The notes under the pieces are model-generated. The model worked only from the letters and a program-made list of their open reading frames with translations. It was not told the DNA's origin and did no database searches. Of a DNA stretch of 64,000 nucleotides, positions 1-64,000 are shown piece by piece (positions within the stretch are counted from its first letter, which is position 1; the number at the start of each line of letters is the position of its first letter). Source of the stretch: Caldicellulosiruptor changbaiensis (lineage in GTDB: Bacteria; Bacillota; Thermoanaerobacteria; Caldicellulosiruptorales; Caldicellulosiruptoraceae); the NCBI RefSeq assembly GCF_003999255.1, contig NZ_CP034791.1, positions 62,001-126,000 of the forward strand. The letters run 5' to 3'. The position numbers were made by a program, and so were the translations under genes.

Positions 1-57
1 TCAGCATCTGAACTCTTTGAGAAGATGTTGAAGCGAAAAGATGAGCTGAAAAGATAG
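1..57 (+). CDS. C-terminal tail of a gene cut by the window edge
   Basis: Only the last 18 codons are present, ending in TAG at 55-57. The residues are charged and helical (EKMLKRKDELKR). The frame is supported by the strong terminator that follows 45 bp later. The family cannot be named from so little sequence. Confidence 0.5.
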   Translation, partial: SASELFEKMLKRKDELKR

Positions 58-102
58 ATACAAAAATGAATTGATTTATCCGAAAAAAGCTTGAGGTAAA
101 GT

Positions 103-148
103 AAAAGCCACAAACAACTTTTAAAACAAAGTTGTCTGTGGCTTTTTT
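103..148 (+). terminator. Rho-independent terminator
   Basis: AAAAGCCACAAACAACTTT pairs with AAAGTTGTCTGTGGCTTTTTT across a short loop and ends in a T-run. It closes the gene whose tail occupies 1-57 and may also stop minus-strand transcripts of the array at 178-379. Confidence 0.85.
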
Positions 149-177
149 AATTTCCAAAGAGCAGACTGCTAATGCCC

Positions 178-379
178 GTTCACTCAATCTCAAAGGAGAG
201 GCTACAACCACCCTTTCATATCGCAATTCCCAGAGGGAAGGCTACAAACGATGGGCTGGTTTAGTAAAGAGGGTAGCTGCCATAGTTTCAATCCCCAAAG
301 GGGAGGCTACAAACAAAGCTGTTGCAGAACCTACTGCCACATATAACGTATTTCAATCCCCAAAGGGGAGGCTACAAAC
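178..379 (-). CRISPR. Decayed CRISPR array A, no leader
   Basis: Two good 30-bp repeats lie at 285-314 and 350-379 (GTTTCAATCCCCAAAGG...GGCTACAAAC, G-type centre). A degenerate copy is at 220-249 and a poorer one at about 178-208. The spacers 250-284 and 315-349 are both 35 bp. The 250-bp leader found beside the other arrays is absent to the right, so the array is probably not expressed or extended. In crRNA orientation (minus strand) the repeats end in ATTGAAAC or ATTGAAAT. Confidence 0.9.
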
Positions 380-489
380 ACGTAGATGGCTTGGGGAATC
401 TTACAAGGAACAAATGGTTAAGTTTTCAAGCTGCAGTAGGTTATTTCTATTATACCCCACAAACTCTTGAAAGTCAACACATACCAGAA

Positions 490-554
490 TTTACCTTTTG
501 CTGTCGACCCCCGGGGGTTTTTGGGGGGATTGCAGGTCGACAGCAATTGGTAAA
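490..554. repeat. 20-bp inverted repeat with G-rich loop
   Basis: The arms at 490-509 and 535-554 match at 18 of 20 positions and contain GCTGTCGACC / GGTCGACAGC. The 25-nt loop holds CCCCCGGGGG followed by T5 and G6, which is very GC-rich for this genome. GGTCGACAG also occurs in the distal block of the CRISPR leaders, so this may be a rearranged leader remnant of array A. The rest of 380-834 shows no supportable gene. Confidence 0.6.
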
Positions 555-834
555 TACAAAAGCCAAATTATGCCTTATATATCAAAGTACATACAACTAT
601 ATGGAATAAAATGAAAATACAAAAATACAATATACAGGAATAGATGCAATAATATTTCATTTCGCTCCTTTTTAATTTGAAACACATGCATCCTACAGAT
701 TTGGATAAGGATAAAAAAGAGAAAATTGCTGAAGAATAATGAATCCAAGCTCCAAAGAGGAATTAAATTTAGCATAAGATGGCGTAAACTTCAGAAAAAT
801 CAAAAACACAATAGAAATCTAACTGTAACCGTGT

Positions 835-840
835 TATAAT
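835..840 (+). promoter_or_regulatory. Probable -10 box (TATAAT) of the DUF234 ATPase gene
   Basis: A perfect TATAAT lies 73 bp before the start codon at 914. No clear -35 is visible at 17 bp. Transcription would begin at the edge of the tandem repeats that follow. Confidence 0.5.
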
Positions 841-850
841 ATTTATTGAC

Positions 851-910
851 TTCAAAGTTATTAACTTTAAAGTTAGTAACTCTGAAGTTAGTAATTTTAA
901 AGTAGGTGAT
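851..910 (+). repeat. Four tandem 15-bp repeats in the 5' leader of the ATPase gene
   Basis: Units at 851-865, 866-880, 881-895 and 896-910 follow the pattern TYTRAAGTTAGTAAY with few changes. They fill the space between the -10 box and the start codon. The last unit contains AGGTGAT, which serves as the ribosome binding site. The layout suggests an operator or an RNA-level control site for the gene at 914. Confidence 0.75.
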
Positions 911-913
911 TTT

Positions 914-2299
914 ATGTTTGTTGGAAGAAAGTATGAACTTGAAACATTAAATAGACTTTATAACGAAGACAAATTTCACTTTGTTGTTGTGTATGGAAGA
1001 AGACGTGTTGGAAAAACTACTCTGCTTACTAAGTTTTGTAAAAATAAGCCCTCAATATTCTTTGTTGCTGAGGAATACAATGATAAAATTAACCTTGAAT
1101 CTTTTTCAGATAAGGTACTCTCTTATTTTAACCTTAGTGGGTTGATAAGCCAATTTGAATCATGGGAGAAGGCATTCATATTTTTGGCACAGCAAGCAAA
1201 GGATAAAAGATTAGTTGTCGTAATAGATGAATTCCCCTATATAGTTAATTCAAACAAAAGCATCCCGTCACTTCTGCAAAATTTGATAGACCATCACTTA
1301 AAAAAAACCAAACTCTTTTTGATCATCTGTGGATCTTCTGTAAGTTTCATTGAAAAGGAAGTTTTAAGCTATAAAAGTCCTTTGTATGGACGAAGAACAG
1401 CTCAGCTAATAGTAGAACCATTTGATTTTTTTGAAAGTAGAGAGTTTTTTCCCAATTATAGTTTTGAAGATCAGGTCATTGCTTATGGGGTTTTGGGAGG
1501 AATTCCTCAATACTTGAGTATCTTTGACAGCACAAAAGATATATACGAAAATATCAAGACAAAGATATTGGACAAGTCATCCTACCTTTACGAAGAACCA
1601 AAACTGCTTTTAAGACAGGAAGTAAGAGAGCCTGCTTTGTATAATTCGATAATAGAAGCAATAGCAACAGGCAACAGCAAATTAAGTGAGATAGCTGCAA
1701 AAGTGGGAACTGACATTGATAAATGTGCAAAATATATTTCTGTACTCATAGATTTAAAAATTCTTGAGAAGGTAACTCCTCTAAAGTTAGAAGCAAAAAG
1801 CAGAAAAAGTATCTACAAAATCAAGGATAATTTCTTTAGATTCTGGTATCGATTTGTTTTTACCAACAAGACTTTAATTGAACAGGGATTGATTGATGAA
1901 GTTATCCAGAATAAAATCAAACCTTTCATGAATGAGTTTATTGGAGAGGTTTATGAACAGATATGTATGGATTACCTTAAGATTTTAAACAGGGAAAAAA
2001 GATTGCCTTTCATTTTTGAAAATATAGGTAAATGGTGGGGGAATAATCCCTACAAAAAGCGTGAAGAAGAAATTGATATAGTAGCATTCAATCAAGATAA
2101 TATACTATTTGGTGAATGCAAGTGGAGAAACCAAAAGGTTGACATGTCTGTTTTAAATAACCTGATAGAAAAGAGTATGATTTTCAACTACTGTAAGAAA
2201 TTTTATGTTTTATTTTCAAAAAGTGGTTTTACAGATGAGGTAATAAGTTTTGCCAAACAAAATCCTCATGTATTGTTAATTAGTGAATTTGAGGTTTAA
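914..2299 (+). CDS. AAA+ ATPase with C-terminal DUF234 nuclease-like domain
   Basis: This 461-residue protein belongs to the family of AAA+ ATPases common in archaea and thermophilic bacteria. The N-terminal half has FVGRKYE (residues 2-8), a P-loop GRRRVGKTT (about 28-36) and a Walker B LVVVIDEFPY near residue 100. A winged-helix-like segment follows, and the C-terminal DUF234 region carries EEIDIVAF and GECKW, a spacing typical of a PD-(D/E)XK nuclease fold. The family's role is unknown; genome-defence or mobile-element functions have been suggested. The ATG at 914 has its SD inside the last tandem repeat. A fragment of a related gene lies at 26888-26986. Confidence 0.88.
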   Translation: MFVGRKYELETLNRLYNEDKFHFVVVYGRRRVGKTTLLTKFCKNKPSIFFVAEEYNDKINLESFSDKVLSYFNLSGLISQFESWEKAFIFLAQQAKDKRLVVVIDEFPYIVNSNKSIPSLLQNLIDHHLKKTKLFLIICGSSVSFIEKEVLSYKSPLYGRRTAQLIVEPFDFFESREFFPNYSFEDQVIAYGVLGGIPQYLSIFDSTKDIYENIKTKILDKSSYLYEEPKLLLRQEVREPALYNSIIEAIATGNSKLSEIAAKVGTDIDKCAKYISVLIDLKILEKVTPLKLEAKSRKSIYKIKDNFFRFWYRFVFTNKTLIEQGLIDEVIQNKIKPFMNEFIGEVYEQICMDYLKILNREKRLPFIFENIGKWWGNNPYKKREEEIDIVAFNQDNILFGECKWRNQKVDMSVLNNLIEKSMIFNYCKKFYVLFSKSGFTDEVISFAKQNPHVLLISEFEV

Positions 2300-2325
2300 A
2301 ACAAAAAGACTTGTAATTTTGTTTT

Positions 2326-2346
2326 TCGCATATTTTTTGAACTTTT
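2326..2346 (+). promoter_or_regulatory. 21-bp motif shared with the csx20 upstream region
   Basis: TCGCATATTTTTTG followed by A-ACTTTT recurs at 41591-41611 with a single difference, at a comparable distance before the next gene (about 110 bp here). A weaker version lies at 10112-10132. This suggests a common regulatory or promoter element of CRISPR-accessory genes. Confidence 0.45.
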
Positions 2347-2456
2347 CAACTACCAAAAAAGGTTATAAAATAAACGCTGGAATGATTTAACTTACAAAGA
2401 GACAGAAAAATTTGCCTACTCTAAAAAAATTGTAGAGAAAAAAGGGGGAGTGCAAA

Positions 2457-3002
2457 ATGGGAACAGTTACCTGTTCTGTGCTTGTAGGCACATCTCACCA
2501 GAACCACAGTGGAATTATTCCTGAGTATATCTTGAATCTTTGGGAAAATGATAAACCTGCATGGGTGCTAAGAAAAATTTCACAGCGGAACGACTTTGAA
2601 GACGACAAAAAGAATACCACAGACAGCACAATTGTCTGGATTCCCACTCTTGAGAACATGTTTGAGGATGCACTTTTGATGATAGGGATATACGTTATTA
2701 GAGATAAAAAGTTGGTTGAGCTTGCAGAAAAGTATTTTAAGAAAGACTTGAGCAAGAAGCTTATGCTTTATGGTGATATAGACCAAGAAAACTTAAAAAA
2801 ACTTTATGAAACTTGTAGAAAAATAACGGCAAATTATAAGATTGTTGTAAGTATCCTGGATTATTCTTCAATTACAAAAGAGAAGCTAAGATGCTTGCAA
2901 GATTATTCGATGGATGTTGAGATTTTAAAAACCATTTATAAAAGAGAGTTCAGTGTCTGGGCTAATAGACAAGAAATAAGAGGAAGTCTTGAAGAACTGT
3001 AA
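2457..3002 (+). CDS. Uncharacterised protein upstream of the csm operon
   Basis: I do not recognise this 181-residue protein. The N-terminus TVTCSVLVGTSHQNH looks like a beta strand followed by a His-rich loop. The remainder is charged and mixed alpha/beta, with no membrane segment or signal peptide. It starts at ATG 2457 after a strong GGGGGAG and is followed 31 bp later by another unknown gene, then by csm1. It shares an upstream motif with csx20, so a CRISPR-linked role is possible, but that is inference from position. Confidence 0.75.
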   Translation: MGTVTCSVLVGTSHQNHSGIIPEYILNLWENDKPAWVLRKISQRNDFEDDKKNTTDSTIVWIPTLENMFEDALLMIGIYVIRDKKLVELAEKYFKKDLSKKLMLYGDIDQENLKKLYETCRKITANYKIVVSILDYSSITKEKLRCLQDYSMDVEILKTIYKREFSVWANRQEIRGSLEEL

Positions 3003-3033
3003 CGAGCAATTTCTAAAGAAAGGAGAATAAAAC

Positions 3034-3384
3034 ATGATATGGGACCCTCATTTAGAAAACTATCTTTCACAAGCCTCAGAAGTAGAAAAAGTAGAAATTA
3101 CTGAGCAAATAGAAGGGATTTTCCTGCAAGCAAAAGAAGAGAACCTGCCGTTTATAAACTATCCTTTCAGGCTTATTGGCAGAGATAAAGCAACAGGTGA
3201 GATATTGTTTTCTGTGAACTTCGAAAAATCCTTTATGGGCTTCGCGTTTATTGGTGCACATGTAAAAAATGCCCATATCAATTTTGGCACAGCAAATGGA
3301 ATATCCGATTATAATGATTTCAAGAAAAAAGCTCTTGATTGTGCAAGGATAATTATTAAAGATAATTTGTTTGAACTTAAGTAA
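3034..3384 (+). CDS. Small uncharacterised protein before csm1
   Basis: This 116-residue soluble protein starts at ATG 3034 behind AAAGGAG and probably forms an operon with the gene at 2457. The sequence alternates strand and helix (PFRLIGRDKATGEILFSVNF, FGTANGISDYNDFKKKALDC) and shows no motif I can name. A separate -10 box before csm1 means the csm operon need not depend on this transcript. Confidence 0.7.
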   Translation: MIWDPHLENYLSQASEVEKVEITEQIEGIFLQAKEENLPFINYPFRLIGRDKATGEILFSVNFEKSFMGFAFIGAHVKNAHINFGTANGISDYNDFKKKALDCARIIIKDNLFELK

Positions 3385-3425
3385 AGTTTTTGCCTGTAAA
3401 TCTTTTCTTCAAAGATATTTTGTTG

Positions 3426-3431
3426 TATAAT
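3426..3431 (+). promoter_or_regulatory. Probable -10 box of the csm operon
   Basis: TATAAT lies 67 bp before the csm1 start at 3499 in the 114-bp gap after the preceding gene. The -35 region is T-rich and not canonical. Confidence 0.45.
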
Positions 3432-3498
3432 GGTATAAAGTGTATTGTTATTACTGAATCTGTCGAATACACAACAAAAAAGAAGGTGGGCAAGAAAG

Positions 3499-5982
3499 AT
3501 GATTTTTTACAATGCTCATCAAAGAGAAGAAGATAAATACTTTGACTATACTCTTTTTCTTGGCGCAATCTTGCATGATATAGGCAAATTTTATATGAGA
3601 ACAGAAGAGAGTGAGGCTAAAAAGAACATCTCAAAAGAATATGAAGTGTTTTACAGGGAAGAAGGAAAGCGTGCTCCACGTCATCAGGAATGGAGTGCGT
3701 TTTTTGTCGAACATTTTTTGCCAGAAAGTTTAAAAACGGTCACATCTCTTGTTTTGTATCATCACAGGCCATCTTCATACCAGCAGCTTTTGATAAGCGT
3801 TGCTGACAAGATTTCGGCAAAAGTTGACAGAAAAGACTTAAGCGACGAAGAAGCAGCAGATGACAAGTCAAAGTACTTGATCTCTGTTTTGTCCCAAATA
3901 AGCCTTGATGAAAAAAAGGGAAATACGAAAACTCCTTATTATAAGCTTCTGAAAAAAAGGTATGAAGTTGAACCACCTTCTAGTAGTTTCAATACAAATG
4001 CAAAAGAGGACTATCAAAGCCTATGGGCAGAGTTTTCAAAAAAAATAAATACTTTGAAAAATGGCTTTGGAAGCTCATTTGACTTAGAAGATTTTGCAAC
4101 TGCCATTTACAACTTGCTTAGAATTTACACATACAACATTCCATCTGCTTTTTACTATTCGCAGCCTGACATATCCCTTTGGGCGCACAGCAAATCAACT
4201 GCTGCAATTGCATTTTGTCTGGACAGGCAGCTGAAAAAAGAGTTTTCCCAGGAAAATGAAAGAGTAAGAGTTTTGGAGGCAATCAACACAAAGCTTTTGC
4301 CTGGGAATGAATCTGCGATAAAAAAGGGTGACTATCCGTACTTTTGCCTTGTGAAAGGCGATGTTTCCGGAATTCAGGAATTTGTTTTTGACACAAAGAT
4401 GGACGGAGCTTTGAAGGCTCTCAAGGCAAAGTCATTTTACATCTCATTTTTGCTTGACACCATTGCAAGATACATCCTCAAAGAAGAAAAAATGCCAATC
4501 TGCAACCTCATATACAACGGTGGAGGGCACTTTTACCTTCTGATGCCGGGGTATTTTATGAGGAAACTTTCGCAATATCAGCAAAAAATCGACAAAATTC
4601 TCTTTTCTGCACACAGAGGGGCTCTGAGTGTGCTTTTAGAGGCTGCAGAGGTTGATTTGTACGATTTTGCACACAACTTTGGCGACTGTTTTGATAGAGT
4701 TTCAAGAAATATTCAGAAAAAGAAGGCTTGCAAGTTCAAGAATGTGCTGGAAGAAACGAAAATGGAATTTTTCGAGCCATGGGAAGATTATGAACAAAAG
4801 TGTCCTCACTGTGGAAGAAAGATAGAACCAAAGGAAGATAATCCAGATTTTTGTAGTTTTTGCGAAAGCTTTGTTCAGCTTGGCGATGAGCTTATGAAAA
4901 GTTTGTTCATTATTGATTCATGGGGAAAAGAAAAAGAGTTTTCAGAATTTTCTGATATTCACAATGTACTTAAAGCTTTTGGTAGATACGTTCAATTTTC
5001 CAATCACTATGAAAGCGTTGCAAACACGCTGATTTTGGACAGAAGCAGGATAGAAGATTTGCAGAGAAAGCAAATGAAAATTGAAAAAGGGCAAAAAGGG
5101 CCAAAGTCAGAGTTTGAGAGCGAGTTTTATGAAGACCTTGACATCTCAACCCATGTACCGTTCAAAAATGAAGATGAAAACGTGCTAATGCTCATAGATG
5201 ACATAGCAGAGTCAGCAAAAGGAATTAAAACATGGGGCATTGTTAGAGGAGATGTTGACAATCTTGGAAGTATTTTTAGAAGTGGTCTTGGGGAAGACAA
5301 TTCAATTTCAAGAGTGATGACGCTGTCAGAAGAGTTTTCGCTATTCTTTGGTTACTACTTCAACAAGCTAATAAAAAAGCAGAATGGGAATATCATAGTC
5401 ATCTATGCAGGTGGGGATGACTTTTGCATACTTGGCCAGTGGGATGTTCTTCCACAGACAGCGCATAAGATTTACACAGAATTCAGAAGCTTTTCTTGTT
5501 GGAACTCTGATGTCACTCTTTCGATGGGCTTTGAAATAGCGCCAGATAAAAAGTATCCAATTTACAGGGTTGCAATGGTATGTGGCGATCACTTAGAGCA
5601 GGCAAAAGAGTATGAAAGGAAAGATGGTAAGAAAAAGGACTGTTTTGCATTTGGTGCAAATTTTGTTGGCTGGGAAGAGTTTGAAGATTTGAAAAAGCTC
5701 AAAGAATCGATTGCTGACCTTGTTGGGAACAAGAACGTCTCAAAAGCGCTTATAAACGGCATCTATGCCGTTTGCAGTCTTAAAAAGATGGCAGATGACC
5801 AAAGAGAACTTTTCAAGGCATGGCGATTTGTGTATTTCATGGCAAGGCTGAAGGAGAGGTATTCTAAATGTTCAACCGAACTTGAAAGTGTTTTAAACAA
5901 AATCATTGATGAAAAGACAAATACTCTTTACAAACACTCTTACTTGGCAGCGCGCTGGGCTGAACTTGAGCTGAGAAGATAA
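3499..5982 (+). CDS. csm1: Cas10/Csm1, large subunit of the type III-A complex
   Basis: Csm1 carries the single-stranded DNase (HD) and cyclic-oligoadenylate synthase (Palm) activities of the Csm effector. An HD motif LHDIGKF starts at residue 25, a four-Cys zinc site CPHCG...CSFC sits near residues 435-457, and the intact cyclase motif GGDD is at about 638-641. Length is 827 residues, normal for the family. I place the start at ATG 3499 (MIFYNAHQ) because GAAGGTGG lies 9 bp upstream; an in-frame ATG at 3445 lacks an SD. Both HD and GGDD being intact implies DNA cleavage and second-messenger signalling, consistent with the csx1 gene at 31 kb. Confidence 0.96.
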   Translation: MIFYNAHQREEDKYFDYTLFLGAILHDIGKFYMRTEESEAKKNISKEYEVFYREEGKRAPRHQEWSAFFVEHFLPESLKTVTSLVLYHHRPSSYQQLLISVADKISAKVDRKDLSDEEAADDKSKYLISVLSQISLDEKKGNTKTPYYKLLKKRYEVEPPSSSFNTNAKEDYQSLWAEFSKKINTLKNGFGSSFDLEDFATAIYNLLRIYTYNIPSAFYYSQPDISLWAHSKSTAAIAFCLDRQLKKEFSQENERVRVLEAINTKLLPGNESAIKKGDYPYFCLVKGDVSGIQEFVFDTKMDGALKALKAKSFYISFLLDTIARYILKEEKMPICNLIYNGGGHFYLLMPGYFMRKLSQYQQKIDKILFSAHRGALSVLLEAAEVDLYDFAHNFGDCFDRVSRNIQKKKACKFKNVLEETKMEFFEPWEDYEQKCPHCGRKIEPKEDNPDFCSFCESFVQLGDELMKSLFIIDSWGKEKEFSEFSDIHNVLKAFGRYVQFSNHYESVANTLILDRSRIEDLQRKQMKIEKGQKGPKSEFESEFYEDLDISTHVPFKNEDENVLMLIDDIAESAKGIKTWGIVRGDVDNLGSIFRSGLGEDNSISRVMTLSEEFSLFFGYYFNKLIKKQNGNIIVIYAGGDDFCILGQWDVLPQTAHKIYTEFRSFSCWNSDVTLSMGFEIAPDKKYPIYRVAMVCGDHLEQAKEYERKDGKKKDCFAFGANFVGWEEFEDLKKLKESIADLVGNKNVSKALINGIYAVCSLKKMADDQRELFKAWRFVYFMARLKERYSKCSTELESVLNKIIDEKTNTLYKHSYLAARWAELELRR

Positions 5983-6007
5983 AAATTAATTTTGGGGAGA
6001 GGGTGAA

Positions 6008-6424
6008 GTGGTTATGCCAGCACAGGGTGGTAACAATGCATTGGCTTTGAAAGATGATATTTTGAGCAAGATTGAAACTGCTATTGACCCCGAAAAAGAC
6101 AAAGATGGCAAGGCTTTTTCAGATGTTGCTGAAAAGACAGGTCAACTTTTAAAGGAGTCAGGCGTCACCATTACTCAGATCAGAAAGTTGTTTACTGAGG
6201 TAAAAAGACTTTCTCCAGAAGATGACAATTACAAATACAAATTGAAGCTTTTGAAAGCAAAGCTTGCGTACACCGCAGGTAGATTTAAAAAAATGAAACA
6301 TTTTCAGGAAATAATCGACAAGGCTCTTCCTGTTGCAGAAAAGAGCCCAGAGGCTCTAAACAGGTTCAAAGACTTTTTTGAAGCAGCTGTTGCATATCAC
6401 AAATACTTTGGTGGCGACCAATAA
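6008..6424 (+). CDS. csm2: Csm2, small subunit of the type III-A complex
   Basis: This small helical protein (136-138 residues) sits between csm1 and csm3, exactly where Csm2 belongs. Csm2 forms the inner filament along the crRNA-target duplex. The C-terminal KLKLLKAKLAYTAGR and the ending FFEAAVAYHKYF are characteristic of the family. The start is either GTG 6008 or ATG 6014; the long purine-rich stretch GGGGAGAGGGTG fits either. The gap to csm1 is 25 bp. Confidence 0.92.
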   Translation: MVMPAQGGNNALALKDDILSKIETAIDPEKDKDGKAFSDVAEKTGQLLKESGVTITQIRKLFTEVKRLSPEDDNYKYKLKLLKAKLAYTAGRFKKMKHFQEIIDKALPVAEKSPEALNRFKDFFEAAVAYHKYFGGDQ

Positions 6425-6451
6425 CAAATCTCAAAAGGGGGATAGTTTGCC

Positions 6452-7264
6452 ATGGATGTAATCTTAAAAGGAAAATACATTATAAAGTGCAAGATCAAAG
6501 CTGTAACAGGTCTTCACATTGGTGAGGGCAACAACAGCATTGAGATAGGCGGAATTGACAATGCAGTTGTGAAAGATGCAGAAGGCAAGCCTTACATTCC
6601 AGGTTCTTCTCTCAAGGGTAAGATGAGATCTCTTATGGAGTTTGCAGAGGGCAAAGTAAAAGATGATCTGATGGTTGTAGCAGTTAAGAAAGGTGACAAA
6701 CCAGAGATATGCATTCACATGTGCGATGACAAAGAATGTCCAGTTTGTGGACTTTTTGGTCGAAACCATGGTAAGCATGTTACCAAAAAAGAATTTTTGA
6801 AAGATCCTAAGGCAGAAGGAAGAGATTTTTCTGACGCAGTCATCCCCACGAGGCTCATTGTTCGCGATGCAAAGCTGATAGAAAGCTCTATCACAGATGA
6901 GATGAAAGAGAACCTTGACCTTGAGTGGACAGAAGTAAAGTTTGAGAACAACATAGACAGAATAACCTCAAAGGCAAATCCAAGACAGAGCGAAAGAGTC
7001 CCTGCAGGCGCTGAATTTTCAGCAGAGTTTGTTGTCAACAGGTACGAGGTTGACGGAAGCGATGATGGTGAGAAGTACTTAAGTAAGTTCATCAAAGCAA
7101 TGAAGCTTTTAGAAGATGATTACTTGGGAGGTCAAGGTTCAAGAGGAAACGGTAAAGTTAAGTTTGTGGATATAGAAATATTTTACAAAGATTCAAGCGA
7201 CTATGAAAAAGACAGTAACGACCTAAAACCAATTGCAACTGCACCGAGCCTGGACCAGCTTTAA
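6452..7264 (+). CDS. csm3: Csm3, backbone RAMP subunit and target-RNA ribonuclease
   Basis: Csm3 polymerises along the crRNA and cuts the bound target RNA every 6 nt. The protein has 270 residues. GLHIGEGNNSIEIGGIDN contains the conserved catalytic Asp at residue 36, and YIPGSSLKGKMRS and the glycine-rich GGQGSRGNGK are RAMP motifs. Cysteines in CDDKECPVCG look like the zinc knuckle of the family. The start is ATG 6452 behind AAAAGGGGGAT. The intact Asp predicts active RNA slicing. Confidence 0.96.
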   Translation: MDVILKGKYIIKCKIKAVTGLHIGEGNNSIEIGGIDNAVVKDAEGKPYIPGSSLKGKMRSLMEFAEGKVKDDLMVVAVKKGDKPEICIHMCDDKECPVCGLFGRNHGKHVTKKEFLKDPKAEGRDFSDAVIPTRLIVRDAKLIESSITDEMKENLDLEWTEVKFENNIDRITSKANPRQSERVPAGAEFSAEFVVNRYEVDGSDDGEKYLSKFIKAMKLLEDDYLGGQGSRGNGKVKFVDIEIFYKDSSDYEKDSNDLKPIATAPSLDQL

Positions 7265-7307
7265 ACTTGCAACAAAGTAGAATTTGTTATTTAAAAAGGT
7301 GATAAAG

Positions 7308-8318
7308 ATGGGCAAAGGCAAATTGTACAGGGTATTAATGCACTTTACCACACCTCTTCACATCGGCGAAAAGGAAAAGATATACAATATAACCCAGACG
7401 TTTGCGCATTCAGACATGCTGATGTCGGGGATAATAAACGCATATTCACTATTGTACGGCAACAGTAGTACAAACCAGCTGGTGGAGAGTTTTTTGCAGA
7501 AAAGTCTGCCTTTTGAGATTTCTTCTACGATGCCATATGTCGGCAATGAATTTTTTGTACCAAAACCGATTGGGTTGCACCTTCATCTTTACAAGGATAG
7601 AGGCATAATTGAGGTTGAAAAGGACAAGGAAATCAAAAAGGTGAAATTCATAAGAGAAAAAGATTTGCTCAGCAATTTCCCAGGAAAATACAGAGTAGCA
7701 GGGAGCTTCTTGCAGCCCAAAGATATGCTTCACAAATTTGGTGATAGCGAAAAAGCACCATCCTTGGGAAAAATTAAAGAAAGGGCAAGGGTTTCAATAG
7801 ACAGGCTAAGTTCTTCCTCAAACATATACTATTTTTCTCACTTTGAGTTCAAAGACAATGCGGGACTGTGGTTTTATCTCAGAATAAACGACCAGAGCTT
7901 GGAAGACAAGGTCAAAGCAGCAATAAGACTTTTGGGCGATGAAGGACTTGGCGGCGATAGAACCTGCGGGCTTGGCAGCTTTAAAGTTAACTTTGAAGAA
8001 TGTAGCATGCCAGAAGAAAATGACAGGACAAAATATTACATGAGTCTGTCACTTGTAAATCCTCAAAGTGAAGATGAGATAAAAAGTGCGCTGTATTATG
8101 AAATTTTGACGCGAAGCGGCTACATCTACTCAAAGGCAGGGCTTGGCATAAAGAGAAAAGCTGTACGAGCATTTGCAGAAGGGACTGTATTTTCAGGAAA
8201 AGTTTGCGGCAGGGTGGTTGATGTAACACCTCAGAACTTTTCTCAGCACAGGGTATATTGTTTTGGGCTTGCGTTTTTGGTTCCCCTGCCGGAAGGGGTG
8301 ATGATGATTGGCAACTGA
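7308..8318 (+). CDS. csm4: Csm4, RAMP subunit that holds the crRNA 5' tag
   Basis: This is the Cas5-like subunit of the Csm complex that caps the 5' handle and contacts Cas10. TTPLHIGE near the N-terminus and GDEGLGGDRTCGLGSF near residue 225 (glycine-rich RAMP loop) support the call. Length is 336 residues from ATG 7308, chosen because AAAAAGGTGAT lies just upstream; the in-frame start at 7284 has no SD. The 3' end overlaps csm5 by 11 bp, indicating translational coupling. Confidence 0.94.
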   Translation: MGKGKLYRVLMHFTTPLHIGEKEKIYNITQTFAHSDMLMSGIINAYSLLYGNSSTNQLVESFLQKSLPFEISSTMPYVGNEFFVPKPIGLHLHLYKDRGIIEVEKDKEIKKVKFIREKDLLSNFPGKYRVAGSFLQPKDMLHKFGDSEKAPSLGKIKERARVSIDRLSSSSNIYYFSHFEFKDNAGLWFYLRINDQSLEDKVKAAIRLLGDEGLGGDRTCGLGSFKVNFEECSMPEENDRTKYYMSLSLVNPQSEDEIKSALYYEILTRSGYIYSKAGLGIKRKAVRAFAEGTVFSGKVCGRVVDVTPQNFSQHRVYCFGLAFLVPLPEGVMMIGN

Positions 8319-9474
8319 ATGTTTTGAAAGCAGGGTATATGAGATAGAAGTTTTGACCCCAACTATAATTGGCGGGCAGGACAAGATCCAGAGCTTTGAG
8401 TTTGTAAAAGATGGCGACTGCTTGTATTTTATAAACTTTGACAGGCTATTTGAAGAAAATCTTTTCAAAGAAAGCTTTATTGATGAGCTTTCGCGCGGAC
8501 TTTCAGGAAACCTCAAAGATTTCAACATCCGCAATGTCATGACAAAATACAACATAGATTTTAGGCGATTCTCAAAGTACAAGCTAAAGCTTGAGGGGGT
8601 TCAAAAGCTTTCAAGAGAAATTGTGCCTTTTGTCAAGAGCGCAGGCAGGTTTTATATTCCAGGGTCGTCATTCAAAGGTGCGATAAGGTCTTTTGTGACA
8701 AAGGCGCTCAAGAAGGATTTAATAAAACACTATGAAGATTGCCTGAACCAAAAAGGTAAGGTTGACCCGCAGCATCTTAGCAGCAACGCAGATAAGAAAG
8801 TATTTTCATCACCGAACGAATCACCCTTTAAGTACCTTCAGATAAGCGATAGCAGTTTTGTAAATCCAGATGATGTAGCAGTTTTTGAGATAAAAGTTAT
8901 GAACATCTGTGACGGTCAGGTTAAGTGGTTTGCAGGGGTGAAAGAGGGAAAAACAAACAACGTAGATAAGCCAGAACAATCTTCTTCGATCGTTGCAGAG
9001 GGGATAAAGCCTGGGGTTAAGATTTTTGGCAGCATGAAGGTTGAGAAGGACTTTGTTGATGGGAACGAGGTTGTAAGTGGACTTAAAGAGAAAATTGGTA
9101 TAAATGTGTTGGCAGCTTCTCCTGCAGAGTTTTTAGCAGAGGTTATGAGGGCTGTTGTCAAAGATTACATTCAAAGAGAGATAAATTTCTACAGCAAATA
9201 CAATCAAGCTCAGATTGTCTCAGAGTACCATAAGCTTTTGAATATTTTGAACTCTCTTGAACAAAACCAGTTTTTAATTCAGATAGGATTTTCAACAGGG
9301 TATTTGTCAAAGACTGTGGGGATATTTTTTACAAAGACTCACTTTGAGAAGTTAAAGATGATTGACCAAAAATCTAGGATATATCCTGATCTTTTCCCAA
9401 AGACAAGAAGGATAATCTTCAAAAACGGGCAAGTTTACACAGTCCCCGGCTGGATAAAGATAACCATTAGATGA
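8308..9474 (+). CDS. csm5: Csm5, RAMP subunit at the crRNA 3' end
   Basis: Csm5 caps the 3' side of the Csm backbone and helps recruit nucleases for crRNA trimming. Seen in sequence: EIEVLTPTIIGGQ near the N-terminus and the RAMP signature FYIPGSSFKGAIRSFV near residue 115. Length is 388 residues, as expected. It begins with TTG 8308 inside the end of csm4 with GGGGTGATGAT as SD, and its stop overlaps the ATG of the next gene (ATGA). Confidence 0.94.
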   Translation: MATECFESRVYEIEVLTPTIIGGQDKIQSFEFVKDGDCLYFINFDRLFEENLFKESFIDELSRGLSGNLKDFNIRNVMTKYNIDFRRFSKYKLKLEGVQKLSREIVPFVKSAGRFYIPGSSFKGAIRSFVTKALKKDLIKHYEDCLNQKGKVDPQHLSSNADKKVFSSPNESPFKYLQISDSSFVNPDDVAVFEIKVMNICDGQVKWFAGVKEGKTNNVDKPEQSSSIVAEGIKPGVKIFGSMKVEKDFVDGNEVVSGLKEKIGINVLAASPAEFLAEVMRAVVKDYIQREINFYSKYNQAQIVSEYHKLLNILNSLEQNQFLIQIGFSTGYLSKTVGIFFTKTHFEKLKMIDQKSRIYPDLFPKTRRIIFKNGQVYTVPGWIKITIR

Positions 9475-10094
9475 TGGGCTGTGATGAAAAAATGGCAAAA
9501 TACTTTACATTTCATTTCTGGGCAAGGGAGGATGGCGTATTTTTGCCATCCTCTTATTACTCTAAGGTATATGAAGCTTTGAAAAGTCTTCTTGCTACAG
9601 AGCAGTTTACAATCTCACCCATTAAAACAAAAAACAAGAAAGAAGTTGAAGATGGTATATGGGTGTTCGAAGATTTTAGAATATACCTTGCCACACCTTT
9701 TTTAGAGCTTGTCACACAGAACATATTAAAGATTTATGAAAATTTAAATGCTTTGTTTGATGGTATTTACTTGAAGAGAATTTCATGCAGGACCCAGCAA
9801 CCAAAGACAATTGGAAATTTGTTAAGTGGAGTGTTTGCTCAAAAAGACGGTGCTTGCTTAGAATATGACAGGCAGCCAGAGATTTTTTCAGAGATGCTAA
9901 GAAGACAGCTTTTGAGCATCTACTACCAAAGGTTTGGAGCATATCCAGAAGACCAGAGATTTTTCTTTGTAATAAAAGATGGTCTGAAGAAACAGCATTT
10001 GATTGAATCGAGAATTGAGTATTTTGGCAAGTATGAAATTTTTGCCTCAAGAGAACTTCTTGAGATGTTCTGCCAGATGTTTTGCATTAAATAG
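9471..10094 (+). CDS. Putative Cas6-like crRNA endonuclease, lacking the terminal glycine-rich loop
   Basis: Position after csm5 and several features point to Cas6: LPSSYYSKVYEALKSL near the N-terminus, FRIYLATPFLELV, and a C-terminal FGKYEIFASRELLEMF resembling the last strand-helix of Cas6. Cas6 proteins normally run on into a G-rich loop (G-G...GFG); here the protein stops at residue 207, and no such loop is seen in any frame downstream. It is therefore either a divergent or a truncated Cas6. Translation is coupled to csm5 by an ATGA overlap. The type I-B operon in this window has no cas6, so this gene may serve both systems. Confidence 0.6.
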   Translation: MMGCDEKMAKYFTFHFWAREDGVFLPSSYYSKVYEALKSLLATEQFTISPIKTKNKKEVEDGIWVFEDFRIYLATPFLELVTQNILKIYENLNALFDGIYLKRISCRTQQPKTIGNLLSGVFAQKDGACLEYDRQPEIFSEMLRRQLLSIYYQRFGAYPEDQRFFFVIKDGLKKQHLIESRIEYFGKYEIFASRELLEMFCQMFCIK

Positions 10095-10111
10095 GTTCAG
10101 ATTAATTTTTT

Positions 10112-10132
10112 TCGCATAAAAATTGACTTTTT
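10112..10132 (+). promoter_or_regulatory. Weak third copy of the TCGCATA...CTTTT motif
   Basis: TCGCATAAAAATTGACTTTTT resembles in part the elements at 2326 and 41591 and lies 61 bp before a 45-codon gene. It may be the promoter region of that gene. Confidence 0.25.
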
Positions 10133-10192
10133 TAAGTTTTTTATAGGGGGTAAATTATAAGTAGAAGAAAAGTTGTTGTGAGGTGAGAAGCG

Positions 10193-10330
10193 ATGTCAGT
10201 AAGTTCTCTTCTTGGCGCTTCAATAATGATGAATGGAATTGTGGAGGGCTTGAAAGTCTTTGCAGCTGTTGTTATTCTGGGTTTTGTTATAAAAGGGCTT
10301 TGGCAGGGCTTTAAAAAGGCACTTGCTTGA
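10193..10330 (+). CDS. Small single-pass membrane protein (45 residues)
   Basis: The ATG at 10193 follows GAGGTGAGAAG at good distance and the gene ends just before a strong terminator. The sequence has a hydrophobic stretch VFAAVVILGFVIKGL flanked by charged residues, compatible with one membrane helix. No family recognised. It lies between the csm operon and a CRISPR array, so membrane-linked defence functions can be imagined but nothing in the sequence shows it. Confidence 0.55.
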   Translation: MSVSSLLGASIMMNGIVEGLKVFAAVVILGFVIKGLWQGFKKALA

Positions 10331-10365
10331 AAATTAAATGTTTTGTTATGTTACACAAAGATTGT

Positions 10366-10406
10366 AAAAAGAGGCAGTTCCATTATTTTGGGACTGTCTC
10401 TTTTTT
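10366..10406. terminator. Bidirectional terminator
   Basis: AAAAAGAGGCAGTTCC pairs with GGGACTGTCTCTTTTTT. It can end the small gene at 10193 and, on the other strand, the Rpn gene remnant at 10411. Confidence 0.85.
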
Positions 10407-10410
10407 ATCC

Positions 10411-10731
10411 TCAATTCAAAAGCTCTTTTCTCAATTTCTTTATCTCCTCAATATCAAGTTCAGTTAGCTCTGCTATTTCCTCATCTTTTGCACCTTTTTG
10501 TATCATCTTCTTAGCTATTTTAACTTGGCTTTCACGAATACCTTGCTGCAATCCTTGCTGTAGTCCTTGCTGCAATCCAAGGTTGAAGTCTTTTGTTTTT
10601 GCCTCATCAAGAAGTCTTGCTACATTGGAGGCAAAATCCCCCATCTTTTCGGCACTCCCTTGTTTGACTTTCTCTATTACTCTCTCATACTCTTTTCTCT
10701 GTTTTTCCAATCTTAAAAATTCAATCTCCAA
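10411..10731 (-). pseudogene. C-terminal fragment of an Rpn-type nuclease
   Basis: The 106 residues match the last third of the protein encoded at 28955-29944: ERVIEKVKQGSAEKMGDF, LLDEAKTKDFNLG, the Gln-rich repeats GLQQGLQQGLQQG and a terminal KDEEIAELTELDIEEIKKL. The catalytic PD-(D/E)XK N-terminal part is missing; the break lies about 25 bp left of the degenerate repeat at 10756. It is the first of three Rpn genes that sit at the leader-distal end of a CRISPR array. Confidence 0.85.
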
Positions 10732-11052
10732 ATGACAGTCAGTAAACTTCCTCTTTCCTCAATCCCCAAAGGGTAGGCTACAAACTAATGCTACTTTTAA
10801 GCTTATAAAAGCCTTTAGAAGCGGTTTCAATCCCCAAAGGGGAGGCTACAAACCTAATGGTTTGCCAAACGGAGCAACATTACCAGTTGCATTTGAAGAG
10901 GCTTATAATGCAGGGTGTAGAGACATAAGAGTTTTAAGAATGTCTGGTTCTCCTGCAAAGGCTGTTATTGAGGGAGAAGAGAAAGTAACAACTGTTAGTA
11001 AGATTTATGAGGAAGTTTTGGGATTTGTAAAAGGTAATGCTGAAACAGTATT

Positions 11053-12360
11053 GAGACTTGTCAAGAATTTTGTGTTTCCATTTCATAGCGCATATTGTAG
11101 AGCTGTAATATATTGTAACTACATTTTTTAAGAATAGGTATTCCGTTTTTCCACTTGCCTCGACGCAAGTTTTCTCTTTGTAAGTAAATGTTTATTTCTA
11201 AAATTTCTACAGATTGGAAATAACCGCCTGAGTTTATTCTTATTTTTTCAATTATACTGTTAACACTTTCTACTGCATTGGTAGTATAGATATGCTTTCT
11301 TAAATCTTCAGGATACTTCATATGTGCAAGATAGAACTCTGCTTTTTCGCAAATACCCTTTATGAATCTGGGGTATTTTGAGGAATAATGATTACAAAGT
11401 TCTTTAAACTTTAAAACTGCTTCATCGAAGTCAGAAGAGGAAGTTCTTAATTTATCAAGTTCTTTGTTGAAAACGGAAGCGTCATCTTTTGCTATATGTT
11501 TTCTAACGTTGCGTTGAAGGTGAACAAAACATAGTTGATGGTGGGCAAGGGGATAAGCGAGTCTAACAGCATCGATTATACCTGGGAAATCATCGCTTAC
11601 GACTATTAAGACTTTTTTAAGACCTCTTGTAATTAAGTCGTCAAAGACTCTCATCCAATCGGCTTTGTTTTCTTTGCCGAAGAAAGTGTAGATACCGAAG
11701 ATATCTTTTTTGCCTTCTAAATCAATGCCAAGCACGACATAGCAAGTAGCTTGTTTAACTTTTGAGTTATCTTTAATTTCGCAATGGTAACCGTCAATGA
11801 TGAGAGCAAAAGTATTTTCAGGAAGTTCTCTTTGTTTGAAAAGTTGAAGCTCGTTTTTAAGATCGCTTTTGATTTTTTCGATTTCGTCTTCAGAATAAGG
11901 CAGATTCGTACTTTTAAGAGTTTGGACAAGAGAACTTTCTGAGTAACCGTTGGCAACTAAAGACATAAGCAGGTCAGTGTATGAGCTGTCAACCCTTTTG
12001 TAGCGGTCAGGGAGAATAGAAGGTCGAAAGTTACCAGAACGTGTACGAGGAACAGAAATTTCAAGACTTCCAACAGGTGTTGCAAGTTTTCTGTCATAAA
12101 AGCCATTGCCCTTATCGTTTTCGTTTTTAGCAAGGTAAACAGTTCTTTCTGATAACATAAAGCAATCGAGCAAGTTTTCTAAAAGCTGTTTTAGAGCTGG
12201 GCGAGTAGGATCATCCTTGGAGCAATACATATTTAGCACTTGTTCGATAGCCATATTTTTAGCGGTCTCAAAAATTTCATTTTTCTCCATAATCGTGAAC
12301 CCTCTTTGATGATTATTTCAATACTAATTATACAGTGGACACAATTTTATTTTAACTCCC
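11053..12360 (-). mobile_element. IS256-family insertion sequence with 8-bp target duplication
   Basis: The element is 1308 bp long and is bounded by the direct repeat ACAGTATT at 11045-11052 and 12361-12368, the 8-bp duplication expected for IS256. The ends GAGACTTGTCAAG and (inward from the right) GGGAGTTAAAAT followed by AAATTGTGT are imperfect inverted repeats. Its target gene becomes a continuous reading frame when it is removed, so the insertion is later than the capture of the phage DNA or was already in the phage. Confidence 0.92.
11061..12290 (-). CDS. IS256-family transposase (Mutator type, DDE)
   Basis: This 409-residue protein is full-length for the family. Seen: FYDRKLATPVGSLEISVPRTR in the N-terminal region, FALIIDGYHCEIK with the first Asp, VLIVVSDDFPGI with the second, the HQLCFVHLQRNVRKH motif conserved in IS256 transposases, and IYTTNAVESVNS with the catalytic Glu. 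ATG 12290 follows AGAGGG. It appears intact and therefore potentially active. Confidence 0.95.
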   Translation of the reverse strand: MEKNEIFETAKNMAIEQVLNMYCSKDDPTRPALKQLLENLLDCFMLSERTVYLAKNENDKGNGFYDRKLATPVGSLEISVPRTRSGNFRPSILPDRYKRVDSSYTDLLMSLVANGYSESSLVQTLKSTNLPYSEDEIEKIKSDLKNELQLFKQRELPENTFALIIDGYHCEIKDNSKVKQATCYVVLGIDLEGKKDIFGIYTFFGKENKADWMRVFDDLITRGLKKVLIVVSDDFPGIIDAVRLAYPLAHHQLCFVHLQRNVRKHIAKDDASVFNKELDKLRTSSSDFDEAVLKFKELCNHYSSKYPRFIKGICEKAEFYLAHMKYPEDLRKHIYTTNAVESVNSIIEKIRINSGGYFQSVEILEINIYLQRENLRRGKWKNGIPILKKCSYNILQLYNMRYEMETQNS

Positions 12361-14129
12361 ACAGTATTTAAGTTGAGCAACTCTAACATTATAGTTGATA
12401 GTGTTGAAGTATATGCTGATGGTACAAAGCTTGATACAACAGCGTATACAGTTGATACAACAAACAACACTGTAACACTTTTGGAGAATAAGACAAAGGG
12501 TGGAGCTTTGATTACAATTAAGTATAAATATACAACAACAGATAGCTCAGGAGCTACTGTGACACTTTCTGTCACAGAGAATGGGTATGTTGATTCAACT
12601 ACAGGACAGTTTGTTGATTTTGTAGCAACACCACAGGATACAGAGTTTACATTAACATATGTACCTGATGCAACAGCATTTACACTTTACATTGATGGTG
12701 CAACGGCACCAACAGGAACATATACAGTTGATGCTCAGAATAAGAAAGTAGTTGTAAAAGGCGGATATTTTAATCTTAATGCAAAAGCAGAGGCAAGGTA
12801 TTACTATCATGTGCAAGAAGTAACAAGACCAACAATTGAGCTTACTACAAAGTATGGTGGATATATCTATAACAGGTGCAAAGTAAAAGTAGATGTTGTT
12901 AAAAATCAAGCTGGTGAGGTTATTGGTAAGGTAGTTATTATTGACAAACCTCTTTCAAAGAAAGCATCTGCTAGTGAATTACCACTTACATATTCAACAG
13001 TAGATTATCCAACATTTAGTCTTTTAGTAAGAGCTATTAATAATGACCCAAGGAATGATTTTGTAGAGGCTGTAACAGAATATGAGAATGAACCATCTAC
13101 AAGCATTGCATTAATGCCAGAGACAAACTTTGAAGGTGGAGACGATGGACTTAACCTTTCAAAGGAAGAAATATTCAAAATACTCTCTGGTGAAAGAGAC
13201 GAAAATGGTTACCTTGTAAAAGAAGGTATTTATCATCAACTTGAAAACTATCAGGTTGATTATGTAGTTCCGCTTGGAGTATATGCTGATGATGAGCTTT
13301 TGGACAAGAATGCTAACTTTGCATACGAACTTGCGATGTGTTGTGCTAATATGTCAATAAGAGGTAAATATACAGTAGGTGTTATTGCAACAAGATCACC
13401 GCTCAAAGCAGGGCTTGCAGATATCAACGAATATGCTAATAAACTTGCTAACCTTGATACAGCTTGTTATGTAAAAGACAAAGAAGGTAATATTATCAAA
13501 GATGCAGATGGTAACCCTGTTGACATTGGTAAATTCCTAATCATTGTTGGTGGACCAGATTTAATACTCAAGAATACAAGGTTTGGAGTGTATACAGCTA
13601 ACTCACCAGCAGTGCTTGCTGGTATGATGTCTGCATTACCAGCTGGAGCATCACCAACAAACAAGAAGGTTGAAGGAGTACTTGGACTCAGATTCCAGTT
13701 CTCTAATGCTCAAAGAGACAAGATACTTGGTAATAGAATAGTTGTTTACAAGCAGAAACCAAACGGAGATATTGTAGTAGAAGATGGTGTAACGGCTGCA
13801 AGACCTACATCTGACTATACAAGAATTTCAACTATCAAGTCTGTAAAAGAAGCAGTAGACGCAATTTATGAGGTAACAGAACCATTCATAGGTCAACCTA
13901 ATACTGTTGCTAACAGAAATGCAATGTCAGTTGCTATTTCAAAGAGACTTGGTCAAATGAAAGAAGCTGGTATTATTAATGATTACAAGTTCAATATCAT
14001 ATCAACACTTTATGACCAATTACTTGGTAATGTTAAGATAGAACTTACAATAGTACCTGCATTCGAAATCAGGTCTATTACAACAATAGTATCCTTGAAA
14101 CCAACTCTGTAATGAGTCCAATTTTAATA

Positions 14130-14157
14130 GGGTACTGGGCATAAAAGCCTAGTACCC
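14130..14157 (+). terminator. Hairpin between sheath and tube genes
   Basis: GGGTACTGGGC pairs with GCCTAGTACCC around AAAA. No proper T-run follows, so it may act as an attenuator or mRNA-processing hairpin that sets higher expression of the tube gene. Confidence 0.5.
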
Positions 14158-14187
14158 AACTTTAAAACTTTAAGGAGGAGAAAGATA

Positions 14188-14961
14188 ATGGCAACAACAA
14201 AACAGGATTATTTAAGGACATATACATCATTCAGTGGTGCTGATATACTGGTTTCGTTTGGGCCAAAAGTAATAGGTGAGCTTCAATCAATTTCATGGGG
14301 TATTGAAAGAGAGAAAGCTCCTGTGTATACATTGGGTTCTCCAAATCCAAGATCTTTTTCAAGAGGTAAAAGAGGAATAGCAGGTAAAATGACATTTGCT
14401 GTATTTGACTATGATGCATTAAGGAAAGCTTTAGTAGAAGATACAAATGTATGGAATCAGATAGCTCCATATGCAATGTTTACAGCTGCGCCAAATGCTA
14501 CTCAATCAGTAAATACTGAATATGAAAAAGTTGCGCTTGAAATGTCGTTGTGGAATGCGAAGGCATCTGATGTTAACAACTCTTCAGCTGGATCTGCGTT
14601 TGGGCCAACAGGAACAAATTCCAAGACTGGTACGATAGATTTACCGGAAGGTGCATCGATAAATGTTCCACCTGGATTTGAAATTTTAAAGGCAGAGAAT
14701 ATAATCTATGCTGATATGATACCGCCGTTTGATGTAACAATCACGTTTGCAAATGAATATGGTCAAGCAGCGTTTATGAAGATTTATGACTGTGAAATTT
14801 TGAATGAAGCATCTGGCGTATCAGTTGACACAATTGTTATGGAAAGAGACTTGACGTATGTTGCAAGAAGAATTTCTCCAATCATGAAAGGTGTTTACAC
14901 ACGAGAAGCTAAAGATGATTATACTTTAATTACTCCTAAACCTGTTGTTGAAGGGATATGA
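14188..14961 (+). CDS. Phage tail tube-like structural protein
   Basis: A 257-residue protein directly after a sheath gene, the usual place of the tail tube protein. It begins MATTKQDYLRTYTSFSGADI and contains PPFDVTITFANEYGQAAFMK, a block shared with the second protein at 16967 (PPFDLFIFFANEYGATAYM). The SD AAGGAGGAG is strong. Tube function is inferred from synteny and beta-rich composition; it could also be a baseplate or virion protein of the same fold. Confidence 0.7.
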   Translation: MATTKQDYLRTYTSFSGADILVSFGPKVIGELQSISWGIEREKAPVYTLGSPNPRSFSRGKRGIAGKMTFAVFDYDALRKALVEDTNVWNQIAPYAMFTAAPNATQSVNTEYEKVALEMSLWNAKASDVNNSSAGSAFGPTGTNSKTGTIDLPEGASINVPPGFEILKAENIIYADMIPPFDVTITFANEYGQAAFMKIYDCEILNEASGVSVDTIVMERDLTYVARRISPIMKGVYTREAKDDYTLITPKPVVEGI

Positions 14962-14963
14962 CT

Positions 14964-14996
14964 AAAGCGGGTGTTAAAGCCCGCTTTTACTTTTTT
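14964..14996 (+). terminator. Rho-independent terminator after the tube gene
   Basis: AAAGCGGG pairs with CCCGCTTT, followed by a T-rich tail. Confidence 0.85.
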
Positions 14997-15007
14997 CGGA
15001 ATCTGGG

Positions 15008-15013
15008 TATAAT
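15008..15013 (+). promoter_or_regulatory. Extended -10 box before the secreted-protein gene
   Basis: TGGGTATAAT lies between the preceding terminator and the SD AGGAGGTG at 15021. The secreted protein therefore has its own promoter within the tail cassette. Confidence 0.5.
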
Positions 15014-15034
15014 TAAAGATAGGAGGTGTTGCTA

Positions 15035-16861
15035 GTGAAAAAGAAGATAAGTATTATTATCGTTTTAACCTTATTACTTGTAAATGTTGTTGTATTTGCA
15101 GTTGATACGAATTTCACTCCTATTATAAAACCGACACCTTTTGTAATGGAATATATTTGTGGTGGACTTGGAAAATGTGTAGATGGTCCATTATCAAAAT
15201 CATCATTTATTTATCCAACAGCTATATTTAACGATGAGAATAGTAATAGTATATATGTAGGAGATGCTTTTCTGATAAGGAAAATTTCGAATGGACAAGT
15301 TGAAACCATTTTTAACTTCAAGAATTCAAGTAATTTGAAGAATGTTTTATATAATTCGATTTATAATCATGCAAGATTTGGAGTTGAATATGATAGAATA
15401 GACCCAAAATATTTCCAGAAATATCTTGATAATCCATCATTAATAGAAAAGACTGTTAAATATTCGATAAACAATATGCGTATTAACAGTTTATTTTTAA
15501 CAGGTAATAAGTTATATGTGTACTTTACGATTGTTGAACCTGTATACAGTGTTTCATTTTATTATGACGTGAAACGAAGAAGTTATGCCATGGTTGATAT
15601 AGTATATGAAATTAATTTGAAAACCAAAGAAGAAAAGATGGTTTTGAGTAAAGGTGATAATCACTATTTTGATTTTGCATTTTTTGAAGAAAAACCCAGA
15701 CTTGACGATAATGGAAACATAGTGACAAAGTATGATGATAAACTATTTGTAATGAGAGATGATGTAAAGTATATCAATGGGGTACCTTATGGATACATGT
15801 ACAAACCTTCAACCTTGTTTTATCCAAAGTTTATGAAATATAACGATAGATTTCTATATATTGGAAAATTGCTTATTGATACTCAAACAAATGAAGTTTT
15901 TGATACAGATTTAAACAAAGTTGTCATGGCTAAAGATATACTTTCAAAGGCGGACTTTTATACTATAGGATATAATGACAAAGCCGGAGATTATCTAGTT
16001 AACAATTCTATTATCACATATTCAATAGGAGCAATTAAGAAGGTAATACCGAAATCGAAGTATATAAACAATAGTACGTTAAGTAACAATCTTAGTACTT
16101 TTGATATTCATGGTTGGATTTTTTCACCCAATAGATATGCAACTGGCAATATTCTTCCTGTAATAGATCAGAAGTATGGAAGGGTATATAATTTTCTTTA
16201 CGACAGTGATTATGGTGGTATAGGAATATTTAGACTTGACAAGGATAGTATGGATACATTTTTTGATTTAACAAGAGACGATAATCCTGTACTGGCAGTT
16301 GATGGTCATTTGTTTCCAGTATTTCATGAAGTAGTTTACTGGCTTAATGCACCAGAAGGAGAGATAAGGGAGGTAAAAGGTAAGAAACCTGTTGGTGGAT
16401 TAAGGGATGTGTTTGTGAACAAGGATGAAAGTATGTACATTATAGATTTTGCAGGTCAGATATTCAAGATATATCCTAAGGTTAAGTTTGGATCTCAGAA
16501 CAAGAAATTGGTAGTTAGAAGTTCGAATGTTGATTTTATTTTCAGGAAGATGGGAACGCTTGGTGAGATATCGGACTACATTCTACAGAACAACCAACCT
16601 TGTATTGAGGTAAAGGAACTTGAAAGGATGTTTGGTTTGACAATTACAACTTCAAAAGATGGGACAGTAACAATAGAAAATCCCTACGTAATGGAAAGTT
16701 ATTCTGTCAAGGCCGATATAGTGAAAGGTAGTAAGCATTATGTAAACTACAAAAAAGTTGAGAAGGCTATAAATGAAACTGTTACAAACAAGCAATACTG
16801 GATGTTTAGTTATGATGAGTACAACAATGTTTTGTCTATTGCTACAGTATATGTTGAGTAA
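15035..16861 (+). CDS. Secreted protein with C-terminal copper-amine-oxidase-N-like domain
   Basis: I start it at GTG 15035, seven bases after AGGAGGTG, giving 608 residues. A signal peptide is evident: KKK, then ISIIIVLTLLLVNVVVFA, then a likely cut before VDTNF. The bulk is beta-rich and unrecognised. The last about 110 residues (IEVKELERMFGLTITTSKDG, IVKGSKHYVNYKKVEKAI) resemble the stalk domain found in secreted Firmicute proteins. It has its own promoter and terminator and looks like cargo (a moron) in the tail cassette rather than a virion part. Confidence 0.7.
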   Translation: MKKKISIIIVLTLLLVNVVVFAVDTNFTPIIKPTPFVMEYICGGLGKCVDGPLSKSSFIYPTAIFNDENSNSIYVGDAFLIRKISNGQVETIFNFKNSSNLKNVLYNSIYNHARFGVEYDRIDPKYFQKYLDNPSLIEKTVKYSINNMRINSLFLTGNKLYVYFTIVEPVYSVSFYYDVKRRSYAMVDIVYEINLKTKEEKMVLSKGDNHYFDFAFFEEKPRLDDNGNIVTKYDDKLFVMRDDVKYINGVPYGYMYKPSTLFYPKFMKYNDRFLYIGKLLIDTQTNEVFDTDLNKVVMAKDILSKADFYTIGYNDKAGDYLVNNSIITYSIGAIKKVIPKSKYINNSTLSNNLSTFDIHGWIFSPNRYATGNILPVIDQKYGRVYNFLYDSDYGGIGIFRLDKDSMDTFFDLTRDDNPVLAVDGHLFPVFHEVVYWLNAPEGEIREVKGKKPVGGLRDVFVNKDESMYIIDFAGQIFKIYPKVKFGSQNKKLVVRSSNVDFIFRKMGTLGEISDYILQNNQPCIEVKELERMFGLTITTSKDGTVTIENPYVMESYSVKADIVKGSKHYVNYKKVEKAINETVTNKQYWMFSYDEYNNVLSIATVYVE

Positions 16862-16881
16862 ATCCAGTAAAATAGCAACGT

Positions 16882-16920
16882 GACCACTGCGGTTTTATGA
16901 CCGTAGTGGTCTTTATTTTT
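16882..16920 (+). terminator. Rho-independent terminator
   Basis: GACCACTGCGG pairs with CCGTAGTGGTC, followed by TTTATTTTTT. Confidence 0.9.
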
Positions 16921-16966
16921 TGTCATAAATCTCATGTATATACATAGTTGAGGTGGGAAGTAAACA

Positions 16967-17632
16967 ATGTTTGTGAAGGATGCATATGTAGGAACGCAGA
17001 GTAAAACAACATCATCCACCAAAAAAACAAGCTACAAGTCTAACATATATGAGGTTGAGCGAAAGTATATATCATTTTCTGGTACGGATGCTGTTGCATT
17101 TATACAGTTTCCAAATACAGAGCCATTTGTGATAGGACAAGTACAGGGTATAGAATATGCTATTTACAGAGAGAAGATACCTGTAAGAACACTGGGTAGG
17201 ATATCACCAAAGGGTGTAGCACGTGGTGGAGTTACGATTGCAGGAAGTATCTACTGGGCACTGTTGAAGGAAAACCTGGTAGAGGATATACGAAAAAGGG
17301 TTGAATATCTTGTTGATATTCCTAACTTAAGAGCTGATGAATTACCACCGTTTGACCTGTTTATTTTCTTTGCCAATGAATATGGAGCAACAGCTTATAT
17401 GGTTATTTATGGTATTGATATAGTCGATGCTCATCAGACGTTAATGATAACCAATGTACTCACTGAGAATGTATGGACATTTATGACAAGGGAGATAGAA
17501 GAAGTTAAAGCTGGAACAAAAGCAAGTGGATTTGGTAGTCCAAGTTTCAATCTCCAAAGGGGAGGCTACAAACCATCCATGACATCTTTAAAATCAAAAT
17601 TGATATCCTCAACAAACTTCACTATCACATAA
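16967..17632 (+). pseudogene. Second tail-tube-like gene, 3' truncated at a CRISPR repeat
   Basis: The product is a paralogue of the protein at 14188: FSGTDAVAFIQF, GYAIYREKIPVRTLGR-like spacing and PPFDLFIFFANEYGATAYM. The natural 3' end is missing: at 17544 the reading frame runs into the CRISPR repeat (translated NLQRGGYK) and the adjacent insert before a chance stop at 17632. The start ATG 16967 has GAGGTGGGA upstream. Confidence 0.75.
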
Positions 17633-17837
17633 CCTCCCTGAAACTATTTTCTTTTGATCCAATCTATCAATTCTTTAATACCAGATATTAACCCACCTAT
17701 CATACCAGCTATAAAAGCACCAGCAAAAATGATTAATACAGCTAATAATGGATTCAAATTAATCACCTACTTCCCTCATTATTGTATATATTCTGATTAA
17801 TATTTAAATCTACCATGTTAAGATTTAGTCTGTTACG
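17574..17837 (-). other. 264-bp insert between two CRISPR repeats
   Basis: The segment is about seven times a normal spacer and is bounded exactly by repeats. It encodes on the minus strand a complete 40-codon membrane-protein gene and the first about 18 codons of a following gene with its own SD (GGGAGGT), cut off at the repeat at 17573. The layout looks like a piece of a phage or plasmid operon. Confidence 0.8.
17644..17766 (-). CDS. Small membrane protein in the 264-bp insert (40 residues)
   Basis: GTG 17766 to TAG 17644. The hydrophobic core is LLAVLIIFAGAFIAGMIGG, with a basic amphipathic end IKELIDWIKRK. The size and charge pattern recall small phage holin-like or accessory membrane proteins, but no family can be assigned. 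The SD (GGGAAG) is weak. Confidence 0.45.
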   Translation of the reverse strand: MINLNPLLAVLIIFAGAFIAGMIGGLISGIKELIDWIKRK

Positions 17838-17999
17838 GTTTCGATCCCCAAAGGGGAGGCTACAAACTCAGGGTTTGAGTTATCAGGGTTTGAGTTGCTT
17901 CTGTTTCGATCCCCAAAGGGGAGGCTACAAACTCTTTTATCACTTCGCTTTTTTGATGAAAGCCATCAAGTTTCGATCCCCAAAGGGGAGGCTACAAAC

Positions 18000-18248
18000 A
18001 GTTTGAAAAGCTTGATTTTATTATATCGACTTTGTGCACCTCTGTCAATGTTTTTATTTTAATACATTCCCTCAAAATCAACACAAACTAAGGTGCATCA
18101 AAGAAAAGAAGCCTTTTAACCCTTTCCGTCTATCCAGCTGCTGCCAGCAAACCATTAAAACCTATGTCCCACATACATGAAACCGAATACAAATCAGCTT
18201 TTAAAAATTTTGCACCGGAGGTCGACGGAAGTGACTTTTGGTCAAAAT
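18000..18248 (-). promoter_or_regulatory. CRISPR leader of array C with promoter
   Basis: On the minus strand -35 TTGACA (18043-18048) and -10 TATAAT (18020-18025) are 17 bp apart and about 20 bp from the first repeat. Further out come the conserved block CCTTTCCGTCTATCCAGC and the distal block GGAGGTCGACGG...GACTTTTGGTCAAAAT. Homology to the leader at 30549 continues about 150 bp beyond the usual end, up to the IS at 18404. Confidence 0.9.
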
Positions 18249-18445
18249 TAATATATAGTCGTAAAATTAACGTATTATGTGCATAATCATAAAATAAGCA
18301 CACGTTGTTTTTCAGCAGGAAGAAATATATTTAAATTACACCTGTTGAAGATATTTAGATGTTATATTGTTAACAATAATAACTAATTATAACTATATTT
18401 AAGTTGTTGAATAAATAATTATACCATTAATGTTATTATATAGGA

Positions 18446-19394
18446 TTACAAATTATTCCACGTGTATTTAAAAGAAAATTTACAGTTTTCAATTTTTTGA
18501 ATATAGACCTCTATCAAATAAGTAATCATTATCCAGTCTACATGCTTCTTATATGTTCTAAAACCTCTTAACCTTACTTGTTCTAAATTGTATTCTCCTT
18601 TTAATTTCCCAAATAATCTTTCTATTTTTGTCCTTTGCTTATATAACCTTTGTCCTTCTTCACTTCTTAAAAATTCTATATTTTTTATCCTCAAAATATT
18701 TTTTACATTACTGAAATCCTTACTATTTCTCTTATTTACCGCCGCTACAAACTTTATCTCAAGTCTATCTGCCACCTCAAACCACTTCGCACAATCATAA
18801 CCTGCATCTGCTAATATCACTTCAGGTCCAAATATCTTAGCTTCATACAAAAGTCCTACTACTTTACTGTCATGGACATTTGCACGTGTCAACCGCCATA
18901 TTATTGGTATAACCTCATCTCCAATTGTTGCTATTACATGTAATTTATATCCATTGTAAAAACCTAAACTAATACATACTCCTATTCCTGCTTCTTTGTC
19001 ACCCCTCGAGCTTCTCAAAGGTGTTGAATCTATAGCACAAATTTTTGTCTGCGGATCTATTTCTCTCACTAAAATTCTTGCTATTCCTTCTATATATTCT
19101 TCTTCAATTATCTTTGCCCATTTCGAAAAATATGAATGATCGGGGGCTCTTCTCTATCCCTATAGCTTTTTTAAATTCTTCATCTTCGTTTATCTTGTAT
19201 TCTAATTTTCTGAAGCTGTTTATCTTGTTTTTGACTTTGTAAACAAAACAAGCTACTATATGGCTTAACTTAAACTTCTTTGGTCTTCCTCTTCTACTGC
19301 TTTTTATCTTTAATCCCGAGGCTTTTATTACTTTCTCAATTGTCATAAGTATCTTTAAAAATTTTTGATTTTGTGTTTTAATAAAATTAGTCAT
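18446..19394 (-). pseudogene. DDE transposase (IS4/IS5-like), frameshifted
   Basis: The N-terminal part (MTNFIKTQNQKFLK, SSRRGRPKKFKLSHIVACF) runs from ATG 19394 and leaves frame at a C-run near 19141-19145; the C-terminal frame (DHSYFSKWAKIIEEEY onward) covers the rest to 18446. Catalytic residues are present: CAIDSTPLR (Asp), ILADAGYDC (Asp) and RTKIERLFGKLK (Glu). The shift could be a mutation or a programmed frameshift as used by some ISs; the sequence alone does not decide. Confidence 0.85.
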
Positions 19395-19395
19395 T

Positions 19396-19460
19396 GCCAT
19401 CCTCCTTAGTTAGGTGTTTTTAGTCTTCTCTTACAATAATTTTACCTCAAGGAGGATGGC
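19396..19460 (-). promoter_or_regulatory. Hairpin covering the transposase ribosome binding site
   Basis: GCCATCCTCCTT (19396-19407) is a perfect inverted repeat of AAGGAGGATGGC (19449-19460). On the minus strand the downstream arm contains the SD AAGGAGG of the transposase, so a read-through transcript would hide it. The same arms exist in the remnant at 44954. Confidence 0.7.
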
Positions 19461-19645
19461 TTTTTATATATATCTATTTATTGTCTTTTCTGTTAATCAG
19501 TTTTATTCAACAAGCTAATAATATACGATAAAAAATTTGGATTTAATGAAATTTTTAAATTAGTTATAGTCTGTCATCGCACAATTAAAAAGTTATAGAA
19601 CGACAAAACCTGGTCATAAGGCTATTGTATGGGAGTTGGGAAAAT

Positions 19646-22042
19646 ATGAAAAAAAGTTCCCCATATGAAAGTCTGATGGAGAGAATTGAAAATATAATTT
19701 TACAATCTGAGGAGAATAAAAAAATATGGATTATTTTTTCAGAACAAAGTGAGGAACAATCTTTTTTGGAATTTGCAAAACTAAGCGGAATTGATGATAT
19801 ATCTGCTGGTTCTCTGATAGTATTTTATCTTGATGTTTTGTATAAATATGGAATTAATATAGATCAATTATTTGAAGAACCGCTGGATGATTATTTTGGC
19901 AGATGTAAATATACCGTTGATGATAAAGAAATTTCGAAGTTATTTTATGAACAGGATTTTTACAAGAAGCTAAAGCAGTGTTATGGACAGTGGATCAAAG
20001 ATATTATATCTAATATTAATGAGCTGATAATCAGGAGAGGGTATAACAAAGTAGAAGATGTTTCTATTTCGAAAACAGGTAATATAAAAAGGTTAAAGAA
20101 AATAGCTGATAAGGTAAACGAAATAATTTATAATAATATTTCTCTGGAGAATAAAATAAAAGAACTTGAAGAAAGGCTTGGTATTGAAGAAATAGAAAAA
20201 GATAAGATTTTTGAAAATATAACAAATCAACAAAATGAGTTGAATGAGATTACGAGAAGGTACGACCAGATCATAAAGAAAAATCAAGTTTTGAAGCAAG
20301 AACATGAAAATAGAATTAAAATTTTAGAAGAAAAACGTCAAAGTTTACTAATTGAAAAAGAGAAATTATTTAATAAAAAAACAGAACTGATATTATTGAT
20401 TACTACGAAAAGAGAAGAGAATGCTATACTCAGGAAAAAATATGAAAGCGAAAAAAGCAAACTTTATTTCAAAAAAGAGATGACAAAATTTTTCGATAAT
20501 ATTACAGGTAATATTGCTTTTTTGAAAAAAATAATTGATGGAGTGAAAACAGGGCAGGCAAAAGATTTTTCAAAGTTGTGTCGGGAAACACTTGACAGGA
20601 TTTCTGATAATGAAAATCATATAAAAGTGTGGAGTGAAGAGATAAAAAGAATAAAAGAGAGGATTAAAAAAATAGATACTGAATTAGATTTAATTAAAAA
20701 AGAATTTGCCAGTGAAAGACTTAGATTTGAAGAAAGTACAAAGGAATATAATTCTATAGCTAATATAATTGAAGAAAAAAAGAAGACAATTGAAGATAAA
20801 ATCAAAAAAGCAAGAGAAAAGGAGAATTCAATTAACAATATAATAAAAGAAATTAATGAAATTAGAAAAAGACTTTTTACAAGTCAGGAAGTTGAACGCT
20901 TGATTGAACTGAGTAATTTACTATTATGTAGCAGTGAAATTTTGGTAAAAGAAGTGTATGATAAAATCAAGATATACATTGAAGAAAATTTTAGAGACCA
21001 AATAGATGCTATAAACGTTCTAAAGTTAAAAATTATTAGTCTTTTGTATCTGGTTCTACTTCATTCTGGTAAAATTGAAAATGAGTATATATATTTTTTG
21101 GTTGAGGAAGGAATTGAAATTTCAAAATTAGATTATGATTTGTTGAAGGGTCTTCTGGGTAAATATTTTGAAATAGATTACTTTACGTTAAAGCAAAATT
21201 ATGAGGAATATGAAGATTTTAATTACGACTTATTACAACAGGAAAAAGAGGAAAATAGAAATTTTGAAAATAATGAGCCATCTGATTATATAAATGAATT
21301 AAACGATATTGGGGATTTAACAAAAGCTAATAGGTATGAAGGAGAAGAAGAGGAAAAAACTTCATATTTGGAGTTTAGGGATATAAGTGTTGAAGAAAGG
21401 AGAATAAGATTAAAAGAATCTGTCGAAGAAAGGAAAATAGAATATCTTGTCCATTTTACTAATTTGAAAAATTTAAAAAGCATAATGACAAATGGAATTA
21501 TTCCTGTAGGATATCATGATAAATACAAAATTTCTGCTTGCATTAATGATAGCAGCAGATATGATAAATGTTTAGATGCTTCAAGTTTATCAATTAGTTT
21601 CCCGAATTATAGAATGTTTTATAAAGTAAGGATAAATAATCCTTCTGAGCGATGGGTAATTATTTTGTTAGATCCAAGTATTATATGGAAAAAAGATTGT
21701 GCGTTTAACAGAACCAATGCTGCGAATAATCAAATGAGTTCAACATCTTTGCAGTATAGAAAAACTATACAGGCTTTTAATGATATGTTTGGAGATGAAA
21801 AGCTAAGAAAAGAAATTGGGCTGCCTTCTTATTTCACAACAGATCCTCAGGCAGAGGTTTTAGTTTTTGATATTATAGAACCTGAGTATATAAGGAAAAT
21901 AGTTGTGGAAAAAGAAGAAGACAGGGAATATATATTGAATACATTATCTTTGAATGATGAAATGGTAATTGTTGATGTCAAGTATTTTAGACCAAGGTTT
22001 GACTTTAATTATTGGAGAGGAGAGGATTTAATATGGCTGTAA
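19646..22042 (+). CDS. Long coiled-coil protein with C-terminal DarT-like (DUF4433) domain
   Basis: 798 residues from ATG 19646 (GGGAG upstream). About residues 1-150 form a globular region (YESLMERIENII, LEFAKLSGIDDISAGSLIVF). Residues about 150-430 are predicted coiled coil, rich in E, K and I, similar in style to SMC arms. The last 200 residues resemble DarT, which ADP-ribosylates thymidine in DNA: YLVHFTNLKNLKSIMTNGI at 601-619, FNRTNAANNQ around 691 and FTTDPQAEVLVFDI with the presumed catalytic Glu at 737. No macrodomain antitoxin (DarG) is adjacent. First gene of a four-gene operon, overlapping the next by 10 bp. Confidence 0.8.
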   Translation: MKKSSPYESLMERIENIILQSEENKKIWIIFSEQSEEQSFLEFAKLSGIDDISAGSLIVFYLDVLYKYGINIDQLFEEPLDDYFGRCKYTVDDKEISKLFYEQDFYKKLKQCYGQWIKDIISNINELIIRRGYNKVEDVSISKTGNIKRLKKIADKVNEIIYNNISLENKIKELEERLGIEEIEKDKIFENITNQQNELNEITRRYDQIIKKNQVLKQEHENRIKILEEKRQSLLIEKEKLFNKKTELILLITTKREENAILRKKYESEKSKLYFKKEMTKFFDNITGNIAFLKKIIDGVKTGQAKDFSKLCRETLDRISDNENHIKVWSEEIKRIKERIKKIDTELDLIKKEFASERLRFEESTKEYNSIANIIEEKKKTIEDKIKKAREKENSINNIIKEINEIRKRLFTSQEVERLIELSNLLLCSSEILVKEVYDKIKIYIEENFRDQIDAINVLKLKIISLLYLVLLHSGKIENEYIYFLVEEGIEISKLDYDLLKGLLGKYFEIDYFTLKQNYEEYEDFNYDLLQQEKEENRNFENNEPSDYINELNDIGDLTKANRYEGEEEEKTSYLEFRDISVEERRIRLKESVEERKIEYLVHFTNLKNLKSIMTNGIIPVGYHDKYKISACINDSSRYDKCLDASSLSISFPNYRMFYKVRINNPSERWVIILLDPSIIWKKDCAFNRTNAANNQMSSTSLQYRKTIQAFNDMFGDEKLRKEIGLPSYFTTDPQAEVLVFDIIEPEYIRKIVVEKEEDREYILNTLSLNDEMVIVDVKYFRPRFDFNYWRGEDLIWL

Positions 22043-22725
22043 GACCTGTATTTTTGTCAACTGACCCTGAGGAAGAAGAGTTGGTGAAAGTTGTAGATGT
22101 TGAATTTGAGTGGTATGCAGGTTTTTCCTTATCACAGAAGCAAAAATGTATTGAATCCCTTCATAAAAATTTTATAAAAGAGTTTGGGTCTAAGAATATT
22201 CTGGAGATCTCAACAAAATCAAATAATAAACTTGGTGTTGAACTAAGCGCATTTAATCTTAAAATTTACTATGAGCCACTTAAGAAATTAGTTCCTGTTG
22301 AAAATGTGTTTCAGGCAAGTAAAGTTTTTGAAGGAAATGTTCAATATTTAGACCTGTTAGAAAAAACACCAATCGAAGCAAAAAAGGACAGCAGATTAAG
22401 AAATAGCGGCAAATTAATTTACTTTAAATATAATGAAACCAAATGGGAATTAGAACCGAAAACATTATTTTATGATTGGCTTTATATAAATGCTTTGTAT
22501 AATAATAAGGAATTGGCTGAAAAGATTATTAGCTATGAAGCATTTACTGATATAGAGTTCAATCCTGAAAAGTCATACAACTGTCAGGCAAGATCAGCAG
22601 CTCTGTACGTTTCGTTTTATAAAAGAAAATTATTTCCTGATATACTGGATGTAGAATTTTATAAAAGTTATGTTAATAAAAATTCTAAAAGGTCTTCTAA
22701 TCTACAACAGATTTCTTTTGAGTAG
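22033..22725 (+). CDS. Conserved protein found with DarT-like genes (DUF6977-like)
   Basis: 230 residues from ATG 22033, chosen for the GGAGAGGAGAGG SD. Recognisable blocks are RPVFLSTDPEEEELVKVVDVEFEW, GFSLSQKQKCIESLH, SAFNLKIYY, FYDWLYINALY and FNPEKSYNCQARS. I recall this pattern from a family of small proteins near DUF4433 genes, but the name is from memory. No macrodomain signature (such as N-D-D or G-V-G-G-I) is visible, so it is not an ordinary DarG. A partner or substrate-recognition role is inferred from coupling to the DarT-like gene. Confidence 0.65.
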   Translation: MAVRPVFLSTDPEEEELVKVVDVEFEWYAGFSLSQKQKCIESLHKNFIKEFGSKNILEISTKSNNKLGVELSAFNLKIYYEPLKKLVPVENVFQASKVFEGNVQYLDLLEKTPIEAKKDSRLRNSGKLIYFKYNETKWELEPKTLFYDWLYINALYNNKELAEKIISYEAFTDIEFNPEKSYNCQARSAALYVSFYKRKLFPDILDVEFYKSYVNKNSKRSSNLQQISFE

Positions 22726-22760
22726 TTTGCGGTGAAAATTTAGCAGAGGATGATTTTCAG

Positions 22761-25310
22761 ATGCTCCTTGTAAGAGACCAGATGATGAAAAAGATGAAGA
22801 AAGAGAAGAATAAGAAGAAAATACTCAAGATTCTATCTTTTGCCAGGGAAATTCAGCAGATAGGGAAAGAAGAGTTGAGAAATAGTTTGTACATAAGGAA
22901 AATAAAAGGATGTAGAGAACCTATCTTTAAGTTTCGTTTGAATACCAATGAAAGAGTTTTGTTTATGTTTGGATCGGATATTGAGGATTTAAGAGAAGAA
23001 TTCAAAAATGCTATAGTTTTGATAGATTATTGCAATCATGACAGTCAAATTATAAAAGCCAGGAGAATTGAAAGCATCAATGCTAATAAGATAGAAGAAG
23101 ATTTAAAAATTGAGATGTGGACTTCGGAAGATGAGTTTGATAATGAAATTAATGCTTTATACAAAAACTATAAATTCTGTGTCAATCAAGAGATGAATAT
23201 AGTAATTTCAGACCAGTTTATGAAGTATCTTATAGAAGATGATAGTGAGGAATATCTTTATTATCTAAATGATGAACAGTATGAATGTCTTAAAAACTCG
23301 ACATTGGCAACAATTGTAAAGGGAAGTGCTGGTTCAGGCAAGACAACAATTTTGCTACACAAATTAGGAATGCTGGCAGGAGACAAATTAAAGGTAGGGT
23401 ATTTCACATACACATCCTATCTAAGAGATAGAGCTGAAAATATTTATAGTAAATACTGGAAGTATGATAAAAGCAAGATTTATTTTTACTCTTTAATTGA
23501 CTTTTTACTCAGGACCACAGGTATAAGCATGGATAGGGTTGTTACTTTGAACAGGTTCAAGCAGTGGTACATGAACACTGTTGGTCGATTTTATAAGTTC
23601 CACTATATTGATGTATGGACAGAAATTAAGGGGATAATAAAAGGTTGTATGGGTATAAATTGGATTAGAGACAGGGCAATCCCAGTTGAATTTTTAGATG
23701 ATCGGATAGCAGAATTTTTTGAAAAAAAGGGATACATAAAAAGGCATTCTGACAGGTGGATATTACATACACAAAAAAGTTTAAATGAGATCAAAGAAGA
23801 ACTGTACAGAGAAGGGTACAAAGGTGAAAGGGAGATTTTGGTAATAGAAAACTTGAAAAAATATTTTTATCGACTTCATAATTTAATTGATACAGCAAAG
23901 TCAGGACTTGATGAAGAATATTATCTTGAATTGCCAGAAGATTATTCTATTTTTTCATATGAAGACCGAAAAGAGATATATCAGATCTACTTGAAATACA
24001 ATGAATGGTTAAAGGAATCTAACCTGTTTGATGAAGATGATTTAGCTCTCATAGTTATAGAAAAAATAAAGAGAAATGAAATTGAAAAATTCGATTTTTT
24101 GCTTGTCGATGAAATTCAAGATTTGAGCGAAGTTGAAATATATGCATTAATTAATCTTGTAAAGAACAAGGAGAATATAATTGCAACAGGAGATGTACAT
24201 CAAATTATAAATCCTACGTTCTTTAGTTTTGGGAGAGTTGCTAATTATTTTTCTTGCATAGATGTCAACTTCAAAGAATTTTGTCTTAAAAAGAATTACA
24301 GAAGTCAAGAGCAGATAGTTGCACTTGCCAACAAAATGTGTGAGTTTAGGAAAAAATATATTGGTGCGCTTTCTGATGACATACTTGAAGTCAGTATAAG
24401 AAGCGGGGAAAAACCGTGGATTGTTCCGCTTGATAAAAACAATTTAGAAAAGGCTGTTGAATTTGTCTCTACAACTAAAAGTTCAGTTTTGGTTGTTGAA
24501 GATGAAGATACAAAGAATAAGATAGCATCGAAATACAATATTTTAGAAAAAACCTTTACTGTGCATGAGGCAAAGGGATTGGAATTCAATTATGTTATTT
24601 GTTTAAATTTGATATCAAAACATGAAGATGTATGGATGGATATACTTTCTGGAGTAGCCAAAAGAATTTCAAAATACAGATACTTTTTTAATTTGTTTTA
24701 TGTTGCTATTACAAGATGTAAAAGATGGCTAATAATTATGGAAGAAAATCCTTATATTGATATTATTGAGGCTTTAAAGGGATATATATGGTATTCTGAT
24801 GTTCTTGAAATTGATGAAAAAATGTTGGAAATCAGTTCGATAGAAGAAAGGTATCAGTATGCAAGAATGTTAGAACAAAAAGAAATGCTGAAAGAAGCTA
24901 TTTCAGCTTATGAAAAACTCGGGAGCGAAAAGGATGTTCTGAGATGTCGAATAAAGCTACAGGCAGAAGCAACAGGATATGAAAAAGCTGGAGATAGACT
25001 TTTGGAAATTGAAGAGTTTGAAGAGGCAGCAAAATATTATTTTAAGGCTCTATGCTATGAAAAGATGATAAAGGCAAAAATTCTGGCTGGAAATTATATC
25101 AACAGAGAAGACATTTTGAAAGAAGATATGAATGAATATAATATAACATGGCCAGGACTTTTAAGCAAATTTGACGACAGAGAGATTGTTCAATTGTATC
25201 ATAAATATTTCAGTGGGAAATGCGAAAAAATTAAAAACCTTTTCAATGACATAGATTTTTACATAAACTATTCAGCAGAAATGCTAAAAATAATTGATGG
25301 GGGAAAATAA
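22761..25310 (+). CDS. UvrD/Rep-like superfamily I helicase with extra N- and C-terminal regions
   Basis: 849 residues. Helicase motifs: YECLKNSTLATIVKGSAGSGKTT (motif I near 187-195), FLLVDEIQDL (motif II, Asp 450), KKNYRSQEQIVALANKM (motif IV), TVHEAKGLEFNYVICLNL (motif V) and FYVAITRCKRWLIIM (motif VI). Residues about 40-110 (LYIRKIKGCREPIFKFRL, RVLFMFG, IVLIDYCNHD) look like a RelE/ParE-type fold. The last 200 residues form TPR-like helices (AISAYEKLGSEKDVLRC, FEEAAKYYFKALCYE). The start ATG 22761 follows AGAGGATG. It is followed by the last operon gene after one base. Confidence 0.88.
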   Translation: MLLVRDQMMKKMKKEKNKKKILKILSFAREIQQIGKEELRNSLYIRKIKGCREPIFKFRLNTNERVLFMFGSDIEDLREEFKNAIVLIDYCNHDSQIIKARRIESINANKIEEDLKIEMWTSEDEFDNEINALYKNYKFCVNQEMNIVISDQFMKYLIEDDSEEYLYYLNDEQYECLKNSTLATIVKGSAGSGKTTILLHKLGMLAGDKLKVGYFTYTSYLRDRAENIYSKYWKYDKSKIYFYSLIDFLLRTTGISMDRVVTLNRFKQWYMNTVGRFYKFHYIDVWTEIKGIIKGCMGINWIRDRAIPVEFLDDRIAEFFEKKGYIKRHSDRWILHTQKSLNEIKEELYREGYKGEREILVIENLKKYFYRLHNLIDTAKSGLDEEYYLELPEDYSIFSYEDRKEIYQIYLKYNEWLKESNLFDEDDLALIVIEKIKRNEIEKFDFLLVDEIQDLSEVEIYALINLVKNKENIIATGDVHQIINPTFFSFGRVANYFSCIDVNFKEFCLKKNYRSQEQIVALANKMCEFRKKYIGALSDDILEVSIRSGEKPWIVPLDKNNLEKAVEFVSTTKSSVLVVEDEDTKNKIASKYNILEKTFTVHEAKGLEFNYVICLNLISKHEDVWMDILSGVAKRISKYRYFFNLFYVAITRCKRWLIIMEENPYIDIIEALKGYIWYSDVLEIDEKMLEISSIEERYQYARMLEQKEMLKEAISAYEKLGSEKDVLRCRIKLQAEATGYEKAGDRLLEIEEFEEAAKYYFKALCYEKMIKAKILAGNYINREDILKEDMNEYNITWPGLLSKFDDREIVQLYHKYFSGKCEKIKNLFNDIDFYINYSAEMLKIIDGGK

Positions 25311-25311
25311 A

Positions 25312-25998
25312 ATGGATGCAAACAGCAAGATAACTGAGATAGCAGAGAGTTTTGAAAAACTTTATGATGATGTGCATAAAATAGTGGAGTTATTGGTTAA
25401 GTTCAATGAAGTGCTTGAACTTCTATCTAAAACGTTGGAAAAAGTCAAACTTTATGCAGAAACAAGTGAAACATTAGAGAAGCTAAATGCAATTGGGATA
25501 TCAATCATAGAAGTAACAAAAAGTATGGAAAAAGGAGCAATTGAGTTTAAAGAAAGAGAATTAAATGAAATAGAAAAAATACAGAAATATTTTCAAGAAG
25601 TCGTTTCAAGAACTGAAGAGTCTTTTTCACAATTTTTCGAGACTTCAAAAAATCTAATTAATGAGTTGAATAAAAATATTAATAATTTAATGCAGGAGAC
25701 AAACAATTGGTTCGATGAAAATAGAATAAGGATGGAAGAGATATTTAAAATTCAGCAGGAATCATATCAAAAACTTATGCAGACAAACAATTATATGAAG
25801 AGAAAAATGGAATTACTCATCCAAAACATGGAAAGTGAATATAAACAGTTGATGGAATTAGTGGATTTTATAGTAATTCAGAAGAATAATTACAGTAAAA
25901 TAAACAAAAAGATTTTGATAAATATACTGCGGCAAAACGATAAATCATACGAAATTGTTTTAAAACCAAGAAGCAATCCAAGACACCCAAAGTATTAA
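25312..25998 (+). CDS. Coiled-coil protein closing the DarT-like operon
   Basis: 228 residues from ATG 25312 (GGGGG upstream, inside the end of the helicase gene). The sequence is almost wholly helical with heptad spacing (VHKIVELLVKFNEVLELLSK, LINELNKNINNLMQETNNW) and a basic tail. No transmembrane segment or catalytic motif is seen. It may bridge or oligomerise the other products, much as the coiled coil of the first gene would. Ended by a strong terminator at 26056. Confidence 0.75.
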   Translation: MDANSKITEIAESFEKLYDDVHKIVELLVKFNEVLELLSKTLEKVKLYAETSETLEKLNAIGISIIEVTKSMEKGAIEFKERELNEIEKIQKYFQEVVSRTEESFSQFFETSKNLINELNKNINNLMQETNNWFDENRIRMEEIFKIQQESYQKLMQTNNYMKRKMELLIQNMESEYKQLMELVDFIVIQKNNYSKINKKILINILRQNDKSYEIVLKPRSNPRHPKY

Positions 25999-26055
25999 TG
26001 AGATTTATATTTTGAAATGAAATTGATTCTTGAGGCATATCTGCTTTTCAAAATA

Positions 26056-26088
26056 AAAAGAGGCACTTTTTAAAGTGCCTCTTTTTAT
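26056..26088 (+). terminator. Terminator of the four-gene operon
   Basis: AAAGAGGCACTTT pairs with AAAGTGCCTCTTT followed by TTATAT. Confidence 0.9.
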
Positions 26089-26130
26089 ATATGTTCTTAT
26101 CTGATTTAGAGAAAATAAATATTGGCATCT

Positions 26131-26301
26131 CTAATCCCACTCATAGTCAAAAGAATCCCAGAAATCTATATCATCTATAATATCATCCGTTTCGCTGGAC
26201 ATGTCATAATCATTTTCGTATTAATAATCGTCATAATGATAATCTTCAAAAAACTCTGGCTCTTCGTTGTAATCCTGCTCTTCACAGCTTGCAATACTGT
26301 T
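26131..26301 (-). pseudogene. Acidic C-terminal gene remnant with internal stop
   Basis: Minus-strand frame reads EEQDYNEEPEFFEDYHYDDY, a stop, then ENDYDMSSETDDIIDDIDFW to a final DYEWD and TAG. The frame on both sides of the stop is the same, and the extreme acidity is consistent, so this is one decayed coding tail. The family is unknown. The rest of 26089-26443 shows nothing further. Confidence 0.4.
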
Positions 26302-26443
26302 TCAATGCTCCAATTTCATCAATTCTTTTTGAAAATCTGAGTTAAAACTCTTGCACTTGAACATGTGTTTGTATTTGTGTCTATTTGTGTTATGCAGAAA
26401 TGAATACCGCACAAGATTATTTAGAGGAAATTTTACAAAAAGA

Positions 26444-26473
26444 ATTTCAATCCCCAAAGGGCAGGCTACAAAC
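26444..26473 (-). CRISPR. CRISPR locus D: single repeat plus leader
   Basis: One 30-bp repeat of the C-type centre (AAAGGGCAGG) stands directly beside a complete leader. No second repeat is visible to the left, so there are no spacers. Such a leader-repeat unit is in principle competent for first acquisition. Confidence 0.85.
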
Positions 26474-26721
26474 GCGTTCAAATGTTTGATTTTATTATAT
26501 CAACTTTATGCAAAGATGTCAATGATTTTATATCAGTACATCATATCAAAATGACACTCAGATCAGAAAATTCAAGGTGTAAAACACCATCAAACCCTTC
26601 CGTCTATCCAGCTGTTGCTAGAAATCAAGTCAAAGCCTTACCACATCTAAATAAAACCGTATCCAAATTAAACCCCAAAATTTTTGCACCTGAGATCGAC
26701 AGAAATGACTTTTAGTCAAAA
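26474..26721 (-). promoter_or_regulatory. CRISPR leader of locus D with promoter
   Basis: Minus-strand TTGACA (26517-26522) and TATAAT (26494-26499) with 17-bp spacing. The block CCTTCCGTCTATCCAGCTG and the distal GAGATCGACAG...GACTTTTAGTCAAAAT are conserved. Confidence 0.9.
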
Positions 26722-26887
26722 TAACAATTTTATTCATAAATCTTGCAAATATATATATATAGTCCGATGCAGTTTTTAAAAAGGAAATTTGGCTTATACT
26801 ACGTTCGTTATTAAAATTGAACTAAATGACAAATGTTAAATGTTAACGTTTGTTTTTATCCTGCTTAGAATTTTAAAGAGCTTAAGG

Positions 26888-26986
26888 ATAAAATCTTTTA
26901 TGAATCGTTTTCTTGGACAGGTATATAAAGATATGTGCAGATTATTTTTGAAGAGATATATAAATGGTGGAACAGCAACACCTTAA
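26888..26986 (+). pseudogene. Remnant of a DUF234-type ATPase gene
   Basis: About 32 codons (IKSFMNRFLGQVYKDMCRLF) align with IKPFMNEFIGEVYEQICMDY in the protein at 914-2299. No other parts of the gene were found nearby. The remainder of 26722-27128 shows no gene. Confidence 0.55.
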
Positions 26987-27128
26987 AAAATGTGAGCTAA
27001 AACAATACTTTGATGAGGGAAATTAAAACTTGAATAAAATTTAAAAGGCATCTTTCAACCTAAGTAGGCTTTGTTAAAACAAGAAAGAAAGCCTAAAAAC
27101 ATAACTTGCAATTTCTAAGTCTAAAGTA

Positions 27129-27163
27129 AAAGGGCTGCTACTTCATCTTTTTGAACAGCCCCC
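27129..27163 (-). terminator. Terminator of the Rpn gene at 27183
   Basis: On the minus strand GGGGGCTG pairs with CAGCCC followed by TTTTACTTT. Confidence 0.65.
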
Positions 27164-27182
27164 ACACATCTTAAAATTTCAA

Positions 27183-28175
27183 TCAGTTTCTGTGCTTTGC
27201 ACGAAGCTCTTTTATCTTTTCAAACGAAAGTCCTGTAATCTCTGCTATCTCCTCATCTTTGTAACCTTTTAAAATCATCCTCTCAGCTGTCTCTATCTTG
27301 CTCTGCTCAAATCCCTGCCTAATACCTTGCTCAATTCCCTGCTGAATTCCCTGCTGAATTCCTTGCTGTAATCCTTCAAAAATCAACTCTTCTCTTATCT
27401 TTCTCAAATTCTGAAATAGTGGCATAGCTTTTTCACCCCCTCTTACAGTCTCATCAATCGCTCTTTTGGCAGCCTCAACTTCTATCTCCTCAAGCTCCCT
27501 CAAAGCAACTGGCAAGCACACCTTCAACACCTCTATCTCCTTCTCCTCTGCCCCCCATAAATATTCTCTCAGCTCCAAAAATAACCTCTCTAACTCCTCA
27601 TATCTCTTAATCCTATTGAGCTTCAATATTAAGCTCAGTATGTCTTTCACTTGCAAAATGCTTTCTGCTTGGTTTAAGTCAATCAATATATACTCAAAAT
27701 CAATTACGCAATTTCCAAACTCCTCAAATCCTAAAATCTTCTCCCTCAGCCTTCTTGTAGCTGTCCACCTGTCTTCCCCGTCGTAAAACACTATCGGCAC
27801 AACTGCCGGCAATGTAAATCCCTTTTTCCTTATTTCCCCTTTGTCAAAATCTTTGACATAGTCTCTGTATATATCTGTGATGTAAAACAAAAGCCTTATT
27901 GACATTGAATGGTCAACTGTTGATTGATGTTCAAACAAAATGTAAAAGATAATCTCTTTCTCTTTTAAATTGACTTTATAGAGGATGTCACTTTCCTGTT
28001 CAGAGAAGTCTGGCAAAACATAACTTTTGTCAATTCTTTCAAGCTGGTCTTCTGTAAGATTTTTGAATACCCCAATCTCATCAAGTCTTTTTAAAAACCT
28101 GAGGAAGATGCTTTTGTTAGAGAATATGTATTTGTACTCCAGGTCATTTATGTTGTGAGGAAGCAGGTTATTCAT
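27183..28175 (-). CDS. Rpn-family nuclease (PD-(D/E)XK, transposase_31-like)
   Basis: Rpn proteins are DNA endonucleases related to YhgA of E. coli, where they promote RecA-independent recombination. Here the nuclease core shows FSEQESDILYKV and FYILFEHQSTVDHSM (D...ExQ), then IPIVFYDGEDRW. The C-terminal region has the Gln-rich pentad GIQQGIQQGIEQG and a helix-turn-helix-like KDEEIAEITGLSFEKIKEL. I take ATG 28175 (AGGTG six bases before) rather than GTG 28184; length 330. Its 5' end faces the leader-distal end of CRISPR array E, about 100 bp away. Confidence 0.9.
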   Translation of the reverse strand: MNNLLPHNINDLEYKYIFSNKSIFLRFLKRLDEIGVFKNLTEDQLERIDKSYVLPDFSEQESDILYKVNLKEKEIIFYILFEHQSTVDHSMSIRLLFYITDIYRDYVKDFDKGEIRKKGFTLPAVVPIVFYDGEDRWTATRRLREKILGFEEFGNCVIDFEYILIDLNQAESILQVKDILSLILKLNRIKRYEELERLFLELREYLWGAEEKEIEVLKVCLPVALRELEEIEVEAAKRAIDETVRGGEKAMPLFQNLRKIREELIFEGLQQGIQQGIQQGIEQGIRQGFEQSKIETAERMILKGYKDEEIAEITGLSFEKIKELRAKHRN

Positions 28176-28273
28176 TATTTTCACCTGAAGAGTTTTCTAA
28201 GAAACATTATAACAAATGAAAAGGATAATATCAAACATATTTTCTTATCCAAGATGAGAAGTAAAAGATCTGC

Positions 28274-28570
28274 GTTTCACTCCCCAAAGGGTAGGCTACA
28301 AACATAGGCTTTTCAAACTTCTTGATATAGGTGAACAAGGTTTCAATCCCCAAAGGGTAGGCTACAAACACTGTATGTCATTCCCGATATCAGGACAACA
28401 AGAGGCGTTTCAATCCCCAAAGGGTAGGCTACAAACATGTTTATTATGTTTATGCCATAGTGTCGTATAAATGTTTCAATCCCCAAAGGGTAGGCTACAA
28501 ACAAGACATGGGGTGGAATGTATTCAACAGCTGGAATACCGTTTCAATCCCCAAAGGGCAGGCTACAAAC
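28274..28570 (-). CRISPR. CRISPR array E, five repeats
   Basis: Repeats start at 28274, 28340, 28407, 28473 and 28541; spacers are 36, 37, 36 and 38 bp. The four leader-distal repeats have GGGTAGG, whereas the leader-proximal one has GGGCAGG like locus D and array F. Since new repeats copy the proximal one, no spacer has been added since that change. Confidence 0.97.
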
Positions 28571-28819
28571 ACGTCAAATAGCTTGATTTTATTATATCAA
28601 CATTATACACCCCTGTCAATGTTTTTATATCAAAACATCTGTGGAAAACTCACATCAAGTCAGAAAAATCAAGCTATATAGCCACCTCAAACCCTTCCGT
28701 CTATCCAGCTGGTACCAGAACATCAAGCAATCCTACATGCCTCAGCATTGAAACCGCATACAAATCAAACCTCAAAATTTTTCTACCGGAGGTCGACAGA
28801 TATGACTTTTGGTCAAAAT
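28571..28819 (-). promoter_or_regulatory. CRISPR leader of array E with promoter
   Basis: Minus-strand TTGACA (28614-28619), 17-bp spacer, TATAAT (28591-28596), then about 20 bp to the first repeat. All distal blocks are intact, including CCTTCCGTCTATCCAGCTG and GGAGGTCGACAG. Confidence 0.92.
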
Positions 28820-28895
28820 GAAATAATATAAATTGTCTTTTGAATAATAACTCAAAAAGTGAAATCTCTATTCTACTGCTGCTTGCTAAAACAAT

Positions 28896-28935
28896 AAAAG
28901 CCACAAGCAGCACCAAAAACGCTTGTGGCAAAAGG
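28896..28935 (-). terminator. Terminator between leader E and the second Rpn gene
   Basis: GCCACAAGC and GCTTGTGGC form a 9-bp stem; on the minus strand a T-rich tail follows. It closes the Rpn gene ending at 28955. Confidence 0.8.
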
Positions 28936-28954
28936 ATATTTTTCAAAATTTCAA

Positions 28955-29944
28955 TCAATTTCTATGCTTTGCACGAAGTTCTTTTATTCTCTCAAGCGAA
29001 AGTCCTGTAATCTCTGCTATCTCCTCATCTTTGTAACCTTTTAAAATCATCCTCTCAGCTGTTTCTATTCTGCTTTGCTCAAAACCTTGCTGAAACCCTT
29101 GCTGAAGTCCTTGCTGCAGTCCTTGCTGTAGTCCTTGTTGAAGCCCAAGGTTAAATTCTTTTGTTTTTGCTTCATCGAGAAGTCTTGCTACATTAGATAC
29201 AAAATCACCCATCTTCTCAGCACCCCCTTGTTTGACTCTCTCTACTACCCTTTCATACTCTTCTCTCTGCTCTTCCAATAACCTCGGTCTTATAATGTAA
29301 TACACCCACCTTAAAAATCTATCTATGTTCTCTTTGCTTAGCTTCTCTAAATTCTTCTCAACCTCTAAAAGCCTTCTTATAAGCTCATCCCTGTCTTCTC
29401 TTACCTGCTCTAAATAAAATACTATAGGTGTCAGCAAATCTTTTTCTTCTTCCAAAATCTTTTTAACATCTATCTCAAATACATCAACTACTCTGTATCT
29501 AAATACATCATCTTTAAAAGTCTCAAATGCCTCCATTAAGTCAGTCGAAATATTCCATTTTTCCTTGATTCCGTTGTATACCACTATGGGTATAACAGGA
29601 GGCAAGTTTTCTACTCCTTTGCTAAGTTCATTCCACCACAGGCTTACCATGTACTTTAGTATCTTTTGGGCCATATCTCTTCTTACTGTTGATTGGTTCT
29701 CAATTAAGATGTAAAAATACATTTCTCTGTTTTTCAGTTTTGCTTTAGCTACAATGTCGGCTCGCAGCTGCGAAAAGTGCTGTGTTACAAATTCGCTGTC
29801 ATCAAATTCTATAGATTCTTCTTCTATCTCCTCTGCCCATTTGTACTTGAGTATATCTTTGACAAGAAGTAACAGCTCTTTTTTGTCTTTGAGTAGGAAT
29901 TTAAAGGTAGTGTCATGTTCCATCGATGGAAGTTCACTGTTCAA
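28955..29944 (-). CDS. Rpn-family nuclease, second copy
   Basis: 329 residues, clearly related to the protein at 27183 but of a different subgroup in its N-terminal half: SMEHDTTFKFLLKDKKELLLL, HFSQLRADIVAKAKL and FYILIENQSTVRRDM carry the PD-(D/E)XK residues. The end has the Gln-rich repeat GLQQGLQQGLQQG and a terminal segment almost identical to the first copy (MILKGYKDEEIAEITGL). TTG 29944 follows GGAGTGAAG; ATG 29923 is the alternative. It lies at the leader-distal end of array F. Confidence 0.9.
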   Translation of the reverse strand: MNSELPSMEHDTTFKFLLKDKKELLLLVKDILKYKWAEEIEEESIEFDDSEFVTQHFSQLRADIVAKAKLKNREMYFYILIENQSTVRRDMAQKILKYMVSLWWNELSKGVENLPPVIPIVVYNGIKEKWNISTDLMEAFETFKDDVFRYRVVDVFEIDVKKILEEEKDLLTPIVFYLEQVREDRDELIRRLLEVEKNLEKLSKENIDRFLRWVYYIIRPRLLEEQREEYERVVERVKQGGAEKMGDFVSNVARLLDEAKTKEFNLGLQQGLQQGLQQGLQQGFQQGFEQSRIETAERMILKGYKDEEIAEITGLSLERIKELRAKHRN

Positions 29945-30119
29945 AACTTCTTCACTCCGCTTTTAAAGCTTTTTGGGTGAAATTCTCCAGCCTGCACACA
30001 AAGATTTTGATTTTCTTTTGTTTTTTACCCAATTTAATTATACCACAAACATTTATGCTTTTGTTTGGCATTTTGAGATTGTTCCAATTCTTAAAGATCA
30101 GTTAACAAGTTCCATTTCT

Positions 30120-30548
30120 TTTTCAATCCCCAAAGGGCAGGCTACAAACCATGAATGGTATAGCTTCATTGGATGAGCTTTTCTCGTTTCAATCCCCAAA
30201 GGGCAGGCTACAAACTTGGTATGTTGATGAAGACAAAAAGCTTCATTTTGTGTTTCAATCCCCAAAGGGCAGGCTACAAACCTGGTGCAGGGAGAACACA
30301 GCAACAACGTATCGCTGGTTTCAATCCCCAAAGGGCAGGCTACAAACTGGTTGCTTTTCTATGTACTGCGTGAGAATTCAAAGCGGTTTCAATCCCCAAA
30401 GGGCAGGCTACAAACTCTTTGTAATCCTTTGCTATGTTTTTGTCAGCTGGTTTCAATCCCCAAAGGGCAGGCTACAAACCTTCATACCGGAAGAGACATT
30501 GCAATCTAAAAGAAAAACGTTTCAATCCCCAAAGGGCAGGCTACAAAC
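30120..30548 (-). CRISPR. CRISPR array F, seven repeats
   Basis: Repeats start at 30120, 30186, 30252, 30318, 30386, 30450 and 30519, all with GGGCAGG; only the first base of the terminal copy differs. Six spacers of 36, 36, 36, 38, 34 and 39 bp. It is the most uniform array here and the likeliest to have been active recently. Confidence 0.98.
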
Positions 30549-30798
30549 ACGTTCAAATGCTTGATTTCATTATATCAACTTTATGCAAAGGTGTCAATGT
30601 TTTTATATCAGTACATTATATCAAAGTGCTGCTCAAATCAGAAGATTCAAGAGCTAAACCCTCATCAATCCCTTTCGTCTATCCAGCTGTTGCCAGAAAT
30701 CAAGCCAAAGCCTTGCTATATCGAAATTAAACCGTATCCAAATCAAAACTCAAAAATTTTGCACCGGAGGTCGACGGAAGTGACTTTTGGTCAAAATG
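30549..30798 (-). promoter_or_regulatory. CRISPR leader of array F with promoter
   Basis: Minus-strand TTGACA (30592-30597), 17 bp, TATAAT (30569-30574). The rest follows the common 250-bp layout. Similarity to the array C region continues to about 30950, so the two loci arose by a duplication larger than the leader. Confidence 0.92.
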
Positions 30799-31031
30799 AA
30801 TATATAATCGTAAAATTAATGTATTATATGCATAATCATAAAATAAGCAGAAAGTTGTATTTCGGCAAAAAGAAATTCATCTCAATCACCCCTGTAGATG
30901 ATATTTAGGAGTCATATTGTTTACAAGAATAACTAATTATAACTATATTGTGCAAAAGCAGAATTTAATTTTTTTGCGAATTTTGTCAAAAAGAAGAGCG
31001 AGAAGCGTTTAAAAAAAGGAAAAATTGGTTT

Positions 31032-31037
31032 ATAATT
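31032..31037 (+). promoter_or_regulatory. Probable -10 box of csx1
   Basis: TATAAT lies 40 bp before the GTG start; the SD GGGGG falls between. It diverges from the leader promoter of array F. Confidence 0.5.
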
Positions 31038-31077
31038 TTGTTTAGATGAATAGCTATAATCAAGGGGGTTTTTAAAG

Positions 31078-32406
31078 GTGAATGTACACAAAGCCTCGAA
31101 TATCCTAATTTCCGTAATAGGCAAGGGTCGACTTAAAAAGGACCAAACAGTGGGTTATGAACAAACTGAATACGTTTTTAATCCTGACAAAAAAAAGAAT
31201 AAAAGATATACAGCGTCAAAGACAGCCTTTTTTGGTATTGCCCTATATGAATATCTTAGAAACGTTGAGAGCATAAACATTGACAAGTTTATTATAATTG
31301 GCACTAATAAATCAGCGTGGTCAGAACTTTACCAAATTCTTCCCCATGATGTACAAAGCTCAGAAGGCATAACTGAGATGTGCTTGAAAGTGTATGAAGA
31401 AGAAAAGAAAGGTATTTCAGAGCAAACGCTTTTAGAGTGGCAAAATACTTTAACAAAGTACGTACCAAGCCTTAAGTTTCATAAAATAGAGCCAGTTGAA
31501 CTTGGTAAAGGCATTGACATACTTTTGAAAGAGCTTGATAAAGATGGTGCCCACAATGTAATTTTTGACATGACGCACGCCTTTAGGAACATTCCTATTG
31601 TTTTTTCCTATGGTATAATGCTTTTGAAGTATTTGAGAAAGATAAACAACATAAGAATATTCTATGGTGCACACGATATGAAGGAATATTTTTCAGAGCT
31701 TGGGGGTGAACAATCCCCTGTAATTGAAATTTCTTTTATAGACAAACTGGTCAAAATGATTGAGGCGATGGCTACCTTTGAAAATTCTGGCTACTTTGTG
31801 CCCATTTTGAATCAACTTGGTTTTGGCAACAAAGAGAAGACATATTTCAGGCTGGAGATGAACCGCCAGCCACGAAGAGAGATTGAAGAGATAATAAAAG
31901 GGCTTGAGGATAAACTAAATACAGCTGAGCATGCTTATGAAAGAGAAATAGTTGAGATAATGTACAGAGAATTTTGTGAAATGAACAGGCAGGAAAAACT
32001 CTTTCAGAGAATGTACAAAAGATCTCAGTTTTTCTATGAAAGAAAACAGTATCTCAAGGCTTTGATTCTTCTTTATGAAGCAACAATTGTACTTTTTGCA
32101 GATGTATATAATATAAAAGACAATATGAATTACGATGCACGTGAAGAGGCACGAGATAAACTAAGAAATGAAATAAAGAATGTTGGATCTGATGCAAATT
32201 CAAATAGACTAATCAAAGACCAAGAGGAAGCAGAAATACTAAAAGAGTTAGAATATGTTAGGAACGCTGCAGTGCATGGTTCATCATCTCGCAGCAATCA
32301 AAACTATTTAGAAGATATTGACTCATTCAAAATACTTTTTAATTCAGCGCTAAAAGTATTTGAAAAGCTACTCAGAAGAAGAGATGAGATTAAAAAAAGT
32401 TTCTGA
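31078..32406 (+). CDS. csx1: Csx1-family CARF-HEPN ribonuclease (TM1812/Csx2 type)
   Basis: Csx1 proteins bind cyclic oligoadenylate made by Cas10 through an N-terminal CARF domain and then cut RNA with a C-terminal HEPN domain. Seen: NILISVIGKGR at the start, the family motif FDMTHAFRNIP with Asp 164 and His 167, and in the C-terminal part RNAAVH at 395-400, a perfect HEPN R-x4-H. Length is 442 residues. It is the only intact effector of this type in the window and lies 21 kb from csm1, which lacks an adjacent csm6. GTG 31078 has GGGGG upstream. Confidence 0.92.
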   Translation: MNVHKASNILISVIGKGRLKKDQTVGYEQTEYVFNPDKKKNKRYTASKTAFFGIALYEYLRNVESINIDKFIIIGTNKSAWSELYQILPHDVQSSEGITEMCLKVYEEEKKGISEQTLLEWQNTLTKYVPSLKFHKIEPVELGKGIDILLKELDKDGAHNVIFDMTHAFRNIPIVFSYGIMLLKYLRKINNIRIFYGAHDMKEYFSELGGEQSPVIEISFIDKLVKMIEAMATFENSGYFVPILNQLGFGNKEKTYFRLEMNRQPRREIEEIIKGLEDKLNTAEHAYEREIVEIMYREFCEMNRQEKLFQRMYKRSQFFYERKQYLKALILLYEATIVLFADVYNIKDNMNYDAREEARDKLRNEIKNVGSDANSNRLIKDQEEAEILKELEYVRNAAVHGSSSRSNQNYLEDIDSFKILFNSALKVFEKLLRRRDEIKKSF

Positions 32407-32533
32407 ATATCCCTTTTAAAAGACCGATGAAAAAACAACCTATTAAATATGATAGAACAAGGGCAATTGATAAAAGAGGAATAAGTATAGGCGCAAGAAG
32501 GATAAGAATAATAATTCCAAAAATAACTCCCAT
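32390..32533 (-). CDS. Possible 47-residue two-helix membrane peptide
   Basis: ATG 32533 follows AAGGCGGTG; the product is almost entirely hydrophobic (GIIILILLAPILIPLLSIAL, then SYLIGCFFIGLLKG). It overlaps the last 17 bp of csx1 on the opposite strand. The SD and start support it, but the size and lack of a known family leave doubt. Confidence 0.4.
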   Translation of the reverse strand: MGVIFGIIILILLAPILIPLLSIALVLSYLIGCFFIGLLKGIFRNFF

Positions 32534-32620
32534 GCAAAACACCGCCTTTTTGTTAATATAAGTTGTTTTTTCGCTACTATTTTTACCCTCTGAAAAGTCT
32601 ATAAAAACCTACAGGTAAGA

Positions 32621-32671
32621 CAAGGGAGAAAGCAAAAAAGTATTAAAAACTCAGGTAGCTTTCTCCCTTTG
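32621..32671 (-). terminator. Hairpin at the 3' end of cas3
   Basis: CAAGGGAGAAAGC pairs with GCTTTCTCCCTTTG; one arm lies inside the last codons of cas3 (stop at 32643). No strong T-run follows, so it may protect the 3' end as well as terminate. Confidence 0.6.
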
Positions 32672-35117
32672 TTTTAAAACCTGTCATCAGGTCATAAAAG
32701 TCGTTGAGCTGGCTGTGCGGCACATAGAGTATAAGATTTTCAAAATTAGCAGGGATATTGTCTGTCTTTGGCACAGAGATGACGTAGTCGTAAAAACTTT
32801 TGCGAATCTCCAAAAACCTCTTTTTTCTTTCAAAAAAGTCTTTAATCTCACGAATTTCTACAAATCTCTGCCAGATAATTTTTGCTTCCTCATCTGCCTC
32901 AACAAATACATCTATTTTGTAAGGTTCATCCTCGATGAGTTTAAAACTTCCGATTGCAGCTGAGTCAGAGTCGGATGAGGTGTAAAGAAGTCTGTAAATT
33001 GCCTCAAGAAATTTTTGTGATGTTCCCTTATCGTCGCTGCTTGTTTCAATCACGCCGCGTCTTGCAAGTTCTTTGTAATACTCAAAGATTAGCTCTGCAA
33101 ACTTACTTTCATCAACCTTTTGAAATTGACTTAAAATCTTTTTGGTTGCATCAATCAATAGACTATCATAAACCTCTGTTGCAAAAAGTCTTCCTCTATC
33201 AGATACAAGTTCAACAACTGTTACTTTGCTCTTTCCTTTTTTGCCTTCTCTGTTTGCCCTTCCTGCTGCTTGGATGATTGAGTCAAGCGGAGCAATGTCT
33301 CTTACAACATGGTCAAAGTCAACGTCAACCCCTGCCTCAACAAGCTGGGTTGATACAACAATTTTGTATTTCTTATTTTTAATTTGCTCAATTCTTCTCA
33401 ATCTTTCTTTTGGGATTATATGAGTTGTCAGAATTGTAATTTCGTCCTGCATGTCAGGAAATCTTTGATTTATAAGTTCATACAAATTTTTTGCACTGCT
33501 TACAGTATTCATGACAAAAAGGTAAGTTTTTTCTTCTTCAAACTCAAAGTTTGCCACAAACTCTTCAAGTTTTATTTTTGAGAAATTATTGTCAAAATAC
33601 AACTCTGTTCGACAAAGTTTGTCAAAATAGTTCTCCGGTTTTACAATACTGATGGCTCTACTTTTGTCAACAATAAACGGCATTGTGGCAGTTGAAAGGA
33701 TTATGTAGCAGTTTAGGCTATTACACATCTTCTCAAAAAGATTCTTGCACAAAAACCAATACTCTGAGTTTATAGCCTGCACCTCATCAAGAATGATAAT
33801 TGAATTAGCAATTCTGTGGAATTTTCTCATATTTGAGTTTTTGTTTGTCAGAATACTCTCCAAAAACTGGACAAATGTGGTGACGATTATGTTTGAGTTC
33901 CAGCCTTCTATTAAAAGTTTTGCAATGTCTTTGTCAAAGATTTCCTCTTGGTTGTTCTGAAGACCATCTTTGGTTTTGTAGGCAATATCGCTTAAGTGAT
34001 GGTGCTTCAAAATGATGTCTGAGGTTATGTCAAGGTCGCAAAAGCTCAAAATCTGTGAGATGACGTTATAATTTTGCTCAATGATAGATAAAAAAGGAAG
34101 TGAGTAAATTATTCTAAATTTGCTGTCAAATCTCTTCTGGGCAAGTTCTCTGAGTTTTAGTGCAAAAGCAAAAGAGATGATAGTTTTTCCAAGCCCTGTT
34201 GGAAGACAGAGGGTGTAGATACGTCTATTTTCGTCAATCTCGCAATTTGTTGCTTCTTCAAAAGCACTGTCTCTTAAGGTTTTTATTGAATTTTCGAAGT
34301 TTTCAGGCTTGAAAATTCTTCTCCTGAAACTGTCAACGTCGATGTGAGAAAGGTTTAGCTCTGGAATATCAACCAAAGTGCCAAAGATTGCCTCTGTTTT
34401 GTCTGCATCCAGGAGGATAGAATACAACAGATTTAGCATGAAAAAGAATTTCATCTCTGTGTCAAAAAGCTTTCTGAAGGCTTTCTTAAAAAGCTTTGTT
34501 GAGTCTTTTGCAAGGTCTACAAATTCTCTTAAGATATCTGTTGTCAAAAAACCAATTTCAATTTCAGGGTAAAGAGTGAAAATATTAGAAATAAGAGTAT
34601 TAAACTTCTCTTTGTCAATATTCTCAATCTGCTCATAGCAAAGTTCTAAATCATCTTCTGAGATCAATATCATATCTGATGCTGCTTCTAAATTACCGTG
34701 ATGTTTTAAAGTAGCAAAAAATGCTAAAATCGCAGTAAAGCCTTCAAAAGCTTTGTCCTCTTGGATTTTCTTTTCTTCAATGAGCCTATTTAATGTACCC
34801 CAAACACAGATAGCAGAGATGAGAGAGTGGCGCGATAATCTGGTTTTTGGTTTCTTTTTATCAAAAAGATAAGTTTGAAAAAAAGAAGTTGCCTTGCCGA
34901 TGTCATGCAGCAAGGCTGTAATTTTTGCAATCTGGGAAAGAAACTTTGTTGAACAAAGTGCAATGTTCTTCTCTGAAGCAAAGGAGTTAGCTAAAATGCT
35001 GGTGTTTGCAAGATGAACCTCTAAGGGCTTTGCGCCTTCTATACCGCCGTCTTTGCCGGGGTGAGAAAAAAGGCCAGACAAATTTTTGTTATCAAAACAA
35101 AAGGATGTTCTCTCCAT
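32643..35117 (-). CDS. cas3: Cas3 helicase-nuclease (type I-B)
   Basis: Cas3 is recruited by Cascade to the R-loop, unwinds DNA and degrades it with its HD domain. Seen: LLHDIGKATSFF (HD) near residue 70, SRHSLISA, Walker A LPTGLGKT near 305, the DEAH-box equivalent IILDEVQAI, LSTATMP (motif III) and VVSTQLVEAGVDVDFD with AAGRANR (motif VI). Length is 824 residues from ATG 35117, preceded by GGAGGT; the gene overlaps cas5 by 26 bp. HD and helicase are on one chain, the usual arrangement. Confidence 0.96.
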   Translation of the reverse strand: MERTSFCFDNKNLSGLFSHPGKDGGIEGAKPLEVHLANTSILANSFASEKNIALCSTKFLSQIAKITALLHDIGKATSFFQTYLFDKKKPKTRLSRHSLISAICVWGTLNRLIEEKKIQEDKAFEGFTAILAFFATLKHHGNLEAASDMILISEDDLELCYEQIENIDKEKFNTLISNIFTLYPEIEIGFLTTDILREFVDLAKDSTKLFKKAFRKLFDTEMKFFFMLNLLYSILLDADKTEAIFGTLVDIPELNLSHIDVDSFRRRIFKPENFENSIKTLRDSAFEEATNCEIDENRRIYTLCLPTGLGKTIISFAFALKLRELAQKRFDSKFRIIYSLPFLSIIEQNYNVISQILSFCDLDITSDIILKHHHLSDIAYKTKDGLQNNQEEIFDKDIAKLLIEGWNSNIIVTTFVQFLESILTNKNSNMRKFHRIANSIIILDEVQAINSEYWFLCKNLFEKMCNSLNCYIILSTATMPFIVDKSRAISIVKPENYFDKLCRTELYFDNNFSKIKLEEFVANFEFEEEKTYLFVMNTVSSAKNLYELINQRFPDMQDEITILTTHIIPKERLRRIEQIKNKKYKIVVSTQLVEAGVDVDFDHVVRDIAPLDSIIQAAGRANREGKKGKSKVTVVELVSDRGRLFATEVYDSLLIDATKKILSQFQKVDESKFAELIFEYYKELARRGVIETSSDDKGTSQKFLEAIYRLLYTSSDSDSAAIGSFKLIEDEPYKIDVFVEADEEAKIIWQRFVEIREIKDFFERKKRFLEIRKSFYDYVISVPKTDNIPANFENLILYVPHSQLNDFYDLMTGFKTKGESYLSF

Positions 35118-35823
35118 TTTGGACCTCCACATAACTTGATGGTCTTGCTAAAAGTTCTTTTCCAGTAGGTTCGAAAATGACGTCTTCGTATTTTATAACT
35201 TCTCTTGTCCTGAGCATGTAAAGAGGCATTCTCTCTTTAAAGTAGCTTTTTCCAGCTTCAATCCTTAGGGGTGTATCTGCTTTGCTATCTAAATAGCTTA
35301 AAGGAATTGGTGTGCAAAGGCTTACATAGTCATCTGGCATGTCCTTTTCAAAAGCCTCAAATACTCCGACAAATTCAAAGTCAGCAAGAAATTCAGAAAG
35401 ACCCATTGAAAGAGTGAAAAAGCTTTTGTGTTCTTGCAAAAATTCAACAAGTTTTTGAAAGACATTGGTAGATGTATGTGTGGCGTATATCCTAAAACAA
35501 GGATCTTTTAAAAGCTCAAACCTCATCTGTGTTCGTGGCTGGCGGTTTTTGGTTTTTATAGGCCGCCATCTTCCTTCTTTTGTGTCTATGTGATTTATTC
35601 CCATTCTGATTTTTTTCACAGGGGTTAAAATTCTAATCCCCGCACGAAACTTACCATACTCTAAAACGTCAAGATACTCTTTTTTGTCAAGTCCCAAGAT
35701 GGCTCCCACCATTCCCTGAATAGTTGGGAATGGTGGGAAGGGGTATGTTATTGGCGAAGATGTTGAATAAAACTTACCAAAAAAACCAAAGTCAGCTTTG
35801 ATATCAAATACAGCTACTTTCAT
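35092..35823 (-). CDS. cas5: Cas5, type I-B Cascade subunit
   Basis: Cas5 holds the crRNA 5' handle in Cascade. MKVAVFDIKADFGFFGKF and SSPITYPFPPFPTIQGMVGAILG are typical of the Cas5h/t group; RRQP-like basic segment PIKTKNRQPRTQMRFE follows. Length is 243 residues. It sits between cas7 and cas3, 22 bp after cas7, with a clear SD (AAGGTGATGTG). Confidence 0.94.
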   Translation of the reverse strand: MKVAVFDIKADFGFFGKFYSTSSPITYPFPPFPTIQGMVGAILGLDKKEYLDVLEYGKFRAGIRILTPVKKIRMGINHIDTKEGRWRPIKTKNRQPRTQMRFELLKDPCFRIYATHTSTNVFQKLVEFLQEHKSFFTLSMGLSEFLADFEFVGVFEAFEKDMPDDYVSLCTPIPLSYLDSKADTPLRIEAGKSYFKERMPLYMLRTREVIKYEDVIFEPTGKELLARPSSYVEVQNGENILLF

Positions 35824-35845
35824 ATCACATCACCTTAAAGCTTAA

Positions 35846-36829
35846 TCAATCAAATTTAAGAACTTTGACTCTATCAACCAAGAAAGAAAGAGCATCTTTT
35901 AGTTCAACAGGCTTGCCCTCGCATACAAAGCTGAGAGAATCATCAACAGCTACTTCAATCTTTTGAATCTTATCCTGATACTTTGTAAACTTTTCAACAA
36001 GTCGTGTAATATCAAGTTGGAAGTCTTCTGGTGATCGTATAGCAGTATCTGACTTTTGAGAAATAAGCTTCACAAGTTTGTCAAGTTCACCAATGTAAAA
36101 ACCGCTCTGGTTATATTCAACCCTTACAAGAAGCCTTGGCATCTGACCAAACTTTGAGCGTGAAATCAGGTTTTTGGTCCCGCACCAAAGAGCCTCTAAA
36201 AGAAGCTGAACATCTTCTTCTGTTACAGGCAACTCTTGACATAAAGCTGCATTTTCATTTACAACACCATAAAAAGCAATCAGAGCATACGGTAGAATAT
36301 AGCATTCTGTAAATGTCCCTTGGTCTTTACCCTCTCCAGATGGCATAACTGTTGTACCCTTTACAAGCATGTACTCGACTTTATGCAAAGACCTTCCGAA
36401 TTTGAACTGAACAGGTCCTGTAAAGGTAATTGCGCCGGTTTCCTCTGATGAATCTTCGTCTGACTTGCTCTTTCTCTTTTCGTCTTTACTCTTTAAAGTG
36501 GTTGTACCACCAAAAAGTCTTATGTCAATGTAGTCTTTTAACTTTTCTTTGCTGAGATTATACTTTGAGAATTTGTCAGACTTTGTCATGAGCTTTCCAT
36601 CTTCGGAGATTTCTCTTAAGATGAACACAGGCAAGTTCTTGTACTCTGCCCAGTAATCCCTGCAGGTTCTTTTTAAGCGCACATCTGTTACTATGCATAT
36701 ATCTGTTTCAGGGTCAATTCTTGGCTTATTTTCATCAAGTGGGTCACCGTTTGGGTTTGCGTCTGTCACATCGTATAAAAACAAAATCTCAGACCTGTTT
36801 TTGATAATGTTATTGTTTAAATTTTCCAT
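35846..36829 (-). CDS. cas7: Cas7 (Csh2 family), Cascade backbone
   Basis: Cas7 polymerises along the crRNA. The N-terminal FLYDVTDANPNGDPLDENKP with RIDPETDICIVTDVRLKRT is diagnostic of the Csh2/Cas7 family; GAITFTGPVQFKFGRSLH lies in the RRM core. Length is 327 residues, normal. A low-complexity Lys/Asp/Ser insert (KDEKRKSKSDEDSSEE) near residue 120 is probably a surface loop. Confidence 0.96.
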   Translation of the reverse strand: MENLNNNIIKNRSEILFLYDVTDANPNGDPLDENKPRIDPETDICIVTDVRLKRTCRDYWAEYKNLPVFILREISEDGKLMTKSDKFSKYNLSKEKLKDYIDIRLFGGTTTLKSKDEKRKSKSDEDSSEETGAITFTGPVQFKFGRSLHKVEYMLVKGTTVMPSGEGKDQGTFTECYILPYALIAFYGVVNENAALCQELPVTEEDVQLLLEALWCGTKNLISRSKFGQMPRLLVRVEYNQSGFYIGELDKLVKLISQKSDTAIRSPEDFQLDITRLVEKFTKYQDKIQKIEVAVDDSLSFVCEGKPVELKDALSFLVDRVKVLKFD

Positions 36830-36878
36830 ATCGAAAATTCCCCCTTCTGATTATTTGAATTTTTTAAAACATAAGGTT

Positions 36879-38810
36879 TTATTCTTCATCTTCAGCCTCT
36901 TCTGTGTCATTTGTCAATTTCTTTGCAAGGTCCCTGATTTTTTGACCAAGATTCATACCACAGGCAAAGTAAAAACTTACCTCATCGGAAGATAATTTCC
37001 AGTCAGCTGGCGCTTTTAGCAAAAGCTCTGAAGCTGTAGCAGCAACAAGTTTCTTTGCCTTGCCAAACGCTGAGTATTCCATAAGTTTGTTTTCAATCTT
37101 TGGCAGAAGTGAGATGATATCAGCTTGTTTTAACCTAAGCCCTTTCAAATTTTTGGCAAACGGCGGCATTCTTCCAGGCGCTTTTTTAAGACCCGCTGAC
37201 TGAATTCTCAAAAGCATGTCACAAAGCGCGCCAACAAGGATAATTCCTTTTACAGCAGGGTTTGCAGATGCAACAGGAAACTCATTTAAAATCTCGTCAA
37301 ACGGAGTTTCAAAAGGCATATTCATCTCATCTCCTTTTAGCTTTAGAATGTTTAGTTTACTCAGAAATTCTAAAACTTCCATTGCATAGCTACAAGAAAC
37401 GTAGAAAGCTGATAAGTCGCTATTTACAATGTCATCCTGAAGCCTTCGACAAAAATGAGAGAGTAAAAAGTCAAAGTCAATAGGCTTTTTCTTAAAAATG
37501 CTTTCTGTTATCTCTAAAAAATAGCTGTCGAGATCTGGCTTTTTCCTAAGCCTGTTGCTCTTTGAGAAAAAGTGTTTAATCTGCTGGAAAGTAAAGTCAA
37601 TGTCAGGGTTGTCAAAGAGTTTGCGAAATTTCTTTTCTGTATGTCTTTTTGCATCAAATATGTTCTTTAAGTGTGATGGGAAGACATCTTCAATCAGAAG
37701 GACAATTCTCTCCGCGCCCATTTGTGTTGTTAAAAACAGGAATGTAACTGACATAGAGTCATTAAATTCGCTCACAATTTCAAGAATTTCATTTTCATCG
37801 TCTGTGATATGCTCTAATTTTCTCTCACCAAGTCGGATGTCTTTTTGTGTTTTTTCAAGAATATCAAGGATTTCTGCATATTCAGAGTCAAATCCAAGTG
37901 TGAACTTTGGTATGAGAAGGTATCTAAAGTTGTAAAATTTAAATTGAAGGTTTTGTTCCAAGTACTTTCTGCCTTCACTAAGATGTGTTTGACAGCTTGA
38001 ACATACAGGGAAGTTTTTCCATGCATTCTCAGGCGAAAATCCACCTTTTATAAACCCCGGCTTATCAATGGTATAGAATTTGAAAACGTTGACCATACCA
38101 GAGACATTTTCTCTTTTTTGTTTGCACAAAGAACATGTTTTATCCTGCGAACTTGACCTTTGGTTTTTCTCTTTTATAAGTTCAAGCAAAAACAGTTTGA
38201 AAATCTCATATTCGCCAATGTACTTACCATTGATGAGAAAAGAGAGAAGTATGCTATTTCCTTTTTTAAGCTCAATGTCATAAATGGTTTGGGAAATGTC
38301 ATCTATAATTCTTTTTCTTTGCTCTTTTATGGCTTGTGTTATCTTTTCAATAAAATCTGCATCAGATTGAGTTAAAATTTTTAATTTCGAGAATTTCTTA
38401 GCAAGAGGCTGTGCCTTGTTCGAAAACCAGTTTTCAACCTTTTGCTGAAACGTCTTTTCAACTTGGGATTTTATGTTATCTTTTATTTGGGCCTCTGACA
38501 TATTTTTTGTAGCTTTTGGCTTTACAAGAGTACATGTAGGTGAAAAGTTTGTCCCACCGCCTTTTGCACCTTGGCTGAAAAGGTAAAATTGTGTTCTTGA
38601 CTCCATTGGGTCTTGAAGTTCAAGCCCGCAGTATTCAAACTTTCCTTGGTTTTGATTTAAAAGGATAAAAAGGATTTTTTCGCTTTCAATTCGCGATAAA
38701 AAAGAAGAAAGATTATTTGATAGAACATCAGAGGAGCTGCCCTCTTGTGAGACTGACTTTGATTTTCCCTCCAGCACGAATCTACCCAGTTCAGCAACAG
38801 CTTCAATCAT
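36879..38810 (-). CDS. cas8b: Cas8b (Csh1/TM1802 type), large Cascade subunit
   Basis: Cas8b recognises the PAM. The start MIEAVAELGRFVLEGKSK is characteristic of the TM1802-like Csh1 family. A zinc site CSLCKQKRENVSGM...CSSCQTHL is present near residues 220-280. Length is 643 residues. The C-terminal helical part is likely to provide the small-subunit (Cas11) function, as in other I-B systems; a separate cas11 is not annotated but internal translation cannot be excluded. Confidence 0.92.
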   Translation of the reverse strand: MIEAVAELGRFVLEGKSKSVSQEGSSSDVLSNNLSSFLSRIESEKILFILLNQNQGKFEYCGLELQDPMESRTQFYLFSQGAKGGGTNFSPTCTLVKPKATKNMSEAQIKDNIKSQVEKTFQQKVENWFSNKAQPLAKKFSKLKILTQSDADFIEKITQAIKEQRKRIIDDISQTIYDIELKKGNSILLSFLINGKYIGEYEIFKLFLLELIKEKNQRSSSQDKTCSLCKQKRENVSGMVNVFKFYTIDKPGFIKGGFSPENAWKNFPVCSSCQTHLSEGRKYLEQNLQFKFYNFRYLLIPKFTLGFDSEYAEILDILEKTQKDIRLGERKLEHITDDENEILEIVSEFNDSMSVTFLFLTTQMGAERIVLLIEDVFPSHLKNIFDAKRHTEKKFRKLFDNPDIDFTFQQIKHFFSKSNRLRKKPDLDSYFLEITESIFKKKPIDFDFLLSHFCRRLQDDIVNSDLSAFYVSCSYAMEVLEFLSKLNILKLKGDEMNMPFETPFDEILNEFPVASANPAVKGIILVGALCDMLLRIQSAGLKKAPGRMPPFAKNLKGLRLKQADIISLLPKIENKLMEYSAFGKAKKLVAATASELLLKAPADWKLSSDEVSFYFACGMNLGQKIRDLAKKLTNDTEEAEDEE

Positions 38811-38889
38811 TTTTTTGGCACCTCTTTGATTTTACTAAAATTTAGCTTATCACAACCAAATTAGAATTTCAACCATGTAACTTAATTTT

Positions 38890-39153
38890 TTAAATAAATC
38901 TGTCTAAGTTGTTTTTCTCAACACCAAGTATTTCTCTTTGGGAATAGAGGCGACTTTGGAAGTTGTAAATAATAACAGAGTCTTCTTCAAGGTTTAGCTT
39001 TTGAGAAAGCTCAAACTTTAGCTTTTTCAGCTTTGCCTCTGAAATCTCACCTTCAAACACAGAATTTTGCACCCAGTTGAGGTATTTTCGGCACACCTTT
39101 AATGCTTTTGCAACACGTTTTTCATTGACATCGTACACAAGGATTGTGTACAA
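38890..39153 (-). CDS. cas2: Cas2, adaptation integrase partner
   Basis: 87 residues beginning MYTILVYDVNEKRVAKALK with the conserved first-strand Asp; NWVQNSVFEGEISEAKL and IYNFQSRLYSQ are typical. It follows cas1 by 16 bp. Confidence 0.97.
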   Translation of the reverse strand: MYTILVYDVNEKRVAKALKVCRKYLNWVQNSVFEGEISEAKLKKLKFELSQKLNLEEDSVIIYNFQSRLYSQREILGVEKNNLDRFI

Positions 39154-39169
39154 ATCCTCTTCACCTCAA

Positions 39170-40165
39170 TTACCATTGGGTTACATATGGTTGATATTCC
39201 TTTTCGCCCATGAGATGCTTTTCAATCTTATAAAGCTCAATTCTTATAAGCTGCCTGTATGAGACATAATTACCAATGTTCTTAACAGAGATTGTTGTTG
39301 AGAGTCTTTGTTCAAGTTCATCAATAAAGAGCTTTTTGGCATCATCTCTGATAACTATTCCCTCTAAGTCCTGTTCAAAGTGCTCTGGCTTTAACATGTT
39401 CTTTGAGATTATTGAAAAGATAAGCCTGTCGACAATTATTGGCTTGAAGATTTCAGCAACGTCTAAGTTGAGTGTAAATCTTCTGAAATTTGTAGCGTGA
39501 AGATATCCTATCCGTGGGTCAAGATGAGTTCTGTAAATTTCTGAAAGAACAATTGTGTACATCATTGAATTGCCAAAACTAATGAGTGTATTGAGTGCAT
39601 TTTTTGGTGGGCGTTTTGACCTTTTTTCAAACTTGAAATCATCTTTGTCTATGATGAGGTCAAAGGCTGAGTAATAGGTTTGCCTAATGTTTCCTTCAAT
39701 TGCCATTAGAGAGTTAATATCATTGATGTTAGAAACGCTGCCAAATAGGTTTTCCATCTGCTGGATATATCGCTCAAGCTCATCAATGCCACGGCTCTGG
39801 TAGTATTTTAAAACCTGTCTCATATTTTTGTAGCCGCCTTCGACAAATGTTCTGGCAAGAGAAAGCCTCTTTTGTGTATCAAGGTAGTGCTCAGCCTGTT
39901 TTAAAATCATGTAACCAGAGTTTAGGTACTCACGTGGATAAAAGCTTCCAACGTAGTAGCCATACCTGTTGAAAAAGTGTAGAATTATCTCACTTTGAGT
40001 CAAAAACTCTAAAAATCTTTTGTTCAGCTCAACCTCTCCAAAGATGTAAATCTCTGATGTATTCTCAACTGGAATGAACTTTTGCACACCTTCACTTTCA
40101 AAATACAGAGTGTTGTTTTTTCTTCTCAAGACGCCGTCTGAAAAAATGTAAATTGGTCTTTTCAT
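39170..40165 (-). CDS. cas1: Cas1 integrase (type I-B)
   Basis: Cas1 with Cas2 inserts new spacers at the leader end. Seen: RPIYIFSDGVLRRKNNTL at the start, NSLMAIEGNIRQTYYSAF with the metal-binding Glu, GYLHATNFRRFTLNLDVAEIF with the His and Asp ligands. Length is 331 residues from ATG 40165, whose ATGA overlaps the cas4 stop. All catalytic residues are present, so the adaptation module looks functional. Confidence 0.97.
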   Translation of the reverse strand: MKRPIYIFSDGVLRRKNNTLYFESEGVQKFIPVENTSEIYIFGEVELNKRFLEFLTQSEIILHFFNRYGYYVGSFYPREYLNSGYMILKQAEHYLDTQKRLSLARTFVEGGYKNMRQVLKYYQSRGIDELERYIQQMENLFGSVSNINDINSLMAIEGNIRQTYYSAFDLIIDKDDFKFEKRSKRPPKNALNTLISFGNSMMYTIVLSEIYRTHLDPRIGYLHATNFRRFTLNLDVAEIFKPIIVDRLIFSIISKNMLKPEHFEQDLEGIVIRDDAKKLFIDELEQRLSTTISVKNIGNYVSYRQLIRIELYKIEKHLMGEKEYQPYVTQW

Positions 40166-40695
40166 GCCCAGCAAAACTCCTTATACGAACATTTTGAACA
40201 CGCTTTGATTTTTTGCGGCTGGGGTGGTGAAGGGCTTGAAAGAAAAAGAGAAATTTCTTCAATGAGGTTTTCAATCTCTGTAATGTCATCAAAGGAAAGT
40301 TGGACATCAAATGTCTTCTTTTCTTCAGGGATTAGAAGTTTGCCATGTGCGTTTATATTGTTTTTAAAGAGTTTGTAAAGGTAGAATTTGAGTTGCAAGA
40401 TAGCAGCGCTTTTTGCTCGTGACGACTTTTTTATCTCCCCAACCAGCAAAACCTCATTTTCCTGTCGGATTAAGTCTAAAACCACCCCGTCAAAGTACAC
40501 TTCCTTTTTATCGTGTTTGTAATACTCCTGCGATATTAACTTGCCTATCTCCAAAAAGGGATTATCTGGCGATGGTCCAATGTTTCGTGACAAAAGCCAA
40601 GCTTGTCTTTTACAAACAATGTAGGCTTGCAAAATAGAGCCTTTTACATCAATGGTCTTTTCCAATGTTTTATGCCCTTCTTTCAGGTTTGGCAT
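40162..40695 (-). CDS. cas4: Cas4 nuclease
   Basis: Cas4 trims prespacers and checks the PAM. The four iron-sulfur cysteines are at YIVCKRQAWLL and ACSKCSYKEFC; the RecB-type nuclease motif appears as VYFDGVVLDLI, LLVGEIKKSSR and LQLKFYLYKL. Length is 177 residues. It heads the cas operon, and translation is coupled to cas1. Confidence 0.95.
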   Translation of the reverse strand: MPNLKEGHKTLEKTIDVKGSILQAYIVCKRQAWLLSRNIGPSPDNPFLEIGKLISQEYYKHDKKEVYFDGVVLDLIRQENEVLLVGEIKKSSRAKSAAILQLKFYLYKLFKNNINAHGKLLIPEEKKTFDVQLSFDDITEIENLIEEISLFLSSPSPPQPQKIKACSKCSYKEFCWA

Positions 40696-40854
40696 TTTTC
40701 AAACTTTACAATATACAATTTTATCTATTTGAGGATTTTATGAAAGGTCAAATTTTATGTGAAGTTTAGAAGAAGGATAACACAAAGTGGTAAATTATTA
40801 GAAAAGAAGAGATGAAAAAAGTCAAAGTTTACAAGGTTTATAAAGTTTATAAGG

Positions 40855-41037
40855 TTATTCTCTTTCTACTATAAAGTCCTCAAAACGGCTAATTTGATTG
40901 CCAAAGATACTGACTAAAATCTCGTATATTTCTTCATCGCTTAATGTAGCTAAAAGGTCTTTAAGTTCGTCTTTTAACTGTATTACTTTATTGTATTTAG
41001 TAATGAGTACTCGTGTTTTAGGAAGGTAAAAAGTCAT
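40855..41037 (-). CDS. Small uncharacterised protein upstream of cas4
   Basis: 60 residues from ATG 41037, chosen for the strong AAGGAGG before it. The sequence MTFYLPKTRVLITKYNKVIQ plus DELKDLLATLSDEEIYEIL is helical and charged. Same strand as the cas operon, 159 bp before cas4; it may be the first gene of that transcript. No family recognised. Confidence 0.5.
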   Translation of the reverse strand: MTFYLPKTRVLITKYNKVIQLKDELKDLLATLSDEEIYEILVSIFGNQISRFEDFIVERE

Positions 41038-41067
41038 AAAAGAGATTTCCTCCTTTTTGAATTTCAA

Positions 41068-41165
41068 TTTTCAATTTCCAATAAGCAGATCACAAAAGCA
41101 GTTGCGGAATTTGCCACAGTATTCATTGCAGCTGCATTCCAATTCCCAAAGGGTAGGCTACAAAC
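41068..41165 (-). CRISPR. Decayed CRISPR locus G, two degenerate repeats plus leader
   Basis: The leader-proximal repeat 41136-41165 has several changes in its first half (ATTCCAATTCCC). A more degenerate copy at 41068-41097 stands one spacer (38 bp) away. The leader follows at 41166. Confidence 0.75.
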
Positions 41166-41415
41166 CAACGTAAAAAGACTCAATTTTATTATATCAAAAT
41201 ATGTAAGACTGTAAATGTTTTTATTTTAGTACACCATATCAAAATGCCACTCAAATAAGAAGCACCAAGGTTTCAATCCCTATAAAACCCTTCCGTCTGT
41301 CCAGCTGCTGCCAGAAGCTTCAAAAAAGCTGCACTAAATCTCCATAAAACCGAATACAAATCAAACTACAAAATTTTGCAACCGGAGGTCTACAGATATG
41401 ACTTTTGGTCAAAAT
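41166..41415 (-). promoter_or_regulatory. CRISPR leader of locus G, weakened promoter
   Basis: Minus-strand -10 TATAAT is kept (41188-41193), but the -35 reads TTTACA (41210-41215) and the spacing is 16 bp. The distal blocks CCTTCCGTCTGTCCAGCTG and GGAGGTCTACAG each carry one change. Confidence 0.85.
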
Positions 41416-41590
41416 TCATCAAAATGCAGCTGCGAGTGCATAAATTTTGTATTCCATAGTTTATTATGTTGAATATGTTTGTCATGTTCTGAAAAGAACA
41501 AAGTATATAATTCTAAGATAAGAAATACAAAAGAAGCTTGGTTGCAAACAATTTGAATACTGCAGGTAATCAGTTTGTTTAAGACTTTTA

Positions 41591-41611
41591 TCGCATATTT
41601 TTTGCACTTTT
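41591..41611 (+). promoter_or_regulatory. 21-bp motif shared with 2326-2346
   Basis: Identical to the element at 2326 at 20 of 21 positions and about 100 bp before csx20. It lies about 50 bp before the -35 box, so it could bind an activator or repressor. Confidence 0.45.
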
Positions 41612-41662
41612 GCTTTTAACTTGACCTATTTTATAATTTCTATTGTAACCCAAAAAAAGCTG

Positions 41663-41691
41663 TTCACTTAAATTTTTGGCTGGTATATAAT
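41663..41691 (+). promoter_or_regulatory. Promoter of csx20
   Basis: TTCACT (41663-41668), 17 bp, TATAAT (41686-41691); the SD GGGAG follows at about 41703. Confidence 0.7.
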
Positions 41692-41715
41692 ATTGGTTGA
41701 CAGGGAGTGACGAGA

Positions 41716-42114
41716 TTGAACAAGCTGTTTTTGATTTTCAATCACACGCTCACAGAAGATCAAGAAAAAGAAGCAAAAGATGTGTTTAAAATCACCCAAA
41801 TTATTCCTCTTCCTCAGCACTTGCAGGATTTGTGGAGCAATATACCACCTGATGTAGAGCTCAAAAGCAGTCTATTTGACCCAATCACCTCATTTTTGCT
41901 TGTAAACAAAGGTGAAGGTGAAAATTACTGCCTTATTCAGGGTGATTTTGGCGCAACAGTTTATTTAGTCAGCTGGTGCATCAAGCACGGCTTTGTACCC
42001 ATTTACGCAACAACCAGAAGAACGTCAAAAGAGGTTGTAAGACCAGATGGCAGTGTTGAAATTTTAAAGGTGTTCAAGCACGAAAGGTTCAGAAGGTATA
42101 TCCTTGCAACTTAA
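41716..42114 (+). CDS. csx20: Csx20, type III CRISPR ancillary protein
   Basis: The sequence matches what I know of Csx20: LFLIFNHTLTEDQEKEAKDVF, PLPQHLQDLWSNIPP, CLIQGDFGATVYLVSWCIK and FVPIYATTRRTSKE. Csx20 is a small protein linked to type III loci and proposed to act in cyclic-oligoadenylate signalling, possibly by removing the messenger. 132 residues from TTG 41716, preferred over GTG 41707, which directly touches the SD. It has its own promoter and is followed by a broken csx1-like gene, its likely former partner. Confidence 0.8.
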   Translation: MNKLFLIFNHTLTEDQEKEAKDVFKITQIIPLPQHLQDLWSNIPPDVELKSSLFDPITSFLLVNKGEGENYCLIQGDFGATVYLVSWCIKHGFVPIYATTRRTSKEVVRPDGSVEILKVFKHERFRRYILAT

Positions 42115-42131
42115 GAAAGGAGCTGTTGCAA

Positions 42132-43142
42132 ATGAAGTTAATCTATCCAAGTAGAGTGGTTTGACAATCCTAATTCAGCTTTTAAGAATTTTGTAATAAA
42201 AGATTTTTTTAATGAGACTGTAAGCTTCCAGAGAAAATCAGAACTTTCAAGTTTTGTGCTGAGGGATTTTCTTTTAGAAAGAGGAGACAGAGCAGAGGTT
42301 GTAGTGGTTCATCCTGTTAGTATTATTCTAAATGAAAAGCTAAAAGATTTTGTAGAAGATGATTATCTAAAAAAGAGTTTGCTTCCATCTTAGAAAATCC
42401 TGCGCCATTTTTAAAAGATCCTTTTGAGATTTTTGAAAAGATGCCTTTAGAAGGCTCTAAGAACCACATGCTGATTGTCTATTGCTTGGTATGTACTTGG
42501 GCGGCAAAGTTGAACTTTATGGCAAATATGAAGCCATTGTCCTTGAGATATTGTTTGATATGATTGAAAGGTACTTATCAGAGGATATTGAAGAGATATA
42601 CATTGACATTTCAAGCGGACACAATATCTACATTTCCGCAATGCTTGAAGCAGTAAGAAGTTTTGCTGTTTTCACAAAGCTCATGCACTGGATACGCAAA
42701 GAAAAACAGCCCAAGGTTTTCATCACATTTCCAGATCCTATTATAGGAAGAAACAGAAAGATATACCAGATACATATACAGTTGCAAAGTTTTGCAGCGT
42801 TTTTCTCATCGCCTATTAGCAAAAAAGAAGCGGTTGATTTGAACTTTTCGTTTATGAGAAACATCTTTACCTGTATTACCATCCTTACCATTCGCCTGAA
42901 GAGATAAAACAGGAGCTTGTAAATCTTATTGAACATGCCAAAAGTGAACTTACAAAAGACTTTGAAAAGTCACCGCAGTTTGATAAAAAAGCTTATCTTG
43001 ATGCAATTTTGAGCCTTGGATTTTACATGGGTATAGTTGAGGTTTTGGAAAGGTACAATATACAATGTTTTGTGAAGAAGAAGGGCTTAATATAAATGAG
43101 CTGAAGAGGGTATTTGATGAAGCAATTAGCATTTCTACATAA
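42132..43142 (+). pseudogene. CARF-family csx1-like gene with several frameshifts
   Basis: Coding similarity runs through changing frames: FKNFVIKDFFNETVSFQRKS, EFASILENPAPFLKDPFEIF, LLLGMYLGGKVELYGKY, IEEIYIDISSGHNIYISAML (a D-x-S-x-G-H-N-x-Y motif of MJ1666-type CARF proteins), then YYHPYHSPEEIKQELVNLIE and GLNINELKRVFDEAI to the end. Frame changes lie near 42160, 42371, 42471, 42880 and 43062. It has an SD (AAAGGAG) and ATG 42132 but cannot make a full product. Confidence 0.85.
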
Positions 43143-43143
43143 T

Positions 43144-43567
43144 TTAAAAATACTGCATAAACTGATTAAAAGCTGTCACACCGCCTGAGCGTCTCACAGC
43201 AACAAGTGCTGCGCCTACTTTATGCCTAAGCAAATTCCCATTTGTACCAGCCACATAAAATGCCCTGTCCAAGAATGCTTTCATTGTTACAGAGATTGAA
43301 GCATAGAGGACAGGTGAGCCCAAGATTATACCATCAGCTTGTTTCATTTTCTGTATCCATTCGTTCACCTCATCGTCAATTATACATCTTTCATTTCTAT
43401 TTTTTTGCACACATGTCGCAGGCAAGACATCCTCTTATTGCTTTGTCTCCAACAAGAACAATTTCAACCTCAATTCCTTCTTTTTCAAACTCCTGTGCAA
43501 CTATCTTTATCGCATGGTATGTATTTTCTTCTTTTTTTGGACTTTCATTGAAAGCAACAACCTTCAT
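43144..43567 (-). pseudogene. Iron-sulfur flavoprotein gene, frameshifted and 3' truncated
   Basis: MKVVAFNESPKKEENTYHAI and GDKAIRGCLACDMCAKK belong to the NADPH-dependent FMN reductase-like family with a cysteine cluster. A frameshift occurs in an A7 run (43400-43406); the second frame continues ERCIIDDEVNEWIQKMKQAD, ILGSPVLYASISVTMKAFLD and stops early at FNQFMQYF, directly next to the end of the csx1-like pseudogene. The last quarter of the protein is missing. Confidence 0.8.
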
Positions 43568-43997
43568 CCAATACCTCACCTCACAAGATTTAAAGATTTG
43601 CTTTTACTTTTGAGGGTAGGCTATTAAAAAGTTTTTGTCAAGAAGAAGACTTTATAATCTTTTAGTTGATATCTACCAGTTTAATAAAGTTTTAAAACTA
43701 TTATATAGTGTAACTTTGATTTGTTAGCATTGAAAAAATGTAGGCAAAAAGCAGTAAAAAATTGAGAAAAATTAAGATATTCAAAGAAATACCTCAAAAA
43801 ATTGTAAAAAAACAGCCAAAATAGCCCATTATAATAAAAAAAAAAACTTTGACGTTTTATTGAATATTGATATAAGATTAAAGAACAAAAGGTGTTATAT
43901 AATATTAAAAGAAAATTATACTCAAAATGCAAAGTAGAGCAGCAAAAGGCTTATATAATCAGTAAAAGATAAACAAAGAAGTTTACTTAGTTATAAG

Positions 43998-44341
43998 TTG
44001 TTTTAGCAATAAAAATAATAACCTCAAAAGTGCGCACTAAAAATAATAGTAATAAATCTAAAGGTACTTTAGTATTTAATGTATATGATGAAAATATAAG
44101 TCCTGGTATATATTATGATGCTACAGTTGTTCTAATTCCAAAAGTTGTTGATAGTGACTAGTATGAGGTAGGAGCTCAGTATACTCATACGTATACAGTT
44201 GCACAAACTAACCTCAGCTTGAGTAACGAATTAAAATGGGGAGGAAATGGAATAGTAGAAGGTTCGATAGGATATACAGTCTCAATTAAACCACAAGAAC
44301 AAAAATGGGAAAAAGCAGCTGACAATGCTTTTAAATATTAA
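43998..44341 (+). pseudogene. Remnant of a beta-rich protein with in-frame stop
   Basis: One frame reads KGTLVFNVYDENISPGIYYD, then TAG at 44159-44161, then YEVGAQYTHTYTVAQTNLSL and GSIGYTVSIKPQEQKWEK to TAA at 44339. The composition suggests an extracellular beta protein; family unknown. The 430 bp before it (43568-43997) is very AT-rich and shows no supportable gene. Confidence 0.5.
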
Positions 44342-44342
44342 G

Positions 44343-44945
44343 ATGGAGGTTTTGCGAAGATTGAAAAAAAGGGTGGAGGTATTTTTTATCACAGGTTTCG
44401 TAGTGTATTTAGTTTTGAGTGTCATAGTGGGTGGATTTTTTTTCAATCAAATAAACAGATTAGAGGCATTTAAAGTTAATTATCATGCCAAAATTATAAA
44501 TATCTTCTTTATTGAATATTCCCATAAACTTTCTGATGCAAGTGATATCTTGAAGCATCTTGCTGAAGATGAAAATGTGGATTTTTCATATTTGAGAGGG
44601 AGAATAGAAGAGTACTATCTTAATAATACGTTAACAATGACAATTGCAAAAGACCCAAATATATTTGAAGACAAAGAAATAGGCAAGATAATGACAGAAA
44701 GGCTTAACTTTGTTGTTGGATTAACAAATTTTCTCAAAAAAATTGAAAAAAAGATAATTGAACCTAAAAACAAAAAGGCAATTCCTCAGTTAAAACCTGA
44801 TATTGAAAAAATAATATTTTTATTGAATGTTCTAAATGAAGATTTACAATCTTTTAAGGATCCTGAAACAAAAAAGGTTTATAAAGAATATGAAAAAGAA
44901 TTCTATGAGTATATAAATAAGATTGAAAAAAAGCTTTTGCAATAA
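44343..44945 (+). CDS. Membrane-anchored protein of unknown function
   Basis: About 200 residues. After a basic start (RRLKKRVEV) comes one membrane helix FFITGFVVYLVLSVIVGGFFF, then a helical charged domain outside or inside the membrane (IEYSHKLSDASDILKHLAED, FLKKIEKKIIEPKNKKAI). The start is ATG 44343 or TTG 44361, the latter having GGAGG at good distance. It follows a decayed gene and precedes an IS remnant, so it may itself be a leftover of a larger locus. No family recognised. Confidence 0.6.
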   Translation: MEVLRRLKKRVEVFFITGFVVYLVLSVIVGGFFFNQINRLEAFKVNYHAKIINIFFIEYSHKLSDASDILKHLAEDENVDFSYLRGRIEEYYLNNTLTMTIAKDPNIFEDKEIGKIMTERLNFVVGLTNFLKKIEKKIIEPKNKKAIPQLKPDIEKIIFLLNVLNEDLQSFKDPETKKVYKEYEKEFYEYINKIEKKLLQ

Positions 44946-44953
44946 GTTTTAAC

Positions 44954-45289
44954 TTGTTGAATAAAGCAAGTTAACAAAAAACAAAAATGTATATATATAC
45001 AAAGCCATCCTCCTTAAGAAAAAAGTATAGTACTAAGGCAAAAGAACACAACAAGGAGGATGGCAATAATTAATTTTATTGAAAAACAAAAACAAAAGTT
45101 TTTAAAAGTTCCTATGATAATTGAGAGAGTAATAAAAGCCTTAGGATAAAAGATAAGAATCAGTAGAAGATGAAGACCAAAAAAATTTAAGCCAAGGTAC
45201 AAAGTAGCTTATTATGATTACAAAGCAAAGAACAAAATAAAAATTATTTCAGATTTGCTAAATATAAGTAAATCACGATATTTATAATT
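44954..45289 (+). mobile_element. Degenerate remnant of the IS found at 18404-19513
   Basis: The terminal repeat TTGTTGAATAAA, the GCCATCCTCCTT / AAGGAGGATGG hairpin and the transposase start (NFIEKQKQKFLKV, later RPKKFKP with stops between) are all recognisable on the plus strand. The element is cut off before the catalytic domain. Confidence 0.8.
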
Positions 45290-45301
45290 TTGAAGGAATT
45301 T

Positions 45302-45655
45302 CTACTTACTCTTAGGATTAAAAATAAGCGCTATTACATACCCAAAAAACACAGCTGCGGCAATGCCGCCAGCTGTCCTTGAGACTCCCCCTGTGAATGC
45401 TCCTATAAGCCCAATTTTCTTCACCTCTTCAATAGCACCTTTTGCTAAAGAATATCCAAAGCCAGGGAGAGGGACTGTTGCCCCAGCACCTGCAATATCA
45501 ACAAGCTTTTGGTAAAGCCCAAGACCTTGCAAGATTGCGCCAAGGGTTACAAAAAGCACAAGCACCCTTGCAGATGTCAGCTTTGTCTTGTCAATCAAAA
45601 TCTGACCAGCAACACAGATAAGCCCGCCAACTACAAATGCTATTAAATAATCCAT
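45302..45655 (-). CDS. spoVAE: Stage V sporulation protein AE
   Basis: SpoVA proteins form the inner-membrane channel for dipicolinic acid in spores. 117 residues, several hydrophobic helices (YLIAFVVGGLICVAGQILID, GAILQGLGLYQKLVDIAGAG), and GATVPLPGFGYSLAKG, typical of SpoVAE(b). Third gene of the spoVAC-spoVAD-spoVAE operon. Confidence 0.93.
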   Translation of the reverse strand: MDYLIAFVVGGLICVAGQILIDKTKLTSARVLVLFVTLGAILQGLGLYQKLVDIAGAGATVPLPGFGYSLAKGAIEEVKKIGLIGAFTGGVSRTAGGIAAAVFFGYVIALIFNPKSK

Positions 45656-45696
45656 TTGTCATCATCACCTCTACAAAAGCAGGTACATCAAAGGAT

Positions 45697-46710
45697 TTAC
45701 TCAATCTCAATTGAAAGTGCATGAGCAATCACAGGGATACTTTCACCAAGCTGGACTGTTGAAGAAGACAAAAGAGCACCAGTTGGTACAATGAGAATTC
45801 TTTTGAAAGTTTTTTGAAGCATGAGCTTGTAAAAGTATCCACCAAATACGCACGCAGAGGCGGCACAGCCGCTTGCTCCAGCTCCTGTGTCTTGTGTCTT
45901 TTGGTCAAACATCAAAATTCCGCAGTCAAAAAGTTCAAATGGCAAGGTTTTCCCTTCTTTTTTGAAAAGCTCTTCAAGAAGCTTTCTTCCCACATATCCT
46001 AAATCACCTGTGACAATTATATCGTAGTAGGTAAAATCTCTTTTTGTATCCTCAAGATGCGTGGTGATTGTGTCAAACGCAGCAGGTGCCATGCACGCAC
46101 CCATGTTGTTCGGGTCTTTTATGCCATAGTCTAAGATTTTTCCGACTGTAATGTGAGTAATTTTAGGCTTTTGAGTGCCATCCTCAGGCTTTATCAAAAA
46201 CGACGCTGCACCTGTGACAGTCCACTGCGCTGTCGGGGGGCGCTGGCAACCAAGCTCCAAAGGGTATCTGAATTGCTTTTCAGCAGAGCAAAAGTGAGAT
46301 GACGTTGCAGCAATTACGTTTTTTGCAAACCCACCGTCAACAAACACACACGCAAGCCCAACAGAGAGTGCAAAAGTTGAACATGCGCCATAAAGCCCTA
46401 TAAATGGAATATCCAAATCTCTTGTGGCAAAGTGAGAGCTTGTGAGCTGGTTCAAAAGGTCGCCGCTTAAGATCAGGTCAACCTCATCAGGAGGAAAACC
46501 ACTTTTTTGAATAAGTTTTGAAATTGCTATGTTCAAAATCTTTCCTTCTGCAAGCTCCCAAGATTTTTGCCCGGCGTACTCATCCTCAATTACCATGTCA
46601 AAGAAAATTCCAAGCGGGCCCTCTCCTTCCTTTTTACCAACAATGGTAAAACAGTCTGAGATTATAGGGCAGCTTTCAAACTTGAAAGTAGATTTTCCAA
46701 CCTTTTTCAA
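45697..46710 (-). CDS. spoVAD: Stage V sporulation protein AD
   Basis: SpoVAD is the thiolase-fold protein that binds dipicolinic acid on the SpoVA channel. 337 residues. Seen: VGKKEGEGPLG, LLNQLTSSHFATRDLDIPFI, GLYGACSTFALSVGLA (thiolase-like Cys) and QRPPTAQWTVTGAAS. The TTG start at 46710 follows AAAGGGGG. Confidence 0.96.
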   Translation of the reverse strand: MKKVGKSTFKFESCPIISDCFTIVGKKEGEGPLGIFFDMVIEDEYAGQKSWELAEGKILNIAISKLIQKSGFPPDEVDLILSGDLLNQLTSSHFATRDLDIPFIGLYGACSTFALSVGLACVFVDGGFAKNVIAATSSHFCSAEKQFRYPLELGCQRPPTAQWTVTGAASFLIKPEDGTQKPKITHITVGKILDYGIKDPNNMGACMAPAAFDTITTHLEDTKRDFTYYDIIVTGDLGYVGRKLLEELFKKEGKTLPFELFDCGILMFDQKTQDTGAGASGCAASACVFGGYFYKLMLQKTFKRILIVPTGALLSSSTVQLGESIPVIAHALSIEIE

Positions 46711-46758
46711 TCTGCCAAAGCCCCCTTTGCTGGCTTTTTAGTTCAGCCTTGAGGCCAA

Positions 46759-47217
46759 TTAAATCTTTGGAAAAATTTTGACAAAATAGTACACAAGACC
46801 AATTAGTATTGAGGTGGATATTCCATAGACCAAAACAGGTCCTGCAATCAAGAACATCTTGCTGCCAACTCCAAACACAAATCCTTCCTTTTTGTACTCA
46901 ACAGCAGGTGAGACAATTGAGTTTGAAAAACCAGTGATTGGAACAATGCTGCCAGCCCCTGCAAACCTGCCTATTTTGTCATACACGCCAATTCCTGTCA
47001 AAAACGCGCCAAGGAAAATCATTGTGATGGATGTAAGTGTCTGTGCCTCATCTTTTGGAAAGTACATTGAATATAGGTTTAAAAAGGCTTGACCAATATC
47101 ACAAATAATTCCACCGACAACAAAGGCAAATATGCAGTTTTTGAGAAGGTTTGTCCTTGGCTCATGAGCTTTTACCATATCTTGATACTCTTTTGCCTTC
47201 TTTTCTTTAAGGTTCAC
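46759..47217 (-). CDS. spoVAC: Stage V sporulation protein AC
   Basis: 152 residues with about four membrane helices; FVVGGIICDIGQAFLN and GAGSIVPITGFSNSIVSPAVE are typical of SpoVAC, the mechanosensitive component of the dipicolinate channel. First gene of the operon; GTG 47217 follows AAGGAGGA. The intergenic region 47218-47429 should hold a forespore (sigma-G) promoter, which I could not place with confidence. Confidence 0.95.
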   Translation of the reverse strand: MNLKEKKAKEYQDMVKAHEPRTNLLKNCIFAFVVGGIICDIGQAFLNLYSMYFPKDEAQTLTSITMIFLGAFLTGIGVYDKIGRFAGAGSIVPITGFSNSIVSPAVEYKKEGFVFGVGSKMFLIAGPVLVYGISTSILIGLVYYFVKIFPKI

Positions 47218-47429
47218 CTCTAAAGATTCCTCCTTAAAAAATGGGTTTCAAAAAGATATTATTTTAAGTTTTTTTGAGATTTATGCACATACAAATGAGA
47301 TTTGCAGTCATCTGAGCGACATTTGATAGCAAATCTCACTCAGAATAACCAAACAAATATTCGTATAATTTTTGAAAGTGGCACAGCTACCCGATAAAAT
47401 AGAAGCTGTAGAAAGGAGGTGAGGCGAAG

Positions 47430-47642
47430 ATGGCAGCAAATCCACTTACAGGAAATCTTTTAATTAAGCTTCAAAATGGGACAACTTCAACTGGCAAAAT
47501 CAGAGTCAAAACACTCTCTTATGACATCCGACCAGATGCGCAGGATTTGGATGTTTATCAGGTTGCTCAAGCTATAGCAAGCCTTCAGACAAAGCCACTT
47601 TACACAATCGTCAGACAGAACAACTTTGAGCTTGTGTACTGA
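47430..47642 (+). CDS. DUF1659 small protein
   Basis: 70 residues, LLIKLQNGTTSTGKIRVKTL and LSYDIRPDAQDLDVYQVAQA, a pattern of DUF1659. Such genes occur in Firmicutes next to DUF2922 and yvrJ, as here. The function of the trio is unknown. Strong SD AAAGGAGGTGAG. Confidence 0.85.
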   Translation: MAANPLTGNLLIKLQNGTTSTGKIRVKTLSYDIRPDAQDLDVYQVAQAIASLQTKPLYTIVRQNNFELVY

Positions 47643-47708
47643 TACACTTGAGGTCTTGAGGCTTTAATGCCTAAAAAAGTCTTTTAGCAAGAAAGGAGGT
47701 GAGAAGCA

Positions 47709-47918
47709 GTGCTCACTTTGGTTTTGACATTCAGGCTTCAAAATGGCAAGACATTCAGGCTTTCAATTCCAGACCCCAAGAGCAATTTGACAGCGCAGGA
47801 GGTTGAAAATGTAATGAATTTGATAATCCAGAAGAACATTTTTTCAGTGTCTGCACCAATTGTTGAGAAGGTTTCAGCGAGAATTATAGACAGAAATGTA
47901 AATCAGCTCATTGGCTAA
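47709..47918 (+). CDS. DUF2922 small protein
   Basis: 69 residues from GTG 47709 with AAAGGAGGTGAG. LTFRLQNGKTFRLSIPDPKS and LTAQEVENVMNLIIQKNIF fit DUF2922. Partner of the DUF1659 gene in the same transcript. Confidence 0.88.
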   Translation: MLTLVLTFRLQNGKTFRLSIPDPKSNLTAQEVENVMNLIIQKNIFSVSAPIVEKVSARIIDRNVNQLIG

Positions 47919-47926
47919 AAATTGGT

Positions 47927-47964
47927 GGGGCTGTCTTCTTAAAAGCTAAACAGAAGGCAGCCCC
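47927..47964 (+). terminator. Hairpin after the DUF2922 gene
   Basis: GGGGCTGTCTTCT pairs with AGAAGGCAGCCCC, a 13-bp stem with one mismatch. No T-run, so read-through to the yvrJ gene is possible. Confidence 0.75.
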
Positions 47965-48017
47965 GATATGTCTTAATAAAAGTACATAATAATTTAAATT
48001 AACAGGAGGTGATATCA

Positions 48018-48167
48018 GTGCAGGAGATTATAACAAACATTGCTAACATAGGTTTTCCCATTGTGCTTTGCGTATATCTTTTAACAAGATTTGAAAGCAA
48101 AATTGACAAGCTTTCTGACACCATAGACAAGCTCTCAGAAAAAATAATACAGATTAAAAGCAATTGA
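48018..48167 (+). CDS. YvrJ family protein
   Basis: 49 residues from GTG 48018 (AGGAGGTGAT upstream). One membrane helix NIGFPIVLCVYLLTRFE followed by an amphipathic coiled segment DKLSDTIDKLSEKI, as in the YvrJ family. Commonly found with DUF1659/DUF2922. Confidence 0.8.
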   Translation: MQEIITNIANIGFPIVLCVYLLTRFESKIDKLSDTIDKLSEKIIQIKSN

Positions 48168-48244
48168 CTTGCAAACAATTGTTCGTTATAATAAATATAA
48201 AAGTTGTAAAATCTGGTGAAGTATCAGAAGGATGGTGGTTTTAA

Positions 48245-48757
48245 ATGGACAAGATTCCAAGAGACATTATATACTTTGTGCCACAGTATCTTGATAGCGG
48301 CGATGGAGTTATGCTTCTTCTTTTAAACGGTGAAAAGAAGGTCTGCCCTATGTCAATCAGAAGCTTTACAAAAAAGCTCTATTCTATGTATGCAATTGAC
48401 CCTTTGACTATAAAAAAGCTCATCTCAAAAAAGATAGGGCAGAAGAACCTTCTTCCAATTGTTCTTCCAGATGTTACATTTATTCCTGTCAAAACCAGAA
48501 AGGCAAGAGTGTCAACAGACCCTATTTTTGGCTATGTGAACTTGTCTCAGGTTTTTAAAATAGATGAAAAGGAAGAAGGTTTTGAGATTTTATTCAAATG
48601 CGGAGCAGTTTTGCAGTGTTTTGGCTCTGCAAAGTATTTTAAAAGAAGGATAACAGCTGCAAGCATAATCAGCGACTATTTCTCTTCAATGTGGGCAAAA
48701 GGAGTGTGCACAATAAAAGAAGAGTGTGAGCTTGAAAATGTCCTAAGTTTGGAGTAG
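48245..48757 (+). CDS. Uncharacterised protein, distantly ComK-like at best
   Basis: 170 residues, ATG 48245. Central blocks ISKKIGQKNLLPIVLPDVTF and DPIFGYVNLSQVFKI recall in spacing the ComK competence regulator (a pattern of I-S-x-K-x-P, then P...G-W/Y-V/I), but the match is weak. No helix-turn-helix, membrane or signal segment seen. I would not transfer a function. It stands alone after the small-gene cluster. Confidence 0.65.
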   Translation: MDKIPRDIIYFVPQYLDSGDGVMLLLLNGEKKVCPMSIRSFTKKLYSMYAIDPLTIKKLISKKIGQKNLLPIVLPDVTFIPVKTRKARVSTDPIFGYVNLSQVFKIDEKEEGFEILFKCGAVLQCFGSAKYFKRRITAASIISDYFSSMWAKGVCTIKEECELENVLSLE

Positions 48758-48858
48758 GAAAGATAGTTTCCTTTGCATGTGGCATCAGGGCTGCAACATC
48801 TTTTGCAGCTTTGGTGACCACGTTTTTTATAAGAAATTCAGCAAGAAGACTCCTACCT

Positions 48859-49019
48859 CTCTCAACCTCCAAAGGGCAGGCTACAAACTTGCTCTCTTTT
48901 TCAAATGTTTCTGCAGTAATATCTTTCTCATTCCCCAAAGGGAAGGTTACAAACCAATTAATATAGCAAGGAGTGCTGTCATTAAGGTGTTCTCATTCCC
49001 CAAAGGGAAGGTTACAAAC
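48859..49019 (-). CRISPR. CRISPR array H, three repeats of a divergent type
   Basis: Repeats at 48859-48888, 48925-48954 and 48990-49019; spacers of 36 and 35 bp. The two leader-proximal repeats are identical (TTCTCATTCCCC...GGTTACAAAC) and differ from the rest of the family at several positions; the distal one is different again. So at least one acquisition took place after the template repeat had drifted. Confidence 0.9.
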
Positions 49020-49267
49020 ACGTCAAATAACTTGATTTTATTATATCAATATTATGCATACATGTCAATGTTTTTATATCAAAACATTTATGAATAACTA
49101 AGTTTAATATAGGAAAATCAATGAACAAAACCACCTCAAAGCCTTTCGTCTATCCAGCTGCTGCCAGAAGCTTCAAAAAAGCTACGCCAAATCTAAATGA
49201 AACCGCATACAAATCAAACCTCAAAATTTTTACACTGGAGGTCGACAGATATAACTTTTGGTCAAAT
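49020..49267 (-). promoter_or_regulatory. CRISPR leader of array H with promoter
   Basis: Minus-strand TTGACA (49063-49068), 17 bp, TATAAT (49040-49045). The blocks CTTTCGTCTATCCAGCTGC and GGAGGTCGACAG are present. Nothing else is seen from 49268 to 49467. Confidence 0.9.
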
Positions 49268-49467
49268 TGCAAAATTTATCTATATTCAGAGCATAAATAT
49301 AAATCAAGAATTGTACAATCAATTTTACATACTTTTTGAACTTTCCATATGAATCAATAAAGCAGCTGTTATGAAATATATGAATGTTCAATTTATCAAG
49401 AAAATGGTATATATAAGCTTTGCTAAAGAAGAGTGGTTGTACGATGAAGTTTTCAACGAAATATAGG

Positions 49468-51258
49468 TTACAGCCTGATTAAGAACCTTTCTATTGCATC
49501 ATTTGCATTTTCAACATAAATTGGCATTGGCACAGCTTCAAGGCCAACTGCGTCATAGCTTACAAGAAGCCAGCAGCCTTTTTTGAATTTGAAAGTTTGC
49601 TTAAACATATCTTCACCTATACCAAAAGCGTCAGTAATTCTTTCTTGGTCAGATTTTCTTGGGAGTTTGCTCACAAAGTATGTATGGGGCTGTGCCATGA
49701 TGTTTGTGTTAAGATAAGTTATTCGCTGAGTGGCAATTCCAACGCCAAGCCCGAATTTCCTTCCTCTTCTTGCAAGGTTCATCACAACTTCACTTGAACG
49801 CTCATAAGAATCTTTTGCATCCTGTGGAATAAATTCGTCTGCCTCATCAAATATAAAGCTCACTATAGGTTCGATTATTCCGTTTCTACGCCTATCTTCA
49901 AAGATTGACATGCCAAGCTGATACGCTTTGTTTCGAAGATCATTTGGGTCATGAGATTGGAATATCAAGAGCGATTTTTTAGAACCATCATTCAGTAGAT
50001 TCAAACTGGTTTCTTGGTCTATGGTATATTCTGGTCTTGTGGAATTTGAGGTAAGATCCCTATATTTATTTTCAAGTTCTTTGACAAACAATTCCAAGTT
50101 AGAACGAGCTATGCTGTTCAAATCCCCTGAAAGATAATTGTTTTTTATTCTTTCTATAGTAGCCTTACAAAGATTAACATCAAGTGGGCGGTTAACCTGC
50201 TTCATCTTTTCAACAAGCTCTCTTAAAGTTGCTTCGCTTCTTCCAAGATATCCTTTAAAAAGCTGCTTTTCATGGAGTCTTACAAAATCAGCCAAGGTCA
50301 AACCTGAATCTTGCCACAGTTTTATCTTTTTATCGTTTAAAATTTTATAGAATGCTTTTGTAAAAAGGTCTCTGTATTTGGCAAGACCTTTTGGGTACAA
50401 AGAAGAATATGCCATGTCCTTAGCTGCTTTGATAAGCAGTTTTTTATGCTCTGCTACCTCTGGATTGCTTCTAAAAACCTCTAAGACAGATCCAACAAAT
50501 GTCTTTTCGCCAAGTCCGATGATATAGGCTTGGTCAATTGAATACAGAAGGTCGACAAGCAGGGTTGAGTACTCGCTCATCAAGTCAAAAATTACTATTT
50601 TTACAGGAAGTTCTACATCAAGCATAATTTTTCTAATGAGAGTGCTCAAAAGATTTGACTTTCCAGCACCTGTAAAGCCAAAAATTCCAAAATGAAGTCT
50701 TAAAAGCTCTTCAGTTTTGAGCAAAATCTTGACATTTTCATCTCTTATTAGATGCCCAATTTTTATTATCTGTTCTTGACCATCAATTCCGTGGTTGATT
50801 ATTCTGTTTGTCAAATCAACATCAAGCAAAAATGCTTTTGCGCCTATCATAGGAAGATTTGACTCAATTCCAATTTCTAATTTTCCACTGCTGTTTATAA
50901 CAATCTCAAAATTGGTGGGGATTGCGATACATTTTATCTTTGTTGCATCATCAAGTGGTTCATCCTGCTGGTCTTCCCAGTCTCTATAAACATTTTCAGC
51001 AGCTTCGACCAAAAAACCAGGATATCCACTCAGGTCGTTGTTAAGACCATAGTGCAAAGGCAAAATGGATGAGATTTCAAGAATACAATAGTGGATTTTG
51101 TCAGAAGACGACGAAAAGTTCTGGATTGCCAAAAGAGACCCTTCTTTTATCTCATTTATTGCTTTTTTGGTGTAGTCAAACCAAACCTCAGCCCTGTATC
51201 TGGTGTAAAAATCCGAATCTACTTTCATAAGTATTCCACTTATTTCCTGATTAAACAT
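49468..51258 (-). CDS. herA: HerA-like DNA-translocating ATPase
   Basis: HerA is a hexameric FtsK-like ATPase that works with the NurA nuclease in DNA end resection or defence. 596 residues. Seen: GFTGAGKSNLLSTLIRKI (Walker A), IVIFDLMSEYSTLLVD, SFIFDEADEFIPQDA (Walker B) and LARRGRKFGLGVGIATQRI (sensor region). The HAS-barrel-like N-terminus precedes. It is 19 bp downstream of the nurA gene, so the two form an operon. Confidence 0.9.
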   Translation of the reverse strand: MFNQEISGILMKVDSDFYTRYRAEVWFDYTKKAINEIKEGSLLAIQNFSSSSDKIHYCILEISSILPLHYGLNNDLSGYPGFLVEAAENVYRDWEDQQDEPLDDATKIKCIAIPTNFEIVINSSGKLEIGIESNLPMIGAKAFLLDVDLTNRIINHGIDGQEQIIKIGHLIRDENVKILLKTEELLRLHFGIFGFTGAGKSNLLSTLIRKIMLDVELPVKIVIFDLMSEYSTLLVDLLYSIDQAYIIGLGEKTFVGSVLEVFRSNPEVAEHKKLLIKAAKDMAYSSLYPKGLAKYRDLFTKAFYKILNDKKIKLWQDSGLTLADFVRLHEKQLFKGYLGRSEATLRELVEKMKQVNRPLDVNLCKATIERIKNNYLSGDLNSIARSNLELFVKELENKYRDLTSNSTRPEYTIDQETSLNLLNDGSKKSLLIFQSHDPNDLRNKAYQLGMSIFEDRRRNGIIEPIVSFIFDEADEFIPQDAKDSYERSSEVVMNLARRGRKFGLGVGIATQRITYLNTNIMAQPHTYFVSKLPRKSDQERITDAFGIGEDMFKQTFKFKKGCWLLVSYDAVGLEAVPMPIYVENANDAIERFLIRL

Positions 51259-51277
51259 CTCTCAATTCCCACCTTTT

Positions 51278-53158
51278 TTAGTTTTCATCTTCAAAATCTG
51301 TATTGTCTCTTAATTTTCTCAAAGGCTTGGCCAGAGGAAATCTTTTTTCTTCTATGTCAGAACTTTTTATAATTCCTTTTGCAAATCTCAAGAGAGTCTT
51401 TGCGCTTCTGTCAGCTTTATGAAGCGGTTCAGGATAGCCTATAACTTCTGGAAAATGATTTTTTGTAAGAACGCTCAAAAAATACATATTCATTGCTTGT
51501 CCCCAATTTGTATAGGTTTTATCTAAGTGTATAAATGGGCAAAGGGCACCTAATGTAGGTGAGTCTATTAATGTATTTTCCAAAAAATTTTTGTCAAGGC
51601 TTGGGTGCAAAAGCCTTTCTATAAAGATTGCATGTCCCATTGAAGGGATTTTTTTCTTTCTACTGATGAAAAACTGGGCAATGGATTTTGCAAATATCCT
51701 GTCATCTGCAACAATGTGTCCTTTTACGCCAGTTATTTCGCCTTTTTCATTCACAAAAAGAGTTGAAAGTGCAGAGTCAAATTCTACAGAAGACCAAGGC
51801 GAGTTGAGATTGCGATTAAAGTATGCGTAGTTTTCAAAAAGCAATCTGTCGCTGCACAAAATGGGTATAGGATATTTTTCCATTTTTTCTTTCATTTCAG
51901 CTGATAACAAATTGCTTGCGACGAGGAGTTTAAGATAGTTTCGCGAAAAATATCTGCTTTGTGAATCCTTTGCAATTCCAACAAGGAAGATATTGTTATC
52001 CCAACACTTTTCAATTAAAGCTCTTATTCCTACTGAAATTAAAAAGTTGATGTCGTCATGTGATATTACTCTTTTGAAATTTTGGTGCGAGGCATTTTGG
52101 TACGATGTGCCGCTGTCTTTGTAAAAATCTAACTCTAAGGATTTTGGGTCTTTTTTGATAAAAAGCTGAGAACAGAAATACTCAAAAAATTCAACTGTGT
52201 ATTGCCAACAAAGATCAGGAGATGTATCCATTTGTATGCCGTCTTCTTTAATCGTTAGGATTTGGTTTCTTTCCAAAAACCGGGAAATTCGTCTTATATC
52301 TTCAATATTTTTCCCAGTTAGCCTGCAAAGCTCATCATAAGTAAAGGTGGTTTTTGTTCTGTCTTGGCTCATGGCTTGAGTGACTTTTGCAAGAAAATAT
52401 GAATAATCCCTGTACTTCTTTTTAGATGGCACAAGCAACTGATAGTTAAAAGGATGGGATAGCGAAACAACCACATTACTAATTTTTATGGTATCGTTTC
52501 TGAACCTATGACCTAACAATCCCAAGGATTTATAATTAACATATGGAATTCTCAAGAGAGAGCTTGGCATAAGGTCTAAAAGGATTATTTGAGGCATGTC
52601 AATTGTAGAGGACGATGCCATGTGGTATGCAAGGTAGATTTCTGCTAATCGCATAAGTGAAACGTGAAGGTTTAAAATCTCTTGATAATCTTTATCAGAA
52701 CTTATGCCCAAGAACTTCTTTTCTTCTTCGCTTGCAATTAATTCAATTTCATAAGGCATAATTGGTATTTGGGCCATCATTGTAACATCTCTTGAAAAGT
52801 CCCATTTTTCATACTTGATTTTTTCCGAGTAAGGAGCAAGTATGATTTTTCCTCTTGCACCGTAGGCTCCAGCAAAAAATATTAGGTAATTTGAACTTTC
52901 CCATTTTGTACAAGTGCCATCAATTGCAACAAAGTTTATTTCTCTTTTTTGAAAAAAGCTTTCTATCTTTTGAGAAAGTTGATGTCTGAAAGTGGGGTTT
53001 GAAAAAAGACTATCCCATTCTATGGCAAAGTCAGGCATCACGTTTTCATAGAAGCCTGAAAGAGCTTGAAATATGCTACTTAAGTTTGTGTTAAATCTAA
53101 CTTTAGACTGGGTAATTGAATTTTTCCAAAAGGAATACATTTGGGACAGTTTAGACAT
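51278..53158 (-). CDS. nurA: NurA domain nuclease
   Basis: 626 residues from ATG 53158 (GGGG upstream). The NurA signature begins with INFVAIDGTCTKWESSNYLI (catalytic Asp) and continues through FAGAYGARGKI; a later FVVADDRIFAKS-like segment (HIVADDRIFAKSIAQ) supplies further acidic residues. A winged-helix-like part (YDELCRLTGKNIEDIRRISRF) lies in the middle. Cleaves DNA together with HerA. Situated beside CRISPR array H. Confidence 0.85.
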   Translation of the reverse strand: MSKLSQMYSFWKNSITQSKVRFNTNLSSIFQALSGFYENVMPDFAIEWDSLFSNPTFRHQLSQKIESFFQKREINFVAIDGTCTKWESSNYLIFFAGAYGARGKIILAPYSEKIKYEKWDFSRDVTMMAQIPIMPYEIELIASEEEKKFLGISSDKDYQEILNLHVSLMRLAEIYLAYHMASSSTIDMPQIILLDLMPSSLLRIPYVNYKSLGLLGHRFRNDTIKISNVVVSLSHPFNYQLLVPSKKKYRDYSYFLAKVTQAMSQDRTKTTFTYDELCRLTGKNIEDIRRISRFLERNQILTIKEDGIQMDTSPDLCWQYTVEFFEYFCSQLFIKKDPKSLELDFYKDSGTSYQNASHQNFKRVISHDDINFLISVGIRALIEKCWDNNIFLVGIAKDSQSRYFSRNYLKLLVASNLLSAEMKEKMEKYPIPILCSDRLLFENYAYFNRNLNSPWSSVEFDSALSTLFVNEKGEITGVKGHIVADDRIFAKSIAQFFISRKKKIPSMGHAIFIERLLHPSLDKNFLENTLIDSPTLGALCPFIHLDKTYTNWGQAMNMYFLSVLTKNHFPEVIGYPEPLHKADRSAKTLLRFAKGIIKSSDIEEKRFPLAKPLRKLRDNTDFEDEN

Positions 53159-53309
53159 ATAAAAATTCCCCAATATTTTTTCTATTTACCTAATATTATA
53201 ATTGTTTTGACGAAAATGTACAGGGGGATTGTGATAAAAATGCGAATATTCAAAACAATTCACATTTTTAATTTATAATTATGAGGTGATTTTGATGAAA
53301 AAGTTTATA

Positions 53310-53442
53310 AATCATCGGACAGAAGCTTGATTTCTTGGAGAAGCAGTATAAACAAGAGAAGATTGAAAGCCAAAATATAGAATATCTCAAAAGAACAATG
53401 AGCTGCTTTTCGAAAAATCCCCTTATTGAAAGCTATCTGGAA
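53310..53442 (+). pseudogene. Possible short gene remnant
   Basis: A frame without start reads GQKLDFLEKQYKQEKIESQN and IEYLKRTMSCFSKNPLIESY before stops. No family seen; flanking frames are closed. Listed because it is the only coding-like part of 53174-53552. Confidence 0.2.
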
Positions 53443-53552
53443 TAAGTTAGGAGATATTTTTGACATTTTAAGTGATACAAGTCTTAATACAAAAGATTCA
53501 GAGATAAAAGTTATTTTCTCCTGTGAAATGGGCAGATAAAGTAAAATACAAG

Positions 53553-53587
53553 AGGCTGTCCACTTTGAAATATGTGTGGGCAGCCTT
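53553..53587 (-). terminator. Terminator of queC
   Basis: AGGCTGTCCAC pairs with GTGTGGGCAGCCT; on the minus strand it follows the queC stop at 53594. Confidence 0.75.
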
Positions 53588-53593
53588 ATTATT

Positions 53594-54280
53594 TTAGTTT
53601 TCTCTTGTTTTTTGGTCCCAGTCAATTTCTATTTCGTATTCAATAGGGTCTTTTACCCCTATCTTTTTAAAGGCTTCTATTCGCTCTGTACAAGTTCCAC
53701 ATCTTCCACATGCTTTTTCACCGCCTTTGTAGCAGGACCAGGTGAGAGAGTAGTCAACACCAAGTTTTAGCCCAATCTTTAGAATATCCTCTTTTTTCAA
53801 GTCTACATATGGAGCTTCAAGCTCTACAATTTGATAGTCACAAAGAAGAATTGATCTTTTCATTGCCTCAACAAATTCTTTTCTGCAGTCAGGATAAATA
53901 GGATGGTCGCCAGCATGTGCTCCATAGAAGAGTTTTTGTGCTTTTAAGGATATTGCATATGACGTTGCCAAGCTTAAAAAGACCATATTACGATTTGGAA
54001 CAACTGTCTGCTTCATGCTCTCATCTGTGTAATATCCTTCAGGCACTGACCAGCCACTTTTTGTCAAGGCTGATGGTGCTAAGTCTGCAAAAAAAGATAT
54101 ATCAACAATCTTGTGTGGAACTTTCAAAAGTTCACAGGTTTTCTTTGCAAATTCAAGCTCTTTGGAGTGTTTTTGACCATACAAAAAGCTAATAGCATAG
54201 GTTTCATATCCTTGGTTTTTGACATCATAAAGTAGAGTGGTTGAATCCATTCCACCAGACAGAACAACAACAGCTCTCAT
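53594..54280 (-). CDS. queC: 7-cyano-7-deazaguanine synthase
   Basis: QueC converts 7-carboxy-7-deazaguanine to preQ0 in queuosine synthesis. 228 residues. The PP-loop VVLSGGMDSTTLLYD, FLYGQKHSKELEFA, VVPNRNMVFLSLA and the zinc site CYKGGEKACGRCGTC are all present. queE lies 2.2 kb away. Confidence 0.97.
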   Translation of the reverse strand: MRAVVVLSGGMDSTTLLYDVKNQGYETYAISFLYGQKHSKELEFAKKTCELLKVPHKIVDISFFADLAPSALTKSGWSVPEGYYTDESMKQTVVPNRNMVFLSLATSYAISLKAQKLFYGAHAGDHPIYPDCRKEFVEAMKRSILLCDYQIVELEAPYVDLKKEDILKIGLKLGVDYSLTWSCYKGGEKACGRCGTCTERIEAFKKIGVKDPIEYEIEIDWDQKTREN

Positions 54281-54315
54281 TTTTTAAAATAGCCCTTCCT
54301 TTCTTTTTTAGCCTT

Positions 54316-54690
54316 TTACTTTGCAGCAATAACATCAACTTCAACCAACGCACCTGGCAAAAGCTTTGCTTCTACAGTTGTCCTTGCTGGATAGTTTCCT
54401 TTGAAGATGTTGCTATAGACTTCATTAAACTTAGCAAAGTCAGCCAAATCTGAAATATATACGTTTACTTTTACAACATCGTCAAAACAAAACCCAGCTT
54501 CTTTTAATATAGCTTCGATATTTTTAAAGACAAGCTCTGTTTGAGCTTTTATGTCATCACCTTCTATTTTGCCAGTTTGCGGGTTTATAGCAAGCTGGCC
54601 AGACACAAAAAGCATATTGTTAATCAAAACGGCATGTGAATATGGGCCGACTGGTTTTGGAGCGTCGTTTGCTACTATACACTTTTTCAT
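54316..54690 (-). CDS. ridA: RidA family enamine/imine deaminase
   Basis: 124 residues. NDAPKPVGPYSHAVLINNML, FVSGQLAINPQTGKIEG and NYPARTTVEAKLLPGALVEV are diagnostic. RidA hydrolyses reactive 2-aminoacrylate. The gene is 36 bp upstream of queC on the same strand; co-transcription is likely but not functionally obvious. Confidence 0.96.
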   Translation of the reverse strand: MKKCIVANDAPKPVGPYSHAVLINNMLFVSGQLAINPQTGKIEGDDIKAQTELVFKNIEAILKEAGFCFDDVVKVNVYISDLADFAKFNEVYSNIFKGNYPARTTVEAKLLPGALVEVDVIAAK

Positions 54691-54731
54691 TTTTTATCAG
54701 ATCTCCTTTCTAAAGTAAGTCTTTAAAGATT

Positions 54732-55130
54732 TTATTCAAGTTTTTGACCACAATATGGGCAGTACAGGAAGTTTTTTAAAACTCTGTTTCCGCAGTTTGG
54801 ACAAAAATCAGAGTCAATGCCTTCTTGGTACATTCCTTGCAAGTTTCTGAAAAGCTCAACATCAGCAAGGGTAATAGGCACATCTTTGCCATGCTCTAAA
54901 TCATGTGCAAGTTGAGGGTTTGTAATAAGGTAAACTTTTGAACAACAACTTGTTTGAATAAAATATCTTGTGTTCCACCTCAAAACAGGTATAAAAAAGA
55001 AATGGAGATAGTTATAAACCTTAAAAAGAGTGTACGAGCCTTTGCGAGTGCAAAATGGGCATATTTCAACATCTATTTGACGAATGACTTTTGCCTTTTC
55101 TTCTATACCAAAGATTCCTATAAAGAACAT
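54732..55130 (-). CDS. Zinc-ribbon protein
   Basis: 132 residues. Cysteine pairs CPFC and SCC in the N-terminal half, then CPNCG...CPYCG at the C-terminus form two probable zinc ribbons. LRWNTRYFIQTSCCSKVYLI resembles the zinc-ribbon_15 family. Function unknown. Confidence 0.8.
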   Translation of the reverse strand: MFFIGIFGIEEKAKVIRQIDVEICPFCTRKGSYTLFKVYNYLHFFFIPVLRWNTRYFIQTSCCSKVYLITNPQLAHDLEHGKDVPITLADVELFRNLQGMYQEGIDSDFCPNCGNRVLKNFLYCPYCGQKLE

Positions 55131-55296
55131 CGACTTTAAACTCAGCTCCAGCTAAAATCTTCTTTTTATATTTTATCATTTTAATATATGTTTTCAACCA
55201 CAGAAGAAAAAACTCCTCAAAAATTTTCATGATATAATTGAGGTATGCTATAATTAAAAAAGTACTTTTAATATTTTGTGTGGAGGGATCTTAAAG

Positions 55297-55491
55297 GTGA
55301 CAGTGGTATTTGTTGGAACAAACAAACAGGTTACTATAAAAGGACCGAAAAGTGCCCAGCAGCTTGCAAAAGAGCTTGGGATAAGCTTAGAGTCACATGT
55401 TTTTATAAAAAACGGTGAGATTGTTGCTCCAGATGAAATCCTACAGGATGAAGATACAGTTGAGATAATCTCTGCAATCTCTGGTGGCTAA
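55297..55491 (+). CDS. ttuB: MoaD/ThiS-like sulfur carrier, probable TtuB
   Basis: 64 residues from GTG 55297, eight to ten bases after GGAGGG. The product is a ubiquitin-fold sulfur carrier ending in SGG, the residue that is thiocarboxylated. It lies 21 bp before ttuA; in Thermus TtuB donates sulfur to TtuA for 2-thiouridine at tRNA position 54. The assignment as TtuB rather than ThiS rests on this neighbour. Confidence 0.85.
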   Translation: MTVVFVGTNKQVTIKGPKSAQQLAKELGISLESHVFIKNGEIVAPDEILQDEDTVEIISAISGG

Positions 55492-55512
55492 TGAGAAGGG
55501 GGATTTGATTAA

Positions 55513-56424
55513 TTGAAGTGTGTAAGATGCAAACAAAAAGCTAAAATTTTGCTCAAAAGACACAATGCAGCCTTTTGCAATGAGTGTTTTTTGTATTATT
55601 ACAGAAATCAAGTAACTAAAAATATTCGCAAATACAAGATGTTTGACAAAAAGGATAAGATTTTAGCAGTAATCTCTGGTGGCAAAGACAGTATGGCTCT
55701 TTGGGATGTTCTGGTCAAAGAGGGCTACAATGTTGTTGCAATGTATATAAATCTTGGGATAGGTGAGTATTCCAACAGGTCGCAAAAGGTTGTTGAGAGC
55801 TTTGCAAGTAAAAATAACCTTCCGCTCATTGTAAAGGACATCAAAAAGGAGTTTGGACTTGATATATACAAGCTTTCAAAGACTTTAAAACGGAGTCCTT
55901 GTTCTATTTGTGGGTCGATCAAAAGATATTTGTTTAACAAGGTAGCATACGACGGTGGTTTTTCGGCTGTTGCAACAGGTCATAACTTGGACGATGAAGC
56001 GGCAACACTTCTTGGGAATGTCTTAAGCTGGGAAGAGGGGTATCTTGCAAGACAAGCGCCAGTGTTACCTCAAACTCATCCAAAACTCATAAAAAAAGTA
56101 AAGCCTCTTTATACTTTAACAGAAAGAGAAAACCTCTACTATGTGCTTTTGAACAAGATTGAGTTTTTGCATGAAGAGTGTCCTCATTCTGTGGGAGCAC
56201 GTTCAATCCTTTTCAAAGAAGTACTAAATAAGCTTGAAGAGGAAAGCCCTGGGACGAAGCAAAGGTTTTTAAATGGTTTTCTTGAAAAGGGCAGAAGGCA
56301 TTTTCAGGATGTGAGTGAAAAACTTGAACTAAGAGAGTGCAAAACTTGTGGCCAGGTCACAACAGTTGAGGAGTGTTCGTTCTGCAGGTTTGTAAAGATT
56401 TGCAACCAGCAACAAGAAACTTAA
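55513..56424 (+). CDS. ttuA: tRNA-5-methyluridine(54) 2-sulfurtransferase
   Basis: 303 residues. N-terminal zinc finger CVRCKQKAKIL...CNEC, PP-loop LAVISGGKDSMALWDVL, the catalytic SPCSICGSIKRYLF, GHNLDDEAATLLGN and a C-terminal zinc finger CKTCGQVT...CSFC fit TtuA. It thiolates m5U54 to stabilise tRNA at high temperature, supporting a thermophilic host. TTG start at 55513 with AAGGGGGAT before it. Confidence 0.93.
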   Translation: MKCVRCKQKAKILLKRHNAAFCNECFLYYYRNQVTKNIRKYKMFDKKDKILAVISGGKDSMALWDVLVKEGYNVVAMYINLGIGEYSNRSQKVVESFASKNNLPLIVKDIKKEFGLDIYKLSKTLKRSPCSICGSIKRYLFNKVAYDGGFSAVATGHNLDDEAATLLGNVLSWEEGYLARQAPVLPQTHPKLIKKVKPLYTLTERENLYYVLLNKIEFLHEECPHSVGARSILFKEVLNKLEEESPGTKQRFLNGFLEKGRRHFQDVSEKLELRECKTCGQVTTVEECSFCRFVKICNQQQET

Positions 56425-56427
56425 ACT

Positions 56428-56475
56428 CAAAAAGGGCTGGCAGCTTTGAAAATCTAAAACGTCCAGCCCTTTGTT
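56428..56475. terminator. Bidirectional terminator between ttuA and queE
   Basis: AAAGGGCTGG pairs with CCAGCCCTTT across a 22-nt loop; both convergent genes end close by. Confidence 0.85.
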
Positions 56476-56493
56476 ATTTGTTTTGGGCTATTT

Positions 56494-57147
56494 TTAAACT
56501 CCTTTTTCTCTATCTGGCCAGATTATCTTGTGAAGCTGAAGCTGCACTCTGCAGTTTTGAAGTTTATGTGATAGGATAAAACTCACAATTTCTTTTGGTT
56601 CAATTTTTCCATACACCGGACTGAAGTAGATATTGCATGAAGGTTCAAATAACCGAATTATTTCAAAAGCTCTTTCTAAATCCTGGTTTGTTCCAACAAC
56701 AAATTTCAAAACGTCAGACTTTCCAAGATATTTAATATTTTCTAATAACATCTTGTCTTCCATTCCACTTGATGGACATTTGTAATCCATTGTGATAATA
56801 GCATTTCGGTTGACATATCTTATATCAACAGAGCCATTTGTTTCAATGTTAACTTCAAAACCTTCTTTAATAAGGCTATCAATAAGGTCGTGTATGTGAG
56901 GCTGTATTAAAGGCTCGCCACCAGTTAGCGTAACCCTTTTAAAACCTATTGAATTAACATATTCAAGGATTTGGTCAAGTGTTATTTCTTCATAGTCAGG
57001 GTTTTGTGTGGCATACCTTGTATCGCAATAAGAGCAGTTCAGATTACACCCTGCAAATCTCAAAAAGATAGCAGGAAACCCGCTTCTTATTCCTTCTCCT
57101 TCGATGCTGACAAATTTTTCTACAACTTTGAATTTGGCTTTTTTCAT
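56494..57147 (-). CDS. queE: 7-carboxy-7-deazaguanine synthase (radical SAM)
   Basis: 217 residues. VSIEGEGIRSGFPAIFLRFA leads to the radical-SAM cluster CNLNCSYC; VTLTGGEPLIQPHIHDLI and IETNGS follow. It produces the substrate of QueC. The gene is single and ends at the terminator shared with ttuA. Confidence 0.96.
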   Translation of the reverse strand: MKKAKFKVVEKFVSIEGEGIRSGFPAIFLRFAGCNLNCSYCDTRYATQNPDYEEITLDQILEYVNSIGFKRVTLTGGEPLIQPHIHDLIDSLIKEGFEVNIETNGSVDIRYVNRNAIITMDYKCPSSGMEDKMLLENIKYLGKSDVLKFVVGTNQDLERAFEIIRLFEPSCNIYFSPVYGKIEPKEIVSFILSHKLQNCRVQLQLHKIIWPDREKGV

Positions 57148-57333
57148 TTTATCACCCTACCAGTTTTAACATCCAGTGAAGAAAAGTGTTTTTGCTAAAA
57201 AGTAAAATTCTTTTTATGCCACAATTTTAAAGCATGACAAGCAAGAGACTATGGATTGATAAAATCAGCAGTGTAACTATTTTAATACATAAAAATTTAA
57301 ATTTCAATGAAATATAAATATTCTTGGCAATAT

Positions 57334-57367
57334 AAAACCACCTTGACCTTAAGCTGAGGTGGTTTTG
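57334..57367 (-). terminator. Hairpin beside locus I
   Basis: AAAACCACCTT pairs with GAGGTGGTTTT. It is followed 24 bp later by the lone repeat and may end its former transcript. Confidence 0.7.
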
Positions 57368-57390
57368 AGAAAAATGATTTTACTTTTTAT

Positions 57391-57420
57391 ATCTAAGTTC
57401 CCAAAAGGTAGGCTACAAAC
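57391..57420 (-). CRISPR. CRISPR locus I: single degenerate repeat
   Basis: One repeat-like sequence (ATCTAAGTTCCC...GGCTACAAAC) next to a damaged leader. No spacer and no promoter remain, so the locus is dead. Confidence 0.6.
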
Positions 57421-57610
57421 CATTAAAGAGCTTGGATAACTCAATTTAATGTAGAAAAGGCAAGGAATATAAGCACCTCAACTCTTTTGGTTTATCCGGC
57501 AGCTGCTAATAATCTGAACAAGACCTTACTCTGCCACGGTGAAACCAAATACAATTTAAATCTTAAAAAATTGCCATTGGAGGTCGACAGAAACGACTTT
57601 TAGTCAAAAT
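57421..57610 (-). promoter_or_regulatory. Truncated CRISPR leader of locus I
   Basis: About 60 bp containing the promoter are deleted just after the repeat. The distal part is recognisable: TTATCCGGCAGCTGC, GAAACCAAATACAA and GGAGGTCGACAG...GACTTTTAGTCAAAAT. From 57611 to 57883 nothing else is seen. Confidence 0.8.
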
Positions 57611-57883
57611 GGATATACATGCAAAAAAGATAAAAACTACAAGTGTGTAATTATAAACCGCTATAATTAAATATTAAATAAACATAGACAATGACTTCAT
57701 TCATTTTATATTGAATATAACTTTCAGGAAAGTATATAATCAAGACAAGAGAAATTTATATAAAAAGAACAAAAAGGTTCAGAGATTATTATTTAGGAGC
57801 CTGTGCAGCAAAATGTTTTTGACCTCTGGACTTATGACATATAAGAGAGTGTATAATTTCATAAAGCTTTAGGGGTGATAAAG

Positions 57884-58147
57884 ATGATAGAGACTACACT
57901 CAATGCCCAGACAGTAAATTACCTTACCGAAAGAGAACTTGCAGATATGATAAAAAATCAAGAGTTCAAGGAAGAATTTTCTGTGCAGATATATAACTTC
58001 TTTACCGATGTTCCACTGGAGGATATTATGCGATTTGTTATAAAATACAAGATTGATGAGAATATTTTATTACAGTACTATGAATCTTTTGTAAAAGAAT
58101 TATATCCCAATAGAGAGTTAGAGGAGATGTTGCGAGATGTTATCTGA
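57884..58147 (+). CDS. Small protein, possible antitoxin to the AbiEii-like gene
   Basis: 87 residues from ATG 57884 (AGGGGTGAT upstream). YLTERELADMIKNQEFKEEF and DIMRFVIKYKIDENILLQYY are helical and acidic. It overlaps the nucleotidyltransferase gene by 11 bp. Position and size fit a toxin-antitoxin arrangement, but no helix-turn-helix is obvious. Confidence 0.6.
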   Translation: MIETTLNAQTVNYLTERELADMIKNQEFKEEFSVQIYNFFTDVPLEDIMRFVIKYKIDENILLQYYESFVKELYPNRELEEMLRDVI

Positions 58148-58766
58148 ATTATTTAATAAGGCGCTACTTATTCTGGACTGTGCAAAAATACCTGAAGAAG
58201 AATGGACATTTGGTGGCGGTACAGCTCTTTCTTTGTACTTTCACCATAGAGAAAGCAAAGATATTGATATCTTTTTAACTGAAGCACAATATCTTCCATT
58301 TCTCTCTCCTCGGCTAAACGAAGTGGCAAGAGGAATAGTAGATGATTATACTGAGGCATCTAATTTTGTAAAGCTAAGGTTTCCAGAAGGAGAAATAGAT
58401 TTTGTCGTTGCGCCATACTTAACCAAAGATTATTGTCAAATTATGGAAATTAATGGCAGAAAGGTGCGGCTTGAAACACCAGAGGAAATAATTGTCAAAA
58501 AACTTTTTTATAGGGCTGAAAATTTAAAAATTCGTGATATAGTAGATATTACGATTGTTTACAGAGAGAGAAAAACCAAGTTAAAACAATATTTTTTATT
58601 GATTTATCCAAAAATTAAAATTATTGAGCATCGATGGGATAAACTAAAGAAAAAATATTTTGAGGACATTGGCAAAATCAAAATATTTAACAAAAGCTTG
58701 ATAGAACAAGTACCTTTGTTATTTAACCAATTTTTGGAAGATTTGAGGCAAATGTCTCAAATGTAA
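58137..58766 (+). CDS. AbiEii/AbiGii-like nucleotidyltransferase
   Basis: 209 residues. WTFGGGTALSLYFHHRESKDIDIFL is the nucleotidyltransferase signature (G-G-T-A-L...D-x-D) of the AbiEii/DUF1814 family; EGEIDFVVAPYL supplies the third Asp and LETPEEIIVKKLFYRAE the conserved Lys. In type IV toxin-antitoxin systems such proteins block growth by modifying tRNA and abort phage infection. Translationally coupled to the preceding gene. Confidence 0.85.
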   Translation: MLSELFNKALLILDCAKIPEEEWTFGGGTALSLYFHHRESKDIDIFLTEAQYLPFLSPRLNEVARGIVDDYTEASNFVKLRFPEGEIDFVVAPYLTKDYCQIMEINGRKVRLETPEEIIVKKLFYRAENLKIRDIVDITIVYRERKTKLKQYFLLIYPKIKIIEHRWDKLKKKYFEDIGKIKIFNKSLIEQVPLLFNQFLEDLRQMSQM

Positions 58767-58833
58767 TTTTGTACTTTGGGTGAAAGTGGTATAATTAAAT
58801 TAAATCAATTGTAGGCGTTATAAGTCAAGTTTC

Positions 58834-59241
58834 ATGATAGAATTAAGATTTCACCATCTTTTGTGTTTTCTTGGCTTTAGAGGACTTGGTTATAACAAGG
58901 AGTTTGTGGATAATTTTAGAAAGGTGTATGAGAAGGTTTTTACTGAAGGCCAAAAAGTCATACTTGTCACACACCCAGATGTTATATGCCAAAAATGTCC
59001 AAGACTTGTGGATGGTATTTGCACAGCAGAAGATAAGGTGGAAAACTTTGATGTAAAGCTTAGGGAGTTTCTTTGCAAAAACGGTATTAGCAATTTTGAC
59101 AATGTTTTGCCAAGTGAGATTTACAAAGTTATAAAAAAGCTCTCAACCCAAGAATTTGAAGATATCTGCAGAAGCTGTGAATGGTTTTCGTTGGGGTATT
59201 GCAAAGAGGGGCTTTTGAAACTAAAAAGCGAACAAAATTAA
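58834..59241 (+). CDS. DUF1284 cysteine-rich protein
   Basis: 135 residues. MIELRFHHLLCFLGFRGLGY and HPDVICQKCPRLVDGICTAE match DUF1284; a second set CRSCEWFSLGYC lies near the end. The cysteines probably bind a metal or iron-sulfur cluster. Function unknown. Confidence 0.88.
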   Translation: MIELRFHHLLCFLGFRGLGYNKEFVDNFRKVYEKVFTEGQKVILVTHPDVICQKCPRLVDGICTAEDKVENFDVKLREFLCKNGISNFDNVLPSEIYKVIKKLSTQEFEDICRSCEWFSLGYCKEGLLKLKSEQN

Positions 59242-59309
59242 TAAGTTTAAAAGAAGCCTCCAAACAAAGAAATCTGATTCTTCAAAAAGGAAGGGATTTT
59301 TTAAAAGCC

Positions 59310-60257
59310 ATGGACAAAAAGTCAATATACATATTAAAAAAACTCTATGAAGAGGACTTTGTCTCAGGCGAAAATCTCGCAAAAGAACTTGAAATCAGCC
59401 GTATGGCAGTAAATAAAAGAATAAAGAGCCTGCAAGAAATGGGCTTTGCAATAGCATCTTATAAGAAAAAAGGCTATCAGCTTGTTGACAAAGACATAAT
59501 AAGAGTTTGGGAGATAGAAGATTTCATCTCAAAGTCTGAGTTGTTCAAGGATTTTTTATATTTTCCGCAAATAGACTCAACAAACAACTATGTAAAAGAA
59601 AATCAAGAAAACTTGAAGTCAGCAACGGTTGTATATGCAGAGAGACAGAATGCTGGCAGAGGACGGCTTGGCAGAAGCTGGACTGACTTAGAAAAAGGAG
59701 TTAAGATGTCTATTTTTCTGAGGCTTGAGGTCATTGACATAGAAAAGGTGGTTCCGCTTACACTCTTTACAGGGCTTATTGTCAACAGGATTTTGAGAAA
59801 GTATAAAGTTCAAAGTTTTATCAAGTGGTCAAATGATATTCTTTTGAATGGCAAAAAGGTATGCGGAATTTTGACAGAGCTTTCAGGTGAGATTGAAGGT
59901 GCGGGAAATGTCATCATTGGAATAGGTCTTAATGTGAATGCAGCAAGCCTTCCTGATGAACTTCTGGAGATTGCAACCACATTAAAGAAAGAGATAGGTA
60001 TGGACTTTGACAGGACAAAAATAATTATTGAAATCTTAAAAGAATTTGAAAACGAGCTTGAGAATTTTAAAAAGTACGGTTTTTCCCACTTTAGGGATGA
60101 GTATAAAAGCTATTGCATAAACCTTGGCAGAGAGATTATCATAAATGGCGAGAAAAAGGCGTTTTGTAAAGACATAGGCCAAAATGGTGAGCTTATCTGT
60201 GTGCAGGATGGCAGAGAAATAAAAATCCAAACTGGAGAGGTGACAATAAGGTGGTGA
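59310..60257 (+). CDS. birA: Biotin-protein ligase / biotin operon repressor
   Basis: 315 residues from ATG 59310. N-terminal winged helix (LAKELEISRMAVNKRIKSLQ) and ligase domain with FPQIDSTNNYVKE, AERQNAGRGRLGRSW (biotinyl-AMP site), KWSNDILLNGKKVCGILTE and GIGLNVN. Bifunctional: it biotinylates carboxylases and represses biotin genes. Eight bases separate it from folP. Confidence 0.95.
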   Translation: MDKKSIYILKKLYEEDFVSGENLAKELEISRMAVNKRIKSLQEMGFAIASYKKKGYQLVDKDIIRVWEIEDFISKSELFKDFLYFPQIDSTNNYVKENQENLKSATVVYAERQNAGRGRLGRSWTDLEKGVKMSIFLRLEVIDIEKVVPLTLFTGLIVNRILRKYKVQSFIKWSNDILLNGKKVCGILTELSGEIEGAGNVIIGIGLNVNAASLPDELLEIATTLKKEIGMDFDRTKIIIEILKEFENELENFKKYGFSHFRDEYKSYCINLGREIIINGEKKAFCKDIGQNGELICVQDGREIKIQTGEVTIRW

Positions 60258-60264
60258 AAATAAA

Positions 60265-61392
60265 TTGAGACTTATTTCAAAAGATGCAAATATAAAGAAA
60301 ATTATGTACCAAAAAGGATTTGATGAAGGGGAGATTTTAGATTTTGAAAAAAGAGCAAATAGTGTAGTTTTAAAATTTGAAAATATCAAAGATGTTTCGC
60401 ACTTTGTAAAGCTTCTTTCAGACCTTGGTTATTATGTAGTTGTAAAAGATGATATTGCCTTTGCCACAACTTCAAAGTCTAATTTTGAAAGAACAAAGTG
60501 TTATCTTGCTGAGGAGGGTTTTGAGTGCAGTTTTGAAGCTGATTTTACTATTTCACAAAGAATGCTTCAAGCAAAAGACAAGGTCATAAATCTTCTTAAG
60601 ACAAATGTGATGGGTATAATAAATGTCACGCCAGACTCTTTTTATGAGGGCTCAAGAGTTGACTTGGCTGGGGTTTCCCAAAAAGCACTTGAGATGATTC
60701 AAGACGGGGCAGATGTGATTGATGTTGGAGGAGAGTCAACAAGGCCATTTTCAGAACCAGTGCCAGAAGATGAGGAGCTAAAGAGGGTTATTCCTGCAAT
60801 TGAAGCAATAAGAACTGTTAGCAAGGACATTCCAATCTCCGTTGACACTTATAAAAGCTCTGTTGCAAGAAAGGCAATAGAGGCTGGTGCTGACATAATA
60901 AATGATATTAGCGGTGGCACATTTGACAAAGACATGTTCAAGGTAGCAGCAGAGTATAATGTTCCTATTATTATCATGCACATAAAAGGCACGCCCAAGG
61001 ATATGCAGCAAAACCCCTATTATGAAGATGTTATAGAAGAGATTTTGCAGTTTTTTGAAAAAAGGATTGATGAGGCACTCAAAGCAGGGGTTGAGCTTGA
61101 GAACATCATCTTAGATCCAGGGATAGGGTTTGGGAAAAGGCTTGAGGACAATTTAGAAATAATAAGAAGATGTGAAGAGTTCAAAGTTCTTGGAAGGCCA
61201 ATTTTGATTGGTGCGTCAAGAAAATCTACAATTGGTGCTGTGTTAGGAGGGCTTCCACCTCAAGATAGGCTTGAAGGGACAATTGCAATTTCGACAATTT
61301 GTGCACTAAAGAGGATTGAATTTGTAAGAGTGCACGATGTGAAAGAGAACAAAAGAGCAATCTTGATGACAGAAGCTATTATAAATAGCTAA
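60265..61392 (+). CDS. folP: Dihydropteroate synthase
   Basis: 375 residues, TTG start. The C-terminal two thirds is a standard TIM barrel: VMGIINVTPDSFYEGSR, DVGGESTRPFSEPVPEDEEL, ISVDTYKSSVARKAIEAGAD, LDPGIGFGKRLEDN and LIGASRKSTIG. The first about 110 residues are an extra domain seen in longer FolP proteins of clostridia and archaea. Confidence 0.96.
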   Translation: MRLISKDANIKKIMYQKGFDEGEILDFEKRANSVVLKFENIKDVSHFVKLLSDLGYYVVVKDDIAFATTSKSNFERTKCYLAEEGFECSFEADFTISQRMLQAKDKVINLLKTNVMGIINVTPDSFYEGSRVDLAGVSQKALEMIQDGADVIDVGGESTRPFSEPVPEDEELKRVIPAIEAIRTVSKDIPISVDTYKSSVARKAIEAGADIINDISGGTFDKDMFKVAAEYNVPIIIMHIKGTPKDMQQNPYYEDVIEEILQFFEKRIDEALKAGVELENIILDPGIGFGKRLEDNLEIIRRCEEFKVLGRPILIGASRKSTIGAVLGGLPPQDRLEGTIAISTICALKRIEFVRVHDVKENKRAILMTEAIINS

Positions 61393-61414
61393 GGAGAGGA
61401 GATGTGGATAAAAA

Positions 61415-61612
61415 ATGAAGGTTGTAATTGACAGGTTTGAAGGTAAGTTTGCAGTACTTGAGCTTGAAAATGGGAAGATTGTAAATGTGCCGATTGACAT
61501 AATTCCTCAGGGTGCAAAAGAAGGAGATGTGCTTTTGATAGAAATTGACAAAAAAGAGACAGAAAATAGACAAAAGAGAATTAGCAAGCTTTTTGAAGAG
61601 CTAAAAGAATAA
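61415..61612 (+). CDS. DUF3006 small protein
   Basis: 65 residues, MKVVIDRFEGKFAVLELENG and PQGAKEGDVLLIEID are diagnostic. It probably forms a small beta barrel. It lies between folP and folK; no known link with folate. Confidence 0.88.
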   Translation: MKVVIDRFEGKFAVLELENGKIVNVPIDIIPQGAKEGDVLLIEIDKKETENRQKRISKLFEELKE

Positions 61613-61642
61613 ATCAGCACAAAAGGAAGGAAGTTATGGAAA

Positions 61643-62113
61643 GTGTCACAGAAGATAACTATTTTTTTAGGACTTGGGAGCAACCTTGGTGACAGGCAGA
61701 AGAATATAGAGATGGCAATAGAGTATTTAAAAGAAAAGGTAGAAATTGAAAAGGTCTCAAAGATTATTGAGACAGAGCCTTACGGGTATGTAGAGCAGCC
61801 AAAGTTTTTAAACTGCTGTGTAATGGGTAAGACACAGCTTTCACCCGCTGAGCTTTTAGATTTTGTGCTGAGTATAGAAGAGAAGATGGGCAGAAAAAGG
61901 CTTTTTAAATGGGGTCCGAGAAACATTGATATAGACATTTTATTTTATGACTCTGCTACAATAGACCAAGAGAATTTGAAAATTCCTCATCCGGAGTTAC
62001 ACAAGCGAGAGTTTGTACTCCTGCCGCTGATTGAAATAGCACCAGATTTTGTCCACCCAGCGTTTAAAAAGACAGTTCTTGAGCTCTACAGAGAGCTTAA
62101 AAATTTAATGTGA
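61643..62113 (+). CDS. folK: 2-amino-4-hydroxy-6-hydroxymethyldihydropteridine pyrophosphokinase
   Basis: 156 residues from GTG 61643 (AAGGAAGG upstream). FLGLGSNLGDRQKNIEMA, ETEPYGYVEQPKFLNCCV and KWGPRNIDIDILFYD (metal-binding Asp pair) define HPPK. No folB is visible between folP and folK. Confidence 0.97.
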   Translation: MSQKITIFLGLGSNLGDRQKNIEMAIEYLKEKVEIEKVSKIIETEPYGYVEQPKFLNCCVMGKTQLSPAELLDFVLSIEEKMGRKRLFKWGPRNIDIDILFYDSATIDQENLKIPHPELHKREFVLLPLIEIAPDFVHPAFKKTVLELYRELKNLM

Positions 62114-62125
62114 AAGGTGTGAAAT

Positions 62126-62917
62126 TTGGGTATGGAATTTTTAAATATGCCAGAGTTTGAGGGCAAGATAGTTGTTATTACAGGTGCTGCCCAGGGAATT
62201 GGTCTTGTAACAGCCCTATCTTTTCTTAAAAATGGGGCAGCAGTTGCAGCAATTGACGTTGATAGAGAAGCAATTGAGGATGCAATGGAAGATTTTTTCA
62301 AAGGGTATGAAGGGAAAATACAGTTTTTTGAATGCAATTTAGCAGATGCGGAGGAGATTGAAAGCACTTGCCAGGAGATTGGTCGAAATTACAAATGGAT
62401 TGACATTCTTGTAAACAATGCAGCAGTTTCTTCAACAAAGCCTATTTCACAGCGAACAGTTGAAGAGTGGGATTATGTGATAAATGTAAACCTTCGCGCA
62501 CCATATCTTATGGTAAAGTACCTTTTGCCTTTCATGAAAGAAGGAAGTAGTATAGTTAATATTGCCTCAACAAGGGCGCTCATGTCAGAGCCTAACACAG
62601 AGCCTTATTCTGCATCAAAAGGAGGGATTTTAGCACTAACTCATTCTTTGGCAGTTTCACTCTCACCCAAGAAAATCAGGGTAAACGCAATAAGTCCAGG
62701 ATGGATTGAAACCTCACCTTACAAAAAAAGAAAGTATCGCTACAAGCCAAATTTGCGCGAGATAGACCATCTTCAGCACCCGGCTGGCAGGGTAGGTAGA
62801 CCTGAGGACATTGCAAATGCAATCTTGTTTTTGACATCACAAAAGAGCAGTTTTATCACAGGTACAAACTTAATTGTAGATGGCGGTATGACAATTAAAA
62901 TGATATATGAAGAGTAA
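62126..62917 (+). CDS. Short-chain dehydrogenase/reductase
   Basis: 263 residues, TTG 62126 or ATG 62132. VVITGAAQGIGLVTALSFLK binds the cofactor, IDILVNNAAVSS follows, and the catalytic triad is in STRALMSEPNTEPYSASKGG (Ser, Tyr, Lys). The substrate cannot be told. A classical SDR with an ending GTNLIVDGGMT. Confidence 0.93.
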   Translation: MGMEFLNMPEFEGKIVVITGAAQGIGLVTALSFLKNGAAVAAIDVDREAIEDAMEDFFKGYEGKIQFFECNLADAEEIESTCQEIGRNYKWIDILVNNAAVSSTKPISQRTVEEWDYVINVNLRAPYLMVKYLLPFMKEGSSIVNIASTRALMSEPNTEPYSASKGGILALTHSLAVSLSPKKIRVNAISPGWIETSPYKKRKYRYKPNLREIDHLQHPAGRVGRPEDIANAILFLTSQKSSFITGTNLIVDGGMTIKMIYEE

Positions 62918-62936
62918 AATTGAAGGTGATTAGAAT

Positions 62937-63491
62937 ATGTTTGCTGAGAAAAAAAAGTGTACCTATGAAGAGTTTTTGAGAATTTCTTCTGAGAAAAGAG
63001 CAGAGTTTATAGACGGTGAGATTTATTATTTGGCATCTCCCTCTTTTGAGCACCAGATGGTAATATCAAAACTAAACATTGAATTTATGAGGTATTTTGA
63101 GGGCAGAGGATGTATTCCTGTAATATCACCATTTGATGTTGTGTTTGAGGACAAAGAGAAAAATGAGAGGCACGTTGTTCAGCCAGATATTGTAGTGATT
63201 TGTGACAAAAGTAAAATCACCGATGAAGGTTACAAAGGGGTTCCTAAACTCATTGTTGAAGTGCTATCGCCTACAACTGCTTCGGTTGATTATATTAAAA
63301 AAATGCAGCTTTACAGTAGGTTTGGGGTTTTAGAATACTGGATAGTAAATCCGCGCAACAAATCACTACAGATATTCGTTTTAGAAAATGGAGTATATAT
63401 TGAACATATAGCACTTTCTCAAACAGGCATTGCTGTGTCAGCTGCCTTTGAAGATTTGAAAGTGAATATAGAAAATATTTTCAATTTCTAA
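62937..63491 (+). CDS. Uma2 family (DUF820) restriction-endonuclease-fold protein
   Basis: 184 residues. YEEFLRISSEKRAEFIDGEI, VQPDIVVICDKSKI and KLIVEVLSPTTASVDYIKKM carry the PD-(D/E)XK residues of the family, including E-V-L-S and the later YWIVNP. Numerous in cyanobacteria and thermophiles; role unknown, perhaps tied to mobile DNA. Confidence 0.92.
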   Translation: MFAEKKKCTYEEFLRISSEKRAEFIDGEIYYLASPSFEHQMVISKLNIEFMRYFEGRGCIPVISPFDVVFEDKEKNERHVVQPDIVVICDKSKITDEGYKGVPKLIVEVLSPTTASVDYIKKMQLYSRFGVLEYWIVNPRNKSLQIFVLENGVYIEHIALSQTGIAVSAAFEDLKVNIENIFNF

Positions 63492-63521
63492 TGTTTATTT
63501 GGAAAAGAGAGGATTTTAAAG

Positions 63522-64000
63522 ATGTGGGGAGGATTTTTCTCAAGTTTCGATGGAGATTCAGTAGAGATTCGCTTTTTAAAAGAGTTTTATATTCAAACAT
63601 TCTTGAGCATCTTAGCCTTGATTGTTGCTATAGGTGCTGTATTCATAGCAATCTTAATCATAAAAAGAAGGCAAAAAAGGTTTGAGAGGCTGAAAAATCT
63701 CCAGCTTGTTGAGGAGTATTTCCAGAATATTTCAAAGAGGATTTTAGAGGCAGAAGAAAAATTGCCGTATTTAAAGCTAACTATGAGCTATAAGGACGTA
63801 GAGGAGAGGTTTAACAATGCAACTTTAAACTTTACTTATTTGAAAGAGTATTATGATGGGATAAAGAAAAGCTACTCAGAAAGTGAGCTAAAAACTTTTC
63901 TTAACATCTACAGAATAATAAAAAATGATTTGGATTTTATAGAAGAGGTCTTGAAAAACTCAGAGACAATATTGAAAAAAGAGATTGAAAGAAAAGAAAA
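63522..64000 (+). CDS. Membrane protein with cytoplasmic coiled region, cut by the window end
   Basis: ATG 63522 follows AGAGAGG. The first about 30 residues are polar (MWGGFFSSFDGDSVEIRF), then a membrane helix FLSILALIVAIGAVFIAILI, then basic KRRQKRF and a long charged helical part (LVEEYFQNISKRILEAEEK). It remains open at 64000. No family recognised. Confidence 0.7.
   Translation, partial: MWGGFFSSFDGDSVEIRFLKEFYIQTFLSILALIVAIGAVFIAILIIKRRQKRFERLKNLQLVEEYFQNISKRILEAEEKLPYLKLTMSYKDVEERFNNATLNFTYLKEYYDGIKKSYSESELKTFLNIYRIIKNDLDFIEEVLKNSETILKKEIERKE

Follow-up and report, generated by a model that had tools for sequence, protein, structure and literature searches.

Recombination between CRISPR spacers and phages is an experimental finding of Varble 2019 and Watson 2018, as both are cited in PMC8616872, and the process proposed below has its experimental precedent in that work as so cited. 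In staphylococci (Varble et al. 2019, via PMC8616872 and PMC10434264) phage and array recombine through the homology that a spacer shares with its phage target, as they would also have done at the locus described here. The outcome there, as the citing review tells it, is CRISPR loci moved on phage particles, whereas the apparent outcome here is phage slices with two spacer ends in the chromosomal arrays of thermophilic Firmicutes, in natural genomes. Prophages in the CRISPR loci of Streptococcus pyogenes (Varble et al. 2021, going by the title in PMC10434264) likewise place phage DNA between repeats; in that case prophages integrate, whereas here the fragments are cut within genes and no integrase is seen. 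Thermophile arrays were likewise found to be rearranged by recombination, with normal spacer-repeat junctions kept, in Sulfolobus (Gudbergsdottir et al. 2011, PMC3025118); the products there are deletions between repeats or IS insertions, whereas here it is apparently invader DNA that lies in the array. A natural footprint of this kind, with slices of phage genes between repeats, was not found in the open-licence literature searched.

The locus examined here lies in a 64,000-nucleotide stretch (the window) that corresponds to positions 62001-126000 of the complete 2.9-Mb genome of Caldicellulosiruptor changbaiensis, and whose cas genes are of type III-A (Csm1, Csm3, Csm4, Csm5) and type I-B (Cas3, Cas7, Cas8b). 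One of its arrays holds two intervals far longer than a spacer. Such oversized intervals share with the ordinary type I-B / III-A spacers of the genus the same repeats and slots and, in the two testable cases, the same leader-side PAM; they differ in length (264 to ~7,400 nt, against 32-44 nt) and in that they contain genes. The 264-nt interval of this array is probably a slice of phage DNA that was swapped into the array through homologous recombination.

The array and its two oversized intervals

The array extends from a terminal repeat at 10756 to a leader at 18000-18260 and is transcribed from the minus strand. From trailer to leader its units are a 38-nt spacer, an interval of 6,690 nt, an interval of 264 nt, and then ordinary spacers of 35 and 37 nt. 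On the plus strand, a degenerate terminal repeat (10756-10785) is followed by the oldest surviving normal spacer (38 nt, 10786-10823) and by the repeat on the trailer side of the giant interval (10824-10853), with the giant interval itself at 10854-17543. Two complete repeats of 30 nt, one with a private mutation, CTCC (17544-17573, GTTTCAATCTCCAAAGGGGAGGCTACAAAC), the other carrying the GTTTCGAT variant (17838-17867, GTTTCGATCCCCAAAGGGGAGGCTACAAAC), enclose positions 17574-17837, which are 264 nt exactly, as the first-pass annotation of this DNA had read them. Beyond these lie the 35-nt spacer (17868-17902), newer than the 264-nt slot and containing an internal tandem repeat (TCAGGGTTTGAGTT twice), a repeat (17903-17932), the 37-nt spacer that is the newest of the array (17933-17969), and the leader-proximal repeat (17970-17999), both of these repeats again with GTTTCGAT. 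The leader, on the minus strand, is of family A, which is conserved at array ends in 11 of 12 genomes. The same annotation had noticed that the three leader-side repeats (17838, 17903 and 17970) share the GTTTCGAT change, and its relative dating is sound: the two newest spacers therefore post-date the slot that now holds the 264 nt. This dating applies to the slot rather than to the exchange of its content.

The flanks of the 264-nt interval are those of a unit in a type I-B/III-A array, with complete consensus repeats in the same orientation and a leader present; the interval itself falls outside the spacer length range of the system (32-44 nt, n=1,058 spacers). Read on the minus strand (17574-17837), it is a slice of a polycistronic operon cut within genes at both ends. 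The translated frames comprise the last 24 codons and stop of an upstream gene cut at the leader-side repeat (17763-17837, RNRLNLNMVDLNINQNIYNNEGSR*), a complete 40-aa protein with a single transmembrane segment and a basic tail (17644-17766, MINLNPLLAVLIIFAGAFIAGMIGGLISGIKELIDWIKRK), whose hydropathy is 2.49 across 19 aa, and the first ~18 codons of a next gene cut at the trailer-side repeat (17574-17628). The stop of the upstream gene overlaps the start of the 40-aa protein gene (GTGA), and the third gene, preceded by a ribosome site (GGGAGG), starts with GTG at 17628 and stays open to the repeat. A small membrane-protein gene and the cut-off start of the next gene had been recognized at the outset; the tail of the upstream gene had been overlooked.

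The anatomy resembles a slice through a dense operon of phage type, cut in genes at both ends, and a phage origin of the 264 nt would follow from this anatomy and from analogy with the other intervals described below. The sequence is single-copy in its own genome, has no counterpart in 60 relative genomes, where the other matches are all short and weak, and gave chance-level short matches alone when compared with phages, so that the proposed search of phages for a relative returned none. The 40-aa protein belongs to no family in Pfam or PHROGs and has no relative by tblastn on phages or by a degenerate DNA pattern on IMG/VR; the single IMG/VR match to that pattern (contig L151) was discarded, as it sits within an unrelated protein. 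The 264 nt is not a whole prophage, and no integrase was present in any interval examined.

The neighbouring giant interval (10854-17543, plus strand) carries tail genes of a jumbo myovirus together with an IS256-family element. It encodes a tail sheath (cut at codon ~72) and two tail tubes, the second of them truncated close to its end, with a 611-aa secreted protein between the tubes; gene order and homology fit jumbo myoviruses, including Moorella phage MTATph1, with which the tail block is syntenic, Bacillus phage KLEB27-3 and IMG/VR contigs. A search with an alignment as query gave eleven jumbo-phage contigs at 30-35% identity to the sheath; close relatives of the sheath were found neither in GTDB genomes nor in IMG/VR. 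Phage homology begins at sheath residue 1, which is 2 nt from one repeat, and at the other repeat continues to residue 191 of 192 of the tube, and the ends of the interval are therefore phage and not remnants of an unrelated spacer. The IS256-family element (11053-12360, minus strand) lies within the sheath gene and is a later insertion with an 8-bp target duplication (ACAGTATT). The 611-aa protein (15026-16861) has a signal-like N-terminus and lies between the two tube genes of the cassette, where MTATph1 has in the equivalent position a gene for S-adenosylmethionine decarboxylase; the position looks as if it were a cargo slot in these jumbo phages.

Oversized intervals across the genus

A census was made of the CRISPR regions of 12 Caldicellulosiruptor-like genomes (one genome per species, about 1.0 Mb, 1,188 repeats). 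It contained 1,058 spacers, each of 32-44 nt, no interval of 45-263 nt between well-conserved repeats, and oversized intervals of 264, 400, 495, 651, 3,526, 6,690 and 7,408 nt. Gaps of ~100 nt in genomes G001 and G009 were left out, their repeats being degenerate with 3-4 mismatches. Sixty-two long-looking gaps were discarded, each beginning with one of two leader families, and candidates in G006 (1,509 nt), G008 (859 nt), G011 (6,010 nt) and G010 (429-492 nt) were excluded as sequence between arrays or at array edges. Besides the two intervals of C. changbaiensis, an interval of 400 nt was found in G002, intervals of 651 and 7,408 nt in G005, one of 3,526 nt in G007, and one of 495 nt common to G005 and G007, in which it is 98% identical; in G001 a phage slice with siphovirus capsid genes lies flush with the oldest repeat, at the array end. 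Oversized intervals with cut phage genes between repeats thus recur in G001, G002, G005 and G007, which upholds the earlier view of a repeatable process rather than an accident. Phage slices in several related hot-spring bacteria suggest that phage DNA has been swapped into arrays repeatedly, by recombination through matching spacers. Prophages carrying a portal protein of family PF04860 were not found in the genus, a search that would miss those with other portal families.

The 495-nt interval holds an acidic tail that, judged by eye, is like that of an SSB, then an ORF of 78 aa, and lastly the N-terminus of a RecA/UvsX protein, which the repeat cuts off (PF00154 E 1e-3, phrog_97 E 7e-3, read across a frameshift). 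In the 651-nt interval, all 115 residues of the leader-side ORF match the C-terminal part of a phage minor capsid protein (Geobacillus phage PK2.1, E 3e-6; also TP-84). The 82-aa ORF of the 400-nt interval has 87-89% protein identity to IMG/VR siphovirus contigs that encode terminase, SPP1-type portal, minor capsid and capsid proteins, and at the nucleotide level the interval is 80-85% identical to five such contigs and colinear with them to the last leader-side base; on the trailer side a global alignment reaches the repeat, with the last few bases less similar. At least the 400-nt interval, which like the 651-nt interval and the G001 slice comes from siphovirus capsid genes, is thus a continuous stretch of a phage genome that takes the place of a spacer. 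Large secreted-protein genes, and no obvious phage genes, make up the 3,526- and 7,408-nt intervals. These encode proteins of 800-990 aa for which no Pfam family was found; the same secreted-protein gene is cut by a repeat at differing points in G005 and G007, and in G004 a gene of this kind lies flush with a repeat remnant and one of the interval junctions is seen as well.

The 400-nt interval of G002 and the 651-nt interval of G005 lie in orthologous arrays, whose trailer flanks are 94% identical over 1.1 kb. Their first 100 nt are common to both (96%) and include a 2-nt deletion that none of eight phages has. Beyond this shared end the two intervals hold different small genes of two phage types, the G002 remainder resembling IMG/VR contigs L114, L118 and L122 and the G005 remainder resembling the G001 slice (80% over about 406 nt). 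Either a single ancestral insertion later had its content replaced from a second phage, or recombination at this one spot took place with two phages. A shared end joined to different phage types therefore requires homologous recombination between phage and array, and it is to the apparent exchange in this 400/651-nt pair that sequence evidence for recombination is limited.

For inference of the PAM, the 1,058 spacers were compared with phage contigs, which yielded 18 protospacers at up to 7 mismatches. The adjacent triplets were TCA in five, TTA in three, and TTT, TCG and TTC in one each, with the others scattered; these triplets agree with clostridial type I-B PAMs, which end in TCA, TTG or TCT (PMC4860712). 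Had the leader-side end of a slice been the PAM-proximal end of a spacer, a PAM would be expected in the phage immediately beyond it. Every phage aligned to the 400-nt slice has TTA exactly there, and so does the G001 slice when its flank is taken from the homologous sequence in G005, against a background for TYA of about 0.025-0.04 in each of these two testable cases. On the trailer side, TYA stands at spacer length (35-38 nt) in four of six intervals (expected 1.2, P 0.015) or, with the G005 copy of the 495-nt interval, in three of six (P 0.09); length-weighted permutation gives P 0.06-0.10, and the four phage-type intervals alone give P 0.13. This trailer-side signal is weak, and would be suggestive of former spacers at that end.

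For the 264-nt interval, a former trailer-side spacer of 36 nt is predicted at 17574-17609 and, on the pattern of the 400-nt interval and the G001 slice, a former leader-side spacer of ~36 nt at 17802-17837, both on the minus strand. At 36 nt from its trailer side the interval has TTG, 5' of the predicted spacer, as against the TYA favoured in the genus; in C. pasteurianum, TTG does function as a PAM of type I-B (PMC4860712). Among the 1,058 genus spacers, from one genome per species, none matched any interval end as an ordinary spacer, and the expectation that sister arrays might preserve the end segments was not borne out, as no genus spacer from this one-genome-per-species sample matched either of the two oversized intervals of the window (264 nt and 6.7 kb) better than reversed sequences used as control did. 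Comparison of whole arrays with phages and plasmids for protospacers gave nothing useful.

Origin of the phage slices

The mechanism favoured for these intervals is an exchange between array and phage. An ancestral array would have held two spacers from one phage, and incoming DNA of the same phage, probably in the form of fragments left by CRISPR interference, would have paired with both of the ~36-bp spacer/protospacer matches. A double crossover, for which RecA would be the likely agent, would then have exchanged the array segment between the two spacers for the phage segment between the two protospacers, so that spacer A, phage DNA and spacer B would follow one another between two repeats. 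The flanking repeats would remain intact because each crossover falls within a spacer, and further exchanges would be eased by the greater length of phage homology that the array had gained. With only ~36 bp of homology, crossing over at both ends is an inefficient process. Also counting against recombination are the lack of any match to an interval end among the 1,058 genus spacers, the weak trailer-side PAM signal with TTG in place of TYA in the 264-nt interval, the 264 nt itself, with no phage relative identified, and the genes of the 3,526- and 7,408-nt intervals, which are not obviously phage. Integration by a single crossover was rejected, as an interval does not have the same sequence at its two ends.

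The main rival to recombination is capture of a long fragment by the adaptation machinery. In that case Cas1-Cas2(-Cas4) would have taken an uncut long phage fragment and joined both its ends at the leader-proximal repeat, casposase-like, with the repeat duplicated, an origin that is unlikely for the 264 nt. Duplication of the repeat would account for the exact boundaries without any prior spacers, and a PAM abutting the leader-side end, as observed, is what such capture predicts. However, capture gives no reason for the absence of lengths of 45-263 nt among more than 1,000 units, would have to handle phage DNA of up to ~5.4 kb, and leaves unexplained both the 100-nt end shared by G002 and G005 with its swapped phage type and the TYA at spacer length inside the trailer-side ends, a weak signal. 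Published acquisition errors, moreover, shift the length of a spacer, for which slippage against a protein ruler has been proposed (PMC5059440). It is likewise unlikely that the adaptation machinery of these thermophiles acts as a casposase would and inserts phage DNA, uncut and hundreds to thousands of bases long, at the leader-proximal repeat, by which some arrays would store whole segments of viral genes as giant spacers. The chance is slim that a transposon, or the repair of a break, brought host or plasmid DNA into a spacer with no relation to it and so gave rise to the 264 nt. IS elements do enter these arrays, as the IS256 element at 11053-12360 did, and the 264 nt has no database relative; against such an insertion are the lack of terminal inverted repeats (8/30 identities), of an end duplication and of a second copy in the genome, the open reading frames that extend as far as the repeat at both ends, and the sister intervals elsewhere that are clearly phage right up to the repeat. 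The first-pass annotation had named ordinary host sequence carried by a transposable element as the finding that would overturn its reading, and the ends and copy number of the 264 nt point away from it.

Entry of a whole phage is slimmer again as an explanation. Either a phage that carried a mini-array or a repeat of CRISPR type, or a prophage for which the repeat served as att site, would have integrated whole into the array, and deletions would then have left the slices. Prophages in the CRISPR loci of S. pyogenes are known (Varble 2021, as cited in PMC10434264), and integration mediated by viral repeats has already been proposed (PMC8616872). The slices, however, are colinear without internal deletion joints (the 400 nt against four phages, the tail block against MTATph1), begin and end within structural genes, an unlikely site for a repeat or att, and contain no integrase that could be seen, and the aligned phages have no repeat-like sequence at either end of the 400-nt slice. 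An artefact of assembly or annotation is hardly to be entertained: repetitive arrays are prone to misassembly, but the same class of interval is present in independent genomes, and the 495-nt one in two species at high identity.

If recombination between spacers and phages is indeed the origin, natural CRISPR arrays would be written by Cas1-Cas2 and also overwritten by recombination with the phages that they target, and the footprint, a slice of phage DNA bounded exactly by repeats and with a PAM immediately beyond its leader-side end, would be readable and searchable in any genome collection. Each exchange would erase the spacers between its two crossover points and part the older spacers from the leader; here the sole surviving older spacer lies beyond the 6.7-kb insert. 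Long phage homology in the chromosome would invite more exchange, and arrays would preserve pieces of infecting phages, among them a jumbo myovirus that had no close relative in the GTDB genomes or IMG/VR.

Other features of the arrays and the window

Two distinct leader families serve arrays of the same repeat in the genus, and in the window they are represented at 18000-18260 and at 380-600. Right behind the first of these leaders is a DDE transposase split in two frames (18446-19400), of which a partial inverted copy lies at 44976-45241. It is followed by a likely defence cassette (19625-25310) with a DarT-type protein, whose ADP-ribosyltransferase domain (PF14487) comes after a long N-terminal part, a NADAR antitoxin (PF22397, E 5e-86) and a UvrD-like helicase. 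At 914-2299, placed between an array and the Csm operon, is a gene for an ATPase_2/DUF234 protein that matches the PADLOC candidate defence family PDC-S27 (E 9e-62).

In an array of G011, blocks of six consecutive spacers are duplicated (L048, 12359-12729 and 13625-13995), which is evidence of repeat-mediated rearrangement, and smaller duplications of spacer blocks similar to it are present in several genomes. Additionally, a spacer of G000 matches the siphovirus contig L136 (IMGVR_UViG_649633025_000001) perfectly over 39 nt at 17796-17834, with a TCA PAM, and is a candidate record of active immunity.

Follow-up and report, generated by a model that had tools for sequence, protein, structure and literature searches.

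A probable DarTG1 toxin–antitoxin pair with an unusually extended toxin, followed by helicase and coiled-coil genes, in Caldicellulosiruptor changbaiensis

Do the four adjoining genes at positions 19646-25998 of a 64-kb stretch of Caldicellulosiruptor changbaiensis DNA (the whole stretch analysed, referred to below as the window) constitute one defence system, or a toxin–antitoxin pair accompanied by other genes? A sequence-only reading had proposed a candidate new four-gene defence system, in which a DarT-like toxin is combined with a helicase and the antitoxin is missing. ORF calling gave four open reading frames, all on the forward strand, with a 10-bp overlap between genes 1 and 2 and gaps of 35 bp (genes 2 and 3) and 1 bp (genes 3 and 4), exactly as that reading had described them (Table 1). 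The single terminator was also found in its place; terminator-like sites are about equally frequent in shuffled sequence, and the stem concerned is long and correctly positioned. The narrow spacing of genes 2, 3 and 4, together with the single terminator, suggests co-expression of all four genes, and genes 3 and 4 are probably co-transcribed with genes 1 and 2. The surroundings were likewise as described: CRISPR repeats flank the operon on both sides, an insertion sequence (IS) transposase split over two ORFs lies directly upstream, and two Rpn/PF04754-type genes are present.

Table 1 Positions of the operon, its functional elements and its neighbours in the window
Feature	Position	Strand	Description and basis
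CRISPR repeats	17838-18000; 26444; 28274-28571; 30120-30549		Both sides of the operon
IS transposase	18446-19400		Two ORFs
Stretch kept as broken remnant in sister species	19519..20363	+	G003, L092 9935-10779, reverse strand
Gene 1	19646..22042	+	798 aa; DarT1 toxin with ~600-residue N-terminal helical/coiled-coil extension
Predicted coiled-coil part of gene 1	20075..20872	+	A pair of very long helices (AlphaFold2; residues 144-285 and 304-409)
DarT1 ADP-ribosyltransferase domain	21443..22039	+	Gene 1 residues 600-798; PDB match and active-site residues
Glu737 codon of gene 1, catalytic	21854-21856	+	Residue mapping to E. coli C7 DarT1
Gene 2	22033..22725	+	230 aa; NADAR antitoxin (DarG1)
Gene 3	22761..25310	+	849 aa; SF1 UvrD-like helicase
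Walker A of gene 3	23322..23345	+	GSAGSGKT, residues 188-195; sequence, largely invariant in family alignments
Gene 4	25312..25998	+	228 aa; coiled-coil protein, no family
Intrinsic terminator, 3′ of gene 4	26053..26088	+	16-pair stem, then T run
Rpn/PF04754-type gene	27183-28184		Confirmed by Pfam
Second Rpn/PF04754-type gene	28955-29944		Putative, by sequence similarity

The toxin lies in the last 200 residues of gene 1, which make up a complete DarT1. The DarT-like domain noticed earlier was recovered by Pfam (DarT/PF14487, residues 603–768, E = 6e-16), and the HFTN, NAANNQ and AEVLV motifs ascribed to it are present. E. coli C7 DarT1 (PDB 8baq; E = 1e-32, 36% identity) was the best PDB match of the C-terminus and, by sequence, the only PDB structure matched by the domain. 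Structure prediction, which had been put forward as a check for a DarT fold, gave an AlphaFold2 model that agreed with 8baq at a TM-score of 0.82 (E = 1e-16), whereas DarT2 structures matched the same model only with E values of at least 4e-7 and TM-scores (target) of at most 0.60. Moreover, H603, F604, T605, N634, D635, R638, D640, M657, F658, N691, Q735 and E737 correspond to the active site of C7 DarT1, and among them R638, D640, M657, N691 and E737 are the counterparts of the C7 catalytic residues R52, D54, M71, N104 and E152; the residues published as essential are conserved. Gene 1 also retains the DarT1 features D640, N691, S649, M657 and F658, and E737 is kept in all 39 DarT1 sequences that cover the position. 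As judged from sequence and predicted structure, the C-terminus of gene 1 is a DarT1 and not a DarT2.

Gene 2 had been taken, correctly, for a small protein of a family occurring near DarT-like genes; its identity as the antitoxin had been missed, and the conclusion that the operon lacks one proved wrong. Indeed, gene 2 matched the DarT1-specific NADAR family (PF22397, E = 4.5e-86) and PDB 8bat (E = 9e-62), and is therefore the antitoxin of DarTG1, a subtype that has NADAR where others have a macrodomain; only Pfam and PDB identified it, whereas PADLOC, PHROGs and NCBIfam did not. Its residues E90, K97, K117 and D173 correspond to E88, K95, K115 and D171 of C7 NADAR, so that the catalytic residues are intact, and these four are conserved in nearly all of 69 relatives. 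A macrodomain antitoxin of the DarTG2 type was sought with Pfam in genes 1–4 and none was found; with NADAR present, none is needed.

Since a DarT1 C-terminus and a NADAR, both with intact active residues, are encoded side by side, genes 1 and 2 are assigned to DarTG1, and we consider it likely that this pair is the core of the operon, with genes 3 and 4 being either accessory or a second, independent module. In DarTG1 of E. coli C7 and Geobacter lovleyi (PMC11543638; 8baq, 8bat), the toxin gene lies directly upstream of the NADAR gene, as here, and the DarT1 fold (by the TM-score given above), the active site, the NADAR family and its catalytic residues are shared with genes 1 and 2; DarTG1 loci also often lie near other defence genes, as this one does. 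C7 DarT1, however, is a single domain of ~208 residues (8baq), to which gene 1 adds ~600 N-terminal residues, and DarTG1 is a pair, whereas the present operon has two further genes. DarTG2 (DarT2-DarG) resembles genes 1 and 2 in combining a DarT-type toxin with an antitoxin that removes the mark, but its antitoxin is a macrodomain and not a NADAR, gene 1 carries the DarT1 residue set, and the structural match to DarT2 is much weaker. Thus, the DarTG1 pair itself is known, and the long toxin extension, the helicase gene and the coiled-coil gene are what is unusual.

Whether the four genes belong together was examined in the neighbourhoods of 69 DarT1-type NADAR loci (61 genome and 8 viral), collected by similarity to gene 2 with flanks of up to 8 kb per side, a procedure that might pass over a subgroup in which divergent NADARs are linked to a helicase. 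In about 54 of the 69, the gene directly before NADAR was DarT1, the two forming a free two-gene unit, and the pair also occurred on plasmids down to 6 kb. A gene 3 relative was found near none of the loci, within up to 8 kb per side of the 61 genome loci or at the 8 viral ones. Conversely, relatives of gene 3 occur as single genes in varied, unrelated contexts, including mobile plasmids, and no DarT, NADAR or gene-4-like partner was found beside them. The four-gene set is therefore not a conserved unit in the collections searched. No second instance of the four genes together appeared in these collections, and other genomes of the genus that were searched lacked genes 1–4, except for a gene 1 remnant in the sister species G003. 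Neither gene 1 nor gene 3 had relatives on viral contigs, a gene 3 profile search included, and phage records gave no match to NADAR and one weak match to the helicase. The neighbourhood comparison thus upheld genes 1 and 2 as a recurring pair and did not connect genes 3 and 4 with that pair elsewhere, and a conserved four-gene system was not borne out. The sequence-only reading had named unrelated genes in a conserved neighbourhood as an outcome that would refute its proposal, and for genes 1 and 2 as against genes 3 and 4 this outcome was obtained in part. The literature, of which our coverage was incomplete and which is accordingly weak evidence, yielded no description of a DarT-helicase or coiled-coil DarT system.

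The third gene was recognised as an SF1 helicase, in agreement with the sequence-only reading, and is of the UvrD type (PF00580, E = 1e-12). Its Walker A and its Walker B-type motif (DEIQD, residues 450-454) are intact, the latter too being largely invariant in family alignments. With a mean pLDDT of 48, its AlphaFold2 model is poor and supports only the SF1-helicase likeness of the core. The relatives of gene 3 are UvrD-type SF1 helicases with a tentatively YoeB/RelE-like N-terminus and a TPR or ankyrin C-terminus (Cetobacterium, Paraclostridium, E. coli plasmids and genome G329); the TPR-type members share 29–33% identity and invariant N-terminal residues with gene 3, whereas members of the ankyrin subgroup have a different C-terminus. 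On sequence grounds, gene 3 is tentatively described as YoeB/RelE-like at its N-terminus and helical, TPR-like at its C-terminus. Its N-terminal profile gave hhalign P values of 1.4e-5 to 3e-5 against YoeB/RelE (controls, 0.1–0.23) over only 29–41 columns, one of eight family members gave a YoeB match (E = 0.14), and the model has pLDDT <50 in this region; we regard a RelE/YoeB identity as suggestive and do not accept it. To our knowledge, no member of this helicase family has been characterised. PADLOC reported a partial match to GajB (E = 1e-21), but the resemblance to GajB of Gabija, and to other UvrD helicases of defence systems, is confined to parts of the helicase core, the GajA nuclease partner of Gabija is absent from the operon, and housekeeping PcrA/UvrD/Rep show the same kind of likeness. 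Gene 4 encodes the coiled coil noted previously, with nothing above the Pfam cut-off and no homologues in the genus or on the plasmids searched.

A reading that overlaps with the preferred one takes the operon as two independent defence modules on a shared transcript, DarTG1 and the helicase, perhaps with gene 4; we hold it possible, at somewhat less than an even chance. The solitary relatives of gene 3, some on mobile plasmids, its YoeB/RelE-like N-terminal profile and its weaker similarity to helicases of defence systems, GajB among them, are consistent with it, but a defence role of this helicase family is putative, the YoeB/RelE likeness is limited as described, and gene 4 has no relative that links it to gene 3. 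A pure two-gene reading, for its part, leaves the tight spacing of genes 2, 3 and 4 and the single terminator unexplained. It is unlikely that all four genes form one system, in which the helicase and the coiled-coil protein would sense infection, e.g., from replication forks or DNA ends that are abnormal. Through coiled-coil contacts with the gene 1 extension they would then activate DarT1 or direct it to its target, while NADAR shields the host. Their common strand, overlap, short gaps and terminator, the presence of coiled coils in gene 1 as well as in gene 4, and the AT-richness of all four genes (27–31% GC versus 35% for the window) speak for such a system, but the set recurs in no other genome searched, the partners are missing on either side of the neighbourhood comparison, and control of the toxin by the helicase or coiled coil finds no support in the comparative evidence. 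Similarly doubtful is the more specific proposal of a four-component DarT1 defence system. In it, a coiled-coil adaptor and a UvrD-type helicase, the latter bearing a toxin-like domain at its N-terminus, would dock on the DarT1 extension and so direct guanine ADP-ribosylation to DNA that is invading or being replicated, the host being protected by NADAR.

The G003 remnant, which adjoins a CRISPR array, comprises 845 bp of the operon 5′ end at 90.7% nucleotide identity, contains an in-frame TAA and ends inside gene 1, so that it does not show whether genes 3 and 4 travelled along. Chromosomal genes of this species show 72–75% identity, compared with ~91% for the remnant. By sequence comparison, the operon is thus a module that has been exchanged laterally and can be dispensed with, which is what one would expect of genes for defence. 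That the operon is decaying, non-functional passenger DNA in a CRISPR/IS-rich region, as the broken remnant and the IS directly upstream might suggest, is very improbable, since four frames remain open across 6.3 kb of an AT-rich genome, all catalytic residues checked in genes 1 and 2 are intact, and so are the Walker motifs of gene 3.

The long coiled coils that the sequence-only reading described as fused to the DarT domain were found N-terminal to residues 603–768, with pLDDT of ~56–91 in the first predicted helix and 65–87 in most of the second. Their sole matches are weak ones to SMC-type coiled coils, and no homologue of the extension was found outside the genus in the collections searched. 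About a fifth of DarT1 toxins at NADAR loci carry N-terminal extensions of ~100–800 residues, mostly unrelated to each other. Our guess is that the coiled-coil N-terminus most likely allows the toxin to oligomerise or to dock to a partner that sets when and where it acts.

DarT1/NADAR is a guanine-specific toxin–antitoxin pair for which earlier phage-protection work has been reported (PMC11543638). Following the chemistry described for relatives, the DarT1 domain of gene 1 would transfer ADP-ribose from NAD+ onto guanine bases of DNA, and NADAR would strip it off again, the uninfected host genome staying clean. Upon phage infection, modification would outpace removal, phage DNA replication and transcription would halt, and the infected cell would die or stall with no phage released, an effect likewise known from relatives. 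For C. changbaiensis itself we infer this function, and likewise what the extension and genes 3 and 4 would do. By analogy, the operon is probably an unusual form of DarTG1 with a role in phage defence. It also corrects a likely misreading, in that a DarT without a nearby macrodomain need not lack an antitoxin. A DarT1 with a large N-terminal extension is a natural candidate for having a built-in sensing or targeting part, and an extended DarT1 and a helicase in one operon provide a defined, testable case for the regulation of DarT1 by partners.

The second gene of the four-gene operon (gene 2) matches PF22397, the Pfam family 'DarT1-associated NADAR antitoxin' (E = 4.5e-86), and the structure of the NADAR from Geobacter lovleyi (8bat; E = 9e-62), showing that an antitoxin, regarded as missing in the sequence-only reading, is in fact encoded in the operon. 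Its E90, K97, K117, and D173 are spaced as E88, K95, K115, and D171 in the NADAR of Escherichia coli C7 and are conserved in 67, 67, 65, and 69 of 69 relatives, respectively. The DarT-like domain claimed for gene 1 was also confirmed: residues 603–768 match Pfam DarT (E = 6e-16), the C-terminus has a single sequence match in the PDB, C7 DarT1 (8baq; E = 1e-32), and the AlphaFold2 model of the domain (pLDDT mostly >90) superposes on 8baq with a TM-score of 0.82. Moreover, H603, F604, T605, N634, D635, R638, D640, S649, M657, F658, Y659, K660, N691, Q735, and E737 align with C7 H17, F18, T19, N48, D49, R52, D54, S63, M71, F72, Y73, K74, N104, Q150, and E152, which are published as NAD+, guanine, or catalytic residues; the 8baq database sequence has Ala at position 152 because the protein crystallised was the E152A mutant. 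C7 Tyr75 is replaced by V661, at a position that is variable among relatives too. Gene 1 is thus a toxin of the DarT1 kind and gene 2 its antitoxin, and we are highly confident that the two constitute a DarTG1 system (DarT1 with NADAR).

The window covers bases 62001–126000 of a 2.9-Mb single-contig genome. ORF coordinates reproduced the overlap and gaps earlier described for genes 1–4, and the terminator proposed to end the operon was found as an intrinsic 16-pair stem. The described setting also held: CRISPR repeats flank the operon, an IS transposase immediately precedes it, and Rpn-type genes follow it. The parts of the operon are present and intact.

Positions of the operon and of other features in the window
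Feature	Position (nt)	Strand
Gene 1 ORF	19646-22042	+
Gene 2 ORF	22033-22725	+
Gene 3 ORF	22761-25310	+
Gene 4 ORF	25312-25998	+
Intrinsic terminator	26053-26088	
~296-bp sequence, six copies	17964-18259, 26438-26733, 28535-28830, 30513-30808, 41131-41426, 48984-49279	
~296-bp sequence, seventh, partial copy	near 57540	
Genes resembling contractile phage tail fragments	12373-17632	
Csx20-like CRISPR accessory gene (E = 2e-53)	41707-42114	
Region with HerA-type ATPase	49468-53173	
Weak AbiEii-like gene (E = 8e-6) with small upstream partner	57875-58766	

Each of the six ~296-bp copies begins with a terminal CRISPR repeat, and these copies probably represent the leader side of numerous small CRISPR arrays that are dispersed across 40 kb, each adjoining accessory genes. 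The tail-like genes, also beside CRISPR repeats, include one weak tail-sheath match and two proteins of ~220–257 residues that resemble each other; a repeat-like stretch also runs into the ORF at 16967–17632, overlapping its 3' part. The HerA-type ATPase (PADLOC 'HerA, Type III coevolved'; E = 1e-180) lies 20 bp downstream, on the same strand, of a 631-aa gene having no Pfam or PADLOC match, and the two possibly form a further defence module tied to a type III CRISPR system.

The idea that the four genes form a unit was not supported in the genomes, viral contigs, and plasmids searched. When gene 2 was used to search bacterial and archaeal genomes, 61 loci with flanks of up to 8 kb per side were retrieved, and viral contigs added 8; a DarT is encoded upstream of NADAR in 54 of the 69, and no relative of gene 3 or gene 4 was found at any of them. 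Of 28 plasmids carrying the NADAR, two small ones inspected hold only toxin and antitoxin, adjoining replication and other small genes. Among a sample of 398 genomes of the phylum, seven have this NADAR and seven a gene-3 relative (E ≤ 1e-20), both occurring together only in the window's own genome; none of the gene-3 relatives in genome G329, Cetobacterium, Paraclostridium, and E. coli plasmids is neighboured by a DarT, a NADAR, or a gene-4-like gene. Genes 1 and 2 are therefore an autonomous module, whose junction with genes 3 and 4 was seen once in the searched collections. DarT1-type NADARs with no detectable upstream DarT occur in Ruminococcus (L047:2984-4314, L050:4748-6084, and L067:7078-8642), adjoining a sugar-nucleotide/acyltransferase-like gene and followed directly by a ~192-aa gene; they possibly have another role.

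The remaining ~600 residues of gene 1 are helical in the AlphaFold2 model, in which low-confidence residues 1–143 are followed by two very long helices (144–285 and 304–409) and further helices. For this extension no homologue was found outside the genus among the 398 genomes, none among viral contigs, and none on plasmids, where the DarT part alone was matched among the matches listed. Extensions of >120 residues were counted automatically in 11 of the 54 NADAR-linked DarTs (a few more are shorter or misread); they are mostly unrelated to one another, and none in the 69 loci resembles that of gene 1. Diverse N-terminal extensions are seen at L016:6203-8008, L017:6292-8001, L019:545-3556 (including a DUF4116 repeat region), L024:6562-8001, L029:6572-8008, and L033:6284-7996, and DarT1 seems often to be combined with variable, possibly sensing, domains.

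Gene 3 is, as previously called, a UvrD-type SF1 helicase with intact Walker motifs. Its family has two forms, with TPR-like versus ankyrin-type C-termini, sharing an N-terminal domain in which K47, R59, R65, and F68 are invariant. Comparison of the N-terminal profile with a YoeB/RelE profile (34 toxin sequences of relatives) gave hhalign P = 1.4e-5 to 3e-5 over only 29–41 columns (controls, 0.1–0.23), the best YoeB/RelE-type hit in single-sequence Pfam scans had E = 0.14, and the structure model of gene 3 is too poor to judge by; a YoeB/RelE-like domain is a lead suggested by these profiles. Ankyrin-type helicases, possibly with such an N-terminus, occur at L073:6151-8955, L074:7935-10727, and L087:6554-9466, and also on E. 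coli and Shigella plasmids.

Of twelve genomes of the genus that were searched (counting the window's), just one more, that of a sister species, contains gene 1, and there it is a remnant (locus L092). Its positions 9935–10779 are 90.7% identical to 19519–20363 of the window and hold an in-frame stop; the sequence beyond reads like a broken transposase, and a CRISPR array lies on the opposite side. Identity is 90.9% in coding and 90.5% in non-coding sequence, and the mismatches fall evenly on the three codon positions (23, 19, and 23), as would be seen in a dead copy. In the same genome pair, two stretches of chromosome are 72% and 75% identical, and therefore the 5' end of the operon probably moved between the species more recently than the chromosomes diverged and was broken in one. 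Such movement and breakage are expected of defence modules, though no proof of defence.

DarT1 attaches ADP-ribose to guanine on DNA, a modification that NADAR reverses, and phage DNA replication is arrested by DarTG modules. Schuller and co-workers (PMC11543638) described the marking of guanine by DarT1 and its removal by NADAR, which rescues cells, and summarised earlier work on phage protection by both DarTG subtypes. The operon does not represent a novel type of system, since DarTG1 has already been described; as far as our searches reach, what is new is the size of the gene 1 extension and the operon partners. Collectively, it is likely that the DarTG1 pair would serve in phage defence here too, that the coiled-coil extension would oligomerise or target the toxin, and that genes 3 and 4 would be accessory or a second module.
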